Origin: Comamonas sp. BIGb0124 | GTDB lineage: Bacteria > Pseudomonadota > Gammaproteobacteria > Burkholderiales > Burkholderiaceae_C | Direction: 5' to 3' | DNA length: 64,000 bases | NCBI RefSeq assembly: GCF_003752175.1 | Contig: NZ_RJVF01000013.1 | Coordinates: forward strand, 248,001-312,000 | Part shown: positions 1-64,000 of the stretch, in pieces | How the letters are laid out: every line of letters begins with the position of its first letter | Position numbering within the stretch: position 1 is the stretch's first letter | Made by a program: the position numbers and the translations under genes | The notes under the pieces: generated by a model | The model's input: the letters and a program-made list of their open reading frames with translations, nothing else | What the model was told of the DNA's origin: nothing | The model's database searches: none

Positions 1-18
1 CCGCAACACGCGGACGAT

Positions 19-303
19 TCAACAACGGTTCTCCACCGCCATCAATGAGCCGTCTTGATCGTTTAACTTGACCACCTTGTACGTCCGCTTGACCGAAACA
101 GGCTCTTTTGAAAACGCGAAGCCAAGCCCTGCCACCATGGGCTCATCCCAAGGGCGCGAGAAACCCACCGTGACACGCCAGCAGTGATTCAGCTCGTCGT
201 ACACCACTTCCTCGAGCCCGATGTTTCGCAAATCCTCATCGTGGAACAGCTTCTGCACGGCATCTTTGGCAGTGACCACAGCCTGCTTGACATCGATCGG
301 CAT
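19..303 (-). CDS. Hypothetical 94-aa protein
   Basis: Small acidic-to-neutral protein of unknown function. An open frame continues upstream of the ATG at 303, but its first 54 residues are Arg/Gly/Cys-rich and look non-coding. From the ATG (MPIDVKQAVVTAKDAV...) the composition becomes normal: a helical N-terminus followed by beta-type stretches (HCWRVTVGFSRPW, VKRTYKVVKL). There is no signal peptide and no membrane segment. It is divergent from ligD with 191 bp between the two starts, so the promoters of both genes lie there. Function cannot be assigned; that it is a gene is fairly likely. Confidence 0.6.
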   Translation of the reverse strand: MPIDVKQAVVTAKDAVQKLFHDEDLRNIGLEEVVYDELNHCWRVTVGFSRPWDEPMVAGLGFAFSKEPVSVKRTYKVVKLNDQDGSLMAVENRC

Positions 304-494
304 CTGGCGAGCCCCATGAACAAAGAAAGACAAATTATCGCAGCGTCGCCTTGCCGCATCCGGATGGCCCTGGCAGATGCCGCCGCCCCGCCCTGACAAC
401 AACACTGCAGCTTTCCTCACACCCCCAAAGCACCGACCGGTACACAGTCGGGACTGGAGACCCACACCTCCGGCTCTCGCGCTGGGTTCATGCC

Positions 495-3047
495 ATGGCT
501 ACCGATCCGCTCGAAAAATACAAATCCAAACGCAACTTCACCCTCACCACCGAGCCCGCCGAGGGCGGGGTGGGCAATGAAGCCGCGCGGCAGTTCGTCA
601 TCCAGAAACACTGGGCCAGCAGCCTGCATTACGACTTGCGCCTCGAGCTCGACGGCACCATGAAAAGCTGGGCCGTGCCCAAAGGCCCCAGCTTCGATCC
701 GGCCGACAAACGCATGGCCATCCACGTCGAAGACCACCCCATCAGCTACAACACCTTCGAAGGCGTCATCCCCGCCAAACAATACGGCGCGGGCAAAGTC
801 ATCGTCTGGGACAAGGGCACCTGGGTGCCCATCGGCGATGCCCACGAAGGTTATGCCCAAGGCAATCTCAAATTCGAGTTCCACGGCCACAAGCTGCAAG
901 GGCGCTGGGCACTCATCCGCATCAAAAGCAAGAACACCCGCCAAGACGCCTGGCTGCTCATCAAGGAAAAAGACACCCTCGCCCGCCCCGCATCCGAATT
1001 CAGCGTCGTCGACGAGTTGCCCGACAGCGTCGCCGCCTTGCCCGCCCTCGCAGCGCCCACCTCGGCTCAAGGCACGCCGACGCCGTCGAAGCCCCCGCAC
1101 CAGTCCGCCCGCAAGACCAGCGCAAGCACCACCTCGTCTGCCAGACGCAAGGCCGCCGCACCTGCGCGCAGCACCCTGCCGCCCAAGATGAGCCCCGTGC
1201 TCGCCACCCTCGTCGACCAACCGCCGGCCCAGGCCGAAGACTGGCTGTTCGAGATCAAGTTCGACGGCTACCGCATGCTCACCCGCATCGACGACCAGGG
1301 CCAGGTCCGCCTGTTCACCCGCAACGGGCACGACTGGACCTCCAAGCTCAAAAGCATCGCCCGGCAGATCGCCGATCTGCACCTGCCGCCGTCATGGCTC
1401 GACGGTGAAATCGTCGTCCTCAATGCCAACGGCGCGCCCGATTTCCAGGCGCTGCAGAACGCCTTCGATCTCGACCGCCAGCAGGATTTTGTCTACTTCC
1501 TCTTCGACCTGCCCTTCCACGACGGCCTCGACCTCACCGGCCTCCCCCTCGTCGAGCGCCGCGCCGCCTTGCGCACGCTGCTCACCCATGCCCCCCCGGC
1601 ACTGCGCTTCAGCGACACCTTCGACGCCCCGCCGCAAGACATGGTCACATCCGCCTGCCAGATGGGGCTCGAAGGCATCATCGGCAAACGCAAGACCAGC
1701 ACCTACACCTCGACCCGCTCCGCCGACTGGATCAAGCTCAAATGCGGCCATCGGCAAGAGTTCGTCATCGGCGGCTGGACAGATCCCAAAGGCTCACGAC
1801 AGGCCCTGGGCGCCATCCTGGTCGGCGTTCACGACGAGCAAGGCCGCCTGGTCTATGCCGGCGGCGTCGGCACCGGTTTCAACAACAAGGCCCTGGTCGA
1901 CATCCACGCCAAGCTGCACAAGCTGGCACAGAAGACCAGCCCCTTCGCCGGCCCCACCGAACACGATCGGCAGGCGCACTGGGTCAAGCCCACCCTGCTG
2001 GCCGAAGTCACGTTTTCTCACTGGACACAAGACGGCCATCTCCGGCATCCCGTCTTTCACGCCCTGCGCGACGACAAACCCGCCAAGAACATCGTTCGCG
2101 AACGCCCGCAGCACCCGCAAGATTTCAAGCCCCAGGAAACCCGCAGCACCCTGCCCGCCCAGCTCAAGATCAGCCACCCCGACCGCGTCGTCGATGCATC
2201 CACCGGCATCACCAAGATCGAGCTCATCCGCCATTACGGGCTGGTCGGCCCGCTGATGATGGCGCACCTCAAGGGCCGGCCCGTCTCGCTCGTCCGCGCG
2301 CCCAGCGGCATCGAGGGTCAGCAGTTTTTTCAGAAACACCTCGAGAACGCCAAGATGACCGGCATCCGCGAGCTGCCGCAATCGCTCGACCCCGATCACG
2401 AGCCCTACATGGAAGTGGCCACCGCCCTCGGCCTGCTCTCGGCCGCCCAGATGAACGTCGTCGAATTCCATACGTGGAACGCCACCCGATCGGCCCTCAT
2501 GAAGCCCGATCGCATCACCTTCGACCTCGACCCGGGCGCCGGCGTCGATTGGAAAACCGTGCAGCAAGGGGCCCAACTGCTGCATGCCTTCCTCGATCAA
2601 CTCGGCCTGGCCGGCTTTCTCAAGACCAGCGGCGGCAAGGGGCTGCATGTCGTCGTGCCCATCCGCCGCCAGCACGACTGGGATACCGTCAAGGCCTTCT
2701 CGCAAGCCGTCGTCTCGCACCTGGCCGCCACCCTTCCGCAATTGTTCGTCGCCAAGATGGGTCCGCGCAACCGCGTCGGCAAGATCTTTGTCGACTACCT
2801 GCGCAACGGCTTCGGCGCCACCACCGTTTCGGCGTGGTCGGCCCGCGTGCGGCCCGGCATGGGCGTCTCCGTGCCTTGTGCGTGGGCCGAACTCGGCCAG
2901 TTGACCGGCGGCGCACACTGGACGGTACGCAACATCCACCGCCGGCTCGACCAGGGCAACGCGCCCTGGCACGACTATTCAAGCGCCGCCCGATCCATCG
3001 GCCCGGCCATCAAGATGCTGAAGCCGGCAAAAGCCGCTCGCCGGTAA
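495..3047 (+). CDS. ligD: ATP-dependent DNA ligase D, non-homologous end joining
   Basis: 850-aa multidomain LigD that processes and seals double-strand breaks together with Ku. The domain order is the Pseudomonas type. The N-terminal 3'-phosphoesterase covers about residues 10-170; it has QKH, LHYDLRLELDG and HVEDHP, carrying the metal-binding His/Asp residues. The central ATP ligase covers about 230-530, with the nucleotidyl-lysine motif EIKFDGYR. The C-terminal AEP-type primase/polymerase covers about 550-840, with the metal motif DLDPG and KTSGGKGLHV. The linker at about 195-225 is Ala/Pro/Ser-rich. The frame is open from 351, but the first 48 residues are low-complexity and ATG 495 starts the conserved MATDPLEKYKSKRNF. 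No ku gene lies in the window; it may be upstream of base 1 or elsewhere. Confidence 0.97.
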   Translation: MATDPLEKYKSKRNFTLTTEPAEGGVGNEAARQFVIQKHWASSLHYDLRLELDGTMKSWAVPKGPSFDPADKRMAIHVEDHPISYNTFEGVIPAKQYGAGKVIVWDKGTWVPIGDAHEGYAQGNLKFEFHGHKLQGRWALIRIKSKNTRQDAWLLIKEKDTLARPASEFSVVDELPDSVAALPALAAPTSAQGTPTPSKPPHQSARKTSASTTSSARRKAAAPARSTLPPKMSPVLATLVDQPPAQAEDWLFEIKFDGYRMLTRIDDQGQVRLFTRNGHDWTSKLKSIARQIADLHLPPSWLDGEIVVLNANGAPDFQALQNAFDLDRQQDFVYFLFDLPFHDGLDLTGLPLVERRAALRTLLTHAPPALRFSDTFDAPPQDMVTSACQMGLEGIIGKRKTSTYTSTRSADWIKLKCGHRQEFVIGGWTDPKGSRQALGAILVGVHDEQGRLVYAGGVGTGFNNKALVDIHAKLHKLAQKTSPFAGPTEHDRQAHWVKPTLLAEVTFSHWTQDGHLRHPVFHALRDDKPAKNIVRERPQHPQDFKPQETRSTLPAQLKISHPDRVVDASTGITKIELIRHYGLVGPLMMAHLKGRPVSLVRAPSGIEGQQFFQKHLENAKMTGIRELPQSLDPDHEPYMEVATALGLLSAAQMNVVEFHTWNATRSALMKPDRITFDLDPGAGVDWKTVQQGAQLLHAFLDQLGLAGFLKTSGGKGLHVVVPIRRQHDWDTVKAFSQAVVSHLAATLPQLFVAKMGPRNRVGKIFVDYLRNGFGATTVSAWSARVRPGMGVSVPCAWAELGQLTGGAHWTVRNIHRRLDQGNAPWHDYSSAARSIGPAIKMLKPAKAARR

Positions 3048-3063
3048 CGGGCGAGCCAACGGC

Positions 3064-3324
3064 TCAAGCCAGCAACTGCTGATTGATCACGTCGCGCACA
3101 CGTTCCACGATCGCCGCATCGAAGGGGTCTTTCACCTCGATCAGCAGACGCCGTTCGGCCACGGCCCCCGCCTGACTCGACGGCACCGGAATCGCCTGGC
3201 TCACGCTGCGCGCACTCACGATCTCGTTGCCCTCGGCGTGGTTGTCTTCTGCAACCAGCACAAAACTCTCGAAGCTCGCGAGGTCGACGCCGGCCAGCTC
3301 GTCCTCGGTATAGATCCTGGTCAT
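3064..3324 (-). CDS. Hypothetical 86-aa protein
   Basis: Unknown function. The protein begins MTRIYTEDELAGVDLASFE and contains a beta-rich centre and a C-terminal helix (FDAAIVERVRDVINQQLLA). A GTG at 3333 would overlap the stop of the upstream gene (GTGA). I prefer the ATG at 3324 because AAGGGG lies 8 nt upstream of it. It forms a two-gene - strand unit with the 75-aa gene at 3330-3557 and converges on ligD, whose stop is 16 bp away. There is no signal peptide. Confidence 0.6.
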   Translation of the reverse strand: MTRIYTEDELAGVDLASFESFVLVAEDNHAEGNEIVSARSVSQAIPVPSSQAGAVAERRLLIEVKDPFDAAIVERVRDVINQQLLA

Positions 3325-3329
3325 CGATT

Positions 3330-3557
3330 TCACCCCTTGCCTCGTCCCGAGGCCGCGCGTTGTTGTGCCGGATACCGGTCGAAAGAATCTTCTTCAATCC
3401 AAACCTCGGCTGGCAACCCCAGCTCGTCGTTCGATGCATTCTGCATGCGTCGCGTGAACGATTGCCTGACCTCGGCACTGTCTCGCATCCACTCGCTATG
3501 GCCATAGAGTACGCCACCGTTGGCATGCGTGTACTTCCAACTCAACCGAATATTCAC
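3330..3557 (-). CDS. Hypothetical 75-aa protein
   Basis: Small charged protein without recognisable domain (MNIRLSWKYTHANGGVLYGH...). An AAGGAG sequence sits about 12 nt upstream of the ATG, which supports real translation. It is the first gene of a two-gene - strand unit with the 86-aa gene, whose possible GTG start overlaps this stop. The sequence around YGHSEWMRDSAEVRQSFTRR looks amphipathic. No function is proposed. Confidence 0.55.
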   Translation of the reverse strand: MNIRLSWKYTHANGGVLYGHSEWMRDSAEVRQSFTRRMQNASNDELGLPAEVWIEEDSFDRYPAQQRAASGRGKG

Positions 3558-3825
3558 CGCGTGTTCTCCTTTTCTCTGTAGATCGAAGCCTTCACCCTAC
3601 GCGACTGAGATCTGCTGGCTGTAGGCGAGCTTGCATTCATCGGCACGGATCAGCCCGATCATTCCGCTGCGGTTGCCTTTGTTGCGTGCGATCAACGACC
3701 TTCATGCGGCTCACTTTTTCCATCGTCGGATACACGCATCTGAAGGGGTTGCACATGCCGTACACTTAGCAAATCCACTGCAAAAGAGTGGATCGGGCTT
3801 GGCGGCCTGAATGGAGCGGCGTATG

Positions 3826-3849
3826 GCCGCATTTTTGATGCGGCTTTTT
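3826..3849 (+). terminator. Intrinsic terminator upstream of the C4-like element
   Basis: Perfect 7-bp stem (GCCGCAT 3826-3832, ATGCGGC 3838-3844) with a 5-nt loop, followed directly by five T on the + strand. No + strand gene lies just upstream, so it may end a short transcript belonging to the adjacent structured element. Confidence 0.6.
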
Positions 3850-3866
3850 CGCCCTGCCCCCTTTAC

Positions 3867-3959
3867 GGTGGCTCGGGCGGGGAGGTCGCAAGACCTGCCG
3901 GTGCTCCATCGGTCCGCCAACCTCGTTCGGGCTGCCACCTTCCTTGGCGGGAAGGTGGC
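3867..3959 (+). ncRNA. C4-antisense-RNA-like structured element
   Basis: A compact structured segment. GGTGGC (3867-3872) can pair with GCCACC (3934-3939), enclosing a hairpin with a GNRA loop (AGGTC GCAA GACCT, 3883-3896) and a CGGTCCGCCAACCTCGTTCG stretch. From memory this matches the phage P1/P7 C4 antisense RNA type (Rfam C4), which controls anti-repressor and icd-like genes. GCCACCTTCC (3934-3943) can instead pair perfectly with GGAAGGTGGC (3950-3959), so the two folds exclude each other. A 96-aa gene starts 29 nt downstream. The structures are seen in the sequence; the family name is from recall and was not searched. Confidence 0.45.
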
Positions 3960-3987
3960 AGTACTCAAACCGTAACTGGAGCAGCCA

Positions 3988-4278
3988 ATGGTCAACACCA
4001 TTTCGCCGGGCACGTCCGCCCAATCCCCCTCTTTCGATGCAGTAACGGCCACCCCGCTGGATCTGAACGACTTCCGTCAGATTCAAATGGATGTGTACGG
4101 CAGCTTTGCGGCCATCGGCCTGCTGATGTCGGCTGTACGCGGAGAGACCGCGCCCCTCGATGAACAGAGCGGCTTGGGCATTGCCGTGCTCCTGGAGTGC
4201 ATCCAGGGCCGGCTCGAGCTGGCCGTCGATGGCTTGGATGTGGCGGGCGAAGCGCTGGGGCTGGCCCGCATGCATTGA
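3988..4278 (+). CDS. Hypothetical 96-aa protein downstream of C4-like RNA
   Basis: Unknown small protein, mostly predicted helix, with a conserved-looking core (DVYGSFAAIGLLMSAVRGE and LLECIQGRLELAVDGLDVAGEAL). It starts with ATG after a GGAG about 8 nt upstream. Its position 29 nt behind the C4-like structure suggests that its translation or transcription is controlled by that RNA, as the icd/ant genes are in P1-type phages. It could be a phage-derived regulator; no homologous family is recognised with confidence. Confidence 0.55.
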   Translation: MVNTISPGTSAQSPSFDAVTATPLDLNDFRQIQMDVYGSFAAIGLLMSAVRGETAPLDEQSGLGIAVLLECIQGRLELAVDGLDVAGEALGLARMH

Positions 4279-4473
4279 GCCGGCTGAACACGCAGGAATG
4301 CCCGCAACAGGGCATCCTGTGTGAGCATGATCTGCATGCTTACATTCGCCACGCCATGTCGCGAATCAAGGCGTTATTGTGAAGCGGTACAAAGGGTGCT
4401 AGTCTAGGCCGCGCGGTCGGCCTGATGAGAAGGCGAATGCAGCCTCTATCGATTGAAGCACTGTACTTAAACG

Positions 4474-5418
4474 GTGAAAGGCCAGTTTTCAGACATGTAT
4501 CCAATAATGTCCGTTCCGGACGGTGCTGCAATCAACACAGAGCCTCTTGGCACCAAATATAAATTCTGGTATCAAGATACCAATCTTGGATTATGTCTTT
4601 TCAAAGAGGGCCGTCCGAACACGGGGGAGAACTGGGCCGAAAAGGTCACCTCGCATCTTGCCGAAATTCTGGGAATACCTCATGCGCAATATGAACTGGC
4701 CACCTATGAACAACGTCGAGGCGTCATCACGCCGACCCTAGCAACCTTTGGCTCGAGAATTATTCATGGCAATGAAATTCTTGCTGCATTAGCCCACGAT
4801 GCTCATACAGAAGAGCTCAGACCCTATCGAAATACCAGCCACAAGCTGCAGCGGGTTCTAGCCTACTTCAAACAGACACAAGACTCGGTCGCCCCCCCGG
4901 CGGAATGGGATGCATCAAAAGATATCCATACAGCCCTGGATGTGTTCATAGGCTATATAATGTTCGACGCATGGATCGGAAATCAAGACCGCCATGATCA
5001 GAATTGGGCATTGATTCGCAAGTCAAACGGGCTCCTGTCACTGTCCCCCTCATACGATCATGGGTCGAGTCTGGCACGAAATCTCATGGATTCCGAGAGA
5101 GAAAAACGATTGACGACCAGCGACAAGGGCTACCACATATCGACATTTGCCACAAAGGCCAAAAGCGGTTTCTTCCCACACGAGGAAGGGGAAAAGTCGG
5201 TGGCGCTCGGTACCGTAGAAGCCTATCGTCGTGCGTCTGCGAGATCGACAGGAGCAGCGGAATGGTGGAAAAACAGGTTGGCGTCTGTGGATTTTGATGA
5301 TGTCGCTCGTGTCATCAACGACGTGCCGGATGACTGGATGAGTGAAAAATCGCGTGAATTCACACTCCAGCTTTTAAAAATCAATCAGGAACGCATTTTG
5401 AATGCGAAACTGTCATGA
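4474..5418 (+). CDS. HipA-like serine/threonine kinase
   Basis: 314-aa protein of the HipA / phosphatidylinositol-kinase-like fold. It has a Gly loop region (about residues 24-33), the invariant Lys in LFKE (K44) and the helix Glu in GENWAEKV (E56). The catalytic loop NQDRHDQN has D172 and N177, and the metal-binding Asp is in SPSYDHG (D195). All catalytic elements are intact, so activity is expected. It is shorter than E. coli HipA (440 aa) and lacks the HipA N-subdomain-1. The start is uncertain: GTG 4474 or ATG 4495, neither with a good ribosome site. The stop overlaps the next ATG (ATGA), so the pair is coupled. Base composition is clearly AT-richer than the flanks, suggesting transfer. 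Confidence 0.85.
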   Translation: MKGQFSDMYPIMSVPDGAAINTEPLGTKYKFWYQDTNLGLCLFKEGRPNTGENWAEKVTSHLAEILGIPHAQYELATYEQRRGVITPTLATFGSRIIHGNEILAALAHDAHTEELRPYRNTSHKLQRVLAYFKQTQDSVAPPAEWDASKDIHTALDVFIGYIMFDAWIGNQDRHDQNWALIRKSNGLLSLSPSYDHGSSLARNLMDSEREKRLTTSDKGYHISTFATKAKSGFFPHEEGEKSVALGTVEAYRRASARSTGAAEWWKNRLASVDFDDVARVINDVPDDWMSEKSREFTLQLLKINQERILNAKLS

Positions 5419-6203
5419 AAAGATTATTTGTCGCGGGCCAAGATCCTGAATCACGCGAGTGGATTCCAGTGGCTCAATTGACCGAAAGCGCAATGGGGTA
5501 TGAGCTCAAATACACCAGAGGTGCCTTACGCCTTACGGGATTCAGCGGTCTCAGCCGCATGCAGACACTGGAATATTCGTATCTTTCCAAATCACTATTT
5601 CCATTCTTCAGAAATAGAGTCATCTCTAAATCCAGACCTGAATATAAAAATTATATCAGCTGGCTAGGCCTAAACGAGACACCCACAACACCGATGGAAT
5701 TATTGGCGGTGACAGGGGGGGTCCGAGCGACCGATGGATATGAACTGATTGCCGATCCAGAAAACATCAATGGGCAATTTTCATTCAGTTTCTTCTCGCG
5801 CGGCGCAAAATCCATCAGCCATGACGCCCTAGAAAGAGCATCTGACAACCAGGGCTCTGCAGATGCCTACTTGATGCTGGATTTGCAAAACATTCGAGAT
5901 GAAAACGCAATCGCGATCCGTGCGGAGAGCCCTTATCAAACGCTGCTGGGCTACGTACCCCGCTATTTCTGCCTCGGACTGAGAAAACTACTACTGGCAA
6001 AACGCGAGGTGCGCTGCAAGATCAAGAAGATCAATCTAGACGCACCACTTAATATGCGCGTCCTGATCGAAGTCGCCGTAACATGCGAGAATGGATTCAG
6101 CTTGTTTGATGGCGTCGAAGACTTCAAAACATTAGCATCACCCACAATTGAGTATGCAAGTGCATTGCAGCACGACAATATCGAGCAAGCCGCTGGCCAT
6201 TGA
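5415..6203 (+). CDS. HIRAN-domain protein paired with the HipA-like kinase
   Basis: 262-aa protein with a C-terminal HIRAN domain at about residues 145-215. The signature NIRDENAIAI followed by LLGYVPRYF corresponds to the NPxDxNAIAV...LGYVPR pattern of HIRAN, a fold known to bind DNA ends or ssDNA in HLTF. The N-terminal 140 residues are not recognised; they contain aromatic-rich segments (LEYSYLSKSLFPFFRN). No helix-turn-helix is visible, so it is not a HipB-type antitoxin. The 4-nt overlap with the kinase makes an obligate two-gene cassette. A role as substrate, antitoxin or sensor for the kinase is inference. Confidence 0.75.
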   Translation: MKRLFVAGQDPESREWIPVAQLTESAMGYELKYTRGALRLTGFSGLSRMQTLEYSYLSKSLFPFFRNRVISKSRPEYKNYISWLGLNETPTTPMELLAVTGGVRATDGYELIADPENINGQFSFSFFSRGAKSISHDALERASDNQGSADAYLMLDLQNIRDENAIAIRAESPYQTLLGYVPRYFCLGLRKLLLAKREVRCKIKKINLDAPLNMRVLIEVAVTCENGFSLFDGVEDFKTLASPTIEYASALQHDNIEQAAGH

Positions 6204-6268
6204 TCTTTTCTTGAAAAAATTGTGAATGCCAGCGGGGCCCACGGCCTCGCTCACCGCAGCCGCGGGTC

Positions 6269-6637
6269 TCAACGATCCCAACGGCCCGGCACAAAAACCC
6301 AGCCCGGCCCTTCTTGCCGCCAATGCGCAGGCACGTAGTGGGCGCGCGGGCGTTCGACCTCCCACCGGCCTTCCAGCCACACATGCCTGCGGATCTGCGG
6401 ATCCCACGACCAGTAGCCCGGCGCCCACACATAGCCCGATCGCGGCGCAGGGATCACTTCGACCCGCGGCGGCGGCGGAGCGACCTCTACCCGGTACGAA
6501 ACCGCTTCGTGCGCCCTGGGCGGCGCTACCACGCAAGCAGAGACCAGGGTTGCAGTGCCCACCGCCGCCGCCAGCCATGCAGCTCGCGTCGCACCGATGG
6601 GGATCATCCGGAATGCATTCATGGAAGCTGTCTTCAT
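6269..6637 (-). CDS. YXWGXW-type repeat lipoprotein
   Basis: 122-aa predicted outer-membrane or periplasmic lipoprotein. The N-terminus has Lys/Arg, a hydrophobic stretch and a lipobox-like LVSAC. The mature part is Pro/Arg/Trp-rich with repeated YVWAPGYWSW, VWLEGRWE, HYVPAHWR and WVFVPGRW motifs, typical of the YXWGXW repeat family of unknown function. ATG 6637 is chosen over 6643 because AGGAG lies 7 nt before it and would abut the other ATG. It converges on the HIRAN gene. Confidence 0.8.
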   Translation of the reverse strand: MKTASMNAFRMIPIGATRAAWLAAAVGTATLVSACVVAPPRAHEAVSYRVEVAPPPPRVEVIPAPRSGYVWAPGYWSWDPQIRRHVWLEGRWEVERPRAHYVPAHWRQEGPGWVFVPGRWDR

Positions 6638-6808
6638 GTTCATCTCCTGAAGCGGACGATTCGGTCACCAGGCAAGCCCACACATCTCACCGTCCGTGCA
6701 GCCAATATGAAGGGCATTTCTTAGCCGAACCTGAAACGGCAACTTGCCACAGCCCGCGTTGAGCGGCATCATCTGCTCTCCCATGAGCCTGCCTCCAGGA
6801 GAACCGAC

Positions 6809-6997
6809 ATGGCACCTCGCTATCTTTCGACAGCACTTGTCTTTGCCGTCGCTCTCGCCGGTACCGGGGCCTACATCCTGCCCAGCAAGGCCCGGAAGGT
6901 CGACCAGCAGATCGAACAGGCAGTCGTCAAATCCACGCACAAAGCGGCCGTCAAGGGCACGCGCCTGCTCAACGACCTCCTGTTGCGCAAGTCCTGA
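6809..6997 (+). CDS. Small membrane or exported protein, 62 aa
   Basis: One N-terminal hydrophobic segment (YLSTALVFAVALAGTGAYIL) followed by a basic amphipathic helix (KARKVDQQIEQAVVKSTHKAAVKGTRLLNDLLL). An AGGAG sequence precedes the ATG at ideal spacing. It is probably an inner-membrane-anchored micro-protein. No family is recognised. Confidence 0.6.
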   Translation: MAPRYLSTALVFAVALAGTGAYILPSKARKVDQQIEQAVVKSTHKAAVKGTRLLNDLLLRKS

Positions 6998-7065
6998 TAT
7001 CGGCCGTTTGGTGCGGCCGCTATCGCGCGCAGCATGCCGAATAAGGCATCTGGTGCCCCAGTTCC

Positions 7066-7500
7066 CTATCGGTCGGTCAACAGTTGCAACAGGCCGTCCG
7101 GTACAAGCAAACAATCCGGCGCCAGTTCCGCTGGATCGAGCCAAAAAGCCGAGAACGATTGGCCATTGCTTTCCACCCCGCTGATGGACGCCCGACCATA
7201 AAACGATCGATCGGCGAACGCAGCGTCATAGACCTGGACGATTTCATGTCCGAGCTCGCCTTCGTACGTGAAGATGTTTTCCAGCGTGCCGATGAGGCGG
7301 AGGTCGACGATTTCCGCATCGAGCTCCTCACGGATCTCTCGGACGATTCCTCGCGCACTGGTTTCGCCGAACTCGATGCTGCCACCCAAAGGCCGGCAGA
7401 AACGTGTGCCCCCGGCGGGGTCCACGGCTTCGCTCACGAGAATCTTGCCGTGATGAGAAAAAATGCAGAGCGCCTTGGCGCGAATGTGTGGAGCAGACAT
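7066..7500 (-). CDS. Nudix hydrolase
   Basis: 144-aa Nudix-fold pyrophosphohydrolase. The Nudix box runs from GGSIEFGETSARGIVREIRE into EELDAEI at about residues 38-63. The GE..REIREEL core is complete; the usual Gly after EE(L) is Asp, which is tolerated in the family. The N-terminus (IRAKALCIFSHHGKILVSE) and a C-terminal FWLDPAEL element fit mutator-type Nudix proteins. The substrate cannot be told from sequence. It stands alone, facing away from the 62-aa gene. Confidence 0.88.
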   Translation of the reverse strand: MSAPHIRAKALCIFSHHGKILVSEAVDPAGGTRFCRPLGGSIEFGETSARGIVREIREELDAEIVDLRLIGTLENIFTYEGELGHEIVQVYDAAFADRSFYGRASISGVESNGQSFSAFWLDPAELAPDCLLVPDGLLQLLTDR

Positions 7501-7575
7501 CGGGATTGGAAGGGCTGAGTCGGGCGGCCGTCATGCTACTTGATGATGGAGGCAGGCACACGTCCGAAGCCCAAG

Positions 7576-7599
7576 AAAAGGCCCGCCAGAAGGCGGGCC
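7576..7599 (-). terminator. Intrinsic terminator, - strand
   Basis: Perfect 8-bp GC stem (GGCCCGCC 7580-7587, GGCGGGCC 7592-7599) with a 4-nt loop. On the - strand it is followed by TTTT. No - strand gene is seen between it and the terminator at 7722-7744, so it may back that one up or end an unseen short transcript. Confidence 0.6.
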
Positions 7600-7721
7600 A
7601 AGTCCGTGACGCTCGACGAGGGTGGCCTCGTGAACATGGGTCCTCACGGATCCATTCACCTTAAGCCGCAACCCAGCAGACGGGCGTAAGACGCCATGCT
7701 CAATCCTCCCCAGAAACGACA

Positions 7722-7744
7722 AAGCCCGCGTCACACGCGGGCTT
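7722..7744 (-). terminator. Intrinsic terminator of the 39-aa membrane protein gene
   Basis: 9-bp perfect stem (AAGCCCGCG 7722-7730, CGCGGGCTT 7736-7744) with a 5-nt loop, 20 bp past the stop of the gene at 7765-7884, and a T-rich tail on the - strand. Confidence 0.7.
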
Positions 7745-7764
7745 GCTGATTGGGGAGCGTCGTC

Positions 7765-7884
7765 TTACTGCGCAGCGAACTCCGACTCACGGTTGCCGCG
7801 GCTGGCCGCCTTGGCAAGACTGTAGACAACCAGGCCACCCGCGACCTGAACCAAAGCGATTACAGCAATTCCGTGAACCAACAT
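7765..7884 (-). CDS. Small single-pass membrane protein, 39 aa, YSxxKAASR motif
   Basis: Starts at the ATG at 7884, where AGGAG lies 6 nt upstream; the longer frame from 7959 has no such signal. The protein has one transmembrane segment (LVHGIAVIALVQVAGGLVVY) followed by SLAKAASRGNRESEFAAQ. The junction YSLAKAASR closely matches YSMTKAASR in the 50-aa protein at 13693-13845, so the two are related. Its own Shine-Dalgarno and a clean terminator support expression. Function is unknown. Confidence 0.6.
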   Translation of the reverse strand: MLVHGIAVIALVQVAGGLVVYSLAKAASRGNRESEFAAQ

Positions 7885-8161
7885 GCTCAACTCCTGACAT
7901 AAAACATCTCGTGATGCAATGCCAGTGTAGGTGCACTCGAAAGTGTTAGCCATAGCCAAGGGCTAGGTGCTTACCCGCTTTAAACACAGTTGCAAAACAC
8001 CGTGCACCAAGCCGAGGCATGACCTCTGGTCACACTCGATTTCGTGTAACTAAAAAAGCGACAGCGCTTGTAGACTGATGGCAATGCGGCCAGTCCGACG
8101 CATCCCACGGATGCGCACCATGCCTCAACTTACGCGGCATTTCTACGTAAGCCACGCAAGA

Positions 8162-8462
8162 TCATGGCCTCATGATGTCCGCAATCATTTTGACGGTCTC
8201 TGCCGCCAAGTTGTTTCTTCCACGCACCGACCGCCCCTGATGCCGAGCCTGATCCTCTGCCCATAGAGACGAAACAAAGCCGTTGCTCTCGTAAAATCGA
8301 AGGACTTTGGCTGTATTCGCTGCATCCACCACAATCAGACGGGCCGCCGAGCGATAGTTGGCATGTATCCAGACTGTCGATGCCACACGTGAAGCCATCC
8401 AGATGCCGCCGCTCGATCTCAGATATCGGCAGAAGCCCGTACCCCTCTAGGCTCAACATCAC
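8162..8462 (-). pseudogene. GNAT acetyltransferase (toxin-type) remnant
   Basis: Two frames carry the two ends of a GNAT protein of the kind found in acetyltransferase toxin-antitoxin pairs. One frame (from 8462) starts LEGYGLLPISEIERRHLDGF, a characteristic N-terminus. The other (to 8162) carries the C-terminal ARLIVVDAAN, KVLRFYESNGFVSS. The frame changes around 8370, and the acetyl-CoA-binding middle, roughly 80 residues in full-length relatives, is absent. It is therefore an internal deletion with frameshift and should be inactive. It overlaps the stop of the 77-aa upstream gene, keeping the original operon layout. Confidence 0.65.
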
Positions 8463-8692
8463 ACTGGCAACGTGCGGCGGAACCGATCCAGAAAAGTCGC
8501 ATCCTTTGCGACTTGAACTTCATGCGCCATCGCGCGAGCCTCTTTCAAAAACTCATCGGTCGGCTTGGTTTTGGCAACTTGTTCCAAAAACGAAGCACGT
8601 TTCGCATCTCGCGCAGTCACGCGAACGCCGCCCACGCGATGGAACTTCTTCGCGTAGCGCACCTCTGGAGACTTAGCTTTAGGGATTGCCAT
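8459..8692 (-). CDS. 77-aa protein in antitoxin position
   Basis: Basic helical protein (MAIPKAKSPEVRYAKKF..., KRASFLEQVAKTKPTDEFLKEARAM). Its stop overlaps the start of the decayed GNAT gene, the arrangement of a toxin-antitoxin pair. I do not recognise a ribbon-helix-helix or DUF1778 signature, so the antitoxin role rests on position only. The reading frame is intact although its partner is broken. Confidence 0.5.
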   Translation of the reverse strand: MAIPKAKSPEVRYAKKFHRVGGVRVTARDAKRASFLEQVAKTKPTDEFLKEARAMAHEVQVAKDATFLDRFRRTLPV

Positions 8693-8798
8693 TTTGACCC
8701 ATGAATTCCGAACGAAATCGCAGTGAAGATGAGGCCTAAGTCCACCATCTGCAATCAGTCAATTATCGCATGCTCGATTTCAGGGCGCAATTTGCAAT

Positions 8799-8822
8799 CA
8801 CAAAAACGGACACAAAAACGGA
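8799..8822. repeat. Tandem 12-bp direct repeat
   Basis: Two exact head-to-tail copies of CACAAAAACGGA in an AT-rich intergenic stretch (8760-8950) between the decayed GNAT module and the YciI-like gene. The function is unknown; it may be slippage or a protein-binding repeat. Confidence 0.7.
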
Positions 8823-8955
8823 ACGTGATCGAAATTGTTAAAAATTTTTAAATGCGTATTTTTGTAAGCTTTGAGTCACAGCTTTTAAGCACACATTTTT
8901 TAACGCAGGATGGCTGAGTCAACTCCAACATAACGAGTCGTATCCAGGAGCCAAC

Positions 8956-9276
8956 ATGCCTTTTCTGATCATTGCCCACGACCACGACGGCATGGACGAA
9001 GCCCGTGAACAGGTCAGGCAAGCGCACCGGGACTACCTCGCGTCATACGGCCGAAAACTGCTGTCTTCGGGCGCACTGCTCGACGAGACCGGTCAGCAGA
9101 TCATCGGCGGCGCCTCGCTCATCGACACCGAAGACCGGCAAGAAGCCATCCGCTTCGAGGCAGATGACCCCTACGCCAAAGCCGGCATCCGCGCGCAAGT
9201 CCAGATCATTCCCTGGCGCCTGCGCTGGTGGGTCGGGCAGTTCGATCCCGCCGGTCATCATCCGGGATCGGACTGA
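8956..9276 (+). CDS. YciI-like family protein
   Basis: 106-aa dimeric alpha+beta-barrel (ferredoxin-like) protein of the YciI/YCII family. It starts MPFLIIAHDHDG, has R..HRDYLASYGRKLLSSGALLDE and ends with DDPYAKAGIRAQVQIIPW, the expected order for the fold with the conserved His and Asp. CAGGAG precedes the ATG. Most members have unknown or chlorohydrolase-like functions. It converges on alaE. Confidence 0.88.
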   Translation: MPFLIIAHDHDGMDEAREQVRQAHRDYLASYGRKLLSSGALLDETGQQIIGGASLIDTEDRQEAIRFEADDPYAKAGIRAQVQIIPWRLRWWVGQFDPAGHHPGSD

Positions 9277-9291
9277 GCCCCGCCCCGGTTC

Positions 9292-9756
9292 TCAGCCCCC
9301 CAGGCTCATGGGCTTGTTCCCCCCCGGCGGCAACTTGAACAAGGCCCGAACCCAGTTCAAGAAAGCACCGTAAGGCCGCCCCAGCACCAGCATCATCACC
9401 GTGGCCCCCATCACACCCAGCAACAGGCCCCGGCCCGAAGCGCCGCTGATGGCGATGATGGCCGCATAGATCGGCACCTGAAAACTGACCAGCGCCAGGG
9501 TGTCCCAAAGCAACTGCGACAGCCGCGACGGCCGGGCATGGCTCACCACCCAGTCGCGCCACAGCCCATAGGGCCGGCCCGATGGCACCATCAGCACGGC
9601 GCCCAACAAACGGGCGTGCAACACCTCTTCCCAGCTCATGCCGGCAATGAAACGCTCGTTCAACGCCCCCGTGGTCGTGAAAAACAGGATGAGCGCTGTC
9701 GTGTCGGCGGCGAAAGCTCGCCAACCGTGATGTGTCGATCCGGAGTTCTGGGTCAT
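9292..9756 (-). CDS. alaE: L-alanine exporter AlaE family protein
   Basis: 154-aa inner-membrane protein with four hydrophobic helices. It carries the family hallmarks FAADTTALILFFTTTGALNE, a central SGRPYGLWRDW and a C-terminal LGRPYGAFLNW repeat. AlaE exports L-alanine in E. coli (149 aa). ATG 9756 is chosen; an earlier TTG at 9765 is in frame but has no ribosome site. Nearby genes give no extra clue. Confidence 0.85.
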   Translation of the reverse strand: MTQNSGSTHHGWRAFAADTTALILFFTTTGALNERFIAGMSWEEVLHARLLGAVLMVPSGRPYGLWRDWVVSHARPSRLSQLLWDTLALVSFQVPIYAAIIAISGASGRGLLLGVMGATVMMLVLGRPYGAFLNWVRALFKLPPGGNKPMSLGG

Positions 9757-9889
9757 GCCGTGCAAAAGTGGGGGGACTGCGAAGGGGAATGCCGATGCGA
9801 TTCAGCATAGCCCAACCACCCCGGCCCCACATCGGCAAGCCGCCCGCTCAAGCCAGCCCGCTCAAGCCCCCGCCATTCGTAGGCCGAGG

Positions 9890-10366
9890 TCAGCCTTTGG
9901 GTGCGGTCGCCCGCGCAGTCGACAACACCAGATCGCATGCGCTGTTCTGGGCCGAGCGCTTCACCTCGCCCCCCAGCGCACGCAGGCTGCTTTCCAGATC
10001 GGTCGAGCCGCTGGACGAACGCCCGCCCTGCCCCGCCGCCGATTCGCCGCTGGCCGTCATGCCCGGGCGCACCGGGTTCACCTCTTCGGTCGTCAGCAAG
10101 GTGTTGTCCAGGCAAAACTGCAGGGCCCGGGTCAACTGGCCCGAGGTCGTGTCTTGCACCGTGCCCATGCCCAGCGTCGCCATCGCGGCCGCCAGGCCGG
10201 CGCCTTGCTGCGTCAGCGATTCGGCGCTTTGCACCGCCGTGTTCTGGGCCTCGCCCAGAAAATCGCCGGCCAGCGTCTTGACGTGATCCAGCGCGCCCAC
10301 CCCCAGCGCCACCACGGCCGCCACCGCGACCACCGCACCCGCTGCTACCTTGACCAATCCATCCAT
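9890..10366 (-). CDS. Hypothetical membrane-anchored protein, 158 aa
   Basis: N-terminal hydrophobic helix (VKVAAGAVVAVAAVVALGVGAL), then a helical region (FLGEAQNTAVQSAESLTQQGAGLAAAMATLGMGTVQ), a Gly/Ser-rich linker and a C-terminal helix with a Cys. GGGGAG lies 9 nt upstream of the ATG. It is probably anchored in the inner membrane by its N-terminus. It is not recognised as a known family. Confidence 0.6.
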   Translation of the reverse strand: MDGLVKVAAGAVVAVAAVVALGVGALDHVKTLAGDFLGEAQNTAVQSAESLTQQGAGLAAAMATLGMGTVQDTTSGQLTRALQFCLDNTLLTTEEVNPVRPGMTASGESAAGQGGRSSSGSTDLESSLRALGGEVKRSAQNSACDLVLSTARATAPKG

Positions 10367-10491
10367 CGTGCCGACTCCCCGAGTGTTCAGTTATGCAAAA
10401 AGCACGACTGTAGGGCCCCCGCCTTCCCAGGCGTGTGACACTCGTTCGCTCCGCAAGGGCTTCAGGCCGCCTTCATCTTCAACTCGCAAAA

Positions 10492-10521
10492 ATGGCCCGA
10501 CGCCTTTCGACGCCGGGCCAT
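10492..10521 (-). terminator. Intrinsic terminator of manC
   Basis: 8-bp outer stem ATGGCCCG (10492-10499) / CGGGCCAT (10514-10521) with a pairable interior. On the - strand it is followed by a T run (10487-10491). It lies 29 bp beyond the manC stop. Confidence 0.7.
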
Positions 10522-10549
10522 CCGGTTCTTCACCGCAGATCGTTGGGTC

Positions 10550-11986
10550 TTACGAGCCTGCGCGGCCGTAACGATCCTCGAAGCGCACGATATCGTCCTC
10601 GCCCAGATAGGCGCCCGACTGCACTTCGATCAGCTCCAGCGGAATCTTGCCTGGGTTCTCGAGCGCATGCACGGCACCCAGGGGAATGTAGGTCGACTGG
10701 TTTTCCGTCAACATCACTTCCTTGTCGTCGATCTGCACCTTGGCCGTGCCCGACACCACGATCCAGTGCTCGGCACGATGGTGATGCATCTGCACCGACA
10801 GCTTGGCGCCGGGCTTCACCGTGATGCACTTCACCTGGTAGCGGTCGCCATTGCCGATCGAGTCGTACGCGCCCCACGGGCGATACACCTTGCGGTGCAG
10901 GCTGGCTTCGGGCCGCGACTTGGCCTTGAGCTGCTCGACGATCTTCTTGACGTCCTGCACCTTGTCCTTGGATGCGACCAGCACGGCGTCCGAGGTTTCC
11001 ACCACCACCACATCCTGCAGCCCCAGCACCGACACCAGACGGTGTCCGGCATGCACATGGCTGCCCTGCACATCGTGCACCACCACATCGCCGCGCAGCG
11101 AATTGCCTTGTGCGTCCTTGTCGCTGACCTGCCAGACGGCGTTCCAGGCGCCCACGTCGCTCCAGCCGGCCTGCAGCGGCACGACCACGGCCTTGTCGGT
11201 CTTCTCCATCACCGCGTAGTCGATGGAGTCTTCCGGCGAAGCGGCAAACGCCGTCGCATCCAGGCGCACAAAATCCAGATCCTTCTTGCCCAGTTCGACC
11301 GCCGCACGCGCAGCGCTGGCGATATCGGGGGCAAACTTGTCGAGCTCGGCCAGGTAAGCGGATGCACGGAACATGAACATGCCGCTGTTCCACAGATGGC
11401 GGCCACCGGCCACGTAATCCTGGGCCGTGGCCAGGTTGGGCTTCTCGACAAAGGCCTGAACCGGCTGCACCTGCGGGCCTGCACCGGCCTCGATGGCATG
11501 CGCCACGCTGATATAGCCGTACCCCGTTTCGGGCGCGGTCGGCACCACACCAAACGTCACCAGCTTGCCGTCTTCGGCAGCGGGCAAGCCGGCCTTCACG
11601 GCCGCATGGAAAGCGGCCACATCGTTGATGACGTGGTCTGCGGCCAGCACCAGCAACACCGGATCTTGGCCATCGGCGGTGGCAACTGCAGCGGCGGCGG
11701 CGATGGCCGGCGCGGTGCTCCTGGCAACCGGCTCGAGAAGGATGCTGCGCAATGGGGTGCGTGCCACCCGGGCCTGCTCGGCCACGATGAAACGGTGCGC
11801 TTCGTTGCAGACCACGATGGGCGCCCGGCTGTGCTCGCCGCCGTCGGGAAGTCCCTGCAATCGCCCCAACGTCAGTTGGAACATCGTCTGCTGGTCGGTC
11901 ACGTCCAGAAACTGCTTGGGGTGGCTGGCACGAGAGAGGGGCCACAGACGGGTCCCAGAGCCACCCGACAAAATAACTGGGATCAT
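10550..11986 (-). CDS. manC: Mannose-1-phosphate guanylyltransferase / mannose-6-phosphate isomerase
   Basis: 478-aa type II bifunctional enzyme making GDP-mannose (and fructose-6-P to mannose-6-P). The N-terminal nucleotidyltransferase (residues 1-about 290) has the signature [12 protein letters not shown] and the substrate-site motif FVEKPNLA. The C-terminal cupin PMI domain (about 330-470) has [20 protein letters not shown] and [12 protein letters not shown]. Length matches the family. It is divergent from the mutarotase gene, and a terminator follows. No phosphomannomutase or GDP-mannose dehydratase is in the window, so where the product is used is not shown. Confidence 0.96.
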
Positions 11987-12127
11987 GCTTTTTCCATCAA
12001 CCAGGCTGAATAATCATCATCATTATTTCACCGTCCCATCCCAAGCGCGCCGGTTGACCCTGAAGATGCAATTCTTTACTCGGGGCAACCCGTACACTGC
12101 CCTCGACTCACTCGAACCCCATCCACG

Positions 12128-12931
12128 ATGAACACCCTCACGCCGCCCACACGCCTCCTGCATCTCGATCACCGCGAGCTGGGCGCCCAGATTGCCCATG
12201 CAGGCAGTGCGCAGCTCGGCGAGTTGTTCTATGTGACCCCAACGCCTGCCGCCGGCCAGCCATTGCGTGGCGGCGTGCCCCTGCTGTTTCCACAGTTCAA
12301 TGACCGCGGTCCGCTCAAAAAACACGGTTTTGTACGCGGCCTGCCTTGGACACTGCAGACCCAAGCCGGCACCGCCGACTTGGCAACGGCCTGCTACGGC
12401 CTGCAGCTCACCGAGCCCACCTGGCCGCACCATGCGCAGCTGACCTTCACGGCCACCCTCACCGCTTCATGCCTGACACTGGCGATCGATGTGCTTAACA
12501 CCGGTGACACCGCGTTCAGCTTTACCGGCGGACTGCACCCCTACTTTGCGGTTGAAGACTTGCTGCAGGCCCGGCTCACCGGCCTGCAAGGCTCTGCGGC
12601 GCAAGACCGCTATGCGCCCGACTTCAGCATCGACAACGCGCCGCAATTGAACTGGACGGGAGAAGCCTTCGAACGCCTGTATGCAGGCGGCCAGTCGATC
12701 GAGCTGCACACACCGCAACGCACGCTGCGCCTGAGCAGCACGGGCTTTACGCAATGGATGGTCTGGAATCCGGGTGCCGACGGTGCCCGTGAACTGGCCG
12801 ATCTGCCCGACGCAGACTGGCAGCGGTTTGTGTGTGTCGAACCGGTCATCGTCGACCAGCCTGTCGCACTGGCGCCAGGCCAGAGCTTTACGGGCACCTT
12901 CACCATCGATGCGGTGAAGAACGCCGATTAG
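12128..12931 (+). CDS. D-hexose-6-phosphate mutarotase (aldose 1-epimerase family)
   Basis: 267-aa galactose-mutarotase-fold protein of the YeaD / glucose-6-phosphate 1-epimerase group. The catalytic His and substrate motifs are seen in GGVPLLFPQF, GFVRGLPW, GGLHPYFAV and WNPGADGARELADLPD. It interconverts hexose-6-phosphate anomers, fitting its place beside manC and other sugar genes. Its stop overlaps that of the convergent 81-aa gene by 4 nt. Confidence 0.92.
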   Translation: MNTLTPPTRLLHLDHRELGAQIAHAGSAQLGELFYVTPTPAAGQPLRGGVPLLFPQFNDRGPLKKHGFVRGLPWTLQTQAGTADLATACYGLQLTEPTWPHHAQLTFTATLTASCLTLAIDVLNTGDTAFSFTGGLHPYFAVEDLLQARLTGLQGSAAQDRYAPDFSIDNAPQLNWTGEAFERLYAGGQSIELHTPQRTLRLSSTGFTQWMVWNPGADGARELADLPDADWQRFVCVEPVIVDQPVALAPGQSFTGTFTIDAVKNAD

Positions 12932-13173
12932 TTGGCCGACTCGGGCACTGAAGGCAGCTTGCCTTCGAGCTCGAGAAACACCCGGGCATTCTTCACTGCA
13001 CCGCTCAAAGCCTGGATCAGCGACTCGGCCTGCTCCAAGCTCATCAAGAAGCCTTCGCCGAGCTGCACATGACCTTCGGCGTTGACCACGATGGGGCCCA
13101 ACGCCAGGCTGGAGCTGGGCACGTCTAGATAGATCTCGACATCACGCAAGTGGAAAAGTGGCCGGGCTCCCAT
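12928..13173 (-). CDS. Hypothetical 81-aa protein
   Basis: Short protein (MGARPLFHLRDVEIYLDV...) with beta strands followed by a helix (LMSLEQAESLIQALSGAVKNAR). Of two nearby ATGs, 13173 is preferred because AGAGG is 6 nt before it and would abut the ATG at 13179. The fold resembles small stand-alone beta-alpha proteins, but no family is recognised. Confidence 0.55.
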   Translation of the reverse strand: MGARPLFHLRDVEIYLDVPSSSLALGPIVVNAEGHVQLGEGFLMSLEQAESLIQALSGAVKNARVFLELEGKLPSVPESAN

Positions 13174-13524
13174 GATCATCCTCTTTTGAGACTAAAACTT
13201 GGTACGTGATGAGATGTCATATCCCAAATGCCAAGCTGTCATGATTGCATTGTCACACCGCATTCAGTATAACAAAATGCGAAATTAACCAATACTTAAG
13301 TACTCGTCAAAAAACGCCTCAAGCTATCAAAATTGATGTATCAGTTCAGTGAATTAGCACTATCTCATACGATTCGTATTTTTATTGGGGTTTTCACTCC
13401 TCTACCAAGAACTGCTATGGAATTTGAGTTGAAACCGGTCACCTGCCAAAGGCTGTAGCCCGGAACGGGGAAAACCCGCAATGCCTGGGATGTGATGTTT
13501 TTAAAGAAGTAAAGTTCACAGCGC
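13174..13524. other. AT-rich intergenic region, no gene found
   Basis: About 350 bp of AT-rich DNA between two divergent small genes. No convincing reading frame, tRNA or known RNA was recognised. The part at 13430-13500 is GC-richer, with a run of G and C blocks that could fold. Confidence 0.5.
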
Positions 13525-13544
13525 ACGTTTTGGGCTCAAAACGT
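13525..13544. other. Hairpin or palindromic operator
   Basis: Perfect inverted repeat ACGTTTTG GGCT CAAAACGT, 149 bp upstream of the 50-aa membrane protein gene. It could be an operator or an RNA hairpin; there is no T run after it, so a terminator is unlikely. Confidence 0.4.
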
Positions 13545-13692
13545 TGCTGCCCCGCACCAAACATGCAAAAACGGCACGATGCCCACAGGCCCATGCGCGG
13601 CTCTCCCACAAAGCGCTGACGTTAACCCTGAGCGCTTTGATAGGGATATGGCTTTAACCTATCCACGTGGTCACAACTTTCAGGAGACCCGT

Positions 13693-13845
13693 ATGTGGAG
13701 AACACTTCTACTCACGCTTGCAGTCGCCTGGCCGATCGGCGGCATGTTTTTCTACAGCATGACCAAGGCCGCCAGCAGAGCGGATGAGGCAGCAGAACAC
13801 GCGCAGTCACCCACCGCGGAGGACAGGATCAGCTCGGCCGTCTAA
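13693..13845 (+). CDS. Small single-pass membrane protein, 50 aa, YSxxKAASR motif
   Basis: Starts at ATG 13693 with AGGAG 6 nt upstream. One N-terminal transmembrane segment (WRTLLLTLAVAWPIGGMFFY) is followed by SMTKAASRADEAAEHAQ and an acidic, Ser-rich tail. The TM-YSMTKAASR arrangement is shared with the 39-aa protein at 7765-7884, 6 kb away. Function is unknown. Confidence 0.6.
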   Translation: MWRTLLLTLAVAWPIGGMFFYSMTKAASRADEAAEHAQSPTAEDRISSAV

Positions 13846-13879
13846 GAACGGCCAGATGGCATCCCCGTGTCAGCGCTTG

Positions 13880-14083
13880 CTAGACAGAAGGCCTTTGGCC
13901 TTGATTCAAAGGCGCACGAAAGCGATCCCCGCTCTCACGCGCTTCGGATATGCGAGCAATGAGCTGATGCTTGCCGCAAGCATTGCACTCATACAAGCGG
14001 CGCGAGCCAAACAGCTTCATCCAAGGTTTTCGATGCAGACGCGCGTATTCAGGTTGCGCGCACGCGCAACGCTCCCACAACAT
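13880..14083 (-). CDS. Possible small Cys-containing protein
   Basis: A 67-aa frame (MLWERCACAQPEY...) with RRLYECNACGKHQLIAR, which resembles half of a zinc ribbon (CxxC), plus an earlier CxC. A longer start at 14089 is possible. The ribosome site is weak and the C-terminal part is low in recognisable structure. It may be a real small protein or chance. Confidence 0.35.
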   Translation of the reverse strand: MLWERCACAQPEYARLHRKPWMKLFGSRRLYECNACGKHQLIARISEARESGDRFRAPLNQGQRPSV

Positions 14084-14212
14084 TCCCATGTCGTTTCCCC
14101 AGTTCTATCGATCTTTATATGAATTCCGATCGATTATTCTGGAGAATTTATAAAACGGCAAGATGACAGAGCGAGTTTTGAGTGCACCCATGTAGAAATA
14201 CGCAGGCATAAA

Positions 14213-14236
14213 AAAACTGTCCAACTGGACAGTTTT
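14213..14236 (-). terminator. Intrinsic terminator of the kdsA-PAP2 unit
   Basis: 10-bp perfect stem (AAAACTGTCC 14213-14222, GGACAGTTTT 14227-14236) with A/T runs on both sides, so it can work in both directions. It lies 20 bp past the stop of the PAP2 gene. Confidence 0.85.
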
Positions 14237-14255
14237 TATACTGAGCGACTCAAAT

Positions 14256-14861
14256 CTAACCCTGCTGGCGTAGCCATTTTCGGGTATACAGCACCTCACG
14301 GCCTGAAGCCGCCTGCGCCATCTTCATGACCAAGTCATGTGTCCCCACGCCCGGCAGCACCGTAAACGATGCAGCCCAGGCCAGCGCCACGGCGCCCACC
14401 CAGGCCAGCAACGTGGGCCGAGCCACCTGCGGCGGCCCCAGGTAGAACCAGGCACTGGCCGACAAGCCGACCAACGAGCCCAGCACCACTTCAGACACGC
14501 TGTGCGCATGCAACGGCAAGCGTGAATAAGAAATCAGCAAGGCCACTGCCACACCAACTGCAGCCCCCCACAGACGCCAACGCAAACCTACCAGCAAACC
14601 CAAGGCTACCGGGTAGATCGCCGCCGAGATCGCCGCATGCCCGCTGAAACCCGTGAAATCCCAGGCCCGCGAACCGATGCCCCAGCCCATGAAGGCCAGT
14701 TTGGACACCAGCACTACCAGACTGGCAACCGCCAAGCCACTGAGCCATCGCCAGCCCAGTTGCCAGCGCTTGGCACCCGATGCCAAGACGAGCAGGAAAG
14801 CAGCAGGCAGCAGCCATTTGCTGTTGCCCAGCTCACTTACCATCAACCAAAAATCATGCAT
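14256..14861 (-). CDS. PAP2-family membrane phosphatase
   Basis: 201-aa integral membrane protein with 5-6 hydrophobic helices and the acid-phosphatase motifs FTGFSGHAAIS (PSGH-like) and SYSRLPLHAHSVSEV (SRxxxxxHxxxE in place of HxxxD). Members dephosphorylate lipid phosphates such as undecaprenyl pyrophosphate or phosphatidic acid. ATG 14861 is chosen over a TTG at 14867. It starts 22 bp after kdsA on the same strand, so the two are probably cotranscribed, pointing to an envelope-lipid or polysaccharide role. Confidence 0.85.
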   Translation of the reverse strand: MHDFWLMVSELGNSKWLLPAAFLLVLASGAKRWQLGWRWLSGLAVASLVVLVSKLAFMGWGIGSRAWDFTGFSGHAAISAAIYPVALGLLVGLRWRLWGAAVGVAVALLISYSRLPLHAHSVSEVVLGSLVGLSASAWFYLGPPQVARPTLLAWVGAVALAWAASFTVLPGVGTHDLVMKMAQAASGREVLYTRKWLRQQG

Positions 14862-14882
14862 CGCCAAGGTGTGCCTCTGCGG

Positions 14883-15776
<894 letters not shown>

Positions 15777-15799
15777 TCAGCCCTGCATTGTGCACATGC

Positions 15800-16879
15800 T
15801 CACGCGACCAGGGCGGGCTCGGTGGCTTTGCCTGATGCATCCGTCTTTGCCGCTGCGGACGCATCGGCATAACCGTCCGGATTGCCCGATTGCCAACGCC
15901 AGGCATCGGCCAGCATGTCTTCGAGGGTGTGGGTGGCCTGCCAGCCCAGCTCTTCACCGGCCCGGGTGGCATCGGCCCAGAAGGCGGCTAGATCACCCGC
16001 CCGGCGCGGCGCAATGGTGTAAGGCACCTTCTGCCCGGTGACGGCCTCGAAGGCCTTGACGATCTGCAGTACCGACACGCCCTGGCCAGTGCCCAAGTTA
16101 TAAGTTCTGGCACCTTTAGAGACAGTAGCCAGCGCCTCCAGTGCTTTCAGATGGCCGACGGCCAAGTCCACTACATGCAAGAAATCACGCACGCAAGTCC
16201 CATCAGCAGTGGGGTAGTCATCGCCATAGATCGACAATGACTCTCGTTTTCCGACCGCAACCTGTGTCACGAACGGAAGCAGGTTGTTCGGCAAGCCCTT
16301 GGGATCCTCGCCGATCAGGCCTGACGGATGAGCTCCGATTGGGTTGAAATAGCGCAGCAATGCTACTGACCACCGAGCATCGGCCTTACACAGATCGAGC
16401 ATCACCTGCTCGGCCATGATCTTGCTCGAACCGTAGGGATTAGAGGCCCGGCCTAAGGGCATGGTCTCTTCGTAAGGCACGGGCGCATCGGGCCCATACA
16501 CCGTAGCAGACGAACTGAACACTAAGTTGTAGACGCCAGCGGCGGCCATGGCCTCGCACAGTGTGATCGAACCCGACACGTTTGCGTCGTAGTAGGCCAA
16601 AGGCCGGACTGAGCTCTCGCCAACGGCCTTCAAGCCCGCGAAATGGATGACTGCCTCGATCGCATGAGCAGCAAAAGCCGCATCCAACGCGGCTCGATCA
16701 CGCACATCGCCCCTGATGAAGACAACAGACCTACCTGTAATTGATGAGACGCGATCCAGCGCCGCAACAGAGCTATTGACCAAGCTGTCGAACACCACAA
16801 CATCGTGCCCAGCCTGCAGCAGTTCGACCACAGTGTGCGAACCAATATAGCCGGCACCACCAGTAACAAATACTTTCAT
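15800..16879 (-). CDS. galE: UDP-glucose 4-epimerase
   Basis: 359-aa extended SDR enzyme interconverting UDP-glucose and UDP-galactose. It has the NAD motif GGAGYIGSH at residues 6-14, the catalytic Ser/Thr region SSSATVYG and the YGSSKIMAEQ motif. The next segment, LRYFNPIGAHPSGLIGEDP, is typical of GalE. The C-terminus has a 20-residue Ala/Lys-rich extension (ADASAAAKTDASGKATEPA). It is divergent from the exopolysaccharide operon and likely supplies its UDP-galactose. Confidence 0.95.
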   Translation of the reverse strand: MKVFVTGGAGYIGSHTVVELLQAGHDVVVFDSLVNSSVAALDRVSSITGRSVVFIRGDVRDRAALDAAFAAHAIEAVIHFAGLKAVGESSVRPLAYYDANVSGSITLCEAMAAAGVYNLVFSSSATVYGPDAPVPYEETMPLGRASNPYGSSKIMAEQVMLDLCKADARWSVALLRYFNPIGAHPSGLIGEDPKGLPNNLLPFVTQVAVGKRESLSIYGDDYPTADGTCVRDFLHVVDLAVGHLKALEALATVSKGARTYNLGTGQGVSVLQIVKAFEAVTGQKVPYTIAPRRAGDLAAFWADATRAGEELGWQATHTLEDMLADAWRWQSGNPDGYADASAAAKTDASGKATEPALVA

Positions 16880-17036
16880 AATTCGCTTATTTTGAGGGAG
16901 AAATTAAGACGGACAGCAGTAATCCAAACGACTTACTCAGATGCCTGTATACAACTGCGGGCGTACAATTTTGTCGGCCCAGTCCTACAAAAAATGTTGC
17001 GCAGAACTAGCAGTTCCCCGGATTGCCACGTTTATT

Positions 17037-17064
17037 TTGTCTTGCGCCCACACGATGCTATCAT
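17037..17064 (+). promoter_or_regulatory. Candidate sigma70 promoter of the exopolysaccharide export operon
   Basis: TTGTCT (17037-17042), a 16-bp spacer, then TATCAT (17059-17064). Transcription would start near 17071, giving a leader of about 70 nt before the gfcA-like gene. Found by eye only; no operator or JUMPstart/ops element was seen with it. Confidence 0.4.
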
Positions 17065-17141
17065 CCCCATGACATCGGGTCTGGGCGCTTGGTCCATGCC
17101 TCTTCACATCGCTATCAACTCTTTGTTGAAAGGTATTCATC

Positions 17142-17447
17142 ATGCAACTGCATAAGATTTTGCTGGCCGCTCTGGTCAGTGCGCCGCTGATCGCTGGCGC
17201 CCAAGTCGCGGCTCCCGCAGCCGCCCCTGAACAAACTGCACCCGCCGCTGCAGCGACCGAAGGCGCCGCCGCTGGTGGCGCTGCAGGCGCAGGTGGCTTC
17301 ACCGCTGCGGGCATTGCCGGTACCACTATCGGTCTCGGCACCATCGCCGCTATCGGATTGGCTTCCAGCAACTCCGACGACAACAACACTGGTACGGGCG
17401 GCACAGGCGGCACCGGCGGTACAGGCGGCACCACCGGCACGCAGTAA
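17142..17447 (+). CDS. GfcA-like exported small protein
   Basis: 101-aa protein with a signal peptide (KILLAALVSAPLIAGAQ). The mature part is Ala/Gly/Thr-rich, with a hydrophobic segment GIAGTTIGLGTIAAIGLAS, then NSDDNN and a C-terminal Gly-Thr repeat. This is the layout of E. coli GfcA, the threonine-rich first gene of the group 4 capsule operon, and the following genes match gfcB, C and D. AAAGG precedes the ATG. A strong hairpin follows the stop. Confidence 0.75.
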   Translation: MQLHKILLAALVSAPLIAGAQVAAPAAAPEQTAPAAAATEGAAAGGAAGAGGFTAAGIAGTTIGLGTIAAIGLASSNSDDNNTGTGGTGGTGGTGGTTGTQ

Positions 17448-17450
17448 TCT

Positions 17451-18233
17451 GTGGCTCCGGCAGTACCCGTTACAACAACACGGTGCCGGGCTTCCCGCAC
17501 CGTGTTGTTGTTAGTGGCGTCCGCTTTTACGCTAAGTGGATGCAGTTCCGTCAGCGACGCCTGGGTCGACACTGTGGCTGGCTGGTGGAAGACCAAACGG
17601 ACCGACGTAGAGGCAATCCCTCTGGTCCCTAACGCACGATATCTTCGCGCCACGGTGAGCGGCATCCCGTTCTTGCTTGCGCTAGGTGCAACCGAAAAAT
17701 ATACAGATCCCGCCACGGGCCGTGTGAGCACCACCGAAGTGTGGTTCAGCGGTGATGGTGAGGTGTTGCGGCTTGTCGATGGCCGCGTGGCTGGCACATC
17801 GGGCATTCGCTTGGTGGACTGGCGGCATGTCGAACTCCGATCCGCACCGGCATGGGCGACTATGACCGGCCAATCGTCGTCGAGCGACAGTCAGTACTCG
17901 CGCCTGCGCGACGTCATGCCCGGCTACCGCTCTGGCTTGATCGATCAGGTGACCATCCGTCCGATGGACGGTGCGCCGTGGAGTACACGCCTCGTGCAGC
18001 TAGATCCCAGTACATTGCGCTGGTACCAAGAAACAGCATCGACCACGGGTGGCGCGTCAGAAGACCGCCTGCCCGCTTCGCGTTTTGCCGTCAACCCGGC
18101 AACCGGAGCCGTGGTCTACAGTGAGCAGTGCTTATCGGCCGATTTCTGCATGACCTTGCAGCAATGGCCCGTGACCTCCTCCAACACAAACAACGACAAA
18201 CAAAAAACTGCATCTGTTGGAGAACGTGGCTGA
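17451..18233 (+). CDS. GfcB/YjbF-family lipoprotein
   Basis: 260-aa lipoprotein of the YjbF/GfcB (YmcC) family, periplasmic and outer-membrane associated, required for group 4 capsule or related exopolysaccharide. Lipobox FTLSGC follows the hydrophobic VLLLVASA. Family-type segments include ARYLRATVSGIPFLLALG, YTDPATGRVSTTEVWFSGDGEVLRL and a W..PLRW-like RWYQETAS. The start is uncertain: GTG 17451 has no ribosome site and lies before a 15-bp hairpin, and GTG codons at 17502 or 17514 just after it are alternatives. The stop overlaps the next start (TGATG). Confidence 0.85.
   Translation: MAPAVPVTTTRCRASRTVLLLVASAFTLSGCSSVSDAWVDTVAGWWKTKRTDVEAIPLVPNARYLRATVSGIPFLLALGATEKYTDPATGRVSTTEVWFSGDGEVLRLVDGRVAGTSGIRLVDWRHVELRSAPAWATMTGQSSSSDSQYSRLRDVMPGYRSGLIDQVTIRPMDGAPWSTRLVQLDPSTLRWYQETASTTGGASEDRLPASRFAVNPATGAVVYSEQCLSADFCMTLQQWPVTSSNTNNDKQKTASVGERG
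17472..17511 (+). terminator. 15-bp hairpin between gfcA-like and gfcB-like genes (attenuator candidate)
   Basis: Perfect stem ACAACAACACGGTGC (17472-17486) with GCACCGTGTTGTTGT (17497-17511) and a 10-nt loop, followed by TAGTGG rather than a clean T run. It begins 24 nt after the gfcA-like stop. It could cut read-through so that the small protein is made in excess, or protect the 3' end of its message. Confidence 0.55.
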
Positions 18234-21200
18234 TGTCACCGACCGGAATTCGCCCCCCTTACGCGCCCTCCATCATTGCCCAGTTCATTCGCAACGGCGC
18301 CTTGCCGCTGTTGGTCGCTGGTGCCGCTTCAACCGCTATCGCGCAGCAGCAGGCCACTACATCTGCTACTGGACAAGTCGTTGCGGGGGAAAGGCTGAGT
18401 GCCTATCTTGCACGCCAGCCAAAAACGGAGAACGCCTACTATGCAGGTCTGCAATGGCAAGTTCCGCAGGAAAGAGTTCGTCAGCAAGCGCTTCAACAAC
18501 AACTGGTCCTACAGGCGGCATCCTTTAGGCGATTTCCACGACTGGTGACTTGGCTCCAACGACAGTCTGCTACGGGCCGTGTGGCGCTGGGCGTACCAGA
18601 CGAACGATGGTTGTTTGTCAACCCATCCGAAGATCCAGTTCTGCAAACCGGCCAAAGTGTTGTGCTGCCAGTGCGGCCGAACACCGTGACTGTGGTCTTA
18701 GAAAACGGCGAGATCTGTCAAGTACCTCATCGCGCAGGTGCGTTGGCTTGGCAGTATCTGGCTGCCTGCACTTCTCGCAGCGACGCCAACCAACGGGATC
18801 GGGCTTGGATTACTCAGCCCGATGGGCAACAGTTAACCTACGGCATTTCGCTATGGAATGCGGAAGCTCAAATGCCACCGGCACCGGGCTCTTGGATTTG
18901 GGCGCCCACTCGAAACAGTGATATTCCAGAGGAATTCTCGGAGCGCATGGCCGCATATTTGGCGACTCAGGGCGTAGCAACCGACGGCATAGGCAGAACA
19001 ACTGCAGCCTTGACGGAAGACGGCGAAACGCCGACAAGGCGAAGCCGGGACTTACCTGTTACATCCAGCGACTTCGGAGAGATCGGTCTACTTCAAACGC
19101 CTACATCACGGATGGCGGAAGAAGGTGATATTCGATTTACGCTAAGCCGTATCAGCCCTTATACACGTGCCACCCTCATGTTCCAGCCATTGGAATGGCT
19201 AGAAGGTGGATTCAGGTACGCAGACATTTCAGACCGGCCTTATGGCGTTGTCAACCCTAATCAATCATACAAAGACAAAAGCATTGACTTCAAAGTCAGA
19301 CTTTGGCAGGAATCAAGATGGTTACCTCAACTCGCAGTTGGTGTTCGTGACTTAGGCGGCACCGGATTATTTTCTGGCGAATATGTAGTTTCAAATAAAC
19401 GAACTGGCAACTTTGACTGGAGCGTGGGTTTAGGCTGGGGATATTTGGGAGCACGAGGAAACCTAAGCAACCCATTCTCCCTATTGAGCGACAAATTTTC
19501 TACGCGGCCTACGACCTCAGGTACAGGCGAAGCCAGTTTCAGTACATTCTTCAGAGGCCGAACAAGTTTATTCGGCGGCGTACAATGGCATACGCCATAT
19601 GAACCGTTAATTTTAAAACTAGAATATGACGGCAACGACTACAAATCAGATCGCGCAGGCAACCCGATCAACGCAAGCTCACCCTTGAATATTGGAGCAG
19701 TTTACAGGGTCAATAAGTACATGGACGTTTCCGCTGCCTTCGAACGCGGGAACAAAATAATGCTAGGCGTGACATTTAGAAATAGTCTCGCGACGGCATA
19801 CACACCAAAACCATTCGATCCGCCCCCCGTCCCCGCCAATGTAGCGCCTAGGGACGTATCCGGCACAACGAAATGGAATGAAACTGCGGCAGATCTCGTT
19901 GAACAGACCAGTTGGCCTGTACAAGCAATCGCCCAACAAGACAAAACGCTACACGTCAATGTCGAAGATTCGGGTTCAACATATCGTAAAGAGCGCTTGG
20001 AAAGAACTATTGCGGTACTTAATCGCGACGCGCCCGCAAGTGTTCAATATTTTGCCATCGATTTCACGCATCATGGATTACTGCTTGACACCCAAAGAAT
20101 CAATCGAAAGGATTGGGTAACTCGCCATGTCGAAGCCCATTATCCAACCGAATTTGGGAATCGTGGTCTGCCATACAGTCCTTGGCGTATGCAAGGTGAT
20201 GTGAGTGAACTCGCCATCCAGAATCAACGAGAAAAAGATACTCAAAAACCAACACCCTCTAAGTATACTCTGACTACCCCTCCTGTCACGCCAACAGCAG
20301 CCAATAGCGAGCAACAGGTGTTATGGACAGGTGAGGAAGACCGCTTCCGAGGAGGCTTCACGCCGAGCTTCTGGCAATCGTTTGGGGGGCCTGATACTTT
20401 CCTGTTGTATCAGGTCGGTGTTCGAGCATCCGCAGAGTACCGTATAACGCCTCGCACGTGGCTCAGCGGCTCAGCAAATCTGAGATTAATCGACAACTAC
20501 GATAAATTTCAGTACACAGCGCCAAGCCGTCTTCCGCGGGTACGCACGTACATGCGTGAATATGCCGTCACAGAACGTTTGACTCTCGCAAATCTACAAC
20601 TTACGCACGCACGTCAATTGACACCGAACCAATTCGCAATGGTGTACGGCGGGCTGTTAGAACCAATGTTTGCGGGTGTAGGTGGTGAATGGCTGTATCG
20701 TCCCGTCGCCAGCCGCTGGGCATTCGGAATAGATGTGAATCGCGTAAAACAACGCGATTTCGAGCAACGCTTCTCGATGCGAGACTACAACGTCAACACG
20801 GGACACGCGACTTTCTATTGGGATACGGGCTGGCAAGGCATTAATGCAAGTCTTAGTGCAGGGCAGTATCTAGCTGGCGACAGGGGGGCTACCGTGATGC
20901 TCAGCAAACGCTTCAAAAACGGCGTATTGCTAGGTGCTTGGGCAACCAAGACGAACGTATCCGCGGCTCAATTCGGCGAAGGCAGTTTTGACAAGGGCAT
21001 GTTCGTTACTATCCCATTCGATCTGATGCTGCCTAAATCGACCATTACAAACGGAACATTCCTTTATACGCCGCTAACGCGAGATGGAGGAGCCAAATTG
21101 GCGCGTTCATGGCAGCTTTATTCAATGACATCGACACGTGATGCATCGGCTTTCAAGTACGAACCGGACATGGCTAGACAGCGAGAGATCAAGCCGAGCG

Positions 21201-21235
21201 AGACAGGACAAGACTATCTCTGGCCATCAAGATAA
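18233..21235 (+). CDS. GfcC-GfcD (YjbG-YjbH) fusion, exopolysaccharide outer-membrane protein
   Basis: 1000-aa protein. After a signal sequence (ALPLLVAGAASTAIAQQ) the first 250 residues look like GfcC/YjbG: GERLSAYLA, NAYYAGLQW, SVVLPVRPNTVTVVLENG and PAPGSWIWAPTRNSDIPEEF. From about 290 to the end it is GfcD/YjbH, a large outer-membrane beta-barrel: SDFGEIGLLQTPTSRM and FTLSRISPYTRATLMFQPL near the start, RDLGGTGLFSGEY and WRMQGDVSEL within, many alternating aromatic strands. In E. coli these are two genes. The start at 18233 has GGAG upstream and overlaps the gfcB stop; longer frames to 18128 lack a signal peptide. Confidence 0.85.
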   Translation: MSPTGIRPPYAPSIIAQFIRNGALPLLVAGAASTAIAQQQATTSATGQVVAGERLSAYLARQPKTENAYYAGLQWQVPQERVRQQALQQQLVLQAASFRRFPRLVTWLQRQSATGRVALGVPDERWLFVNPSEDPVLQTGQSVVLPVRPNTVTVVLENGEICQVPHRAGALAWQYLAACTSRSDANQRDRAWITQPDGQQLTYGISLWNAEAQMPPAPGSWIWAPTRNSDIPEEFSERMAAYLATQGVATDGIGRTTAALTEDGETPTRRSRDLPVTSSDFGEIGLLQTPTSRMAEEGDIRFTLSRISPYTRATLMFQPLEWLEGGFRYADISDRPYGVVNPNQSYKDKSIDFKVRLWQESRWLPQLAVGVRDLGGTGLFSGEYVVSNKRTGNFDWSVGLGWGYLGARGNLSNPFSLLSDKFSTRPTTSGTGEASFSTFFRGRTSLFGGVQWHTPYEPLILKLEYDGNDYKSDRAGNPINASSPLNIGAVYRVNKYMDVSAAFERGNKIMLGVTFRNSLATAYTPKPFDPPPVPANVAPRDVSGTTKWNETAADLVEQTSWPVQAIAQQDKTLHVNVEDSGSTYRKERLERTIAVLNRDAPASVQYFAIDFTHHGLLLDTQRINRKDWVTRHVEAHYPTEFGNRGLPYSPWRMQGDVSELAIQNQREKDTQKPTPSKYTLTTPPVTPTAANSEQQVLWTGEEDRFRGGFTPSFWQSFGGPDTFLLYQVGVRASAEYRITPRTWLSGSANLRLIDNYDKFQYTAPSRLPRVRTYMREYAVTERLTLANLQLTHARQLTPNQFAMVYGGLLEPMFAGVGGEWLYRPVASRWAFGIDVNRVKQRDFEQRFSMRDYNVNTGHATFYWDTGWQGINASLSAGQYLAGDRGATVMLSKRFKNGVLLGAWATKTNVSAAQFGEGSFDKGMFVTIPFDLMLPKSTITNGTFLYTPLTRDGGAKLARSWQLYSMTSTRDASAFKYEPDMARQREIKPSETGQDYLWPSR

Positions 21236-21336
21236 CAGCCGCTCACGACGAAGCCAAGCACAATCCAAAAGGATGATCATGGCTTCCGACTATCATTTTA
21301 ATTATTTCCAGCATTCGTTCATCGAATCAAGTCAAA

Positions 21337-22539
21337 ATGCAACAACTGAATACTAAAAGATTCGGCATAAGCCAAACCCAGGTCATGATGCACGGGTCAT
21401 TCCAGTCTTTACTGAAGGCAACAGCTCTTGCCGCACTGACGGCCCTTTCTGGCTGCAGTTTGATTGGACCCGGCCATGGTGGCATCGCCACAACTGGATT
21501 GCCGACTGATGATGGGCGTGGTTGGGGAACATTTAGCAATTCGCGCCAACCTTCGATTATTCAGATCACGCCTGAGGTTGTTACTGCCATGGATCAAATG
21601 CAACCCGGAAGTGTTTCTCCGGAGTTGTCAGCCCTCTTTTCGGATGCAGCCGCACCTTATACGATAGGACCTGGTGACGTCATAGCCATCACTGTTTATG
21701 ATCACCCAGAGCTCATGCCCTCTGCAGGTGCAGTTATCAGCCAGCAGGTTGATCCTGCCGGTGTAAGTACAGCCCCAGGACTTATTGTTGGGGCCGATGG
21801 AGAAATCAGCTACCCTTACATCGGACGAGTAAAAATCGCTGGACTCAATGAACTCCAAGCCAGCGAACTTATAGCCAACAAAATGGCAGAGTTCATTCGA
21901 AGTCCTCAGTTAACGGTACGGATTCAAGCTTTTCGCAGCAAACGGGCATATGTGGAGGGAGAGGTTCGCACTCCAGGTACTCAGATCTTCACGGATCGAC
22001 CCATGACGCTCTTAGAAGCTTTGAATCGAGCAGGCGGAATAACAACCAACGGCGATCGTTCCAATGTTGTTTTAACTCGGTCTGGGCGTTCAACTAAAAT
22101 CGATCTTTCCGACTTACAGGCCAAAGGCCTAGACGCCAATAAAATCATCCTCAAAGATGGGGATGCACTTGAAGTGCGCAACCGGGATGAGCGCAAGGTT
22201 TATGTGATGGGTGAAACACTCCGGCCATCCGCATTGCTGATGCGAGATGGACGATTGAGCTTGGCTCAAGCATTGGGCGAGTCCGGAGGTATCAATCTGG
22301 CCACAGCCAATCCTGGTCAAATTTACGTCATCAGACGTGATCAAGGTGGAACGCCCAGCGTATTTCACTTGGATGCCAAAAATCCTACTATGCTCGCAGT
22401 AGCGGATGGCTTTAAACTACAGTCCCGAGATGTGGTCTATATCGATCCCGTCGGCCTTGCTCGCTGGAACCGAATCATCAGTTTGATTCTGCCTTCTGCC
22501 AGTGCCATTAACTACGGAAGCGAAATTAGCACACGATGA
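21337..22539 (+). CDS. wza: Polysaccharide export outer-membrane lipoprotein (Wza)
   Basis: About 400-aa Wza homologue forming the octameric outer-membrane channel. The lipobox LSGC is at residue 40 from ATG 21337 or residue 24 from 21385; the latter gives a more typical signal length, so the start is open. The Poly_export domain has YTIGPGDVIAITVYDHPEL, DGEISYPYIGRVKIAG, and two SLBB-like repeats (RAYVEGEVRTPG, KVYVMGETLRPS). It ends with a C-terminal amphipathic Trp-containing helix (ARWNRIISLILP), as in Wza. It overlaps wzb by 4 nt. Confidence 0.95.
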   Translation: MQQLNTKRFGISQTQVMMHGSFQSLLKATALAALTALSGCSLIGPGHGGIATTGLPTDDGRGWGTFSNSRQPSIIQITPEVVTAMDQMQPGSVSPELSALFSDAAAPYTIGPGDVIAITVYDHPELMPSAGAVISQQVDPAGVSTAPGLIVGADGEISYPYIGRVKIAGLNELQASELIANKMAEFIRSPQLTVRIQAFRSKRAYVEGEVRTPGTQIFTDRPMTLLEALNRAGGITTNGDRSNVVLTRSGRSTKIDLSDLQAKGLDANKIILKDGDALEVRNRDERKVYVMGETLRPSALLMRDGRLSLAQALGESGGINLATANPGQIYVIRRDQGGTPSVFHLDAKNPTMLAVADGFKLQSRDVVYIDPVGLARWNRIISLILPSASAINYGSEISTR

Positions 22540-22970
22540 TTGGAAAGGTTTTAATCGTTTGCGTAGGCAACATCTGTCGAAGTCCCATGGCAGAAGCACT
22601 TTTGCGTAATAAATTGAACAACATCCAAGTTGGTTCAGCAGGCTTAGGAGCATTAGTAGGTTATCCGGCAGATCCACACGCCGTTGAACTGATGACCGAC
22701 GCAGGACTTGACATAAGGCCTCATCGGGCCCGACAGCTTACCCTCGCAATGTGCAAGGAGCATGACATGATTTTGGTAATGGAAAATGAGCATCGAGATG
22801 CAATTGAAAAGATGTATCCGTTTACCAAAGGAAAAGTCTTCAGAATCGGACATAATCAGAATGTAGACATCCCGGATCCTTACCGCTTAGATAAATCCGC
22901 TTTCGAATATGCACTCCGATTGATTGAAGCGGGCATTGACGACTGGTCTCAGCGCATCCGTAAACTCTAA
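22536..22970 (+). CDS. wzb: Low-molecular-weight protein tyrosine phosphatase (Wzb)
   Basis: 144-aa cytoplasmic phosphatase that dephosphorylates the Wzc tyrosine kinase. The P-loop CVGNICRS has the nucleophile Cys and Arg, and the general-acid motif is DIPDPYR. It starts inside the wza stop (ATGA), showing translational coupling, and precedes wzc, the standard Wza-Wzb-Wzc order. Confidence 0.97.
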   Translation: MIGKVLIVCVGNICRSPMAEALLRNKLNNIQVGSAGLGALVGYPADPHAVELMTDAGLDIRPHRARQLTLAMCKEHDMILVMENEHRDAIEKMYPFTKGKVFRIGHNQNVDIPDPYRLDKSAFEYALRLIEAGIDDWSQRIRKL

Positions 22971-23001
22971 AACAGCATCCACAAAATTCCCTCTTATTCA
23001 T

Positions 23002-25263
23002 ATGACAACCGCTCATCTACCTTCGAACAATCAACCACCCGTTTCCTACGTGGAGGAAGACAGCGATATCAATCTGAGGGAGTACTTTGATATCCTTCTT
23101 GATAATAAATGGCTAATTGCGTCGGTGACTACGGTCGCATTAGCCGTAGGTGTTGCGTATGCCATCTTGGCAAAACCAGTCTATCAAACTGACTTATTAA
23201 TTCAAGTCGAAGATTCTTCTGGAGCTTCATCAGCCGCGCAGTCGCTTCTTGGGGCAGCCTCCAGCCTATTTGATGTGAAAACGCCGGCCAGTGGTGAAAT
23301 TGAGGTACTGCGATCACGTATGGTGATCGGACGTGCCGTCGATGCAACCAAGATCTACATCAGCGCTCAACCCCGGTATGTTCCAGTGATTGGACGTTGG
23401 ATGGCCAGCCGTGCAACAGACCTGTCCACTCCAGGTTTTTTAGGCGCTGCTGGCTATGTATCAGGGAAGGAAAACATCACAGTCAGTGAGTTTAATGTTC
23501 CTTCGATCTTGGAAGGCGAAGATTTCATCCTCACTGTTGGTGAGGAAAAATCCTACACATTAACCACAGCTAATCTTGAACAACCCGTTCGTGGCGTGAT
23601 CGGCGTACCTCTATTACAACAGACCGCGCTTGGCCCTATTGCACTCACTGTCGATAGTCTTCAAGGAATGGCAGGTGCTCAATTTGTTTTGAACCGGCTG
23701 TCTCGTGATGGCGTGGTAGATGATATACAAACAAATCTATTGATTGCAGAAAAAGGTCGTCAATCAGGCATCATAAACGTAAGTCTGCAGGATTCTGACA
23801 AAAGTCGATTGGTAACGATCCTTGATGAAATCGGGGAGCAGTATGTTCAACAGAACGTACAAAGAAAAGCGGCTGAAGCCGAAAAAACTCTTGCATTTCT
23901 TGATGTTCAGCTACCTGACTTCAAAAAACAGTTGGAATCTTCAGAAGCGGCCTACAATCAGTATCGCAATCGACAGGGCACTATTGCACTGGATGAAGAG
24001 GCCAAGCTTGCGTTAACCCAAACGGTCGACCTGCAGACAAAACTGTTCGAGGCTCAACAACAACGCAGAGCACTCGAAGAACGATTTACTTCGTCACACC
24101 CAAGCGTGCAAACACTGGATCGTCAGATTCAGGCATGGCAGGCCCAAATCGCAGGACTCAATACTCGTATCAAGGGCATGCCCACAGTTCAGCAGGATGC
24201 TCTGCGCTTCCAGCGCGACATTCAAGTTAACACTGAACTTTATCAATCCCTCCTGAACAACTCAATGCAATTGCAGTTGGTAAAAGAGGGTAAAACGGGA
24301 AATGTCCGTTTGCTTGACAATGCAGTAGTGCCAATTGAACCGGTTAAACCACGCAAAGGAATGGCAGTCGCGCTCGCCTTTGCAATTGGATTTCTTCTCA
24401 GTGTTATATTGGCATTTATTCGAAACTCGATGTTCCGCGGCATACGAAGTGCTCAAGAAATCGAGGCACATACAGGGCTCAATGTATACACCATGATTCC
24501 TTTGAGTCCCACCCAAAAGGTGATCTCACAGCAAGTTGCAAATAAGGCACCGGGCATTCACCTTCTTGCACATTCGCATGCAGCAGATCCAGCGATAGAG
24601 AGCCTCCGCAGCCTACGGACATCGCTTCAATTTGCAATGCTCGAAGCGCCCAACAACCGCATTGTTATTACAGGAGCTACACCTGGACTTGGTAAGAGCT
24701 TTGTTTCAACCAATTTTGCAGCCATTGTTGCATCAGGTGGTAAACGAGTGTTGCTCATCGACGCCGATATGCGCAAAGGGTACATCAATCAATTTTTTGG
24801 GCTTCCTCGCAACAATGGTCTTTCAGATCTTATCGTCGGCTCTATCGATGCTCAAAAAGCTATTCATAAGAATGTTTTAAGCGGCCTCGATGTTCTGACG
24901 ACGGGCACATTCCCGCCAAATCCGGCGGAGCTGTTGATGTCGGAGGCGTTTGCGCGCATCGTCGAACGCGTTTCTAGTGATTACGATATGGTTATCATCG
25001 ATACCGCTCCAGTTTTGGTAGCTGCAGATACCGCTGCGGCAGCGAAAACAGCAGGAATTGTGATGCTTGTTGCCCGGGCAGAGTTGACGCAAACTGGAGA
25101 ACTAAACGAAAGCGTTAAGCGGCTTGCACACAGCGGTTGTAGCGTTAACGGTGTGCTGTTCAATGGCATAGATACGACCCGGCGGTATGCTGGAGCATAC
25201 GGTTACAAATACGGTGGCTATCGATACGCTAATTACGATTACGCACCAAGCAATAAGTCGTAA
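23002..25263 (+). CDS. wzc: Polysaccharide co-polymerase / tyrosine autokinase (Wzc)
   Basis: 753-aa inner-membrane PCP-2a protein controlling chain length and export. TM1 is near residues 37-57, followed by a large periplasmic coiled-coil domain with the PKxxxG-type motif VKPRKGMAVALAFAIGFLLS at TM2 (about 445-465). The cytoplasmic BY-kinase domain has Walker A GATPGLGKS, Walker A' VLLIDADMRKG and Walker B MVIIDTAPVL. A C-terminal tyrosine cluster (YAGAYGYKYGGYRYANYDY) is the autophosphorylation site. ATG 23002 begins the conserved cytoplasmic N-terminus; upstream codons overlap wzb. Confidence 0.96.
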   Translation: MTTAHLPSNNQPPVSYVEEDSDINLREYFDILLDNKWLIASVTTVALAVGVAYAILAKPVYQTDLLIQVEDSSGASSAAQSLLGAASSLFDVKTPASGEIEVLRSRMVIGRAVDATKIYISAQPRYVPVIGRWMASRATDLSTPGFLGAAGYVSGKENITVSEFNVPSILEGEDFILTVGEEKSYTLTTANLEQPVRGVIGVPLLQQTALGPIALTVDSLQGMAGAQFVLNRLSRDGVVDDIQTNLLIAEKGRQSGIINVSLQDSDKSRLVTILDEIGEQYVQQNVQRKAAEAEKTLAFLDVQLPDFKKQLESSEAAYNQYRNRQGTIALDEEAKLALTQTVDLQTKLFEAQQQRRALEERFTSSHPSVQTLDRQIQAWQAQIAGLNTRIKGMPTVQQDALRFQRDIQVNTELYQSLLNNSMQLQLVKEGKTGNVRLLDNAVVPIEPVKPRKGMAVALAFAIGFLLSVILAFIRNSMFRGIRSAQEIEAHTGLNVYTMIPLSPTQKVISQQVANKAPGIHLLAHSHAADPAIESLRSLRTSLQFAMLEAPNNRIVITGATPGLGKSFVSTNFAAIVASGGKRVLLIDADMRKGYINQFFGLPRNNGLSDLIVGSIDAQKAIHKNVLSGLDVLTTGTFPPNPAELLMSEAFARIVERVSSDYDMVIIDTAPVLVAADTAAAAKTAGIVMLVARAELTQTGELNESVKRLAHSGCSVNGVLFNGIDTTRRYAGAYGYKYGGYRYANYDYAPSNKS

Positions 25264-25274
25264 TAAAAAAATTC

Positions 25275-25306
25275 AAAACGCATCGATAAGTCGATGCGTT
25301 TTTTTT
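25275..25306 (+). terminator. Intrinsic terminator after wzc
   Basis: 12-bp stem AAAACGCATCGA (25275-25286) with TCGATGCGTTTT (25291-25302), a 4-nt loop and a run of eight or more T. It separates wzc from the beta-helix gene, which may have its own promoter or rely on read-through. Confidence 0.9.
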
Positions 25307-25388
25307 ATTGCCAATCGCTTGCGACCAGACTGAACTTCAACACAATCGTGCAATCAGATTGTTTCGTGCATCCAATGGAAAGAATCTC

Positions 25389-27617
25389 ATGAGCCGTCGA
25401 AATTTCTTCAGCAGAGCCCTCTCTTTTGTTGGATTGGGCATTGGAAGTTCAGCAATTGCTAATCAGGTCACGGAACCGTCAGGCTCGCAGCCCTTGCATC
25501 TGCCACCCTCACTCCCTATATCAGGAAGCAATCAGTTCCATGATTTAAATGGACGGCGATTGGCACTCGGCTCCATCAGCACTTTTGATCCGTCCACCGG
25601 TGCTCCCAAAACGGCCTATAGAGATCCTGAGTTCAAGCAGGCTTATGATCACTCTATTCAGCTTGACGCCGACGGCGCTGCATCAATTTTTTGGGATGGA
25701 CCCTATCAAGTCATTGCAAAGAATAAGCATGGAGAAGTAGCCTGGGCTGCTTCAGGCTATAAAAGTGAAGGCTATCTAGCAGAAATTGCCTCATCAACTA
25801 TAAAAACAGACCTTTCGAATACTACCGACCCCCAAAAGGGAGGAGGAATGATTCGAATTAGAGCTGAAGGTGATGGATCAATCGATCGAAATCTCAGTGA
25901 AAAGCTATCGGAATTCAAGACCCTGTCAGATAAAGGCGCAAAACGAGACGCCCCAACATCAGACAGATCTATGGCACGCACCAATAGCGATGCCATGGAC
26001 AAACTATTTGAGGATTCGGAAAAATTTGGCGCCCCACACATACCGCCTGGGACCTGGGTAGTAGATCGCCCTGTGATCATAAAAAAGGGCTTTCAGAACA
26101 TAAAATGGGATGGAATTGTTGTTGCAGGCGATGACTTTGAAGGCGAGTACTTGGTCGAAATCATTGCTGAAGAATCGACACCCTACTTTAGATGGCCAGT
26201 CGTCGCCAATAAAATTCACATTGATGCGCGTTACAAATGCCGAGGAATACGAGTTGTAGGCATTGACCACTTATGCATCGCCAATTTACGCGTAGAGCGC
26301 GCTCGGGGCCACGGATTCTACGGAGATAAGATCAGAGAATCCACCCTATTTTTCCCCCAATTTGTCAATTGCACTGAGCGGCTGGCATTTGATTCACCTG
26401 ATTTCTGGACGAATGCACGCGGATATAAGCAGGGAGAGCTAACAAGAATCTCCAATCCAGAATGGGAACCGCAAAAGAAATATGCCATTGAGAGTATTAT
26501 TCGACACCAAGGCAATAGATACATAGCCATTACCGAGAGCGCAGGCGCATCACCAGCATCATCCAAGTCACAGTGGCGACGAATTCCTCACGAAGATTAC
26601 ATTTGCACAAAAACCAATTCGGGCAAAGATCCTCGTGAATTTAACACCAATACAGAAAAAATTGAAGATCGATATTGGCAAAAACGATATCAAGACGAAG
26701 CCGTCTTTGAACTACATGACACCATTATCGACACTGGCGATCGTAGCAATCAGTTCACTCTGTATTCGCCAATAATACGTGACTGTGGCAATGCCTGTTT
26801 CGTGCGTATCGACTCATCAAAAACAGCAGCACGTCCTGTTACGCACTTCAATATTTACGGCGGGCATATTCACGCATATCCCAAACGCCAAAAAGATATT
26901 AAAGAAATTCGCGTTTTGGACAATCAACGGATGATTGAAGTTGGATATGCATTCAATCTTAACGTCCATGGCACCAATATTAGAAATGGTGACGGCAACG
27001 ACACCATTGGCATACTTGTAGGCGATGAAGGGAGAAAAGCCCCCAGCGATGTTCGCTTTGTGGCCAGCGTAGTATCAAATGCCAGCGGAGATGGAGCAGT
27101 CGGAGTTTTGGTTATGCCAAAAGCAAATCCATCAAAATCAGCACGCCTAGAAGTCAGCTATCGTATGTCAGGGACTAACACTGTTGAAGTCTTTGATCCA
27201 AGAGGTGTTTTCCGTGAACAACATAGCACAACACAGATAGTAAGCATCCCAGATCATTCTCGTAACCCAGTCGGGTGGCTGGTGCAAGCTGGAGCTGTCC
27301 ATACAATGGTAACGCCTTATGCATACCGTTCAGCTGAGGGTAAATCCAATGAGTTTGATGTGCGTGTAACAGCACAAGGCGCGTCGATACGACTCAGCGA
27401 CGGCCAAGGGCAAAGTGGAGAGCTGGCATTTAGTAAGAAAACGCCCGACCGCCTTTTAGTAAATCCAGGAAAGGCTGTTCAATTCGAAGGTTCCTGGGAG
27501 TCTCCTGTTCATATTGGCCCTGCTAGGATTTGGTCAAACGAGAATAAGTTGTATGTCAAGTTCGGTGGTGATCCCAGCCACCAATCGGACGGACAAATTT
27601 TCACTGCGACCACATGA
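25389..27617 (+). CDS. Tat-exported beta-helix protein, polysaccharide-modifying candidate
   Basis: 742-aa protein with an N-terminal twin-arginine signal (MSRRNFFSRALSFVGLGIGS). A right-handed parallel beta-helix of the pectate-lyase / tailspike type covers about residues 200-640: HIPPGTWVVDRPVIIKKGFQNIKWDG, short repeated strand-turn units, and FNIYGGHIHAYPK. An inserted segment at about residues 358-397 (WEPQKKYAIESII...GNRYIAI...W) resembles a small CBM5/12-like chitin-binding module. The likely role is lyase, epimerase or depolymerase acting on the exopolysaccharide after folding in the cytoplasm. Catalytic residues cannot be fixed. GGAAAG precedes ATG 25389. Confidence 0.8.
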   Translation: MSRRNFFSRALSFVGLGIGSSAIANQVTEPSGSQPLHLPPSLPISGSNQFHDLNGRRLALGSISTFDPSTGAPKTAYRDPEFKQAYDHSIQLDADGAASIFWDGPYQVIAKNKHGEVAWAASGYKSEGYLAEIASSTIKTDLSNTTDPQKGGGMIRIRAEGDGSIDRNLSEKLSEFKTLSDKGAKRDAPTSDRSMARTNSDAMDKLFEDSEKFGAPHIPPGTWVVDRPVIIKKGFQNIKWDGIVVAGDDFEGEYLVEIIAEESTPYFRWPVVANKIHIDARYKCRGIRVVGIDHLCIANLRVERARGHGFYGDKIRESTLFFPQFVNCTERLAFDSPDFWTNARGYKQGELTRISNPEWEPQKKYAIESIIRHQGNRYIAITESAGASPASSKSQWRRIPHEDYICTKTNSGKDPREFNTNTEKIEDRYWQKRYQDEAVFELHDTIIDTGDRSNQFTLYSPIIRDCGNACFVRIDSSKTAARPVTHFNIYGGHIHAYPKRQKDIKEIRVLDNQRMIEVGYAFNLNVHGTNIRNGDGNDTIGILVGDEGRKAPSDVRFVASVVSNASGDGAVGVLVMPKANPSKSARLEVSYRMSGTNTVEVFDPRGVFREQHSTTQIVSIPDHSRNPVGWLVQAGAVHTMVTPYAYRSAEGKSNEFDVRVTAQGASIRLSDGQGQSGELAFSKKTPDRLLVNPGKAVQFEGSWESPVHIGPARIWSNENKLYVKFGGDPSHQSDGQIFTATT

Positions 27618-27620
27618 TTA

Positions 27621-27640
27621 CAGCCTCAAACACGAGGCTG
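27621..27640 (+). terminator. Weak terminator-like hairpin after the beta-helix gene
   Basis: CAGCCTC (27621-27627) pairs with GAGGCTG (27634-27640), followed by CACTCTTTCG. The T tract is poor, so termination may be partial. Confidence 0.45.
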
Positions 27641-27796
27641 CACTCTTTCGCGTTGCGGATGGCTGACAATTGCCGATCGAAAGCCAGATCCGCCGATTGC
27701 ACTTGAGCGCTCGAATTGGCGGTTCTGGAGCTCGCTGCGAGCAAATCGGCATGTGGCTGCTGCGCAGCTGTATTAACCCAGCAGAATGTGCACAGA

Positions 27797-28618
27797 TCAG
27801 GCCGCTAGTGCGTATGCCTCAGCGGGAGTCATCATCGCCAGGGCCTAGTGTGGCCGGCGAGTGCTGTAGAAACCAATCCAGTCGCCGATCAACCGGCTCG
27901 CGTACTCGAAACTTTCGAATCGGTGCCGACGCGTGCACTGCGCCTTCAGTGTTCGGATCACCCGCTCGACCATTCCGTTTTGCTGAGGGCAATGGGGCGT
28001 GATGAACTCCTGGTGTAATCCGTAGCTTCTGACCAGGGCGGTGTAGTCCCGGCTGGTAAACACCAGGCCGTTGTCAGACCTCAGAAGGAACGGCTGCGGC
28101 ACACGCCCGAGCGTGCCGAACCGGGCAATCAAGGCCTGCTCCAACGCGCTCGATGCCGTTGTCGCCTTGCCGCTGCGCGACAGGTGCCAGCCCAGTAACT
28201 CCCGGGTATGGCAGTCGATCACCAGCGCCAACGCGGCCCAGCCGTCGCGACCGGCCCAGATTCGACAAAGGTCGGTCGACCATCGCTCGTTGGGCGCTGT
28301 GGCCACTGAGGGTAGAGCCTGGATCCGCGGTCGCATGCCAATAGCCCGTTTGCGAACCTGCCAGCCCTTGATCTGGAAGATCCGTTGCGCGGTATTTTTG
28401 TTGAAGCCCAGCAGATGTGCCACGGTCCTGTAGCCAAACGATGGCGACTCCTCGATCAGTGCCTTGATGGGCTCGGCAAACCGGGGCTCGACTTTGGGAG
28501 GCACCTTGACTGTCTTGTAATAGACCGTGCGTCGAGGTACTTCAAACCACCGGCACAGTTGGCTCAAGCTGACCGCAACGCCCTCATCGGCCAAGCCTTG
28601 CTGTACACGCAGGATCAC
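27797..28618 (-). CDS. IS3-family transposase OrfB with an in-frame amber codon
   Basis: Integrase-core (rve) transposase. The DDE set is visible in RWSTDLCRI, LRSDNGLVFTS and PQQNGMVERVIRTLK, with an N-terminal HTH_21-like region (SPSFGYRTVAHLLGF). It starts with GTG at 28618 overlapping the orfA stop. A TAG at 27845-27847 follows STRRPH; beyond it the same frame reads ALAMMTPAEAYALAA to a TGA at 27797. Relatives have PHQALAM here, so CAG became TAG. Unless suppressed, the product is 257 aa and lacks the last 16 residues. Confidence 0.85.
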
Positions 28619-28923
28619 TTCCCGTCCTCGTCCAGCAAGGCTTGTAGCTTTTTTCTCGCACGCAGCTCCAGCATCGCCTCGCCGTACGCCTCCTGCAGAT
28701 CACGCAGCTGGCGTTCGTACTGTTCACGAACGTCCTCGGGTTTGGCCCGCAGGGCGTTCTCCATACCGCGCTTGGCATCGTCCACCCAGCTCTCGATCTC
28801 CGAGGGCGTCAGATCATGCGCTCGGCTGGCCTCTGCCACCGTCGTCTTGCCTTGAATGATGTCCATCACCAAGGCGCTCTTGCGCTTGGCCGTCCACCGT
28901 TTGATCTCTTCTTCCATCTTCAT
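28615..28923 (-). CDS. IS3-family transposase OrfA
   Basis: About 102-aa DNA-binding partner of OrfB. The helix-turn-helix is in KSALVMDIIQGKTTVAEASRAHDLTPSEIESWV, followed by a leucine-zipper-like helix (REQYERQLRDLQEAYGEAMLELRARKK). ATG 28923 is chosen; the longer frame to 28989 reads through the terminal inverted repeat. Confidence 0.85.
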   Translation of the reverse strand: MKMEEEIKRWTAKRKSALVMDIIQGKTTVAEASRAHDLTPSEIESWVDDAKRGMENALRAKPEDVREQYERQLRDLQEAYGEAMLELRARKKLQALLDEDGK

Positions 28924-28980
28924 GCTCAGGTCTCTTTCTTCGAGTTTAAGACCTGTGCAGCTTTTCAGTGGGTCAATACA

Positions 28981-29723
28981 CGAACGCATTCATGCAGTGG
29001 CCATGGAGCGCCGGCGCTTTGGGTATCGTCGTGTGCACGACATGCTGCGCAAAGAGTTTCCAGGCACGAACCACAAGAAGGTGTTTCGGCTTTACCGCGC
29101 ACAGGGCCTGTGCTGTTCGCAAGCGCAACAAGGGCAAAAAGTACCGTGGTGAGCGGACGTCTTTGGTGGCCGCTGCCCGGGTCAATCAAACATGGAGCCT
29201 TGACTTTGTCAGCGACTCGCTGTCCAACGGGCGCCGCATCAAATGCCTGACGATCGCCGATGACTTCACCCATGAGTGCGTCGACATCGCTGTGGACCTT
29301 TCCATGCCTGGGGCATACGTCGCTCGCGTCCTCAAGCGGGCTGCAAGATTCAGGGGCTACCCAGAGGCCATCAGGAGCGACAACGGCCCAGAGTTCACAT
29401 GCCGAGCCTTCATGACCTGGATGCAGACACGAGGCATACAGCACATCCTGATTCAGCCAGGCAAGCCAACTCAAAACGCCTACATCGAGAGCTTCAACGG
29501 CAAGTTCAGGGATGAATGCCTCAATGAGAACTGGTTCGAATCCCTGGCCCAAGCGCGCGAGGTCATCGCCATCTGGCGCCAGGACTACAACGAGGTCCGA
29601 CCGCACGGAACGATTGACCGGATTCCTCCGGCTGAGTTCGCCGCCAAACACCGCAATCCCAACCCATCAACCACCGAGGCAGGATCAGTTAACCTGCAAA
29701 CCCTTGGACCTCTCTCCAACTGA
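28981..29723 (+). pseudogene. IS3-family OrfB fragment, truncated and frameshifted
   Basis: The first frame reads ERIHAVAMERRRFGYRRVHDM...KVFRLYRAQGLC, then near 29112 one extra T shifts the frame to VRKRNKGKKYRGERTS, after which the catalytic core follows: NQTWSLDFVSDSL, IRSDNGPEFT, QNAYIESFNGKFRDECL. The N-terminal roughly 60 residues are lost. It is non-functional. Confidence 0.85.
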
Positions 29724-29749
29724 TTGGTATGGCTGGAAAGGGCAGGTCA
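28981..29749 (+). mobile_element. Truncated second IS3-family element
   Basis: The right-hand part of a different IS3-family IS. Its left part (orfA and the start of orfB) is missing, cut exactly where the 27769-28980 element ends. The right end is probably at 29749, where the sequence reads inward as TGACCTGCCC, a typical terminal repeat with TG/CA. It carries a frameshifted transposase. Confidence 0.7.
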
Positions 29750-29755
29750 TCTTAA

Positions 29756-30853
29756 TTACTTCCAAACAAAAGAGAACTTGTAAGTCTGAGCTACGCGCTC
29801 GCACATTGATTTAGCCGTAAACAACGATTCATAACGCAACAAGCATGCAGACCTCATCGCAAGTGCAGTCTCTCGACTAAAAAGCCCAAGTTTGTCAACC
29901 AGATCACTACTCGAATCTTTTTCAAACAAGAATCCTGTTACGCCGTCCTGAACAATCTCCGGGATCGAACAGCATCGCGAAGCAATGACAGGGAGCCCGC
30001 AGCTATGAGCTTCTGCGGCGACTAAACCAAAAGACTCCCAACGACTGGGCATAACCAAAACATCGGATGCAGCAAAATATTTGGGCAACTGATTTTGTTT
30101 AACCCATCCAACATACTCCACATTGGGCAGATCTTCCAATTTATGGTCAGAGTCATCGTGAACCCCTCCGCCTACGACGGTAAGCCGGTACAAAGATGGA
30201 TCGAGCGTCCGCATGGCACTGATTAAAATATCAAAGCCTTTTTGTTGATCCAACCTACCTACAAAAAGAAGTTCCATTCGACTTGATCGAAGCGGCAACG
30301 AGTCCACGACAAGGGGATCCAGAACACCGTTATAGATAACTCCAATCTTAGGCGAAATTATTCCATATTTCTCCGCCTCATTTTTTTCATATTTGCTACC
30401 ACATGTCACAACATCACAAAGAGGAAGAAGTATCTTTTCTAAATAAGAATAAATTCTCTTCTTTTTCTCTGAAACATCCATGATAAATGACCATGCATGT
30501 GGAGTATAAATAACACGGGGACGACGAAACGGTCGCAAAAATAATAATGCAACTCTGCCCAAAACACCTGCAAAGCTGCTATGCAGATGCACAACATCCG
30601 GTCGCAACGTCCACACTGAGCGCAGGAAGGAAATAAAAAAATTGAAGAAAGATCGCAGACTCCTACCCGGGCGGTCAAAGGTTGTAGTTGCAGAGCGATC
30701 AATCCCTGTAAGCTCCTCGCATTGCTGGCTGGGGACAAGCACATGCACATCCATGCCAGATTGCCTTTGGTGACTTACTAGTAAGTTGAGTACACTTGCA
30801 ACTCCACCTTTAATCGTTTCGGCAGCATGAAAGACGATGATTGCCATCTTCAA
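29756..30853 (-). CDS. GT4-family glycosyltransferase
   Basis: 365-aa GT-B glycosyltransferase for exopolysaccharide repeat-unit assembly. It has the N-terminal Rossmann start [14 protein letters not shown], the acceptor side [10 protein letters not shown], the nucleotide-sugar domain [16 protein letters not shown] and the EX7E region [20 protein letters not shown]. Its stop is only 7 bp from the end of the truncated IS, so the last few residues (FSFVWK) may be IS-derived. It is the last gene of the - strand locus and overlaps the previous gene (ATGA). Donor sugar unknown. Confidence 0.93.
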
Positions 30854-32028
30854 ACCCGCCGACTGGCTTGCTTAACTCGCTCGAAGAAGCGATTACGCTG
30901 AATTGTGACATTCTCCATGCTGTATTCATGTGAGAGCGCCAAATTTCGCGCAGCCTCTTGGTTGAGCAATTCTGGATTCTCTACGAAGTGCTGTATGCGT
31001 CCAGCCAGACCGTCTATGTCGTCGGGTTCCACAAGAGCGTGCTCTTCTAGTAGCTCGGGTGTCCCCCCCACACGCGTAGCGATGGCAGGTAGGCCACGAG
31101 CCATCGCCTCAAGCAAAGCGCGAGGAAGTCCCTCTTGCCGTGACGGCAGCACGAAGATATCGCAACGATCTAGCACACTGCGAATGGGCTCACCGTTTTG
31201 CAGCTTCCCAGTAAACTCGACATGATCTTTCAATCCAAGATCTTCAGCCATTTTTTGAAAAAAGGCTAAATTTTCGCCATACCCGATAATCGTCAACTTC
31301 AAGTCAAAATTCTTGGATCGGAGTTTAGCAAGGCTATGCAATAAAACATCATGCCCCTTAAGGGTTTTTTGCATGTTGCCAATAATCACAAGCCTAAGGC
31401 TAGCATTTCGCGTTGACTCATAAGTCCTAGGTTCGCTTCTATAAGCTTCAGGAACCAAATCGATAGACGTAAAAGAAAACGATGACTCTGCATTACGCGC
31501 CGGATAACGCCTTTGCAATGCGTCGCGCGTCACATAAGCTGCTGCGACTGCATTGCGGCACTGCCAACGCATCAACAGAGGGAAAAACCATTGAAAAAAA
31601 CGGCTCAGGGGGTGGTTCCCAAGTGCCTGAGGGCTATATCCATCATACGGGTCTGCAGCAACTTCGACGGCGAATGGAATGCGCTTCAAATAAAGCAAGA
31701 CAGAATACAAGCTCGGCACCGTAGTCGGAACTCTTAAAATATAAGCTGCATTCGGATCAATGCTACGGTTAATAACCGATATTATTTTGGGCAGATTTTT
31801 CAGAAAACCTATCGGCCCGTGGTAACCAGGCAATGAAACGAAGTCGACATTCGGACCTGTAACCGGCTTAGCAGTAGGATCTTCCTTGCTAAAAAGACGA
31901 CCCACCATCGTAACACTATCAAAAACTGCCAAATAACGCTTGGGAAATGCGGCGTAGTATAATAAATTGGAGGATGGCACACCGTCATTCAAAGTAAAAA
32001 CGCCATCCCGAATAACAAAAACCTTCAT
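30850..32028 (-). CDS. GT4-family glycosyltransferase
   Basis: 392-aa cytoplasmic GT-B enzyme. A C-terminal GT4 domain has [30 protein letters not shown] and the donor-binding [29 protein letters not shown]. The N-terminal half shows a long acceptor-domain helix pattern ([19 protein letters not shown]). It overlaps its neighbours by 4 nt on both sides, so the downstream part of the operon is tightly coupled. It adds one sugar of the repeat unit; which one is unknown. Confidence 0.94.
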
Positions 32029-33245
32029 TTCCCGACCGCTCCTAACATATCTTCAATTTTAGACAGGCAAATAGATTTCAACTTTTGTTGTTGATCCAAG
32101 TCAACTCCTGTCTTGTAAGCCTGCTCAACATCCGCTGCAACACGCGCCCCATCCGTCAAAGAATGGTAACACCATCGACTGCGTCCAACCATGTCACAAA
32201 ATCCTGCAACCTTGGCATCCCAAACTAAGGCAATGCTGGGTACAGAACATGAATAAGCAATGATATTTGCGTGTAACCGGTGGGCAACGATGACATCCAT
32301 GCCGGCAATTTGACTCACCAATTCGTGAGGTCTTTCCGCACGAGGAAGCACCTCGAAGAGGACATCTGGACGCACACTTTTTAATTTCGCCGCAAACTGA
32401 CGCAAATAGGTATCGTCTTCTACAGCGCCATTACTAAAAAGAACGATTTTGCAATTCAATGATTTGACACCATCTATGACATCAAGCCAAAAACTATCAA
32501 ATGATGCTGCAGAGAAATTTTCGCCCTGAGCTTGAGTAGCCAGCTCCTCCGGATTTGCGATTCCAAAGCCTACACGCAAAACATCAACAGATTTTTCTCG
32601 AGGAACTACCTTATAGGCTTCACTGGACCAAATGGCTGGATCCAAAGTGACAGCAACTTCACTTGTCCTCGACTCGAGATATGAGGTAAGGGTATTGCGA
32701 GAGCGCTCATCCCTAACTGACACATATTTAAATAACGGACTCGATAAAGCGCCTCGAAAACAATCCAAACCTCGTTTAGACCAATTACTAGAGACGCCAA
32801 CACCGGCCATAGCCATTGACGTACGCCTTTGAGATGCGTATTTAGCCACATACTGAAATTTCAGCGGAAAATTCAATGCTACATCATTTAGCATTTGACC
32901 GCCCCCAAATACTAACGCATCCACGTTCTCTCGAAAAGCATGGCCACATGCATGGGCCATACGCTTTTCAAATAACAAAGGCCAAAGTAAACGAAATGCC
33001 GTACCGCGCATCGGCACGGGGCACGCGTAAAACAAAATCTTACGCAAATATCCTAATCGGCTTTCTTTTGGCGCAGAAAAGCCAGCTCGCCCTGCCATAT
33101 CTAAATGTTCAACATCAAAGCCAGGCCTCTGCTTCTTGATGAGAAACTCCATGCAATCGCCAATAACACCGTCGCCTAAGTTATCACTGTAACGCAGCGT
33201 GCAAAGCACAACTCGCCCCCTGTGTGGGACTAACTCGTCATTCAT
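32025..33245 (-). CDS. Polysaccharide pyruvyl transferase family protein
   Basis: 406-aa PS_pyruv_trans protein that adds ketal-linked pyruvate from phosphoenolpyruvate to a sugar of the repeat unit. Seen are SDNLGDGVIGDCMEFLI near the N-terminus, the central FGGGQMLND, the AGVGVSS block and the C-terminal GMDVIVAHRLHANIIAYSCSVPSIALVWDAKV, with its conserved His-Arg-Leu-His. It overlaps the genes on both sides. Confidence 0.92.
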   Translation of the reverse strand: MNDELVPHRGRVVLCTLRYSDNLGDGVIGDCMEFLIKKQRPGFDVEHLDMAGRAGFSAPKESRLGYLRKILFYACPVPMRGTAFRLLWPLLFEKRMAHACGHAFRENVDALVFGGGQMLNDVALNFPLKFQYVAKYASQRRTSMAMAGVGVSSNWSKRGLDCFRGALSSPLFKYVSVRDERSRNTLTSYLESRTSEVAVTLDPAIWSSEAYKVVPREKSVDVLRVGFGIANPEELATQAQGENFSAASFDSFWLDVIDGVKSLNCKIVLFSNGAVEDDTYLRQFAAKLKSVRPDVLFEVLPRAERPHELVSQIAGMDVIVAHRLHANIIAYSCSVPSIALVWDAKVAGFCDMVGRSRWCYHSLTDGARVAADVEQAYKTGVDLDQQQKLKSICLSKIEDMLGAVGK

Positions 33246-33766
33246 TATGTTTCCTGCTTGTTCTTGGCAATTACACGTGCGGGCACACCTGCTACAATCG
33301 AATACGACTCAACATTTCGATTAACAAACGAATTTGCACCAACTACGCCACTGTGCCCTACTCGAATATCGCCAATCAAAACACTATTTGCATAGCAGCA
33401 AACATCGTCTTCCAAAATTGGATACTGATTCTTTAGATTTTGCCCTAAGGTGACACCTTGATATAACGTAACTCCAGCACCGACTACGGCCCCCTCACCA
33501 ATCACAACACCCACAGGGTGTGGAAGACGGAGACCGCCGGCAACTTTTGCTTGAGGGCTCAGATAACATCCAGTAAAAATCACGTGAATCCTTAGAAGCA
33601 CCTTTGAGATGATACGCCCAGGAAGTCCAAACCGATTCAGTGCACAAATCACCCTATACCAAAATACAGTGGAAAACCCTGCATTCAGGATAAGCGCCGA
33701 CAAGAATCCGAACAAGCCTCGACGCTTCCCATATGCAAGCAAATCAAGTTTAATTATTTGCAACAT
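33245..33766 (-). CDS. Hexapeptide-repeat acyltransferase, serine-acetyltransferase-like
   Basis: 173-aa left-handed beta-helix O-acyltransferase of the CysE/WcaB group. The repeats are visible in GVVIGEGAVVGAGVTLYQGVTLG, ILEDDVCCYANSVLIGDIRVG, GVVGANSFVNRNV and IVAGVPARVI. The catalytic His is in RLPHPVGVV. The N-terminus has a hydrophobic helix. In this context it most likely O-acetylates the exopolysaccharide. Confidence 0.9.
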   Translation of the reverse strand: MLQIIKLDLLAYGKRRGLFGFLSALILNAGFSTVFWYRVICALNRFGLPGRIISKVLLRIHVIFTGCYLSPQAKVAGGLRLPHPVGVVIGEGAVVGAGVTLYQGVTLGQNLKNQYPILEDDVCCYANSVLIGDIRVGHSGVVGANSFVNRNVESYSIVAGVPARVIAKNKQET

Positions 33767-33772
33767 ACGAAA

Positions 33773-35254
33773 TTACGCCACAGCCAGGTGGTGCGCGCCG
33801 TTATTCAAAACAGGTACGGGTTTTCTCTTACGAATACACAGCAATGCAACAAAAACTGGGAAGAATAGATATCGCGTCATATTCAACAACAAGACATTCA
33901 TATCAGTTATCAACATCAAAATAGGAATCAAAGTAAGCACTGGCAGTATAAATCGCCGCACATCCCAATCTTGCCATTGATAACTCCACATCCTCAAACG
34001 CCTAACAACCAGACCAAGGACTATCCAAAAAGCAAATACACCAATCAATCCAAAATTGATGAAAAATTCTCCGAACTGCCCAAGTACTAAAGTTGTTTGA
34101 CGAGGTGAATCCGGTATATAAGATCCCCGGCCATAGATAATTTCAGTTTTTTCCTTGGTGATCTGATCAGGCTTATATGGAACTATTGATTTTGGAATCG
34201 CAGCAAAAATAGCTGTCAAATAGGTTCTGCCATAAGAAAAATCGTAATCTTTTTCGTAGTATTGCTTCAATGCCAACACCTGAACATCCATGCGCCCCAT
34301 GTCACGCGCCACAATATACTTACTGGCATCTTGGCGTGCCGAATTAAAATTAGCTCTATAGCTACTATCAAACATGGCCAACATGCCGTCTGTGCCTGCG
34401 ATCTTGTACCAATAATAGGTCGTAAGGAATGCAGAGGCCACCAGTGCACCAATCACAATAAATTTTATTCTAATTGGTTTAATCCAAAGACTATACATCC
34501 CAGCAGCAAAAAACAGAGCAAAGATAGTCGAGCTCCGGCTTCCACGCAAACCACCAAAGAAAAGGAAAACAACACCAAAAATCGCCATGAGAATCACAAG
34601 CGTAGAATTTCGAGCAGCCCACGGCTTACCTTTAATAAGGTAAATCACGCCCATCGCAATGAGCAGCTTAAAGCTTTCGGCAAAAAGCATAGGCAAACCC
34701 ATGCCCTCAAAGGGATCTTCTGCGGCGTCCACCAATCCTTCGGATTGACGCTCAGTAAATGTTGCAATGAAACCCGCTATACCACCGAACTTTGAATAGA
34801 CATAAAGCTGCATAAGCAAGCTAAACGCCAACGCCAGAGCGATAACAATCTTGAATCGACGTCGATTAAAGGTATAACCAGTTTGAGCCACTGTAGCTCT
34901 ACTGAATGGGGCATGCACGATAGTGCGATAAATCAGGATACCGAGCAAATTCAGCGTCGCCCAGAGAATCATCCAGTCATCTGCTTGCGAAAGATCTGGC
35001 AAGAACGGCCAATAATTCCAAGAGCGCTGCAAAACAGGGCTAACGAAAAACATCATGACGCCGACCAAGCCGATAATACCAACCGGGTCAAATGATCCCA
35101 TTCGTCCACGCAAATAATCAATCCCATCCCGCAATATGAGAATACCGGATGCCAAGCAAATTACGTAGAACAACCCAGGCAGCTCGACATCGTTCAACAC
35201 GAAGCCCAAGGATATTAGTACGCATGCGAATGCAGATATAGTGAGAGAACTCAT
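33773..35254 (-). CDS. wzy: Repeat-unit polymerase (Wzy), integral membrane
   Basis: 493-aa polytopic inner-membrane protein with about 11-12 hydrophobic helices and one large periplasmic loop (about residues 290-390) rich in Arg, Tyr and Asp (SARQDASKYIVARDMGRMD, YGRGSYIPDSPRQ). Wzy proteins share little sequence, so the call rests on topology, size and location between wzx and the transferases. ATG 35254 overlaps the wzx stop (ATGA); the longer frame to 35308 is antisense to nothing but begins inside wzx. Confidence 0.82.
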   Translation of the reverse strand: MSSLTISAFACVLISLGFVLNDVELPGLFYVICLASGILILRDGIDYLRGRMGSFDPVGIIGLVGVMMFFVSPVLQRSWNYWPFLPDLSQADDWMILWATLNLLGILIYRTIVHAPFSRATVAQTGYTFNRRRFKIVIALALAFSLLMQLYVYSKFGGIAGFIATFTERQSEGLVDAAEDPFEGMGLPMLFAESFKLLIAMGVIYLIKGKPWAARNSTLVILMAIFGVVFLFFGGLRGSRSSTIFALFFAAGMYSLWIKPIRIKFIVIGALVASAFLTTYYWYKIAGTDGMLAMFDSSYRANFNSARQDASKYIVARDMGRMDVQVLALKQYYEKDYDFSYGRTYLTAIFAAIPKSIVPYKPDQITKEKTEIIYGRGSYIPDSPRQTTLVLGQFGEFFINFGLIGVFAFWIVLGLVVRRLRMWSYQWQDWDVRRFILPVLTLIPILMLITDMNVLLLNMTRYLFFPVFVALLCIRKRKPVPVLNNGAHHLAVA

Positions 35255-36492
35255 GATCCTATTTGATCCCGGATGTTTTTCACCAGCACGATGGTGTAGA
35301 GAGCGCATCCTAGCATGGAGCCCACAACCAACGCCCAGACGGCGCCTAATGATCCTTGCGAAGGAATCAAATACCAGCCAACCAAAGCAGTACCGACTGA
35401 AACAGCAAGATTCACATAAACCAGCGCCCGATTTCGGCGAGTGGAGCTTACAACAAAACCATACATACTCATCGCATACTGAAACGGTGCCGCCAAGAAG
35501 ACCCAGAACATAAAATTCTGGACTTCAGGATGAGTCGACTTGACGACAAGCGCAAGGAAAAACTCACCCCAAGCGTAGGCCACGCCCATCCCGATCATAC
35601 CGGTCAAAACCGCAAACCCAACACCAGCCAGTGCAAATTTACGGTACTCGGCATATCGACCCGCCTGAAACGCGACAGTCATGCGAGGTGCAAGCGCTTG
35701 TCCAAGAGAGATGATCACGAGACTGCCCACCTGAACGAAGGCAGCCGCACTGGCAAAATATCCCAATTCGGACATGCCGACATAACCGCCCAGTATCAAG
35801 CGTGGAATATTTACATTGAGACTGATTAACAAGGCGGACACACCCAGCGGAAGTCCTGTGTACAAAATCAACTTCAGAGACGCAGAATTTAGCCGTTCGC
35901 CCCCAGTTCCTATTAGACTCTTTCGTCGGTTCCTATCGTAAAAAATGCATACCGCTGCCGTGACAAATAGGACGGCCAAAAGCCCGGCCAGGAGATCACC
36001 AGTGACGATCACAGTCGTCAGAATGGCAAAAACGACGAGCACACTTTTCAGAGCCAGCGAAAAGGCAATAACACGAAAATGATAAAGGCGTTGGAACAGC
36101 CCATAAAATAGCTCAGATTGGTATTCGAATGTCTTGGCCAATCCAACCAAAAGAACAGCTGAGATCACGAGACGGTTATCGTTAAGCGCAACGACCAACC
36201 CCATCAACACCAGCATCCCGATGAAACTGGTAATCAGTCGGGTACGCTCATATACTGAGAGTGGCACTTCCTGCTTTACATCAGTCATCAACTGAATTCT
36301 CAGCCCTAAATTACAGAAAACCAAAACAGGAGTCGCTAGAGAAACAGCATAGCTATAGACTCCTACGCCCTCGGCATTCAGAATTCGTCCCAATGCAAAA
36401 ATGATAAAAAACTGAGAAAGGGCATAGGACCCATTGCCAAGCAAAGTCCAAATTGCCCCTTTTCCAGTTTTGCCCAAAGACTTATTGAACAA
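35251..36492 (-). CDS. wzx: Repeat-unit flippase (Wzx)
   Basis: 413-aa MATE/MVF-type transporter with about 12 transmembrane helices. It begins GAIWTLLGNGSYALSQFFIIFALGRILNAEGVGVYSYAVSLATPVLVF, the usual polysaccharide-synthase N-terminal pattern. It flips undecaprenyl-PP-linked repeat units to the periplasm, partner of Wzy. It ends with a basic cytoplasmic tail. Confidence 0.9.
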   Translation of the reverse strand: MFNKSLGKTGKGAIWTLLGNGSYALSQFFIIFALGRILNAEGVGVYSYAVSLATPVLVFCNLGLRIQLMTDVKQEVPLSVYERTRLITSFIGMLVLMGLVVALNDNRLVISAVLLVGLAKTFEYQSELFYGLFQRLYHFRVIAFSLALKSVLVVFAILTTVIVTGDLLAGLLAVLFVTAAVCIFYDRNRRKSLIGTGGERLNSASLKLILYTGLPLGVSALLISLNVNIPRLILGGYVGMSELGYFASAAAFVQVGSLVIISLGQALAPRMTVAFQAGRYAEYRKFALAGVGFAVLTGMIGMGVAYAWGEFFLALVVKSTHPEVQNFMFWVFLAAPFQYAMSMYGFVVSSTRRNRALVYVNLAVSVGTALVGWYLIPSQGSLGAVWALVVGSMLGCALYTIVLVKNIRDQIGS

Positions 36493-36500
36493 AGGATTAC

Positions 36501-37472
36501 CTAAATCTTATAAAACTTCTTGAACCAGTCAACAAACCGTCTCAATCCTTCATCCAGAGGAATATTGGGAGCATATCCAAAATCACGAACTGAATCATCA
36601 ATGTCTGCATATGTTGAGTAAACGTCACCTGGCTGCATTGGCAAAAAGTCCTTTGAGGCTTCTTGACCCATATGCCGCTCCAGCATCGATATCATATCCA
36701 TCAGGTACTCTGGCTTATTGTTCCCCAGGTTATAAACCTTGTGCAACCCCAAACCCAACTTCTCGGGGCCGACATCGAGAATCCTCAATATACCACTCAC
36801 AATATCGTCGATATAAGTGAAATCCCTTTTCATATCACCATTGTTATAGACAGGGATAGATTTCCCGGCGACTATCGATTGAGCAAATTTGAAATAAGCC
36901 ATATCGGGCCGCCCCCACGGTCCATACACCGTGAAGAAACGCAAGCCAGTCAAAGTTAGCCCATACAATCGAGCATAAGTCTCCGACATCAACTCGTTGG
37001 ATTTCTTAGTTGCTGCGTACAAAGACACCGGGTGATCGACTCTATCACTCACAGAGAAAGGTATCTTAGTATTTGCGCCATAAACCGAAGATGACGATGC
37101 ATAAAGCACGTGTTTCACATTAGAATGGCGACATCCTTCCAGCACAGTCATCGTCCCTACAAGATTGCTATCTATGTAGGCAAACGGATTATCAATGGAA
37201 TAGCGCACGCCAGCCTGAGCGCCGAGATGAATGACTCGATCAAACTTCTCCTTTTCAAACAGGCTGGCCATCGCCGCTCGATCAGCAAGATCGATTGTTC
37301 GGAAATCGAAGTTCTTATGAGATGTCAATTCAGCAAGTCGCGCTTGCTTCAAAGTGACATCGTAATAATCGTTTAAATTATCGATCCCAACGACTGTGCA
37401 TGTACGCTTCACGAGCGCCTGCACCAAGTGAAAACCAATGAATCCGGCGGCTCCGGTTACCAGAATTTTCAT
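36501..37472 (-). CDS. UDP-glucuronate 4-epimerase
   Basis: 323-aa extended SDR converting UDP-glucuronate to UDP-galacturonate. It shows the NAD site GAAGFIGFH, the HLGAQAGVRYSI motif specific to this group, the catalytic Ser and Tyr in SSSVYG and YAATKKSNE, and FTVYGPWGRPDMAYFKF. Its start overlaps the stop of ugd (4 nt), which makes its substrate. The pair predicts galacturonic or glucuronic acid in the polymer. Confidence 0.94.
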   Translation of the reverse strand: MKILVTGAAGFIGFHLVQALVKRTCTVVGIDNLNDYYDVTLKQARLAELTSHKNFDFRTIDLADRAAMASLFEKEKFDRVIHLGAQAGVRYSIDNPFAYIDSNLVGTMTVLEGCRHSNVKHVLYASSSSVYGANTKIPFSVSDRVDHPVSLYAATKKSNELMSETYARLYGLTLTGLRFFTVYGPWGRPDMAYFKFAQSIVAGKSIPVYNNGDMKRDFTYIDDIVSGILRILDVGPEKLGLGLHKVYNLGNNKPEYLMDMISMLERHMGQEASKDFLPMQPGDVYSTYADIDDSVRDFGYAPNIPLDEGLRRFVDWFKKFYKI

Positions 37473-38821
37473 TTTTCGCTCAACTTTGCTTGCCGTCCCA
37501 CGCCAACGTAACTAAATCCTTCACGCGCAATCACAGCCAAGTCATATTGATTTCGGCCATCAATAATTATGGGATTCTTGAGCAACTTCTTGATCGTTTT
37601 GAACTCCGGATTCCGGAAAAGCTTCCATTCGGTGACAAGAATCAGTGCATCAGCATCAATCAGAGCTTCATACTGATTTTCGGAGATAGTCAATTTTCCA
37701 TTCGAAAACACTTCTTCGGAATACTCCAGTTTTGCGGTTTCTTTCGCAACAGGATCGTACGCGGTGACTGTTGCCCCAGCATCGAGCAATGCCTTAATCA
37801 AGACAGTGCTCGGCGCTTCGCGCATGTCATCTGTTCCGGGCTTAAATGCCAAGCCCCAGACAGCAAATTTACGCCCCGCCAAATCACCTTGAAAAGCGTC
37901 ACTAACCTTTTGAAACAACGTTTGTTTTTGCTGATCATTTCGCAGCTCGACAGCGCGAAGTACGCTGGCTTCGAAGTCTACTTTGTCAGCCATGTGAACC
38001 AAGGCTTTGACATCCTTCGGGAAGCAAGAACCACCATACCCCGCCCCAGGATAGATAAAATGGAAGCCAATACGTTGATCGCTGCCAATTCCCAAACGGA
38101 CATGTTCAACATCTACATCCAGACGTTCACACAAACTGGCGATTTCGTTCATAAACGAAATTTTAGTTGCAAGCATGGCATTCGCTGCGTACTTCGTCAT
38201 CTCTGCATCGCGCACCCCCATAAACACCAATCGTTGATGGTTACGATTGAATGGCGAATACAGTTCACGCATCACATTACGTGCATTTTCGGATGATGCG
38301 CCAACGATAATTCGATCAGGTCGCATAAAGTCGTCAACAGCCGCACCCTCTTTCAGGAATTCAGGATTTGAAACAACATCGAAAGCAATCTCTACTCCCC
38401 GCTTCGCCATTTCTTCGTTGATGGCTTGCCGAACCAAGTCCGCTGTACCGACTGGAACGGTCGATTTATTTACGACCACGCTAGGCCGGGTGATATTGGC
38501 CCCAATTTCACGTGCAACTGCTAAAACGTATTTAAGATCTGCCGAACCATCTTCCCCCGGAGGTGTACCAACTGCAATGAAATAAAGGTCGGAGTCATTC
38601 ATTGCCTCCTTAAGGGATGTGGTGAACTTCAGACGACCCTGCTTATGACAGTTGATAACGACATCATCAAGTCCAGGCTCATAAATAGGCAAGATGCCTT
38701 TTAGAAGATTATCAACCTTAACCTGATCCACGTCCACACAGGTTACGATATTACCCACCTCGGCAAAACACGCACCGGTGACAAGACCGACATACCCCGT
38801 TCCAACTACAGTAACATTCAT
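37469..38821 (-). CDS. ugd: UDP-glucose 6-dehydrogenase
   Basis: 450-aa enzyme making UDP-glucuronate from UDP-glucose with two NAD. It has the N-terminal GTGYVGLVTGACFAE Rossmann motif, VGTPPGEDGSADLKYV, the substrate loop NPEFLKEGAAVDDF and the catalytic Cys in GYGGSCFPKDVKAL. The C-terminal domain starts AVWGLAFKPGTDDMREAPS. Its location between the sugar transferase and the epimerase matches its use in this locus. Confidence 0.97.
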   Translation of the reverse strand: MNVTVVGTGYVGLVTGACFAEVGNIVTCVDVDQVKVDNLLKGILPIYEPGLDDVVINCHKQGRLKFTTSLKEAMNDSDLYFIAVGTPPGEDGSADLKYVLAVAREIGANITRPSVVVNKSTVPVGTADLVRQAINEEMAKRGVEIAFDVVSNPEFLKEGAAVDDFMRPDRIIVGASSENARNVMRELYSPFNRNHQRLVFMGVRDAEMTKYAANAMLATKISFMNEIASLCERLDVDVEHVRLGIGSDQRIGFHFIYPGAGYGGSCFPKDVKALVHMADKVDFEASVLRAVELRNDQQKQTLFQKVSDAFQGDLAGRKFAVWGLAFKPGTDDMREAPSTVLIKALLDAGATVTAYDPVAKETAKLEYSEEVFSNGKLTISENQYEALIDADALILVTEWKLFRNPEFKTIKKLLKNPIIIDGRNQYDLAVIAREGFSYVGVGRQAKLSEK

Positions 38822-38846
38822 TTTTCTACCTCTATATACTATTTAA

Positions 38847-39725
38847 TTACTTCGAACCATGGCCAGTACAAACTACCCATACAGTTCTTAAAAATATGGA
38901 AATATCATTAACAATCGACAACTGCTGAACATATCTAACATCCAGCAATACACGTCGACGATAGCTCACCGTATTTCGTCCACTGACTTGCCACAAGCCT
39001 GTAATTCCAGGACGGACGGCAATGTAGCTCGACCAATATTTTCCATACAGCGTTTTCTGCGAAAGCAAGCAGGGCCTAGGACCTACAAGGCTCATATCGC
39101 CTTTGAGAACATTCCAAAATTGCGGCAGCTCATCCAAACTTGTTTTTCGAATGAAATGTCCAAACCTCGTAATTCGCGGATCATTATCCAATTTCTGATA
39201 CTTATTCCACTCTTCAGCCGCAGCAGGATTCGCTTCTAAATATTTAATCAAAACGGCCTCAGCATCCGGCACCATTGATCTAAATTTATAGAATTCGAAG
39301 GTTTCACCCTTATACCCGTACCGTTTCTGAGAAAACAAGATCGGGCGACCAGAGCTGATCCATACACCAACTGCGAGGGCAAAATACAGCCACCCAAAGA
39401 AAGCAAAAAACAATAAACTACCCAACACATCTACGCCGCGCTTGAGAAACTTCACGACGATTGAATGATTTATATTTTCGTCGACGTCGGTATCACGAAG
39501 CACAATGGGGGTGTTCACCTCATCTCCCGGCATCGACTCCGCGCCTCGTTGCCTAGCCAGGGACTGCGTCATTGGCGTATCTGTGGCGCGCAGAGCCATG
39601 ACCGGCCCGGGATCGATATGTGTCACGGGTGATGTTTTGTTCATTGTGCTTTTAGGCGATGAAACCGATTCAACGGCATCTGTATGTGGCATAAGTGCAC
39701 TATCTGTCGTCCGGCTGGCGTACAT
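38847..39725 (-). CDS. Undecaprenyl-phosphate sugar-1-phosphate transferase, WbaP/short form
   Basis: 292-aa initiating transferase that attaches the first sugar-1-P to undecaprenyl phosphate. The C-terminal bac_transf domain (about residues 90-292) has KRGVDVLGSLLFFAFFG (reentrant membrane helix), FYKFRSMVPDAE, KLDNDPRITRFGHFIRKTSLDELPQF, GDMSLVGPRP and RPGITGLWQVSGR. There are no four extra N-terminal TM helices; instead about 85 residues of polar, Ser/Thr-rich sequence. The long start is supported by AAGGAG 6 nt upstream. It probably uses UDP-glucose or UDP-galactose. Confidence 0.93.
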   Translation of the reverse strand: MYASRTTDSALMPHTDAVESVSSPKSTMNKTSPVTHIDPGPVMALRATDTPMTQSLARQRGAESMPGDEVNTPIVLRDTDVDENINHSIVVKFLKRGVDVLGSLLFFAFFGWLYFALAVGVWISSGRPILFSQKRYGYKGETFEFYKFRSMVPDAEAVLIKYLEANPAAAEEWNKYQKLDNDPRITRFGHFIRKTSLDELPQFWNVLKGDMSLVGPRPCLLSQKTLYGKYWSSYIAVRPGITGLWQVSGRNTVSYRRRVLLDVRYVQQLSIVNDISIFLRTVWVVCTGHGSK

Positions 39726-39816
39726 GGAATGCTCCTTCTTGAAATACGGGAGTGATCAGGTAAACATCGCCGTGTTAAAAATGTGTGGCCAAGATTACCA
39801 GTACACCCCTGGCTGC

Positions 39817-40692
39817 TTAACCTTGCCGCTCACGCAAATATGCGGCGAAAGCCTGACCCAGTTCGGGGTGGCGCACACCGAAGTCCACATTGGCCTTCAG
39901 GTAGCCCAGCTTCGAACCGCAGTCGTAACGCACGCCGTCGTAGCGGTGTGCAATCACCTTGCGTTTCTTCAGCAGTTCGGCAATGGCGTCGGTGAGTTGG
40001 TACTCGCCGCCCTTGCCGCGGGGAATGTTGCGCAGTTCTTCAAAGATCTGCGGTTCGAGGATGTAGCGTCCCACCACGGCCAGGGTCGAGGGGGCATCGG
40101 CCGGTGCCGGCTTTTCCACAATGCCGTTGACCAGTTCGTTGTGGTCGTCGATGCGCTCGGCGCTGACGATGCCGTAGCTGCCGGTCTTGTCGCGCGGCAC
40201 GTTCTCCACGGCCAGCACCGAAGCCTGGTGTTCTTCATAGGCTTGCACCATCTGCTTGAGCGCACCGGGCTTGCCGTCGATCAGGTCGTCGGCCAGCAGC
40301 ACGGCAAAGGGCTCGTCGCCCACCAGGTTCTCGGCGCACAGCACGGCGTGGCCCAGGCCCAGGGCACCGGGCTGGCGCACATAGGCGCAGGTCACACCGG
40401 CCGGGGTCACCGATTGGGCCAGCTTCAGCAGTTCGGTCTTGCCGGCTTGTTCCAGCTCCACTTCCAGCTCGTAGGCCTTGTCGAAGTGGTCGGCGATCGA
40501 GCGCTTGGTACGGCCAGTGACAAAGATCATGCTGGTGATGCCGGCTTCGCGCGCTTCTTCGACAGCGTACTGGATGAGCGGCTTGTCCACGATCGGCAGC
40601 ATTTCTTTGGCAATGGCTTTGGTGGCAGGCAAAAAGCGGCTGCCCAAGCCGGCCACGGGGAACACGGCAGTGCGAATCTTCTTGATAGTCAT
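39817..40692 (-). CDS. galU: UTP-glucose-1-phosphate uridylyltransferase
   Basis: 291-aa enzyme making UDP-glucose, which feeds ugd and galE. It has the N-terminal [29 protein letters not shown], the [12 protein letters not shown] motif and a C-terminal hexose-binding part ([24 protein letters not shown]). ATG 40692 is preferred with AGGGAA upstream; the 9-residue longer frame lacks a signal. Sequence here is GC-rich, unlike the AT-rich block just downstream. Confidence 0.96.
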
Positions 40693-40767
40693 ATGAGATT
40701 TCCCTAGCTTTCTAATCAAAAGTCGTTGAGTTTTTAGATGGGGTGATGTGTGCAGCGCAGGGCCTGC

Positions 40768-41583
40768 TCAGGCACTGCGCTGTGTGTCTTTTTGAAGGAT
40801 GTGTGCGCCGGCGGCGAGGCTCGCCTGGGCGGTGGCGCTGTCGATGGCGCCCGACTGGCCGGCAGCTGCACCAAAACGGCGCTCGCGATGGCCAAACCAC
40901 TCGAACGCGGCCTGCAGCTCCGCGGTACCGAAGGTGGGGAACAGCACATCCGAGAAGTACATCTCTGTATAGGCCATCTGCCACAGCAAGAAGTTGCTGA
41001 TGCGGATCTCGCCGCCGGTGCGGATCAGCAGATCGGGTTCGGGCAGGTCGCCGGTGCTCAGGTGGCGAGACAGCCCAGCCTCGTCCAGTTCGGTCACCGG
41101 GCTGTTGGGGTGGGCGGCCTGCCAGCGGCGCATGGCCTGCAAGATATCCCAGCGGCCCCCGTAGTTGACGGCAATGCTGAGCGTGAAGCGGGTGTTGCCG
41201 GCTGTCAGCGCATGCACGTCGTCGATCATCTTGCGCAGCGGTGCGTCGAGCTGGGTGGTGTCGCCGATGATGCGCAGTTGCACGCCTTCGGCATGCAGCT
41301 CGCTGACTTCTTTGCTAAGGTAGCGCATCAGCAGCTTCATCAGGCCCGAGACTTCGTCTTGCGGGCGGCGCCAGTTTTCGGTGCTGAAGGCGAACAGGGT
41401 GAGGCATTGCACGCCCGCATCGATGCAGGTCGTGACGATTTGTTTGACGCGCTTGGCGCCGGTGGCATGGCCCACCGCCCTGGGCAGCGCGCGTTGAGCG
41501 GCCCAGCGGCGGTTGCCGTCCATGATGATGGCAACGTGTCGGGGCGTTTGTAGCGGCCCGTCTGTTGTCGTTTCAGTTTGCAT
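40768..41583 (-). CDS. uppS: Isoprenyl transferase (undecaprenyl diphosphate synthase)
   Basis: 271-aa cis-prenyltransferase. Signatures include HVAIIMDGNRRWA with the catalytic Asp, FAFSTENWRRP, VNYGGRWDI, PDLLIRTGGEIRISNFLLWQMAYTEMYF and the C-terminal FGHRERRFG. It makes the C55 carrier used by peptidoglycan and polysaccharides. The usual uppS of this group sits between frr and cdsA; this copy heads a polysaccharide operon, so it may be a second, locus-dedicated enzyme. It has a folded leader just upstream. Confidence 0.93.
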   Translation of the reverse strand: MQTETTTDGPLQTPRHVAIIMDGNRRWAAQRALPRAVGHATGAKRVKQIVTTCIDAGVQCLTLFAFSTENWRRPQDEVSGLMKLLMRYLSKEVSELHAEGVQLRIIGDTTQLDAPLRKMIDDVHALTAGNTRFTLSIAVNYGGRWDILQAMRRWQAAHPNSPVTELDEAGLSRHLSTGDLPEPDLLIRTGGEIRISNFLLWQMAYTEMYFSDVLFPTFGTAELQAAFEWFGHRERRFGAAAGQSGAIDSATAQASLAAGAHILQKDTQRSA

Positions 41584-41603
41584 GACACCTCAAGGTGGAG
41601 GAG

Positions 41604-41648
41604 CCGCGACACGGAGGGCACCCGGCCCTCTCGAAAAAAATGTCGCGG
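41604..41648 (-). promoter_or_regulatory. Two-level stem-loop in the uppS leader
   Basis: CCGCGACA (41604-41611) pairs with TGTCGCGG (41641-41648). Inside, GAGGGC (41614-41619) pairs with GCCCTC (41625-41630), with a run of seven A/T beside it. It ends about 20 nt upstream of the uppS ATG on the - strand, so it would lie in the 5' leader. It matches no known riboswitch that I recognise. Confidence 0.5.
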
Positions 41649-42398
41649 CCCAATGCCGTCCTTAACCATCCTGCGTGCAGCGGGCCCGCTCTTGTCGTGC
41701 GGACTCCGTGCGGCGCAGGCGCCTGTTCTCATCTCCCTCTTTCATCCTCCATCGCCCGGTTGCACCGGCTGCGCTCTTCATCGGGAAGATCGCGGTGCCC
41801 CACAACCGGAAACCTAGCAATTTTTAAGCCCAAACCCCGAGTGTTACGTTGCACTGCGACACAAATGTTACGAATGTCACGGGAACGCGACCAAGGGTTT
41901 CCACTGCTGGTTAGCTGACGGGCGATGATACCCCAGTCTTATTGCGGCTTTGTTTGATAAGAAAGTTATCAATTGCAGCTTCGCCACAACCAAAGTTCAC
42001 GCCGATTCAACCGTGTAGGTCATGTCCGTTACAGGTGCAGGACAATTCCTACACAGGAGAGTGCCAGGAAGCGTGTTTTTTGCAATAAATAGGAGCACAA
42101 CCGCACGTTTTCGCCGGTTGGCAGGCACTTAACATAGTTTTTGAGTTCCTGCCATTCAACTTTTGACCCACCCAAAAGTATTCATTTTATGAATTGAAAA
42201 CAATACCAAAATAGAGTTCACATTCCATGGTTTGGCCGGTTCAGGGAAGGTTTTTTGCGTGCTGGCCTGCGAATTGCAGGCATCTGCTCGAGGTCGCGCC
42301 GTGCGCCGCTGTAGTGCGTGCGTGTTCTGGCGCGAGTCGGGCATGCGCCAGATTGATGCGGCGCAGCAATTTGAGGCCGATGGCCAGGGGTGCAGGCC
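41649..42398. other. Intergenic region between the adhesin and exopolysaccharide operons, no gene found
   Basis: About 750 bp with no convincing reading frame. The part nearest the 235-aa gene is AT-rich (42120-42230). It should hold the promoter of the uppS operon and the 3' end of the adhesin operon; no clear T-tailed terminator or JUMPstart/ops sequence was found. Confidence 0.5.
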
Positions 42399-43106
42399 TC
42401 AGCGGCTGGGTGCAGCGTGGCCGGTGCGGGGAGCCTCCTGCATCGCCCTGCCCTGCAGGTTCCAGCCGTACTGCACGTGCCGCCACACCATCAGGCAGCT
42501 GCGTTTGCCCTGCTGGGCCAGCACCACCGTTTCTTGCGGAGAGGCACTGCGGGTGTAGACATCCACCGTCGGCAGCAGTGCGTTGCGGGTGTAGCCCGGC
42601 AGTTCGGCTTTGGCGACGGCAGAGCAGGCCTGGGCCTTGGTGCTGATGGTTTCGACCAGCATCGAGCAGCCCAGCCCGTCGGGCTCGGGCACGCTGACCA
42701 GCGACATCAATGAATTGCCGCTCTGGGCTTCCATGGCGGTGAGGCTGAAGAGTGCACTGTCGTTGGGACTGGCCCGGTTCCAGTCCATCAGCACGTCTTG
42801 CCGCTGGGCGGCGGCCGTGGCCCCGCGCGAGATCAAAGCGATGCCATCCACGCACCGGCGTATGCCGGCGCGCCGTGCGGTCTGGGCCAGCAGCGGCTGC
42901 GAAGGCGCGGCCGGCTGTAGCGTCCATTTGCCATGGGCATCGGCCGCCGGGGCGCTTTTGCCGGCATGCAGGGGCTGGGATCGGGCCGGTGCAGGCAGGG
43001 TGCCGATGCCGGCTGCGCCGAGCAGCGCCAGTGGAGCCAGCAGTTTGAGCGACAGGCTCTGCCCGGCGCGACGCGGGCCGCGCAAAAAGCTCGACAAGAC
43101 AATCAT
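42399..43106 (-). CDS. Exported 235-aa protein of unknown function in the adhesin operon
   Basis: N-terminal signal or anchor (LKLLAPLALLGAAGIGTLPAPARSQ). The mature part contains pairs of Cys (RRCVDG, LGCSMLVE, AQACSAVAK, KRSCLMVW) that could form disulfides, and beta-type segments (GNSLMSLVSVPEPDGLG). Start 43106 overlaps the stop of the DUF2827 gene (ATGA); a much longer frame upstream is antisense-like and rejected. Last gene of the YadA operon; probably periplasmic. No family is recognised. Confidence 0.65.
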   Translation of the reverse strand: MIVLSSFLRGPRRAGQSLSLKLLAPLALLGAAGIGTLPAPARSQPLHAGKSAPAADAHGKWTLQPAAPSQPLLAQTARRAGIRRCVDGIALISRGATAAAQRQDVLMDWNRASPNDSALFSLTAMEAQSGNSLMSLVSVPEPDGLGCSMLVETISTKAQACSAVAKAELPGYTRNALLPTVDVYTRSASPQETVVLAQQGKRSCLMVWRHVQYGWNLQGRAMQEAPRTGHAAPSR

Positions 43107-44227
43107 GATTGAAACAGCGCTTGCAGGGCCGCACCGTAGTGCGCGACGTTGGGGGGGGCACACGGATCCAGCGCGGCCAGAAACTGGCGGGCCTGCTGCC
43201 GGTAGCGTACGAGCTGCGCGTCGTGCACCCCAAACGCCGTGCGCAAGGCCACGCCGCCGACCAGGCAGTCGAAATCGGGGTAGCGGTAGCCGCAATCGCC
43301 CAGCCAGGCCGAGTTGTGGATCAACGGCCAGCCGCCCCACAGGGCTTCGTAATACAGGTAGTTCTGGCCGTTTTCCCAATGGTGCGAGACCAGTGCGTCG
43401 GCCTGCGGCCCCAGGATGTCGGTGATGGGCAGGCGCGGCTCGAAGCTGGCCAGGCCATGGTTGACGAGATCCAGGCTGCGGGCAAAACGCACGAACAGCG
43501 CGTTTTCTTTCAGGCCCATGGCGTTGTAGACCCGCAGGTGTTCGATGAAATCGGGCTGCGCGCGGTGTGCGGCGTCGCACAGCAGCATGGGCAGGTGGCA
43601 GGTCTTGACCATGCAGAGATTGGGTTCGCACACCGCCAGCCGCCAGCGGTCGCGCCCGGGCCGGTAGTCGAAGTCGACTTCGGCCCTGCCCTGTGCCCGC
43701 AGGTGGCGGATCAGGCCGGCGGGGCTCCACAGGTGCGGCATGGTGCTGACGGGTGCGCGCAGCACGTGTTGGTAATAAGAGGTGCAACTGTGCTCGAAGG
43801 CGGGCAAGGTCCAGACGGCGTCGTACGGTGTACCCGAAGCCTGCATGCCCGGCGGCAGGCCGTAGATGATGCGTTCGATGTCGATCACGTAGTCGTTGGC
43901 GACGTGCATGGCGACCACCCGCCCGCCCCGGGCATGAAAGGCGCGGCTCCAGTCGGGCGCGAGCTGGGCACTGAGTTCGATGACGACGTCGAGCCGTTGC
44001 TGCGCCGTGGCCAGGTCCATCACGGGGGCTGGCGAATGGGCCAGCAGATCCCGATGGGCATCGGGGCCAGCGGCGCCGTCGTGCACGATCCAGGTCTGCG
44101 ACACCACGGGTGAGGCCTGCAACAGCATGGCCAGGTAAAAGCAGTTCTGGAAAATGCCGTTTTCCCAAACCGATTGCGGCCCGTCGCGCAGCATGAGGGT
44201 GATGCCGACCCGCAGGTTCTGTCTCAT
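43103..44227 (-). CDS. DUF2827 protein, putative glycosyltransferase (copy 2)
   Basis: 374-aa protein of the DUF2827 family, known to me mainly from Burkholderiales. It begins RVGITLMLRDGPQSVWENGIFQN and has LDVVIELSAQLAPDW, CDAAHRAQPDFIEHL and the C-terminal SHHWENGQNYLYYEALWGGWPLIHNSAWL. That last block resembles the donor-site E-x7-E/GxP region of GT-B glycosyltransferases (an Ala-Leu-x-Gly-Gly-x-Pro-Leu-x-His pattern). No signal peptide, so cytoplasmic. It is a diverged tandem copy of the gene before it and overlaps both neighbours by 4 nt. Confidence 0.85.
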   Translation of the reverse strand: MRQNLRVGITLMLRDGPQSVWENGIFQNCFYLAMLLQASPVVSQTWIVHDGAAGPDAHRDLLAHSPAPVMDLATAQQRLDVVIELSAQLAPDWSRAFHARGGRVVAMHVANDYVIDIERIIYGLPPGMQASGTPYDAVWTLPAFEHSCTSYYQHVLRAPVSTMPHLWSPAGLIRHLRAQGRAEVDFDYRPGRDRWRLAVCEPNLCMVKTCHLPMLLCDAAHRAQPDFIEHLRVYNAMGLKENALFVRFARSLDLVNHGLASFEPRLPITDILGPQADALVSHHWENGQNYLYYEALWGGWPLIHNSAWLGDCGYRYPDFDCLVGGVALRTAFGVHDAQLVRYRQQARQFLAALDPCAPPNVAHYGAALQALFQS

Positions 44228-45360
44228 GCCGCCCCCTTGCGGTGGCGGGGGTCGAGCAGGGCCATCTGCTGGCCGTAGGCGCGCAGGTTGTCGGGGCCGC
44301 AGGGTTCCAGTCCTGCCAGAAACGCCTGTCGGCGGCTGGCCTGGTCGCGATCGTCGGCGCGGTGCTGGGCCCGGGCGGTGGCGATCTGGGCAGCGCCGTG
44401 GTCGATGTCGAAGCCGCTGTAATAGTAGCCCTGCCCGGCCTGCTGCAGCCAGGGCGAGTTGTGCACCAGGGGGTAGCCGCCATGCAGGGCATCGAGGTAC
44501 AGGTAGTTCTGCATGTTGGTCCACTGGTGCGAAACGACCAGGTCGACACCGCGCGTGGCCATGAAGCCCGCAAAATCATGCCGTTGCTCGAGCGCCAGCC
44601 GGCCCGCAACGCTCAACGCCAGGCCGGTACACAGGTGGGCAAACGTGGGGTGTTCGGCAAACTGCACGGTATTGAGCAAGTGCACGCAAGACAAGCTGTC
44701 CGCGGCCTGCCGGTAGGCGGCATCGCAGATCAGCATGGGCAGCAGCCCGCTTTTGACGACCGACACGTTGGGCTCGAACACGGCGGCACGCCAGGGCCGG
44801 TGAATGCTGCCGCCGTCGAAACCAAAGGCATGGCCCTCGGCCTGCACGGCACGCACGCGCTGGGCCAGAAACTGGCTGCTCCATATATAAGGCATCACAT
44901 ACACCGGGCAGCGGTGCAGCGTCACCATCAAGGGCAGCAGATGGGCGAACATGGGCAGCAGCCACACCTCGTCGCACCGCTGGGCCCGGGAGAAGTACGC
45001 GTCGCGCCCGAACACGCTGGGCTCGGCCAGGTTGACATAGGGATGGCCGCAGGCCTGGAACACCACCCGTTTGCCCAGGGCCCGCAGGTAGTCCAGCCAT
45101 TCCAGATCGAGCCCGCCGGCGAGCTCGATCATCACATCGATGTGGTGGGTGGCCTCGCGCGGCCGCATGACGGGGAACTGCAGCCCCAGCACTTGCGCTT
45201 CGTGCGGCAGGCCGGCCATTTCGCCCACGTCGACCAGCACCACGCTGCGCACGTTGGGCAGCTCTTGCATGAGCATGGCCAAGGCCAGCGCGTTCTGGCC
45301 GATGCCGTTTTCCCACAGGCTCTGACCCTGCCGGGTGAGTACCGAAATACCGACTCGCAT
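44224..45360 (-). CDS. DUF2827 protein, putative glycosyltransferase (copy 1)
   Basis: 378-aa DUF2827 protein: RVGISVLTRQGQSLWENGIGQN, IDVMIELAGGLDLEWLDYLRALGKRVVF, PYIWSSQFLAQ, AVFEPNVSVVKSGLLPMLICDAAYR and LYLDALHGGYPLVHNSPWL. Same order of motifs as copy 2. Sits 24 bp after the BamE-OmpA gene. Gene context with a Ser/Thr-rich autotransporter suggests that it modifies that adhesin; this is inference. Confidence 0.87.
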   Translation of the reverse strand: MRVGISVLTRQGQSLWENGIGQNALALAMLMQELPNVRSVVLVDVGEMAGLPHEAQVLGLQFPVMRPREATHHIDVMIELAGGLDLEWLDYLRALGKRVVFQACGHPYVNLAEPSVFGRDAYFSRAQRCDEVWLLPMFAHLLPLMVTLHRCPVYVMPYIWSSQFLAQRVRAVQAEGHAFGFDGGSIHRPWRAAVFEPNVSVVKSGLLPMLICDAAYRQAADSLSCVHLLNTVQFAEHPTFAHLCTGLALSVAGRLALEQRHDFAGFMATRGVDLVVSHQWTNMQNYLYLDALHGGYPLVHNSPWLQQAGQGYYYSGFDIDHGAAQIATARAQHRADDRDQASRRQAFLAGLEPCGPDNLRAYGQQMALLDPRHRKGAA

Positions 45361-45383
45361 GAATGACGACGAAAGGGGATGGC

Positions 45384-46280
45384 CTAGGAGGCGGATCGGG
45401 GAACGACTTCGACCTCGACCCGGCGGTTCGGCGCCATGCAGCTGATGCGCTGGGCCTTTGCCGCCTGGTCGCACTGCACCACCGGGTTGGCCTGGCCCCT
45501 GCCGCTGGCATGGATGAGGTGGGCGGGCACGCCACGGCTCACCAGGTAGCTGCGCACGGCCTGCGCGCGGCGCTGCGACAAGGCGATGTTGCCGGTGGGG
45601 CTGCCGATGGCATCCGAATAGCCGATGGCGTCGATGCGCTCGGCCGGGGTCTGGCGAAGCTGTTCGGCCAGGCGGTCGAGCTGATCGCGGCCGGCGGGCT
45701 GGATGTCTTGCAGGCCGCTCTTGCCGAAAGCGAACAGCGCATCGCCCTGCAGGGTGAACTGGCGGGTGCTGCGCAGGGGGGCCAGCGGCGCGGCGGCAAA
45801 AGGGCTGGCCACGGGTGTGGCCTGGGCCTGGTTGCTCCAGCGGCTGGCGCAGGCCCGGGGCTGCCAGTAGAACGAGCGTGCCACGCCTTCCAGATCGAAC
45901 AGCACCTTGAACTGGCACGACTGCACGCGGTTGTCGGCCTCGTGGAAGTTGAGCACGTAATCCCACTCGCGCACCACGGCCAGGCCTTCGCTGAAATGCG
46001 GCGGGCCCAGCAAGGCCTGGATCTGCGGTTTGTTGAGTCCGGTTTTCACCAGTTGCAGCTTGGATTCGGGCACAAACACGCCGCGCTGGCGCATCTCGCC
46101 GGCCGCGACGTCGGGAAAGCGGATTTCACCGGCCCCCGAGCCGTCGTCGGCGATGGAGCGGCTGATCGAACCGGCGCAGGCCGTGAGCAGCAGCATCAGG
46201 GCGGCGGCGGCGGCAAGAGCCCAGCGCGAGGGCCGGACCGGCTCGCTTCGCAGGCCGAGTGGGGTGTGTTGCAGCGTCAT
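45384..46280 (-). CDS. BamE-OmpA fusion lipoprotein
   Basis: 298-aa outer-membrane lipoprotein with lipobox LLTAC at about residue 34. A SmpA/OmlA (BamE-like) domain follows (about 65-150: LQLVKTGLNKPQIQALLGPPHF, REWDYVLNFH, CQFKVLFDLEGVARSFYW), then an OmpA peptidoglycan-binding domain (about 185-295: GDALFAFGKSGL, IDAIGYSDAIGS, LSQRRAQAVRSYLVSRGV, NRRVEVEV). OmpA domains bind peptidoglycan and BamE domains bind the BAM complex. ATG 46280 is preferred, with AAAGGGA upstream. It follows the YadA gene by 17 bp, so it probably helps that adhesin assemble or anchor. Confidence 0.9.
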   Translation of the reverse strand: MTLQHTPLGLRSEPVRPSRWALAAAAALMLLLTACAGSISRSIADDGSGAGEIRFPDVAAGEMRQRGVFVPESKLQLVKTGLNKPQIQALLGPPHFSEGLAVVREWDYVLNFHEADNRVQSCQFKVLFDLEGVARSFYWQPRACASRWSNQAQATPVASPFAAAPLAPLRSTRQFTLQGDALFAFGKSGLQDIQPAGRDQLDRLAEQLRQTPAERIDAIGYSDAIGSPTGNIALSQRRAQAVRSYLVSRGVPAHLIHASGRGQANPVVQCDQAAKAQRISCMAPNRRVEVEVVPRSAS

Positions 46281-46297
46281 GGTGCGTATCCCTTTGC

Positions 46298-47932
46298 TTA
46301 CCACTGGAAGCCCACGCCGGCGCCGGCCGTGGGTTTGGAGCGGGTATTGACCGATGTACTGGCTTTGACCACCCAGTTGCCGTTTTCAGAAATCTTGGAA
46401 ACCCCGACCGCCACGGCCGATTCGCCGCTGTAGTAGCCGGCGCCAGCCATGACCATGCTTTTGCCGGCCTGTGTGGGCTGGGGCAGAGACGAAGCGGCCA
46501 GGGCCGCGGCGATGCCGGCGTTGGCATTGCGTTCGACCGAATGGATCTTCTGGTTCATGCCGGCGGCCACGCGGTTGAGCTGGTTCACGTTGGCCGCATC
46601 GGTGCCGTTGACGCCTTCGCCTAGATTGGTGAGGCGGCGCTCCTGCCCGGCCGAGCCGATCGACACGGTCTTCTCTTCGAGCGCCACCGAATCCGCACCC
46701 AGCGCCACCGAGTTGGCGGCAGAAGCCACGGCCCGCGAGCCGATCGCCGTCGCCTGTGCCGCGGTGGCCTGAGCGCCCTCGCCCACGGCGACCGAACGGG
46801 TGCCCTGCGCCACCGAACCGGCACCGGCCGCCAGGCTGCCGCTGCCGGTGGCCTGCGCCGCTGCGCCGGTGCCAGTGCCGTTGGCATTGAAGTACTTGTT
46901 GTTGTTGTAGACGGTCGATACCGTGGTGCTGAGCGCGCTCACGGTGCTGTTGGTGCTGCTCAGCCCGGTGGACAGGCTGCTGATGCTGCTGTTGACCGTG
47001 CTCAGCCCGGTCGAGGTGCTGGTCGACAGACTCGCCACGTTGCTGTTGGTGGTGCTCAGGCCGGTCGAGAGCCCATCGACCCGGCTGTTGACGGTGCTGA
47101 GCCCCGTCGAGGTGCTGGTCGACAGGCTGGCCACAGTGCTGTTGGTGGTGCTGAGGCCGGTCGAAAGCCCGTCGACCCGGCTGTTGACCGTGCTGAGCCC
47201 CGTCGACGTGCTGCTCGACAGGCCCGCCACGGTGCTGTTGGTGGTGCTCAGGCTGGTCGAGGTGCTGGTCGACAGGGTGCTGAGGTTGGTGTTGGTCGAG
47301 GCCAGTCCGGTCGATAGATTGTCGACCCGGCTGTTGACGGTGCTCAGCCCGGTCGATGTGCTGGTCGACAGGCCGGCGACGTTGCTGTTGGTGGTGCTCA
47401 GGCCGGTCGAAGCCGTGGTCGACAGTGTGCTGAGATTGGAGTTGGTGGTGCTCAGCCAGGCCGAGATGCCGTCGATGCTGTTGTTGACGGTGCTCAGGCT
47501 GGTCGAAGTGCTGGTCGACAGCGTGCCGAGACCGGTGTTGGTGGTGCTGAGCCAGGCCGAGATGCCGTCGACATTGCTGTTGACCGTGCTCAAGCCGGTC
47601 GACAGCGAGTGGAACTGCGCGCCGTTGATGGCGTCGGTGCTGGTCGCGGTGACGGCACCGGCCGAGATGCCGGTCAGGGTGTTGGTGCCCGACGGGCTGT
47701 TGAGGTCGAGCGTGCCCTGGATGTTGACATTGCCGTTGGTCACGGTGGCCCACTGCGCCTGTGCCGATTCGCCGCCCAGCACCAGGGCCAGCAGCACGGG
47801 CACGGCACACAGGGGCCGCGCCCAGAGGGGCCTGTGTTCAGCCAACAAACGCCACGTTCCGCAAAAGTTGCCGGTGTCGTGCCGAATCCCTGCTGCTGCC
47901 CTCAGCTGGGGGGTTTGGGTGGTCTTGAACAT
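46298..47932 (-). CDS. YadA-type trimeric autotransporter adhesin
   Basis: 544-aa type Vc adhesin. A long signal of about 58 residues (cleavage near SAQAQ) precedes a stalk at residues 111-340, built of Ser/Thr-rich 32- and 18-residue repeats. A YadA head region lies at about 355-425 (GSLAAGAGSVAQG, SVAVGEGAQATA, NSVALGADSVAL), then the neck NLGEGVNGTDAANVNQL. The C-terminal membrane anchor at about 456-544 has the four-strand beta pattern and ends with Trp. The head lies after the stalk, the reverse of classical YadA. AAGGGA precedes ATG 47932; first gene of the operon. Confidence 0.95.
   Translation of the reverse strand: MFKTTQTPQLRAAAGIRHDTGNFCGTWRLLAEHRPLWARPLCAVPVLLALVLGGESAQAQWATVTNGNVNIQGTLDLNSPSGTNTLTGISAGAVTATSTDAINGAQFHSLSTGLSTVNSNVDGISAWLSTTNTGLGTLSTSTSTSLSTVNNSIDGISAWLSTTNSNLSTLSTTASTGLSTTNSNVAGLSTSTSTGLSTVNSRVDNLSTGLASTNTNLSTLSTSTSTSLSTTNSTVAGLSSSTSTGLSTVNSRVDGLSTGLSTTNSTVASLSTSTSTGLSTVNSRVDGLSTGLSTTNSNVASLSTSTSTGLSTVNSSISSLSTGLSSTNSTVSALSTTVSTVYNNNKYFNANGTGTGAAAQATGSGSLAAGAGSVAQGTRSVAVGEGAQATAAQATAIGSRAVASAANSVALGADSVALEEKTVSIGSAGQERRLTNLGEGVNGTDAANVNQLNRVAAGMNQKIHSVERNANAGIAAALAASSLPQPTQAGKSMVMAGAGYYSGESAVAVGVSKISENGNWVVKASTSVNTRSKPTAGAGVGFQW
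46913..47602 (-). repeat. DNA repeats coding the adhesin stalk
   Basis: Tandem units of 96 bp (32 aa, STVNSRVDGLSTGLSTTNST and 12 more) alternating with 54-bp (18 aa) units. Copies at the 3' part (46950-47250) are nearly identical, those toward the signal peptide more diverged. Such DNA is prone to length change by recombination. Confidence 0.9.
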
Positions 47933-48815
47933 AGGTTATCCCTTCACTTTGGCCTGAAGCCTGTTGCGCCATGGGTCTCGATGCCTGCCTCGAGTACCTG
48001 GTCACCGGCTGCAACGATTCGAAAAGCCGCGCGGCCTGTGTCAGGAAACTGTCCAGCAGGGATTCGACCGAATTTTTATGAATGCCATCCCTGATCGACC
48101 GGGTCTGAACCACCAACCCTGATCGCCCTGCGCCAACTGTTGACTTAGCTTGAAAACAAGCCGTTAAGTGCTTGATGCATTTCAATAAAACCAACCTTCA
48201 CAGGTGTTAATGATTGAAACAACGCAACCTTACTGATTTCTTACAGAAAGGTTTGTCACCGGTAGGATCGGATGAATCTCACGCCTCTACATCATCTGCA
48301 AGAAAACTGCAAAATCGGTATCCCGATGAATACTTGCAGCCTATTCAAAAATGACGGCCCCACAGCGATTCCGAAGGAAACCAACGACAGCGCGAGGTGT
48401 CATCGAACAGGCTCATTAACCAGTCAAATCAACGATTTATGGCGGCACGCGGGGCTCGACCCACATGGAATCGATCTTGTCAAACAGAGAAAAATATGAA
48501 TACCTTCGATGACTCAAGAATTGATGTCAACATAACCACCGGAAGTATTAACCGGCGGCATCGAGCCACGTGCCCAAGCAGGACTGCAAGGCGGGATGCC
48601 AGGGACGATAAACCACGAAATGCAAAAAAATGCCGCCCGGCTCATCCTGGAGTAAATGAAAAAGTAAAGAAAAGGTATTCAGATCCGTTAAATACCCAGT
48701 AAAGGCAATACACCATAATCGATAAGTGATTACCCTTGAATTTGATCCTGAACCGTGCTCCAAGCCAACGACCATGCGCGACCACGGTGCATCCAGCCCG
48801 GTTCAAGACAAAAAA
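47933..48815. other. Intergenic region upstream of the adhesin operon, no gene found
   Basis: About 880 bp without a convincing gene. It must contain the adhesin promoter. The stretch 48180-48750 is AT-richer than the flanks and holds only short chance frames. No operator or IS remnant was recognised. Confidence 0.5.
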
Positions 48816-48839
48816 ACCCGCCAAGAGGCGGGTAAAAAA
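48816..48839 (-). terminator. Intrinsic terminator of the superinfection-immunity-like gene
   Basis: 7-bp stem ACCCGCC (48816-48822) / GGCGGGT (48827-48833), flanked by six A on both sides, so the - strand transcript ends in a T run. It lies 52 bp past the stop. Confidence 0.85.
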
Positions 48840-48891
48840 TCGAAAGGTGCCTGCTGCTCTATTGCTCTATAACAGCAGGGCAACCACGCCA

Positions 48892-49371
48892 TCAACTGGC
48901 GGCACTGCCCAGGATCGACGCTTTCTGTGCGGCATATTCTTCTTCGGTGTACACGCCCACCACGTACAGATCCCTGGCCTTCTGCAGGCGATCGGCCACT
49001 TGCGGGCCCAGATGGTTGGTCGGCGCGACGAACACGGCGGGTTTGGGCGCGGCCGCCGGCGCGGCTTGCACGGCCGGCTTGGGTTTGGGCGGCGCCTTGA
49101 CCTTGGGCGCGCTGCGTGCGGTCTTGTAGGCCCACAGCCAGCCGATCACCGTCCACCCGAGCAGCAGGTCGACGGCGGCGATGCGCGGCAGATCGGGATG
49201 CTTCTTGAGGGCGCCCTCGATGATGGGCAGCACATAGAAAAGTGCCGTGGCGAACAGGAAGCTGTCGGCCATCAGGCGGCCAAAAAAGCCCAGCGCAAGA
49301 TAAGGCTGCAGCGCCGACGACCACGCCAGCACCAGCCACAGCCCTGCCAGGCCGGCTCGAAGGTAAGACAT
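48892..49371 (-). CDS. Superinfection-immunity-like membrane protein with SHOCT tail
   Basis: 159-aa protein. Two or three N-terminal hydrophobic helices include LPRIAAVDLLLGWTVIGWLWAYK, the signature of the superinfection-immunity family (T4 Imm-like). A Lys/Pro/Ala linker (about 95-120) follows. The C-terminal QKARDLYVVGVYTEEEYAAQKASIL is a SHOCT domain, a short oligomerising tail. Its function in chromosomes is not known. It stands alone, with its own terminator. Confidence 0.8.
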   Translation of the reverse strand: MSYLRAGLAGLWLVLAWSSALQPYLALGFFGRLMADSFLFATALFYVLPIIEGALKKHPDLPRIAAVDLLLGWTVIGWLWAYKTARSAPKVKAPPKPKPAVQAAPAAAPKPAVFVAPTNHLGPQVADRLQKARDLYVVGVYTEEEYAAQKASILGSAAS

Positions 49372-49746
49372 TCCACTACTCCCACGGTTTTACTTGGCCC
49401 CGATTGGAGCAAGCCACCCTTTCAGTTTACTTACACAAAACTGACTTTACGATCAAGTTTGTAGTACTTTAACATTCACAACGATCGAACATCGTCAAGA
49501 AAAATCCGCGAAACTGGAGCGCTCTCGCAACAGCGGCGGTGTGCGGCGCATCCCGGATGCTCGGTGTTCATCGTGTCTGCCACGGCGCTCAGCTTTTTTT
49601 ATAGCGCCGCACGTGATTGCGCTGTCTGACAGAGAAATTACGATTAGCATGAACGATCCTGCACGGCGCGCAAGCGCAATTCCCTCCGCAGTTCCCGCCC
49701 CCCCACCCCGATACAACTGATCAAAGATCCGTAGCGCACCCACGCC
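49372..49746. other. Divergent promoter region, no gene found
   Basis: 375 bp between the divergent SHOCT-protein gene and the EAL gene. No frame with coding character. It should carry both promoters; none could be fixed by eye. Confidence 0.45.
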
Positions 49747-51315
49747 ATGCCGAGGTCCAAGAACCCATCGCAGCCGACCACGCTGGTGTGCGTGGTGCTG
49801 GCCATGGCATTCACGATCTTGAGCGCACTGGGGGTGCTGGCCCTGCAGATCAAGCTGACTCGCGAGCACGAGGACGAGGCGCTGGCCCACGCCACGCTGA
49901 CGCAGCTCGACGACACCTTCGACCAAGCCACCCATGCCGTCGCGCTGGTGCAGCGCCTGCCGGCCAATGCCCCGTGCGACGAAAGCACGCTGGTGTTGTT
50001 GCGCGAGACCGTGGCCTCGCTGTCTCAACTGCAATCGCTCGGCTTGTTCCGGGGCAACACGGTGTATTGCTCCAGTCTCTATGGCGACCGCAGCACGGCT
50101 CTGCCGCCCGTGCAGCCGCCCGGCGGTCGCACCCTGGAGCTGGTCGACGCGGGCGCGCCGGGCAATCCATCGGGCCGCGCCAACCTCATGCTGCGCGACA
50201 GCACGGCGGCCAACGGCGTGGGTGTCATGGCCACCATCGACACCCAGCATCTGCGCGCGGCGCTGCATTCGGCCTATCCCGGCCCGCACCTGATCCTGCA
50301 GGTAGGCGATGCGACCCTCGACACGCAGGGAGCCGTCGTGCCGGCCAGCAGTCACCCCAAGAACATCCGGCAGGTGGCTTCGAGCCGCCACTCGGCCAGC
50401 GTGCTGCTGGCGCCCAGCCACGGCCTGTCCATCGGCAGTTGGAGCGCCTACTGGCCTTCGTATCTGTTCATCGCGGCGCTGAGCGTGCTGGTCGGGCTCA
50501 TGGTGGGGCGGCTCACGCAGCGCCTCTACACCACGCGCCGGCTGGTCGAGGACGGCATGCGGCGCGACGAGTTCGTGCCTTACTTTCAGCCCGTGGTCTC
50601 GAGCACCGATGCCTCGGTGCTGGGGGTCGAGGTGCTGGTGCGCTGGCACACGGCGCGCGCCGGCGTGCTCAGCCCCGACCAGTTCATCCCGGCCGCCGAG
50701 CGCGAGGGCATGATCGTGCCGCTCACCCATCACCTGATGGAAAAGACCGGCGGCATGCTGGTGGCCAACATCGATCGCGTGCCGCGCGGCATGCAGGTCG
50801 CCTTCAACGTCTGTGCCGAGCACTTCTCGCTCGAAAGCCTGCTGCAGGATTGCCAGCGTTTTCTCGACCGCACCTCGGCACGCGGCCTGCAGTTGATGCT
50901 CGAGCTGACCGAGCGCCAGCCGATTGCCGAGGACGAGCAGACCGACCGCATCCTCAAGCGCCTGCGCGAAATGGGCGTCAAGCTGGCGATCGACGATTTC
51001 GGCACGGGCAATTCGAGCCTGGCCTACCTGCACCGCTTCAATTTCGACATCATCAAGATCGACCGCATGTTCGTCGGCATGGCGCGCCCGGACACGATCT
51101 CGCACCACATCATCGACAGCATCATCGACCTGGCGCTGAACATGAATTTCGAGATCGTGACCGAGGGCGTCGAAACCGAAGAGCAGGTGCGCTACCTGCG
51201 CCAGCAGGTGAAAGACCGCGGCAGCCTGCACATGCAGGGTTATCTGTTTGCGCGGCCGATGATGCTCGAAGACCTGATCGTCTGGCTGCGCCAGCGACGT
51301 GCCATCCCGGCCTGA
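49747..51315 (+). CDS. CSS-motif cyclic-di-GMP phosphodiesterase (EAL)
   Basis: 522-aa inner-membrane protein. TM1 is at about 13-33 and TM2 at about 237-257; between them lies a periplasmic CSS domain with the YCSSLYG motif, which senses redox state through a disulfide in E. coli PdeC-type enzymes. The cytoplasmic EAL domain (about 275-515) keeps EVLVRW, ELTER, DDFGTGNSSLAYL, IIKIDRMF, TEGVETEEQ and QGYLFARP, so it should hydrolyse c-di-GMP to pGpG. It sits between the adhesin operon and uppP and may control adhesion or polysaccharide. Confidence 0.94.
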   Translation: MPRSKNPSQPTTLVCVVLAMAFTILSALGVLALQIKLTREHEDEALAHATLTQLDDTFDQATHAVALVQRLPANAPCDESTLVLLRETVASLSQLQSLGLFRGNTVYCSSLYGDRSTALPPVQPPGGRTLELVDAGAPGNPSGRANLMLRDSTAANGVGVMATIDTQHLRAALHSAYPGPHLILQVGDATLDTQGAVVPASSHPKNIRQVASSRHSASVLLAPSHGLSIGSWSAYWPSYLFIAALSVLVGLMVGRLTQRLYTTRRLVEDGMRRDEFVPYFQPVVSSTDASVLGVEVLVRWHTARAGVLSPDQFIPAAEREGMIVPLTHHLMEKTGGMLVANIDRVPRGMQVAFNVCAEHFSLESLLQDCQRFLDRTSARGLQLMLELTERQPIAEDEQTDRILKRLREMGVKLAIDDFGTGNSSLAYLHRFNFDIIKIDRMFVGMARPDTISHHIIDSIIDLALNMNFEIVTEGVETEEQVRYLRQQVKDRGSLHMQGYLFARPMMLEDLIVWLRQRRAIPA

Positions 51316-51402
51316 TATTTTTTGATACTTCCGTTTGCATGATGCAGTGCAGCACCGTGCCTCTACAATCGCCCGGCACGACATTTGTAGCAGCAGGAAC
51401 CG

Positions 51403-52248
51403 ATGATCCACACTGAATCCATAGGCTGGGCGCAAGCCGCATTCCTGGGCTTGCTCCAGGGCCTCACCGAATTCCTTCCCATTTCGTCCAGCGCGCATCT
51501 GCGCATCGTCGGCCCCTTGCTGCCGTCGGGTGGCGATCCGGGTGCCGCTTTCACGGCGATCACGCAGATCGGCACCGAGCTGGCGGTGCTGCTGTACTTC
51601 CGCAAAGACATCCTGCGCATCGCGCTGGCCTGGTTCGCCTCGTTCAACAACGCCGAGGCACGGCGCAATCCCGATGCGCGCATGGGCTGGCTGATCGTGC
51701 TGGGCTCCATCCCCATCGTGGTGCTGGGCCTGCTGTTCAAGGACATGATCGAGACCTCGCTGCGCAACCTGTACATCACGGCCGCCATGCTGATGCTGTT
51801 CGCGCTGGTGCTGGCCTGGGCCGATCGCGTGGGCGAGAAGAAACGCACGCTCGACCAGCTCACGCCCAAGCACGGCATCCTGTTCGGCCTGGCGCAGGCG
51901 ATGGCACTGATCCCCGGCGTGTCGCGCTCGGGCGGCACCATCACCGCCGGCCTGCTGATGGGCTACACGCGTGAAGCCGCTGCGCGCTATTCGTTCCTGC
52001 TGGCGATTCCGGCGGTGATGGGCTCGGGCTTCTACCAGCTCTTCAAGAGCATGGGCGAGATCACGCCCGTGGCGCCCGGCCCCACCGCACTGGCCACGCT
52101 GATCGCATTCGTCTCGGGTTACGGCGTGATCGTCGCTTTCCTGAAGTTCGTCTCCAGCAAGAGCTACATGGTGTTTGTCGTGTACCGCCTGCTGCTGGGC
52201 GCACTGGTCTTCATCCTGCTGGGTGCGGGCCTGCTTTCGCCGCACTGA
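51403..52248 (+). CDS. uppP: Undecaprenyl-diphosphatase
   Basis: 281-aa BacA-type membrane enzyme recycling undecaprenyl pyrophosphate to the monophosphate. It shows [18 protein letters not shown] and [33 protein letters not shown], both catalytic regions, and about 8 TM helices. 87 bp after the EAL gene, same direction. Together with uppS it supplies carrier lipid for envelope polymers. Confidence 0.97.
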
Positions 52249-52351
52249 TCACAAAACGAATCACGACACGGATCTCGGCACGGATCCCGGCACCGGCAGC
52301 CGCATTCAGGCGGCGGGATCGGCGCCCCGGCCGCGCCTTGACCGCAAGGCA

Positions 52352-53398
52352 CTAAGGCAGGTTGTCCCTGAAGATCACCTGGCTGCGGGTGACCTCCACG
52401 CCCGACAGCAGATCGCGCTTGTCGCGCAGGTTGGCAAAGATCCGCACGCAGCTCATGAGCGTGGCCTGCGGGCTTTGGGTGATGACGGCATCCATGCTGC
52501 CGTCGATAAGCATGGCGCGGGTGTCGGGCGTGAGCCCATGGCCCACGAACACCACGGGCTGATCGCGGCCGCGTTCGCTCAGTGCGCGTGCCACGCCGTC
52601 GGCGGCGCCGCCGATGTTGTAGAGCCCGGCCAAGTCGCGGTACTGGTCCATCAGGGCACGGGTCTGGCGGTAGTTCTTGGCCGAATCGTCGTGGCCTTCG
52701 CGCAGGCCGACCACCGTGAGGTTGGGAAACATCTCCTGCATCACCTGCAGGAAGCCGGCTTCGCGCTCGTGGTGCGCGGCATAACGCAGGCTGCCGGCGA
52801 TCAATGCCACCTTGCCTTCGCGCGCGCCGATGAAACGCCCGATCAGATAACCCGCCGTGCGGCCGGCGGCCCGGTTGTCGAGGCCGATGTAGGCCGCGCG
52901 CTGCGAATGGGCGATATCCGAAATGACCGTGAGCACCGGCACGCCGCGCTCGGCCAGCGTGGCGACGGCCTCGCGCACGGCCGGGTCCTCGAGCGCCATC
53001 ATCACCAGCCCGTCGCTGCGTTTGCCATGGCGCAACAGGGCCTGCGCCAGTGCTTCGGGGTTGAAGCTGTCGACCCACTCGGTGCGGCACTTCACGTTGT
53101 ACGGGGCCCATTGCCCCTGCGAATAGCCCACCATGTCGCCCAGCATGTTGATGAAACCGCTGGTGTCGCGCGGCAGCAGGAACGTCACCCGGGTGGGGGC
53201 GGGCGCCAGCATGGCGTAGAGGTCGGCTTCGGGCAGGTAGTTGAGCTCGGCGGCAGCCTTGAGCACACGCTGCACGGTGGCCTGGCGCACGCCCGCACGG
53301 CGATTGAGCACACGGTCGACCGTGGCGGTCGAGACGCCGGCCTGCGCGGCGACATCGGTGATTCCGGGCAGCAGGCGTGTCATGGGTGCAACGCCCAT
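52352..53398 (-). CDS. LacI-family transcriptional regulator
   Basis: 348-aa repressor-type protein. The N-terminal HTH (TDVAAQAGVSTATVDRVLNRRAGVRQATVQRVLKAA) is followed by a periplasmic-binding-like sensor domain (about 65-345) of the sugar-binding type 1 group. An ATG 15 nt downstream (53383) is an alternative start. Divergent from the SDR gene with 106 bp between starts. It probably controls the acid-sugar cluster at 53.5-60.8 kb in response to its substrate. Confidence 0.93.
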   Translation of the reverse strand: MGVAPMTRLLPGITDVAAQAGVSTATVDRVLNRRAGVRQATVQRVLKAAAELNYLPEADLYAMLAPAPTRVTFLLPRDTSGFINMLGDMVGYSQGQWAPYNVKCRTEWVDSFNPEALAQALLRHGKRSDGLVMMALEDPAVREAVATLAERGVPVLTVISDIAHSQRAAYIGLDNRAAGRTAGYLIGRFIGAREGKVALIAGSLRYAAHHEREAGFLQVMQEMFPNLTVVGLREGHDDSAKNYRQTRALMDQYRDLAGLYNIGGAADGVARALSERGRDQPVVFVGHGLTPDTRAMLIDGSMDAVITQSPQATLMSCVRIFANLRDKRDLLSGVEVTRSQVIFRDNLP

Positions 53399-53504
53399 CG
53401 ATCAAAATCCATCATAAAACCTGGTTGGTTGCATCAAGGCGCGAGGCTATCTTATCGGCCATCGCCGCGCCAGTGCCGCGCGGGAAAACCACAGGAGACA
53501 AGAC

Positions 53505-54332
53505 ATGACAGCATTCCAACCTCCCCGCGGCAACGCGCCCGGCCCGCAACTCGAGGGCCGGGTGGCGCTGGTCTTCGGCGCCGGCTCGGCAGGCGACGGC
53601 TGGGGCAACGGCAAGGCTTCGGCCGTGGCCTATGCCCGTGCAGGCGCGCGGGTGGTGGCGGTGGACGTCGACGGCGATGCCGCGGCGGTGACGCGGGACA
53701 TCATTCGTGGCGAAGGGCTGGAGGCGATTTCGGTGGCCGCCGACGTGACCCGGCTGGCCGACGTGCAGCAGGCCGTGGGCCAGGCGCTGGCGGCCTTCGG
53801 CCGCATCGACGTGCTGCACAACAACGTGGGCATCACCTCGCAGGGCGGGCCCATCGAAACCACCGAAGACACCTGGGACCGCGTGATGACGGTCAACGCC
53901 AAGAGCATGTTCCTCACCTGCAAGTGCGTGCTGCCGGTGATGCTGGAACAAGGCTCGGGCGCGATCGTGAACATCGGCGCGCTGGGCGGCGTGCGGTGGA
54001 CGGGTTACGCCTACTGTGCTTATGCCGCATCGAAAGGCGCGGTGAATTCGTTCACGCAGAGCGTGGCGCTGCAGTACGCCGCGCAGGGCATCCGCGCCAA
54101 TTGCATCTTGCCCGGCGTGATGGACACGCCGCACATCTACAGCCAGATCTCGGGCTTCTACGCCAGCCCCGACGACATGGTCGCCGCACGCAACAAGCTC
54201 TCGCCCACCGGCCGCATGGGCGACGGCTGGGATGTCGCGAACGCGGCGGTTTTCCTGGCCTCGGACCAGGCCCGCTACATCAACGGCGTGGAGCTGCTGG
54301 TCGACGGCGGCCTGCACGCGCGCTGCAACTGA
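53505..54332 (+). CDS. SDR-family oxidoreductase
   Basis: 275-aa short-chain dehydrogenase. A nucleotide-binding loop (FGAGSAGDGWGNGKA) with VVAVDVD suggests NAD(H) preference; NNVGI and YAASKGA give the catalytic Asn region, Tyr and Lys. The position of the catalytic Ser reads NIGALGG, so Gly-Ala replaces the usual Ser-Ser; activity may be altered. The C-terminus is normal (PTGRMGDGWDVANAAVFLASDQ). First gene of the catabolic cluster, AGGAG before ATG. It likely oxidises or reduces the sugar acid. Confidence 0.92.
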   Translation: MTAFQPPRGNAPGPQLEGRVALVFGAGSAGDGWGNGKASAVAYARAGARVVAVDVDGDAAAVTRDIIRGEGLEAISVAADVTRLADVQQAVGQALAAFGRIDVLHNNVGITSQGGPIETTEDTWDRVMTVNAKSMFLTCKCVLPVMLEQGSGAIVNIGALGGVRWTGYAYCAYAASKGAVNSFTQSVALQYAAQGIRANCILPGVMDTPHIYSQISGFYASPDDMVAARNKLSPTGRMGDGWDVANAAVFLASDQARYINGVELLVDGGLHARCN

Positions 54333-54463
54333 CAAACATCAAAACACATCAAATTCGCGATTTGCCGCCACTGCGGCGTGGCAGTATCGTTGCCCCCAGC
54401 CGCCAGCATGAAGCGGCATGACCGGACCACAGAGACGGTCCTTACATAACCTGGAGACAAGAC

Positions 54464-55507
54464 ATGACCCGCATTCCCTCGCCCGGCGCTGGGCTCTCGC
54501 GTCGCACGCTGCTGCGTGGCGCATCCGCCCTGCCCCTTGCCGGTGCCGCCGGCTGGCCGCTGATCGCGCGTGCCGCCGCACCCGAGTACGTGTTCAAGTT
54601 CGGCAACAACCTGCCGGTGACCCACCCGCTGAACGTGCGGGCCCAGGAAGCCGCCGATCGCATCCTGGCCGAAAGCAACGGCCGCATGGAAGTGAAGGTC
54701 TTCCCGAACAACCAGTTGGGCGGCGACACCGACATGCTGGCCCAGGTGCGCAGCGGCGGCCTCGAGATGTTCAACCCCGGCACCATGGTGATCGCCACGC
54801 TGGCCCCCATCAGCGCGATCACGGCGGTGGGCTTTGCGTTCTCGAGCTACGACCAGGTCTGGACCGCCGTGGACGGGGCGCTGGGCAACAGCATTCGCGC
54901 CGCCTTCGCCAAGGTGGGCCTGCACACGATGGATCGCATGTGGGACAACGGTTTCCGCCAGATCACGACCAGCACGCGTCCGGTCACGGCCGCCACCGAC
55001 CTGGGCGGCATGAAGATCCGCGTGCCAGTGAGCCCGATGGGCATCTCGATGTTCAAGTCGCTGTCGGCCTCGCCCGCCAGCCTGCAGTTCAGCGAGGTGT
55101 ATTCGGCGCTGCAGACCAAGGTGGTCGACGCGCAGGAGAACCCGCTGGCCATCGTGCAGACGGCCAAGCTGTACGAAGTGCAGAAGTTCTGCTCGGTCAC
55201 CAATCACAGCTGGGACGGCTACCACCTGGTGGTCAACGGCCGGGCCTGGCGCGGCCTGCCCGACGACCTCAAGACGATTTACTCGCGGGCCTTCAACGAA
55301 GCCGGCTTGCAGCAACGCGCAGACCTGCGCAAGCTCAACGAGACGCTGCGCGGCGACCTCTCGGCCAAGGGCATGACCTTCAACGACGCCAATCCGCAGA
55401 GCTTCCGCGACCAGTTGCGCAGCGCCGGCTACTACGCCGAGTGGAAGGGCAAGTTCGGCGATGAAGCCTGGGCTCTGCTCGAGTCCATGGTGGGCAAGGT
55501 GTCCTGA
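54464..55507 (+). CDS. dctP: TRAP transporter substrate-binding protein
   Basis: 347-aa periplasmic binding protein with a Tat signal (LSRRTLLRGASALPLAGAAG). The DctP fold has FKFGNNLPVTHPLN, GDTDMLAQVRSGGLEMF, the carboxylate-binding Arg in GGMKIRVPVSP and VDAQENPLAIV. Ligand class: organic or sugar acid. Starts with the same GGAGACAAGACATGAC leader as the SDR. It ends in TGATG shared with the permease gene. Confidence 0.95.
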   Translation: MTRIPSPGAGLSRRTLLRGASALPLAGAAGWPLIARAAAPEYVFKFGNNLPVTHPLNVRAQEAADRILAESNGRMEVKVFPNNQLGGDTDMLAQVRSGGLEMFNPGTMVIATLAPISAITAVGFAFSSYDQVWTAVDGALGNSIRAAFAKVGLHTMDRMWDNGFRQITTSTRPVTAATDLGGMKIRVPVSPMGISMFKSLSASPASLQFSEVYSALQTKVVDAQENPLAIVQTAKLYEVQKFCSVTNHSWDGYHLVVNGRAWRGLPDDLKTIYSRAFNEAGLQQRADLRKLNETLRGDLSAKGMTFNDANPQSFRDQLRSAGYYAEWKGKFGDEAWALLESMVGKVS

Positions 55508-57381
55508 TGCAGGCGGGCACCCTGCACCTGCAGCCCCCGCCGCGCGAGGGCTGGCGCGCGTGGCTCGATCCGCTGGAGCGGGGCCTGGGCTGGACGGTCG
55601 AATCCGTGGCCGCCGTGCTGGTCCTGGCCGAGATCATGCTGCTGCTGTCGGGCGTGGTGGCCCGCTACGTGTTCCACGCACCGCTGGTGTGGTCGGACGA
55701 ACTGGCCTCGATCCTGTTCCTGTGGCTTTCCATGCTGGGTGCCGTGGTGGCGCTGCGGCGTGGCGAACACATGCGCATGACGGCCTTCGTCGCCAAGGCC
55801 ACGCCGGCCCGCCGCGCCTTTCTGGATGTGCTGGCGGTGGCTGCGGCGCTGGGTTTTCTGCTGCTGATCGCCCACCCGGCTTTCGAGTACGCGTACGAAG
55901 AAGCCATCGTGGTCACGCCCGCGCTCGAGATCAGCAATGCCTGGCGCGCCTCGGCCCTGCCGGTGGGTGTGGGACTGATGCTGCTGTTCTGCCTGACCCG
56001 GCTGCTCGGCAGCACGGCTTCGCCCCGCACGGTGCTGGCCGCGCTGGCGACCGTGGGCGGCATCGCCCTGCTGCTGTGGCTGGCCGGTCCGTGGCTGATG
56101 CCGTTGGGCAAGCTCAACCTGATCGTGTTTTTTGTGATCGTGGTGGGGGGCTGCGTATTCGCAGGCGTGCCGATCGCGTTTTCGTTTGCGCTGGCGACCT
56201 TCGGTTTTCTGGCGCTCACCACCCGCACGCCCATGATCGTGATGGTGGGGCGCATGGACGAAGGCATGTCGCACCTGATCCTGCTGGCGATTCCGCTGTT
56301 CGTTTTTCTGGGTCTGCTGATCGAGATGACGGGCATGGCGCGCGCCATGGTGCAGTTCCTGGCCAGTCTGCTGGGACATGTGCGCGGCGGGCTGAACTAT
56401 GTGCTGATCGGCGGCATGTACCTGGTGTCGGGCATCTCGGGCTCGAAGGCGGCGGACATGGCGGCCATCGCCCCCGTGCTGTTCCCCGAGATGAAGAAAC
56501 GCGGGGCCAAACCGGGGGATCTGGTGGCGCTGCTGTCGACCACCGGGGCGCAGACCGAGACGATTCCGCCTTCCATCGTGCTGATCACGATCGGTTCGGT
56601 GACGGGCGTGTCGATCGCCGCGCTGTTCACCGGCGGGCTGCTGCCCGGCCTGGTGCTGGGTCTGGCCCTGTGCGCCGTGGTGTGGTGGCGCTACCGCCAC
56701 GAAGACCTGAGCGCGGTGGAGCGTCCCAACCTGCACACCATCCTGCGCTCGCTGGTCTATGCCCTGCCGGCCGTCGCCCTGCCCTTCGTGATCCGCGCGG
56801 CAGTGGTCGAGGGCGTGGCCACGGCCACCGAGGTCTCGACCATCGGCATCGCCTATTCGGTGCTGGCCGGCCTGCTCATCTACCGGCAGTTCGACCTGCA
56901 GCGCCTGCCGCGCATGCTGGTCGAGACGGCCACGCTGTCGGGTGCCATCGTTTTCATCATCGGTGCAGCCACGGCCATGGCCTGGGGCCTCACGCAATCG
57001 GGTTTCGCCACCGACCTGGCTCAGGCCATGGAAAGCATGCCCGGCGGCAAGTGGGCTTTCATGGCGGTGTCGCTGGTGGCTTTCGTGATCCTGGGCAGCG
57101 TGCTCGAGGGCATTCCGGCGATCGTGCTGTTCGGGCCGCTGATGTTCCCGATCGCACGCGCCGTCGGCATCCACGAGGTGCAGTACGCCATGGTGGTGAT
57201 CCTGGCCATGGGCGTGGGCCTGTTCGCGCCGCCTTTCGGGGTGGGCTATTACGCGGCCTGCGCGATCGGCAAGGTCGATCCGGCCGAAGGCATGCAGCCG
57301 ATCTGGGGCTACATGGCAGCCCTGCTGGTGGGCCTGCTGCTGGTGGCGGCGATTCCGTGGATCTCCATCGGTTTCCTGTAG
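55507..57381 (+). CDS. dctQM: TRAP transporter fused permease (DctQ-DctM)
   Basis: 624-aa inner-membrane protein. The small DctQ part (about 20-190; four TM helices, WSDELASILFLWLSMLGAVVAL) is fused to the large DctM part (about 205-624; GVPIAFSFALATFGFLAL, AIPLFVFLGLLIEMTGMA, GISGSKAADMAAIAPVLFPEM, PSIVLITIGSVTGVS). Together with DctP it takes up an organic acid with Na+. Overlaps dctP by one base. Confidence 0.96.
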   Translation: MQAGTLHLQPPPREGWRAWLDPLERGLGWTVESVAAVLVLAEIMLLLSGVVARYVFHAPLVWSDELASILFLWLSMLGAVVALRRGEHMRMTAFVAKATPARRAFLDVLAVAAALGFLLLIAHPAFEYAYEEAIVVTPALEISNAWRASALPVGVGLMLLFCLTRLLGSTASPRTVLAALATVGGIALLLWLAGPWLMPLGKLNLIVFFVIVVGGCVFAGVPIAFSFALATFGFLALTTRTPMIVMVGRMDEGMSHLILLAIPLFVFLGLLIEMTGMARAMVQFLASLLGHVRGGLNYVLIGGMYLVSGISGSKAADMAAIAPVLFPEMKKRGAKPGDLVALLSTTGAQTETIPPSIVLITIGSVTGVSIAALFTGGLLPGLVLGLALCAVVWWRYRHEDLSAVERPNLHTILRSLVYALPAVALPFVIRAAVVEGVATATEVSTIGIAYSVLAGLLIYRQFDLQRLPRMLVETATLSGAIVFIIGAATAMAWGLTQSGFATDLAQAMESMPGGKWAFMAVSLVAFVILGSVLEGIPAIVLFGPLMFPIARAVGIHEVQYAMVVILAMGVGLFAPPFGVGYYAACAIGKVDPAEGMQPIWGYMAALLVGLLLVAAIPWISIGFL

Positions 57382-57521
57382 GGCGGGCCGGGGCCGCCGA
57401 AGGCCCCGCCCCTGCGGCCTGATCGCGACGGCCGCTGTCGTTCTTGTTTTTTGTTTGTGTTTTTTCTCAACGCGCCCGTCCGCGGGGATGGGTGCGTCAA
57501 CTTCAAGGCATGGGATTCTTT

Positions 57522-58061
57522 ATGAGCCGTTTTCTGGGCGAGATCCGCCAACTGGGCTATGTCGTGCACGACATCGAGGCCGCCATGGACTACTGGAGCC
57601 GCACGCTGGGCGTGGGCCCCTGGTACTACAACCCGCAGGTGCCCATCGTCAACTACCGCTACGACGGCGAGGCCTACACGCCCCACAACTCGGTGGCGCT
57701 GGCCAACTCGGGTTACGTGCAGGTCGAGCTGATCCAGACGCGCAACGACGTGCCCTCGATGTACCGCGACTTTCTGCGCGCCGGCCACACCGGCCTGCAG
57801 CACGTGGCCTACTGGACCAGCGACTACGACGCCGACCTCGAGCGCCTGCTGGCCCAGGGCTTCCAACCCAAGATGAGCGGTGAAGTGGGCGAGCGCGGCC
57901 GCTTCATCTACTTCGACACCGAGTACCACCCCGGCACGGTGATCGAGCTCTCGGAAGTGGCCGGCCCCAAGGGCAAGCTGTTCGACCTGATCCGCCACAG
58001 CTCGGAAGGCTGGGACGGCAGCGATCCGGTCCGCCCCTTCCCCGATCTGCGCACGCTGTGA
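57522..58061 (+). CDS. VOC-superfamily protein
   Basis: 179-aa glyoxalase/bleomycin-resistance-fold protein with two beta-alpha-beta-beta-beta modules: LGYVVHDIEAAMDYWSRTLGVGPWYY and GHTGLQHVAYWTSDYDADLERLLAQGF. Metal-site residues plausibly include H in GYVVHDI or LQHVAYW and Glu in VIELSE. Members are isomerases, epimerases, lyases or dioxygenases. ATG 57522 has GGGA upstream; longer frames start inside the preceding GC-rich spacer. Coupled to the RuBisCO-like gene, so probably acts in the same pathway. Confidence 0.9.
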   Translation: MSRFLGEIRQLGYVVHDIEAAMDYWSRTLGVGPWYYNPQVPIVNYRYDGEAYTPHNSVALANSGYVQVELIQTRNDVPSMYRDFLRAGHTGLQHVAYWTSDYDADLERLLAQGFQPKMSGEVGERGRFIYFDTEYHPGTVIELSEVAGPKGKLFDLIRHSSEGWDGSDPVRPFPDLRTL

Positions 58062-58075
58062 GCCTTGCACCAACC

Positions 58076-59353
58076 ATGACTTCAGACACGATACACGCGA
58101 GTTACCTGATCGAGACCCCGCTGGATCCGGCCCGGGTGGCCGAGGTGATGGCGGGCGAACAATCGTGCGGCACCTTCACGCGGGTGCACGGCGAGACCGA
58201 CGAGCTGCGCGCCCGCGCCCGCGCCCAGGTCGAATCCATCGAAGAGCTGCCGCCCGCCGCGCAGCCCAGCCTGCCCAACGCCTGGCTCGACCGCCAGGGC
58301 ATCCGTCCGCCGGGCGGCTGGCGGCGCGCCCGCATCCGCATCGCTTTTCCGGCCGACAACATCGGGGCCAATCTGCCCACGCTGGCCTCGACCGTGAGCG
58401 GCAACCTCTACGACCTGGGCGAAGTCACCGGCATGCGCCTGGAGACGCTGGCCTTCGGCGGCCATTACCGTGCGCGGTTCGATCTGCCCGCAGTGGGCAT
58501 CGCCGGCACCCGGGCCTTGACCGGCGTGCCGCAGGGCGCGCTGGTGGGCACGATCATCAAGCCGAACGTGGGCCTGACGGCACAGCAGACGGCCGCGCTG
58601 GTCGACCAGCTGTGCGCGGCGGGCGTGGATTTCATCAAGGACGACGAGGTCTGCGCCAACCCGGTGCATGCCCCGCTGGCCGAGCGTGTACCGGCGGTGA
58701 TGAAGGTGGTGCGTGCGCACCGCGAGCGCACGGGCCGGCAGGTGATGGTGGCGTTCAACATCAGCGACGAGACCGATGCCATGCTGCGCCATGCCGAGCT
58801 GGTCGAACGCGAAGGCGGAAGCTGTGTGATGGCGAGCTTGAACTGGTGCGGTTTTTCGGCCATCCAGACACTGCGCCGCCGCACGCCGCTGGCGCTGCAC
58901 GGCCATCGCAACGGCTATGGCGCCCTGTCGCGCCATCCGTGGCTGGGCATGGGTTTTCAAGCCTATCAGGCGCTGTGGCGGCTGGCCGGCGTCGACCACA
59001 TGCATGTGCACGGGCTGCAGGGCAAGTTCTCGCAGGAAGACAGCGAAGTGGTGCAGTCGGCACACGACTGCCTGAAGCCGCTGTCGCCGGGGATCGACGA
59101 CGCCGTGATGCCGGCACTGTCGTCCGGCCAGTGGGCCGGCACCGTGCCCGCGACCTGGTCGGCGCTGGCGCATGACGACGTGCTGTTCATGTCGGGCGGC
59201 GGCATTCTCGCCCACCCCGACGGCCCTGCCGCCGGCGTGCGCAGCATCCGCCAGGCCTGGCAGGCCGCACGGGGCGGACAGACCCTGGAAGACGCCGCAC
59301 GCCAGGCACCCGAGCTGCGGCGTGCGCTGGATTTCTTTGGCAAGGCAGGCTGA
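58076..59353 (+). CDS. RuBisCO-like protein (3-oxo-isoapionate-4-phosphate type suspected)
   Basis: 425-aa RuBisCO large-subunit homologue of the RLP class. The carbamylatable Lys with metal ligands is in FIKDDE (K188, D190, E191); H277 (GHRNG), H310 and K317 (HMHVHGLQGKF) and S373-G-G (MSGGG) are present. The first active-site Lys is in TIIKPNVGLT (K162); the next Lys of true RuBisCO (K177 in spinach) is Asn here. So it is not a CO2-fixing enzyme. Pairing with a DUF1537 kinase points to transcarboxylase, hydrolase or decarboxylase on a 3-oxo-isoapionate-4-phosphate-like substrate. A GTG at 58058 overlapping the VOC stop is an alternative start. Confidence 0.92.
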   Translation: MTSDTIHASYLIETPLDPARVAEVMAGEQSCGTFTRVHGETDELRARARAQVESIEELPPAAQPSLPNAWLDRQGIRPPGGWRRARIRIAFPADNIGANLPTLASTVSGNLYDLGEVTGMRLETLAFGGHYRARFDLPAVGIAGTRALTGVPQGALVGTIIKPNVGLTAQQTAALVDQLCAAGVDFIKDDEVCANPVHAPLAERVPAVMKVVRAHRERTGRQVMVAFNISDETDAMLRHAELVEREGGSCVMASLNWCGFSAIQTLRRRTPLALHGHRNGYGALSRHPWLGMGFQAYQALWRLAGVDHMHVHGLQGKFSQEDSEVVQSAHDCLKPLSPGIDDAVMPALSSGQWAGTVPATWSALAHDDVLFMSGGGILAHPDGPAAGVRSIRQAWQAARGGQTLEDAARQAPELRRALDFFGKAG

Positions 59354-59354
59354 G

Positions 59355-60779
59355 ATGACGACGCCGCTGGTCGCCTGGTACGGCGACGATTTCACCGGTG
59401 CGACCGATACGCTGGCCGTCGTGGCCCGAGCCGGCTGGCGCAGCATGCTGTTCATGGGCGTGCCCACGCCCGAGCAACTGGCGGCGGCCGGGCCGCTCGA
59501 CGCCATCGGCATCGCTGGCGCGGCACGCGGCATGGCGCCCGGCCCCATGGCCGAGGAACTGCGCACCGCGGGCCGCTTTCTGGTCGGCACGGGTGCACGC
59601 GTGCTGCACTACAAGTGTTGTTCGACATTCGACAGCGCCCCCCACGTGGGCAATATCGCGGTCGCGATCCAGACCTTGCGCGACTTGCTGCCGCCGGGCC
59701 TGGTTCCCATCGTGGGAGGCCAGCCGGGCATCGGCCGCTATTGCAGCTTTGCCCAGTTGTTCGCTCGCGCGGGCGGCTCGCCCGAGATCTACCGCATCGA
59801 CCGCCATCCGGTGATGAGCCACCACCCCGTGACACCGATGCACGAAGCGGATCTGCGCCTGCACCTGCAGGCCCAGGGGCTGGCCGGCGTGGGCAGCCTG
59901 CCGCATACGGCTTATCCCACCGGGGCGTCCGCCTCTTCCTCCTCTTGCGCCGCTACGGCGGCGGGGGCAGCGGCGGCCGGTGACGTCTTGCGCTGGCTGG
60001 ACCAGACCCTGGCCCGGCACGGCGGGCAACCTCTGCTGCTGGATGTGACCGACGAGGCTCAATTGCCCCTGCTGGGCCGACTGATGTGGCTCGCGGCCCG
60101 GCAAGCGCCCTTGTTGGCGGTCGGCCCCAGCAGCGTGCAGCAGGCTCTGGCGCTGGCCTGGGCGGCCGACAGCGGCGATCGGCCCGGCCACGCGGATGCC
60201 CGTGACGGCCTGCCCGCCGTTGTGCCGCCGGCGCCGCTGGGCCCGGCGCAAGGGCCGGTGCTGGTCTTTGCCGGCAGCCTGTCGCCCGTGACGGCCCGCC
60301 AGGTGGCGCACTGCCGACTGTTCGAACGCCAGCCCCTGGCCGTGCAGCGCCTGCTGCACGAGCCCGGCTATGCCCAGGCCAGCCTGGAGCGGGCGACCCG
60401 GGCGCTGGCCGAAGGCCGTCATGTGCTGGTGCACACCGACCGGCCCGAAGCACCGGTCGAGTCGACCGGCAACGCCGGCACCACGGCCGTGGCCGCCGCC
60501 ACCGGCCAATTCGTGGCCGCGCTGATCCGGGCCTGTGCGGCTGCGGGCCGGCGTCTGGGCCGGGTGGGCATCGCCGGCGGCGACACGTCCAGCCAAGCCA
60601 CTTTGGCCCTCGGTATTTCAGGCCTGACGTTTCGTAACACTCTAGCGCCCGGCGTAACAGTGAGCCTGACTCACAGCGCCGATTCCATTACTGGGAATAT
60701 TGAATGGATGCTGAAAGGGGGACAGATGGGAGGCGACACATTATTCGACGATTGGGTCGAAGGACGTTGCAGGGTTTAA
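59355..60779 (+). CDS. DUF1537 four-carbon acid sugar kinase family protein
   Basis: 474-aa kinase of the OtnK/DtnK/OiaK family. The N-terminal sugar-binding domain has WYGDDFTGATDTLAVVARAGW; the C-terminal nucleotide-binding domain has IAGGDTSSQATLALGISGLTF and ends LAPGV...GQMGGDTLFDDW. It phosphorylates a 3-oxo or hydroxy sugar acid. It starts 1 nt past the RLP stop and likely makes its substrate. The 183-nt longer frame overlaps the RLP and is rejected. Confidence 0.94.
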   Translation: MTTPLVAWYGDDFTGATDTLAVVARAGWRSMLFMGVPTPEQLAAAGPLDAIGIAGAARGMAPGPMAEELRTAGRFLVGTGARVLHYKCCSTFDSAPHVGNIAVAIQTLRDLLPPGLVPIVGGQPGIGRYCSFAQLFARAGGSPEIYRIDRHPVMSHHPVTPMHEADLRLHLQAQGLAGVGSLPHTAYPTGASASSSSCAATAAGAAAAGDVLRWLDQTLARHGGQPLLLDVTDEAQLPLLGRLMWLAARQAPLLAVGPSSVQQALALAWAADSGDRPGHADARDGLPAVVPPAPLGPAQGPVLVFAGSLSPVTARQVAHCRLFERQPLAVQRLLHEPGYAQASLERATRALAEGRHVLVHTDRPEAPVESTGNAGTTAVAAATGQFVAALIRACAAAGRRLGRVGIAGGDTSSQATLALGISGLTFRNTLAPGVTVSLTHSADSITGNIEWMLKGGQMGGDTLFDDWVEGRCRV

Positions 60780-61135
60780 GACATAAATCCCTCAAATAAC
60801 CTGAATCAAACCCTTCGTCAACGGGTATTGAAACCCCATTGATGGAGTAATTGGAAACAATCGAAACGATGTTTTCCATGACCTCCGTAATCGAGGCGTG
60901 CAGGGTCGCCCATGGGCAAAGGCAAACGACCGCGCCGCCAGTTGGAAGGCAGACGGTCGACGCGTGGATGCAGAGTGGACGGGCCGCCACGCGGCCACGC
61001 GCAAGGGTGCCGACGGGTTTGAATCGACACCCTGGCACGGACACGCACAGCCGAGCCGAGCCGGCGTGCGAGATCAGGCGTGGAGAAGTTCAGATGCGGC
61101 CAGGGCGGCGTGAAGCAGCCGACCGCAGGGCCGGC
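60780..61135. other. Intergenic region after the catabolic cluster, no gene found
   Basis: About 355 bp. No credible frame or T-tailed hairpin was found. A short AT-rich part follows the kinase stop. Confidence 0.4.
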
Positions 61136-61411
61136 TCAGGGAGCGCTGGTGCTCTCTGCGGCGCTCGCTTGCCACCAGGGCAGCGTCTTCAGTTCGTCGG
61201 GGCTGAGATGCCCGTCGGACTTGCGCTTGGCGCGCGGTTTACGGTACTCGAGCCAGAAATCGGCCAGTTTGTGCTGCTCGTTGCCCTGGAAAAACGCCAA
61301 CGAGTCTTGGAGCACCTGTCGATTGTGGTCATTGTCCGGAATCCAGCGGCCATGACTGTGTGTTTTGCGGTCATCGGACTTGCGGCCCCATGCCATTCGA
61401 ATTTTTGGCAT
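61136..61411 (-). CDS. Hypothetical 91-aa basic protein
   Basis: Short protein (MPKIRMAWGRKSDDRKTHSHG...) with helix-rich centre LQDSLAFFQGNEQHKLADFWLEYRK and a C-terminal Ser/Ala tail. GAGGAAGAG precedes the ATG. Soluble, no signal. A cluster of inverted repeats lies upstream. Function unknown. Confidence 0.55.
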   Translation of the reverse strand: MPKIRMAWGRKSDDRKTHSHGRWIPDNDHNRQVLQDSLAFFQGNEQHKLADFWLEYRKPRAKRKSDGHLSPDELKTLPWWQASAAESTSAP

Positions 61412-61531
61412 TACTCTTCCTCTATGTCTGTGAATTCACTGCAGCAATGAGTCTCCTAGCCTTTATCGTGCAATGCTCAGGCCTTATCGTTGGTCTGTTT
61501 TGAATCCAGCTGACCGCATTCTTCCAATGTC

Positions 61532-61674
61532 CATAGAAATTGTCTATGACTACAAAACGCATACTTCGGTTGTAGCTAGGCTTCTAAACCGAAGACCGAA
61601 TGCACGCTGCCTCCCGGTCTGTCAGGGGTTTAGTTTACTCCGTTACGTTACAAACGCAAGGAATGAACGTAACG
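61532..61674. repeat. Cluster of three inverted repeats
   Basis: CATAGA / TCTATG (61532-61537, 61543-61548), CTTCGGTT / AACCGAAG (61564-61571, 61587-61594) and CGTTACGTT / AACGTAACG (61641-61649, 61666-61674), all exact. They lie 120-260 bp upstream of the 91-aa gene. They could be regulator-binding sites or a structured RNA. Confidence 0.5.
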
Positions 61675-61718
61675 TCGCGCGCCGGCACATCTCCAGACAC
61701 CGCTGTAATCTTGCTGAC

Positions 61719-62060
61719 TTAATGGGGTTCTGGTTTAGCAGCGGCCGGAACGCCGGGCAAACCCGGGCGCTCGGCCTCGGTACTCGGGGCGAGTACGGGC
61801 AGCACACGGAAGGGTGGTAAGGCGTTGGGCGAGGCATGGCGGGCTGCATCGTCCAGCGCCCGGTTGCGGCGGGCGCGACGCGAACTCACGCACAGCTGCG
61901 CCAGGGCCTGGGCCAGGCTGCCGACGGCGTAGCACACCAGCAGCGCGGTGAGCGCATTGGCCCAGGCGGCCTTGGGCGCGAACCAATGGAAGGCAATGAA
62001 CACCAAGCCGGTGATCAGCATGATGGCCAGACCGGCCAACACTCTGAACAGATGCTGCAT
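61719..62060 (-). CDS. Small membrane protein, 113 aa
   Basis: Two hydrophobic helices (LAGLAIMLITGLVFIAFHWF and ANALTALLVCYAVGSLAQALAQL), then a basic, Pro/Ala-rich cytoplasmic tail. ATG 62060 has AAGGAG 8 nt upstream; the longer frame to 62132 does not. No family is recognised. Confidence 0.6.
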   Translation of the reverse strand: MQHLFRVLAGLAIMLITGLVFIAFHWFAPKAAWANALTALLVCYAVGSLAQALAQLCVSSRRARRNRALDDAARHASPNALPPFRVLPVLAPSTEAERPGLPGVPAAAKPEPH

Positions 62061-62540
62061 ATTCAAGCTCCTTCTTGCCTGCTGCGAGGCTTTCGTACGC
62101 CAGATCACGACGACGCCAGCACGTGTGCCCAAGGCATCACGCAGGGCCGGTGACTGATGCAGTGTGAGCCCTGGGCTTGACCCTGGCGATCAGGACTGAA
62201 CCGGTCCTTTTGTAGGACATGAAGTTATCCCCAAAAACTGGGGGCAAGTCGGCGTCGATTTCGCGATTTCTCTAGTATTTCCGGGCACTTTCCCGGCCTG
62301 CCTTCGAATTAAGCAGGCCCTGGGGGATCTCCTCGGGCGTCGTTCGGATGCCAATCCGTTAACACCTTGCGGCCAGCAGGCACGGCGTCAGGCTGCTACA
62401 TTCGATGCACACACAACAATGAGCCGCACGTCGTCGGCTCCAAGAATTCCCGCCCTGCCCCGCTGGCAGGCGACGTGGCGCCTCCGGCCGCCGCGCCGAG
62501 TTTGAACCTCACACCCGTTCGTCAAACTGGAGAATACGCA
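62061..62540. other. Leader and intergenic region before the exported methyltransferase, no gene found
   Basis: 480 bp with several short hairpins (for example CCCC/GGGG near 62232 and GGCCTGC/GCAGGCC around 62300). No coding frame or known riboswitch was recognised; it holds both divergent promoters. Confidence 0.4.
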
Positions 62541-63389
62541 ATGACTCGATTGAGCAGACTGGCCTTGGCCTGCGCGGCCTGCGTGCTGTCGCTGAACACC
62601 GCCCTGGCACAGACCCCGTCCGCCGCCCCGGCCACGCCGCCGGAGGCTGCGACCCCCGAATACGTGCCCAAGCAGGGCCAGCAGGGCAAGGATGTGATCT
62701 GGGTGCCCACGCAGCAGGCGCTGATCGACCGCATGCTGGAGATGGCCGGCTTGACCGAGCAGGACTACCTGGTCGACCTCGGTTCGGGCGACGGCCGTAC
62801 CGTCATCACCGCAGCCAAGCGCGGGGCACGCGCCCATGGCATCGAATACAACGCCGATCTGGTGGCGCTTTCGCAGCGCACCGCTCGTGCAGAAGGCGTG
62901 AGCGACAAGGCGACCTTCGAGAAGGCGGATATCTTTGCCTCGGATTTCTCGAAGGCCACGGTGGTGACGCTGTTTCTGCTGCCCGAGCTGAACATCAAGC
63001 TGCGCCCGATCCTGCTGGACATGGCACCCGGAACCCGGGTGGTGTCGAACTCGTTCACCATGGACGAGTGGGAACCCGACCAGAGCGCGGGCGGCGGGCC
63101 GGAATGCTCGAGCTACTACTGCCAGGCCCATGCCTGGGTGGTACCCGCCAAGCTGCACGGCAACTGGCGGCTGGCCAACGGCGAACTGCGCCTCGAGCAG
63201 ACCTACCAAAAGCTCGAGGGCACGCTGCTGCGCGACGGCCAGCAGCATGCCTTGAGCGAGGCCCGCATCGACGGCCGCAAGGTCGCCTTCACGGCCGGCG
63301 GCCAGCGCTACGAGGGCGAACTGCGCGACGGCCGCCTGGTCGGGCGTGTGGATGGCGGCGGCGAGTGGTCGGCCCAGCGCGCCTCATGA
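62541..63389 (+). CDS. Exported class I SAM-dependent methyltransferase-like protein
   Basis: 282-aa protein with a clear signal peptide (LSRLALACAACVLSLNTALAQ). Then a class I methyltransferase core: motif I DLGSGDGRTVITAAKRGARAHGIEYN, KADIFASDF, VTLFLLPELN and RVVSNSFTMDEW. The region resembles ATPSCKMT/FAM173-type lysine methyltransferases. The C-terminal about 80 residues are beta-rich (GELRLEQTYQKLEG, RYEGELRDGRLVG). GGAG precedes ATG 62541. A methyltransferase outside the cytoplasm is odd because no SAM is expected there; the signal may be retained as an anchor. Confidence 0.85.
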   Translation: MTRLSRLALACAACVLSLNTALAQTPSAAPATPPEAATPEYVPKQGQQGKDVIWVPTQQALIDRMLEMAGLTEQDYLVDLGSGDGRTVITAAKRGARAHGIEYNADLVALSQRTARAEGVSDKATFEKADIFASDFSKATVVTLFLLPELNIKLRPILLDMAPGTRVVSNSFTMDEWEPDQSAGGGPECSSYYCQAHAWVVPAKLHGNWRLANGELRLEQTYQKLEGTLLRDGQQHALSEARIDGRKVAFTAGGQRYEGELRDGRLVGRVDGGGEWSAQRAS

Positions 63390-63409
63390 CCGTATCCTGA
63401 GCGCCTTCG

Positions 63410-63427
63410 GAGCACCGTGCGCGGTGC

Positions 63428-63429
<2 letters not shown>
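63410..63429. terminator. Hairpin between convergent methyltransferase and aceA genes
   Basis: Perfect 8-bp stem GAGCACCG (63410-63417) / CGGTGCTC (63422-63429) with a 4-nt loop and no T run. It overlaps the aceA stop codon by two bases; a weak or Rho-assisted terminator at best. Confidence 0.4.

Positions 63430-64000
<571 letters not shown>

Follow-up and report, generated by a model that had tools for sequence, protein, structure and literature searches.

The window analysed here, a 64,000-nucleotide stretch from Comamonas sp. BIGb0124, carries five consecutive minus-strand genes, all open and intact, that run from position 47932 to position 42399 (Table 1). The adhesin and lipoprotein genes are separated by 17 nt and the lipoprotein and first DUF2827 genes by 23 nt, while the last two junctions are ATGA overlaps of 4 nt. 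The initial annotation had described the same strand, first gap and overlaps, and only its figure of 24 bp for the second gap needs correcting. Just downstream of the operon, on the same strand, the window continues into a polysaccharide cluster comprising two GT4 genes, a pyruvyltransferase, a flippase, an epimerase, a UDP-sugar dehydrogenase, a sugar transferase, galU, and uppS.

Table 1. Genes of the adhesin operon in the Comamonas sp. BIGb0124 window.
Feature	Position	Strand	Size and basis
YadA-type trimeric autotransporter adhesin (TAA)	46298..47932	-	544 aa; Pfam YadA_anchor/stalk/head
TpgA-like BamE-OmpA lipoprotein	45384..46280	-	Pfam BamE + OmpA; NCBIfam NF047726; lipobox LLTAC
DUF2827 protein, paralogue clade I, predicted cytoplasmic GT-B glycosyltransferase	44224..45360	-	378 aa; PF10933; tree; shared core residues
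DUF2827 protein, paralogue clade II, predicted cytoplasmic GT-B glycosyltransferase	43103..44227	-	374 aa; PF10933; structure model
Exported protein with four conserved Cys, "S family" (TAA-associated)	42399..43106	-	No Pfam family; relatives in DUF2827 loci

The adhesin is a type Vc autotransporter, with a C-terminal YadA anchor (PF03895, E 1.6e-20, 73.3 bits) together with stalk (PF05662) and head (PF05658) repeats, all matched above the Pfam cut-offs. Residues ~110-345 form a Ser/Thr-rich coiled-coil stalk of the SLST type. Serine and threonine make up 53% of residues 111-340, in keeping with the proportion of about half first estimated for this region, and 26 LST tripeptides occur there. 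SLST repeats were found in 60 of 61 TAAs linked to DUF2827 genes and in 2 of 40 unlinked ones, the count being zero in the other 38; both exceptions (L149 and L151) belong to genomes that carry DUF2827 elsewhere. In the sole linked TAA that lacks SLST (L034), the repeats are rich in Ser/Ala. The median Ser+Thr content was 43% in linked stalks against 20% in unlinked ones (p 5e-13). Spacings of 7, 11, 14, 18, and 25 residues between SLST motifs fit a coiled-coil register in which Ser/Thr occupy outward-facing sites.

Both DUF2827 proteins match PF10933 at full length and far above its curated cut-off of 25 bits, the clade I protein with E 5.6e-102 (341.7 bits, profile positions 1-361 of 362) and the clade II protein with E 4.7e-126 (420.9 bits, positions 1-362 of 362). 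Neither has a signal peptide, as had already been read from the sequence. The open-access literature searched describes no function for DUF2827, and searches of Pfam, NCBIfam, PHROGs, and PDB sequences gave no link to a known enzyme family. Among 63 members there was no Pfam match to GT4 (Glycos_transf_1) or to GT41/HMW1C, and hhalign comparison of the DUF2827 profile with sets of the two families gave non-significant probabilities of 0.3% for GT4 and 2% for GT41 (E 0.023 for one comparison). As a reading of motifs rather than of structures, the GT4 EX7E motif appears to have Asn in place of its first Glu in DUF2827 (N286...E294), and N203/K208 resemble the GT4 R/K pair.

The clade II protein, the one that was modelled (P0002, pLDDT 95.1), is predicted to adopt a GT-B fold over its whole chain, matching BshA with Z 24.6 and an rmsd of 3.8 over 324 residues and giving a best Foldseek E of 9.5e-9 to a GT-B fold; SdgB, GtfA, and OGT, all protein O-glycosyltransferases, are among its fold matches. 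This model bears out the GT-B-like architecture proposed in the initial annotation. Because the GT4 and GT41 profile comparisons were not significant, the glycosyltransferase assignment is drawn solely from the predicted fold, and a GT-B fold in itself does not prove transferase activity.

The DUF2827 tree resolves three paralogue clades that match gene order, and pairs or triplets of paralogues are the rule across loci. Clades I and II occur together in 82 of 87 loci; many relatives also have clade III, which the genome of Comamonas sp. BIGb0124 lacks. All three clades share a common core that includes E201, N203, K208, N289, H304, and N305. As every clade keeps this core, there is no support for a degenerate partner among the paralogues. 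It is also conceivable that DUF2827 proteins are inactive cytoplasmic chaperones of GT-B fold that keep the Ser/Thr-rich stalk export-competent, as GtfA-GtfB systems include inactive partner proteins, paralogues here come in pairs and triplets, and the transferase activity is a prediction. We consider such a role unlikely, since the three clades have in common a set of polar core residues, K208 among them, and position 294 is acidic in the sequences inspected, features that a structural function alone would not call for.

The genomic survey, for which the best 80 of 378 DUF2827 stretches were kept, placed a same-strand TAA gene at most 4 kb away in 78 of 87 DUF2827 loci, and because this same-strand pairing recurs so often, the neighbourhood reflects more than chance. 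The link to autotransporter genes anticipated from the single locus is therefore very strong for TAAs. Among the nine loci without a nearby TAA, five lie close to a contig end; four (L031, L086, L105, and L108) have ample flanks and yet no adjacent TAA. The same DUF2827-TAA arrangement is seen in a locus of B. cenocepacia found in the plasmid collection. In the family sample, a YadA anchor was present in 5/5 DUF2827 genomes against 11/151 (p 8e-7), and in the phylum sample in 6/6 against 58/396 (p 8e-6). The downstream polysaccharide cluster, directly adjacent and on the same strand in the window, would suit DUF2827 glycosyltransferases that serve exopolysaccharide synthesis instead of the adhesin. 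We regard this as very improbable, as the recurring neighbour of DUF2827 is the TAA gene and not a polysaccharide cluster, and DUF2827 presence tracks the stalk motif of the TAA.

The Ser/Thr-rich stalk class is coupled to DUF2827 both in cis and in trans. A repeated SLST motif (at least 2 matches) was found in 4 of 396 genomes, all of them DUF2827-positive (p 1.5e-8). Within Burkholderia, DUF2827 is present in each of the 56 genomes that have the motif, and the motif is missing from the four without intact DUF2827 (p 2e-4), although, because genomes within one genus are not independent, these p-values serve only as guides; five further Burkholderia genomes have DUF2827 and lack the strict motif. 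The distribution of the family is patchy, spanning Alpha-, Beta-, and Gammaproteobacteria as well as plasmids of Burkholderia, a pattern also expected of genes that merely travel together in a mobile module, with enzymes that do not act on the stalk. This explanation is hardly credible: SLST-type TAAs lie far from DUF2827 in positive genomes (L149 and L151), and motif and DUF2827 are jointly absent in Burkholderia, so the coupling extends beyond linkage.

We therefore favour, with a probability of about 0.8, the reading that these genes form a self-contained glycosylated-adhesin operon in which the DUF2827 proteins act in the cytoplasm as dedicated O-glycosyltransferases of Ser/Thr-rich TAA stalks. 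The predicted GT-B fold, the TAA association, and the stalk-motif coupling together support the interpretation first put forward for this operon, with glycosylation as its deduced element. The same reading is favoured by further glycosyltransferase-like genes in related loci, namely HMW1C-family genes in Caballeronia and, in 15 loci, a gene for a TPR protein whose C-terminus resembles a glycosyltransferase. DUF2827 enzymes very probably act on the SLST-type adhesin, most likely by attaching sugar. We infer the catalysis, the sugar, the O-linkage, and the tasks of the individual enzymes and accessory proteins along the following lines. Clade I and II enzymes, the presumed obligate core, would transfer sugar from nucleotide-sugar donors to Ser/Thr of the stalk before export, and clade III probably extends or diversifies the glycan. 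The modified residues would cover the surface of the coiled-coil stalk with its SLST-type heptad/hendecad repeats, and the stalk would then be secreted via Sec and BAM and trimerise. The TpgA-like lipoprotein may tie the TAA anchor to peptidoglycan as a brace, and the exported protein with four Cys may aid the adhesin in either the periplasm or the outer membrane.

Several known systems resemble this arrangement. The BAHT heptosyltransferases TibC and Aah carry out Ser-directed glycosylation of autotransporters and are encoded beside their substrate, an arrangement shared by the DUF2827 genes, for which Ser-directed modification is likewise suggested; however, Pfam and PDB sequence searches gave no match of DUF2827 to BAHT, and the proposed substrate of DUF2827 is a trimeric adhesin of type Vc. 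Another parallel is offered by SdgB and by the GtfA/GtfB enzymes of Gram-positive serine-rich repeat adhesins, which also have the GT-B fold and whose substrates are long adhesins with Ser-rich repeats. No sequence similarity to DUF2827 was detected, and the proposed target of DUF2827 is a coiled coil of three chains in a Gram-negative host. HMW1C/NGT enzymes of GT41 offer the parallel of a dedicated cytoplasmic GT-B enzyme beside its adhesin, with modification before export (predicted here), but they act as one enzyme where two to three DUF2827 paralogues occur. HMW1C-type enzymes glycosylate adhesins of the autotransporter kind (PMC5303269), and eight Caballeronia loci have a gene of the HMW1C family close to DUF2827, so Asn in N-x-S/T sequons of the adhesin might be the target. 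This is distinctly unlikely, since Asn sequons are depleted in the linked TAAs (0.66 of expectation) while Ser/Thr is strongly enriched, and the GT41 profile match was not significant.

Serine-rich SLST repeats like those of DUF2827-linked TAAs have been published for the Burkholderia TAAs BoaA/BoaB, BMA1027/BPSL1631 (BpaC), and BCAM2418, and O-glycosylation of BCAM2418 is only speculated upon (PMC2955633, PMC4021183, PMC7142374). The repeats are thus already known; the passages of these three publications covered here name no modifying enzyme and mention neither DUF2827 nor its link to this stalk class, and the gene neighbours of BCAM2418 did not appear in the portions of the literature searched.

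The lipoprotein combines BamE-type (E 1e-12) and OmpA (E 7e-19) domains in one chain encoded beside a TAA, the arrangement that characterises TpgA, which binds the membrane anchor of the TAA through its N-terminal domain (PMC13082670). It matches the NCBIfam TpgA model NF047726 over 261 residues (E 3.3e-43), with 147.8 bits against a 350-bit cut-off, and is named TpgA-like only. It further differs from the TpgA/AtaA pair of Acinetobacter in that the adhesin here is short and most DUF2827 loci are without the lipoprotein, which occurs in 12 of 87. Of the two roles proposed earlier, attachment to peptidoglycan is retained as a predicted brace, whereas there is no need to invoke BAM-dependent assembly, because the protein is a relative of TpgA, a known brace of the membrane anchor. 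The exported protein matched no Pfam family; its core is well modelled, and the search for PDB matches returned none of confidence (best Z 7.3, START-like; Foldseek E >0.02), which is not evidence for a new fold. Its "S family" relatives occur in 54 of 87 DUF2827 loci, and a divergent member adjoins an alphaproteobacterial TAA without DUF2827.

A broader proposal, to which we give somewhat better than even odds, is that the DUF2827 proteins are protein O-glycosyltransferases of a new family and that the three paralogues assemble a glycan on Ser/Thr in coiled-coil register, with clades I and II as obligate initiators, coating a whole class of TAAs that includes the Burkholderia SLST adhesins and those of the bee-gut Snodgrassella. 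If true, DUF2827 would gain a function, dedicated autotransporter glycosylation, so far the province of HMW1C-type enzymes and heptosyltransferases, would gain a new glycosyltransferase family, and enzymes could be named for the adhesins with SLST repeats, in which O-glycosylation is so far no more than a guess. The system may also offer a compact route to the sugar decoration of repetitive coiled coils.

The two DUF2827 proteins of the window, P0001 and P0002, are encoded in an operon with a YadA-type trimeric autotransporter adhesin (TAA), a lipoprotein, and an exported protein. All five genes lie where the initial annotation had placed them, with a first gap of 17 nt as it reported, a second of 23 nt rather than 24, and ATGA overlaps of 4 nt at the last two junctions. 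The stalk (adhesin residues 111-340), described there as about half Ser/Thr, is 53% Ser+Thr, and the DUF2827 N-termini indeed show no signal peptide.

Features of the window (first eight rows) and of comparison loci
Feature	Coordinates	Strand	Remarks
YadA-type adhesin, 544 aa	47932-46298	-	Pfam YadA anchor, stalk, head
BamE-OmpA lipoprotein	46280-45384	-	Pfam BamE and OmpA
DUF2827 protein P0001, clade I	45360-44224	-	Pfam DUF2827, full length
DUF2827 protein P0002, clade II	44227-43103	-	Pfam DUF2827, full length
Exported protein	43106-42399	-	
Polysaccharide biosynthesis cluster	29756-41583	-	directly downstream of operon, same strand
Small protein, Imm_superinfect match (PF14373, 42.8 bits)	48892-49371	-	between adhesin and EAL gene
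CSS-motif EAL phosphodiesterase gene	49747-51315	+	~1.8 kb upstream of adhesin, divergent
Divergent four-Cys family members	L235:6333-7067; L236:4702-5592		beside TAA genes, genomes without DUF2827
HMW1C-family glycosyltransferase gene	L071, L075, L078, L090, L096, L100, L103, L106, ~2.5-4.7 kb	-	near DUF2827 block, eight Caballeronia loci

P0001 and P0002 share 36% identity, and sequence searches of Pfam, NCBIfam, PHROG, and the PDB related DUF2827 to no known enzyme family. An AlphaFold2 model of P0002, built with 63 homologues as input (pLDDT 95.1, pTM 0.92), bears out the GT-B-like reading first made from sequence: the top Foldseek rows are GT-B glycosyltransferases, led by BshA (E 9.5e-9) and including O-GlcNAc transferases and GtfA, while VIA-align superposes the model on BshA (Z 24.6, rmsd 3.8 over 324 residues) and SdgB (Z 20.9). 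No significant similarity emerged when the DUF2827 profile was compared with profiles of GT4 and GT41 sets; thus, the predicted GT-B fold is firm, but the CAZy family stays unassigned.

DUF2827 is rare, found in 5/151 genomes of a family sample and 6/398 of a phylum sample, with hosts that include Burkholderiales, Neisseriaceae (Snodgrassella), Sphingomonadales, Caulobacteraceae, Methylobacterium, and Luteimonas. We assembled 87 non-duplicate loci from the best 80 of 378 stretches in GTDB genomes, with 10-kb flanks, plus nine stretches from the genome search. A same-strand YadA-anchor gene lies within 4 kb in 78 of them, in agreement with the anticipated DUF2827-YadA association, and five of the other nine loci sit near the end of a contig. 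In the DUF2827 tree, three large clades match gene order (I, with P0001; II, with P0002; and III); their common core includes W21, N23, G24, D80, E84, E201, N203, K208, N289, H304, and N305. Clades I and II co-occur in 82 of these 87 loci and presumably work as a pair; clade III, present in 55, may act as an extender, and the Comamonas sp. BIGb0124 genome has clades I and II only. A conjugative Burkholderia ambifaria plasmid (L227, NZ_CP086300.1) carries the whole operon, adjoining type VI secretion genes.

The adhesins linked to DUF2827 form a single type. SLST, a tetrapeptide of the Ser/Thr-rich stalk repeats, is present in 60 of 61 linked TAAs versus 2 of 40 chosen unlinked TAAs from the same phylum, with median Ser+Thr of 43% and 20%, respectively (p 5e-13). 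The sole linked TAA lacking SLST has a Ser/Ala-rich repeat instead and adjoins a very divergent DUF2827. Both SLST-bearing unlinked TAAs (L149, L151) come from genomes with DUF2827 elsewhere; in genome G318, a single chromosome carries L151 and the DUF2827 triplet (L031) at a distance of ~2 Mb, a possible natural case of action in trans. Four of 396 genomes had at least two matches to an LSTSTSTGLS nucleotide pattern, and each of the four carries DUF2827 (p 1.5e-8). Among 65 genomes of the G468 genus (probably Burkholderia, from locus layout) DUF2827 was present in all 56 motif-positive genomes and the motif absent from all four without an intact DUF2827 gene (p 2e-4). Because genomes of one genus are not independent, all p-values given here serve as guides only.

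SLST repeats have been described in BoaA and BoaB (PMC2955633), in BMA1027/BPSL1631 (PMC4021183), and in BCAM2418, for which O-glycosylation was suggested and no enzyme named (PMC7142374). Among the open-access full texts covered by the search, one paper mentions DUF2827, and only in passing. Dedicated cytoplasmic glycosyltransferases for autotransporters are already a known idea; what appears new within the literature searched is the enzyme family, its class of acceptor, and the arrangement as three paralogues.

Successive SLST units are spaced by 7, 11, 14, 18, or 25 residues, distances made up of heptads and hendecads, placing Leu in the coiled-coil core and Ser/Thr at flanking positions. 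Asn-x-Ser/Thr sequons stand at 0.66 of expectation, which disfavours N-linkage. The best-supported mechanism is cytoplasmic, in which clade I and II enzymes would act on the nascent stalk, attaching an O-linked sugar to Ser/Thr that face outward; export, trimerisation, and anchoring of the modified chain would follow, with the TpgA-like lipoprotein as its brace. The operon lipoprotein matches the TpgA model NF047726 (E 3.3e-43, under the curated cut-off), and in TpgA the N-terminal domain both binds the AtaA anchor and braces it (PMC13082670). UDP-sugars could be supplied by the polysaccharide cluster, which comprises two GT4 genes, a pyruvyltransferase, flippase, epimerase, UDP-sugar dehydrogenase, sugar transferase, galU, and uppS.

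The family of the exported protein has four invariant Cys and is found in 54 of the 87 loci (best 80 of 378 plus nine); the protein's core is modelled well, yet gave no confident match to a known fold. Genome G204 encodes a divergent family member immediately downstream of an alphaproteobacterial-type TAA that lacks an associated DUF2827, and G342 has a similar layout; therefore, this protein probably serves the TAA itself, not sugar transfer. A TPR protein lies in or adjoins the adhesin operon in 15 loci (among them L038, L042, L044, L086, L094, and L105), in some as two tandem copies; Pfam covers its TPR part only, and its C-terminus, read from sequence, looks like a glycosyltransferase. In a B. 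cenocepacia locus, a TAA with 94 SLST comes first, and after it a TpgA-like gene, then DUF2827 genes and the TPR protein. Six further DUF2827 loci (L032, L036, L040, L047, L093, and L105; Pfam check on L036 only) have an EAL-type cluster no more than 8 kb from the block, and this recurrence of EAL genes, in the window and elsewhere, hints at c-di-GMP control.
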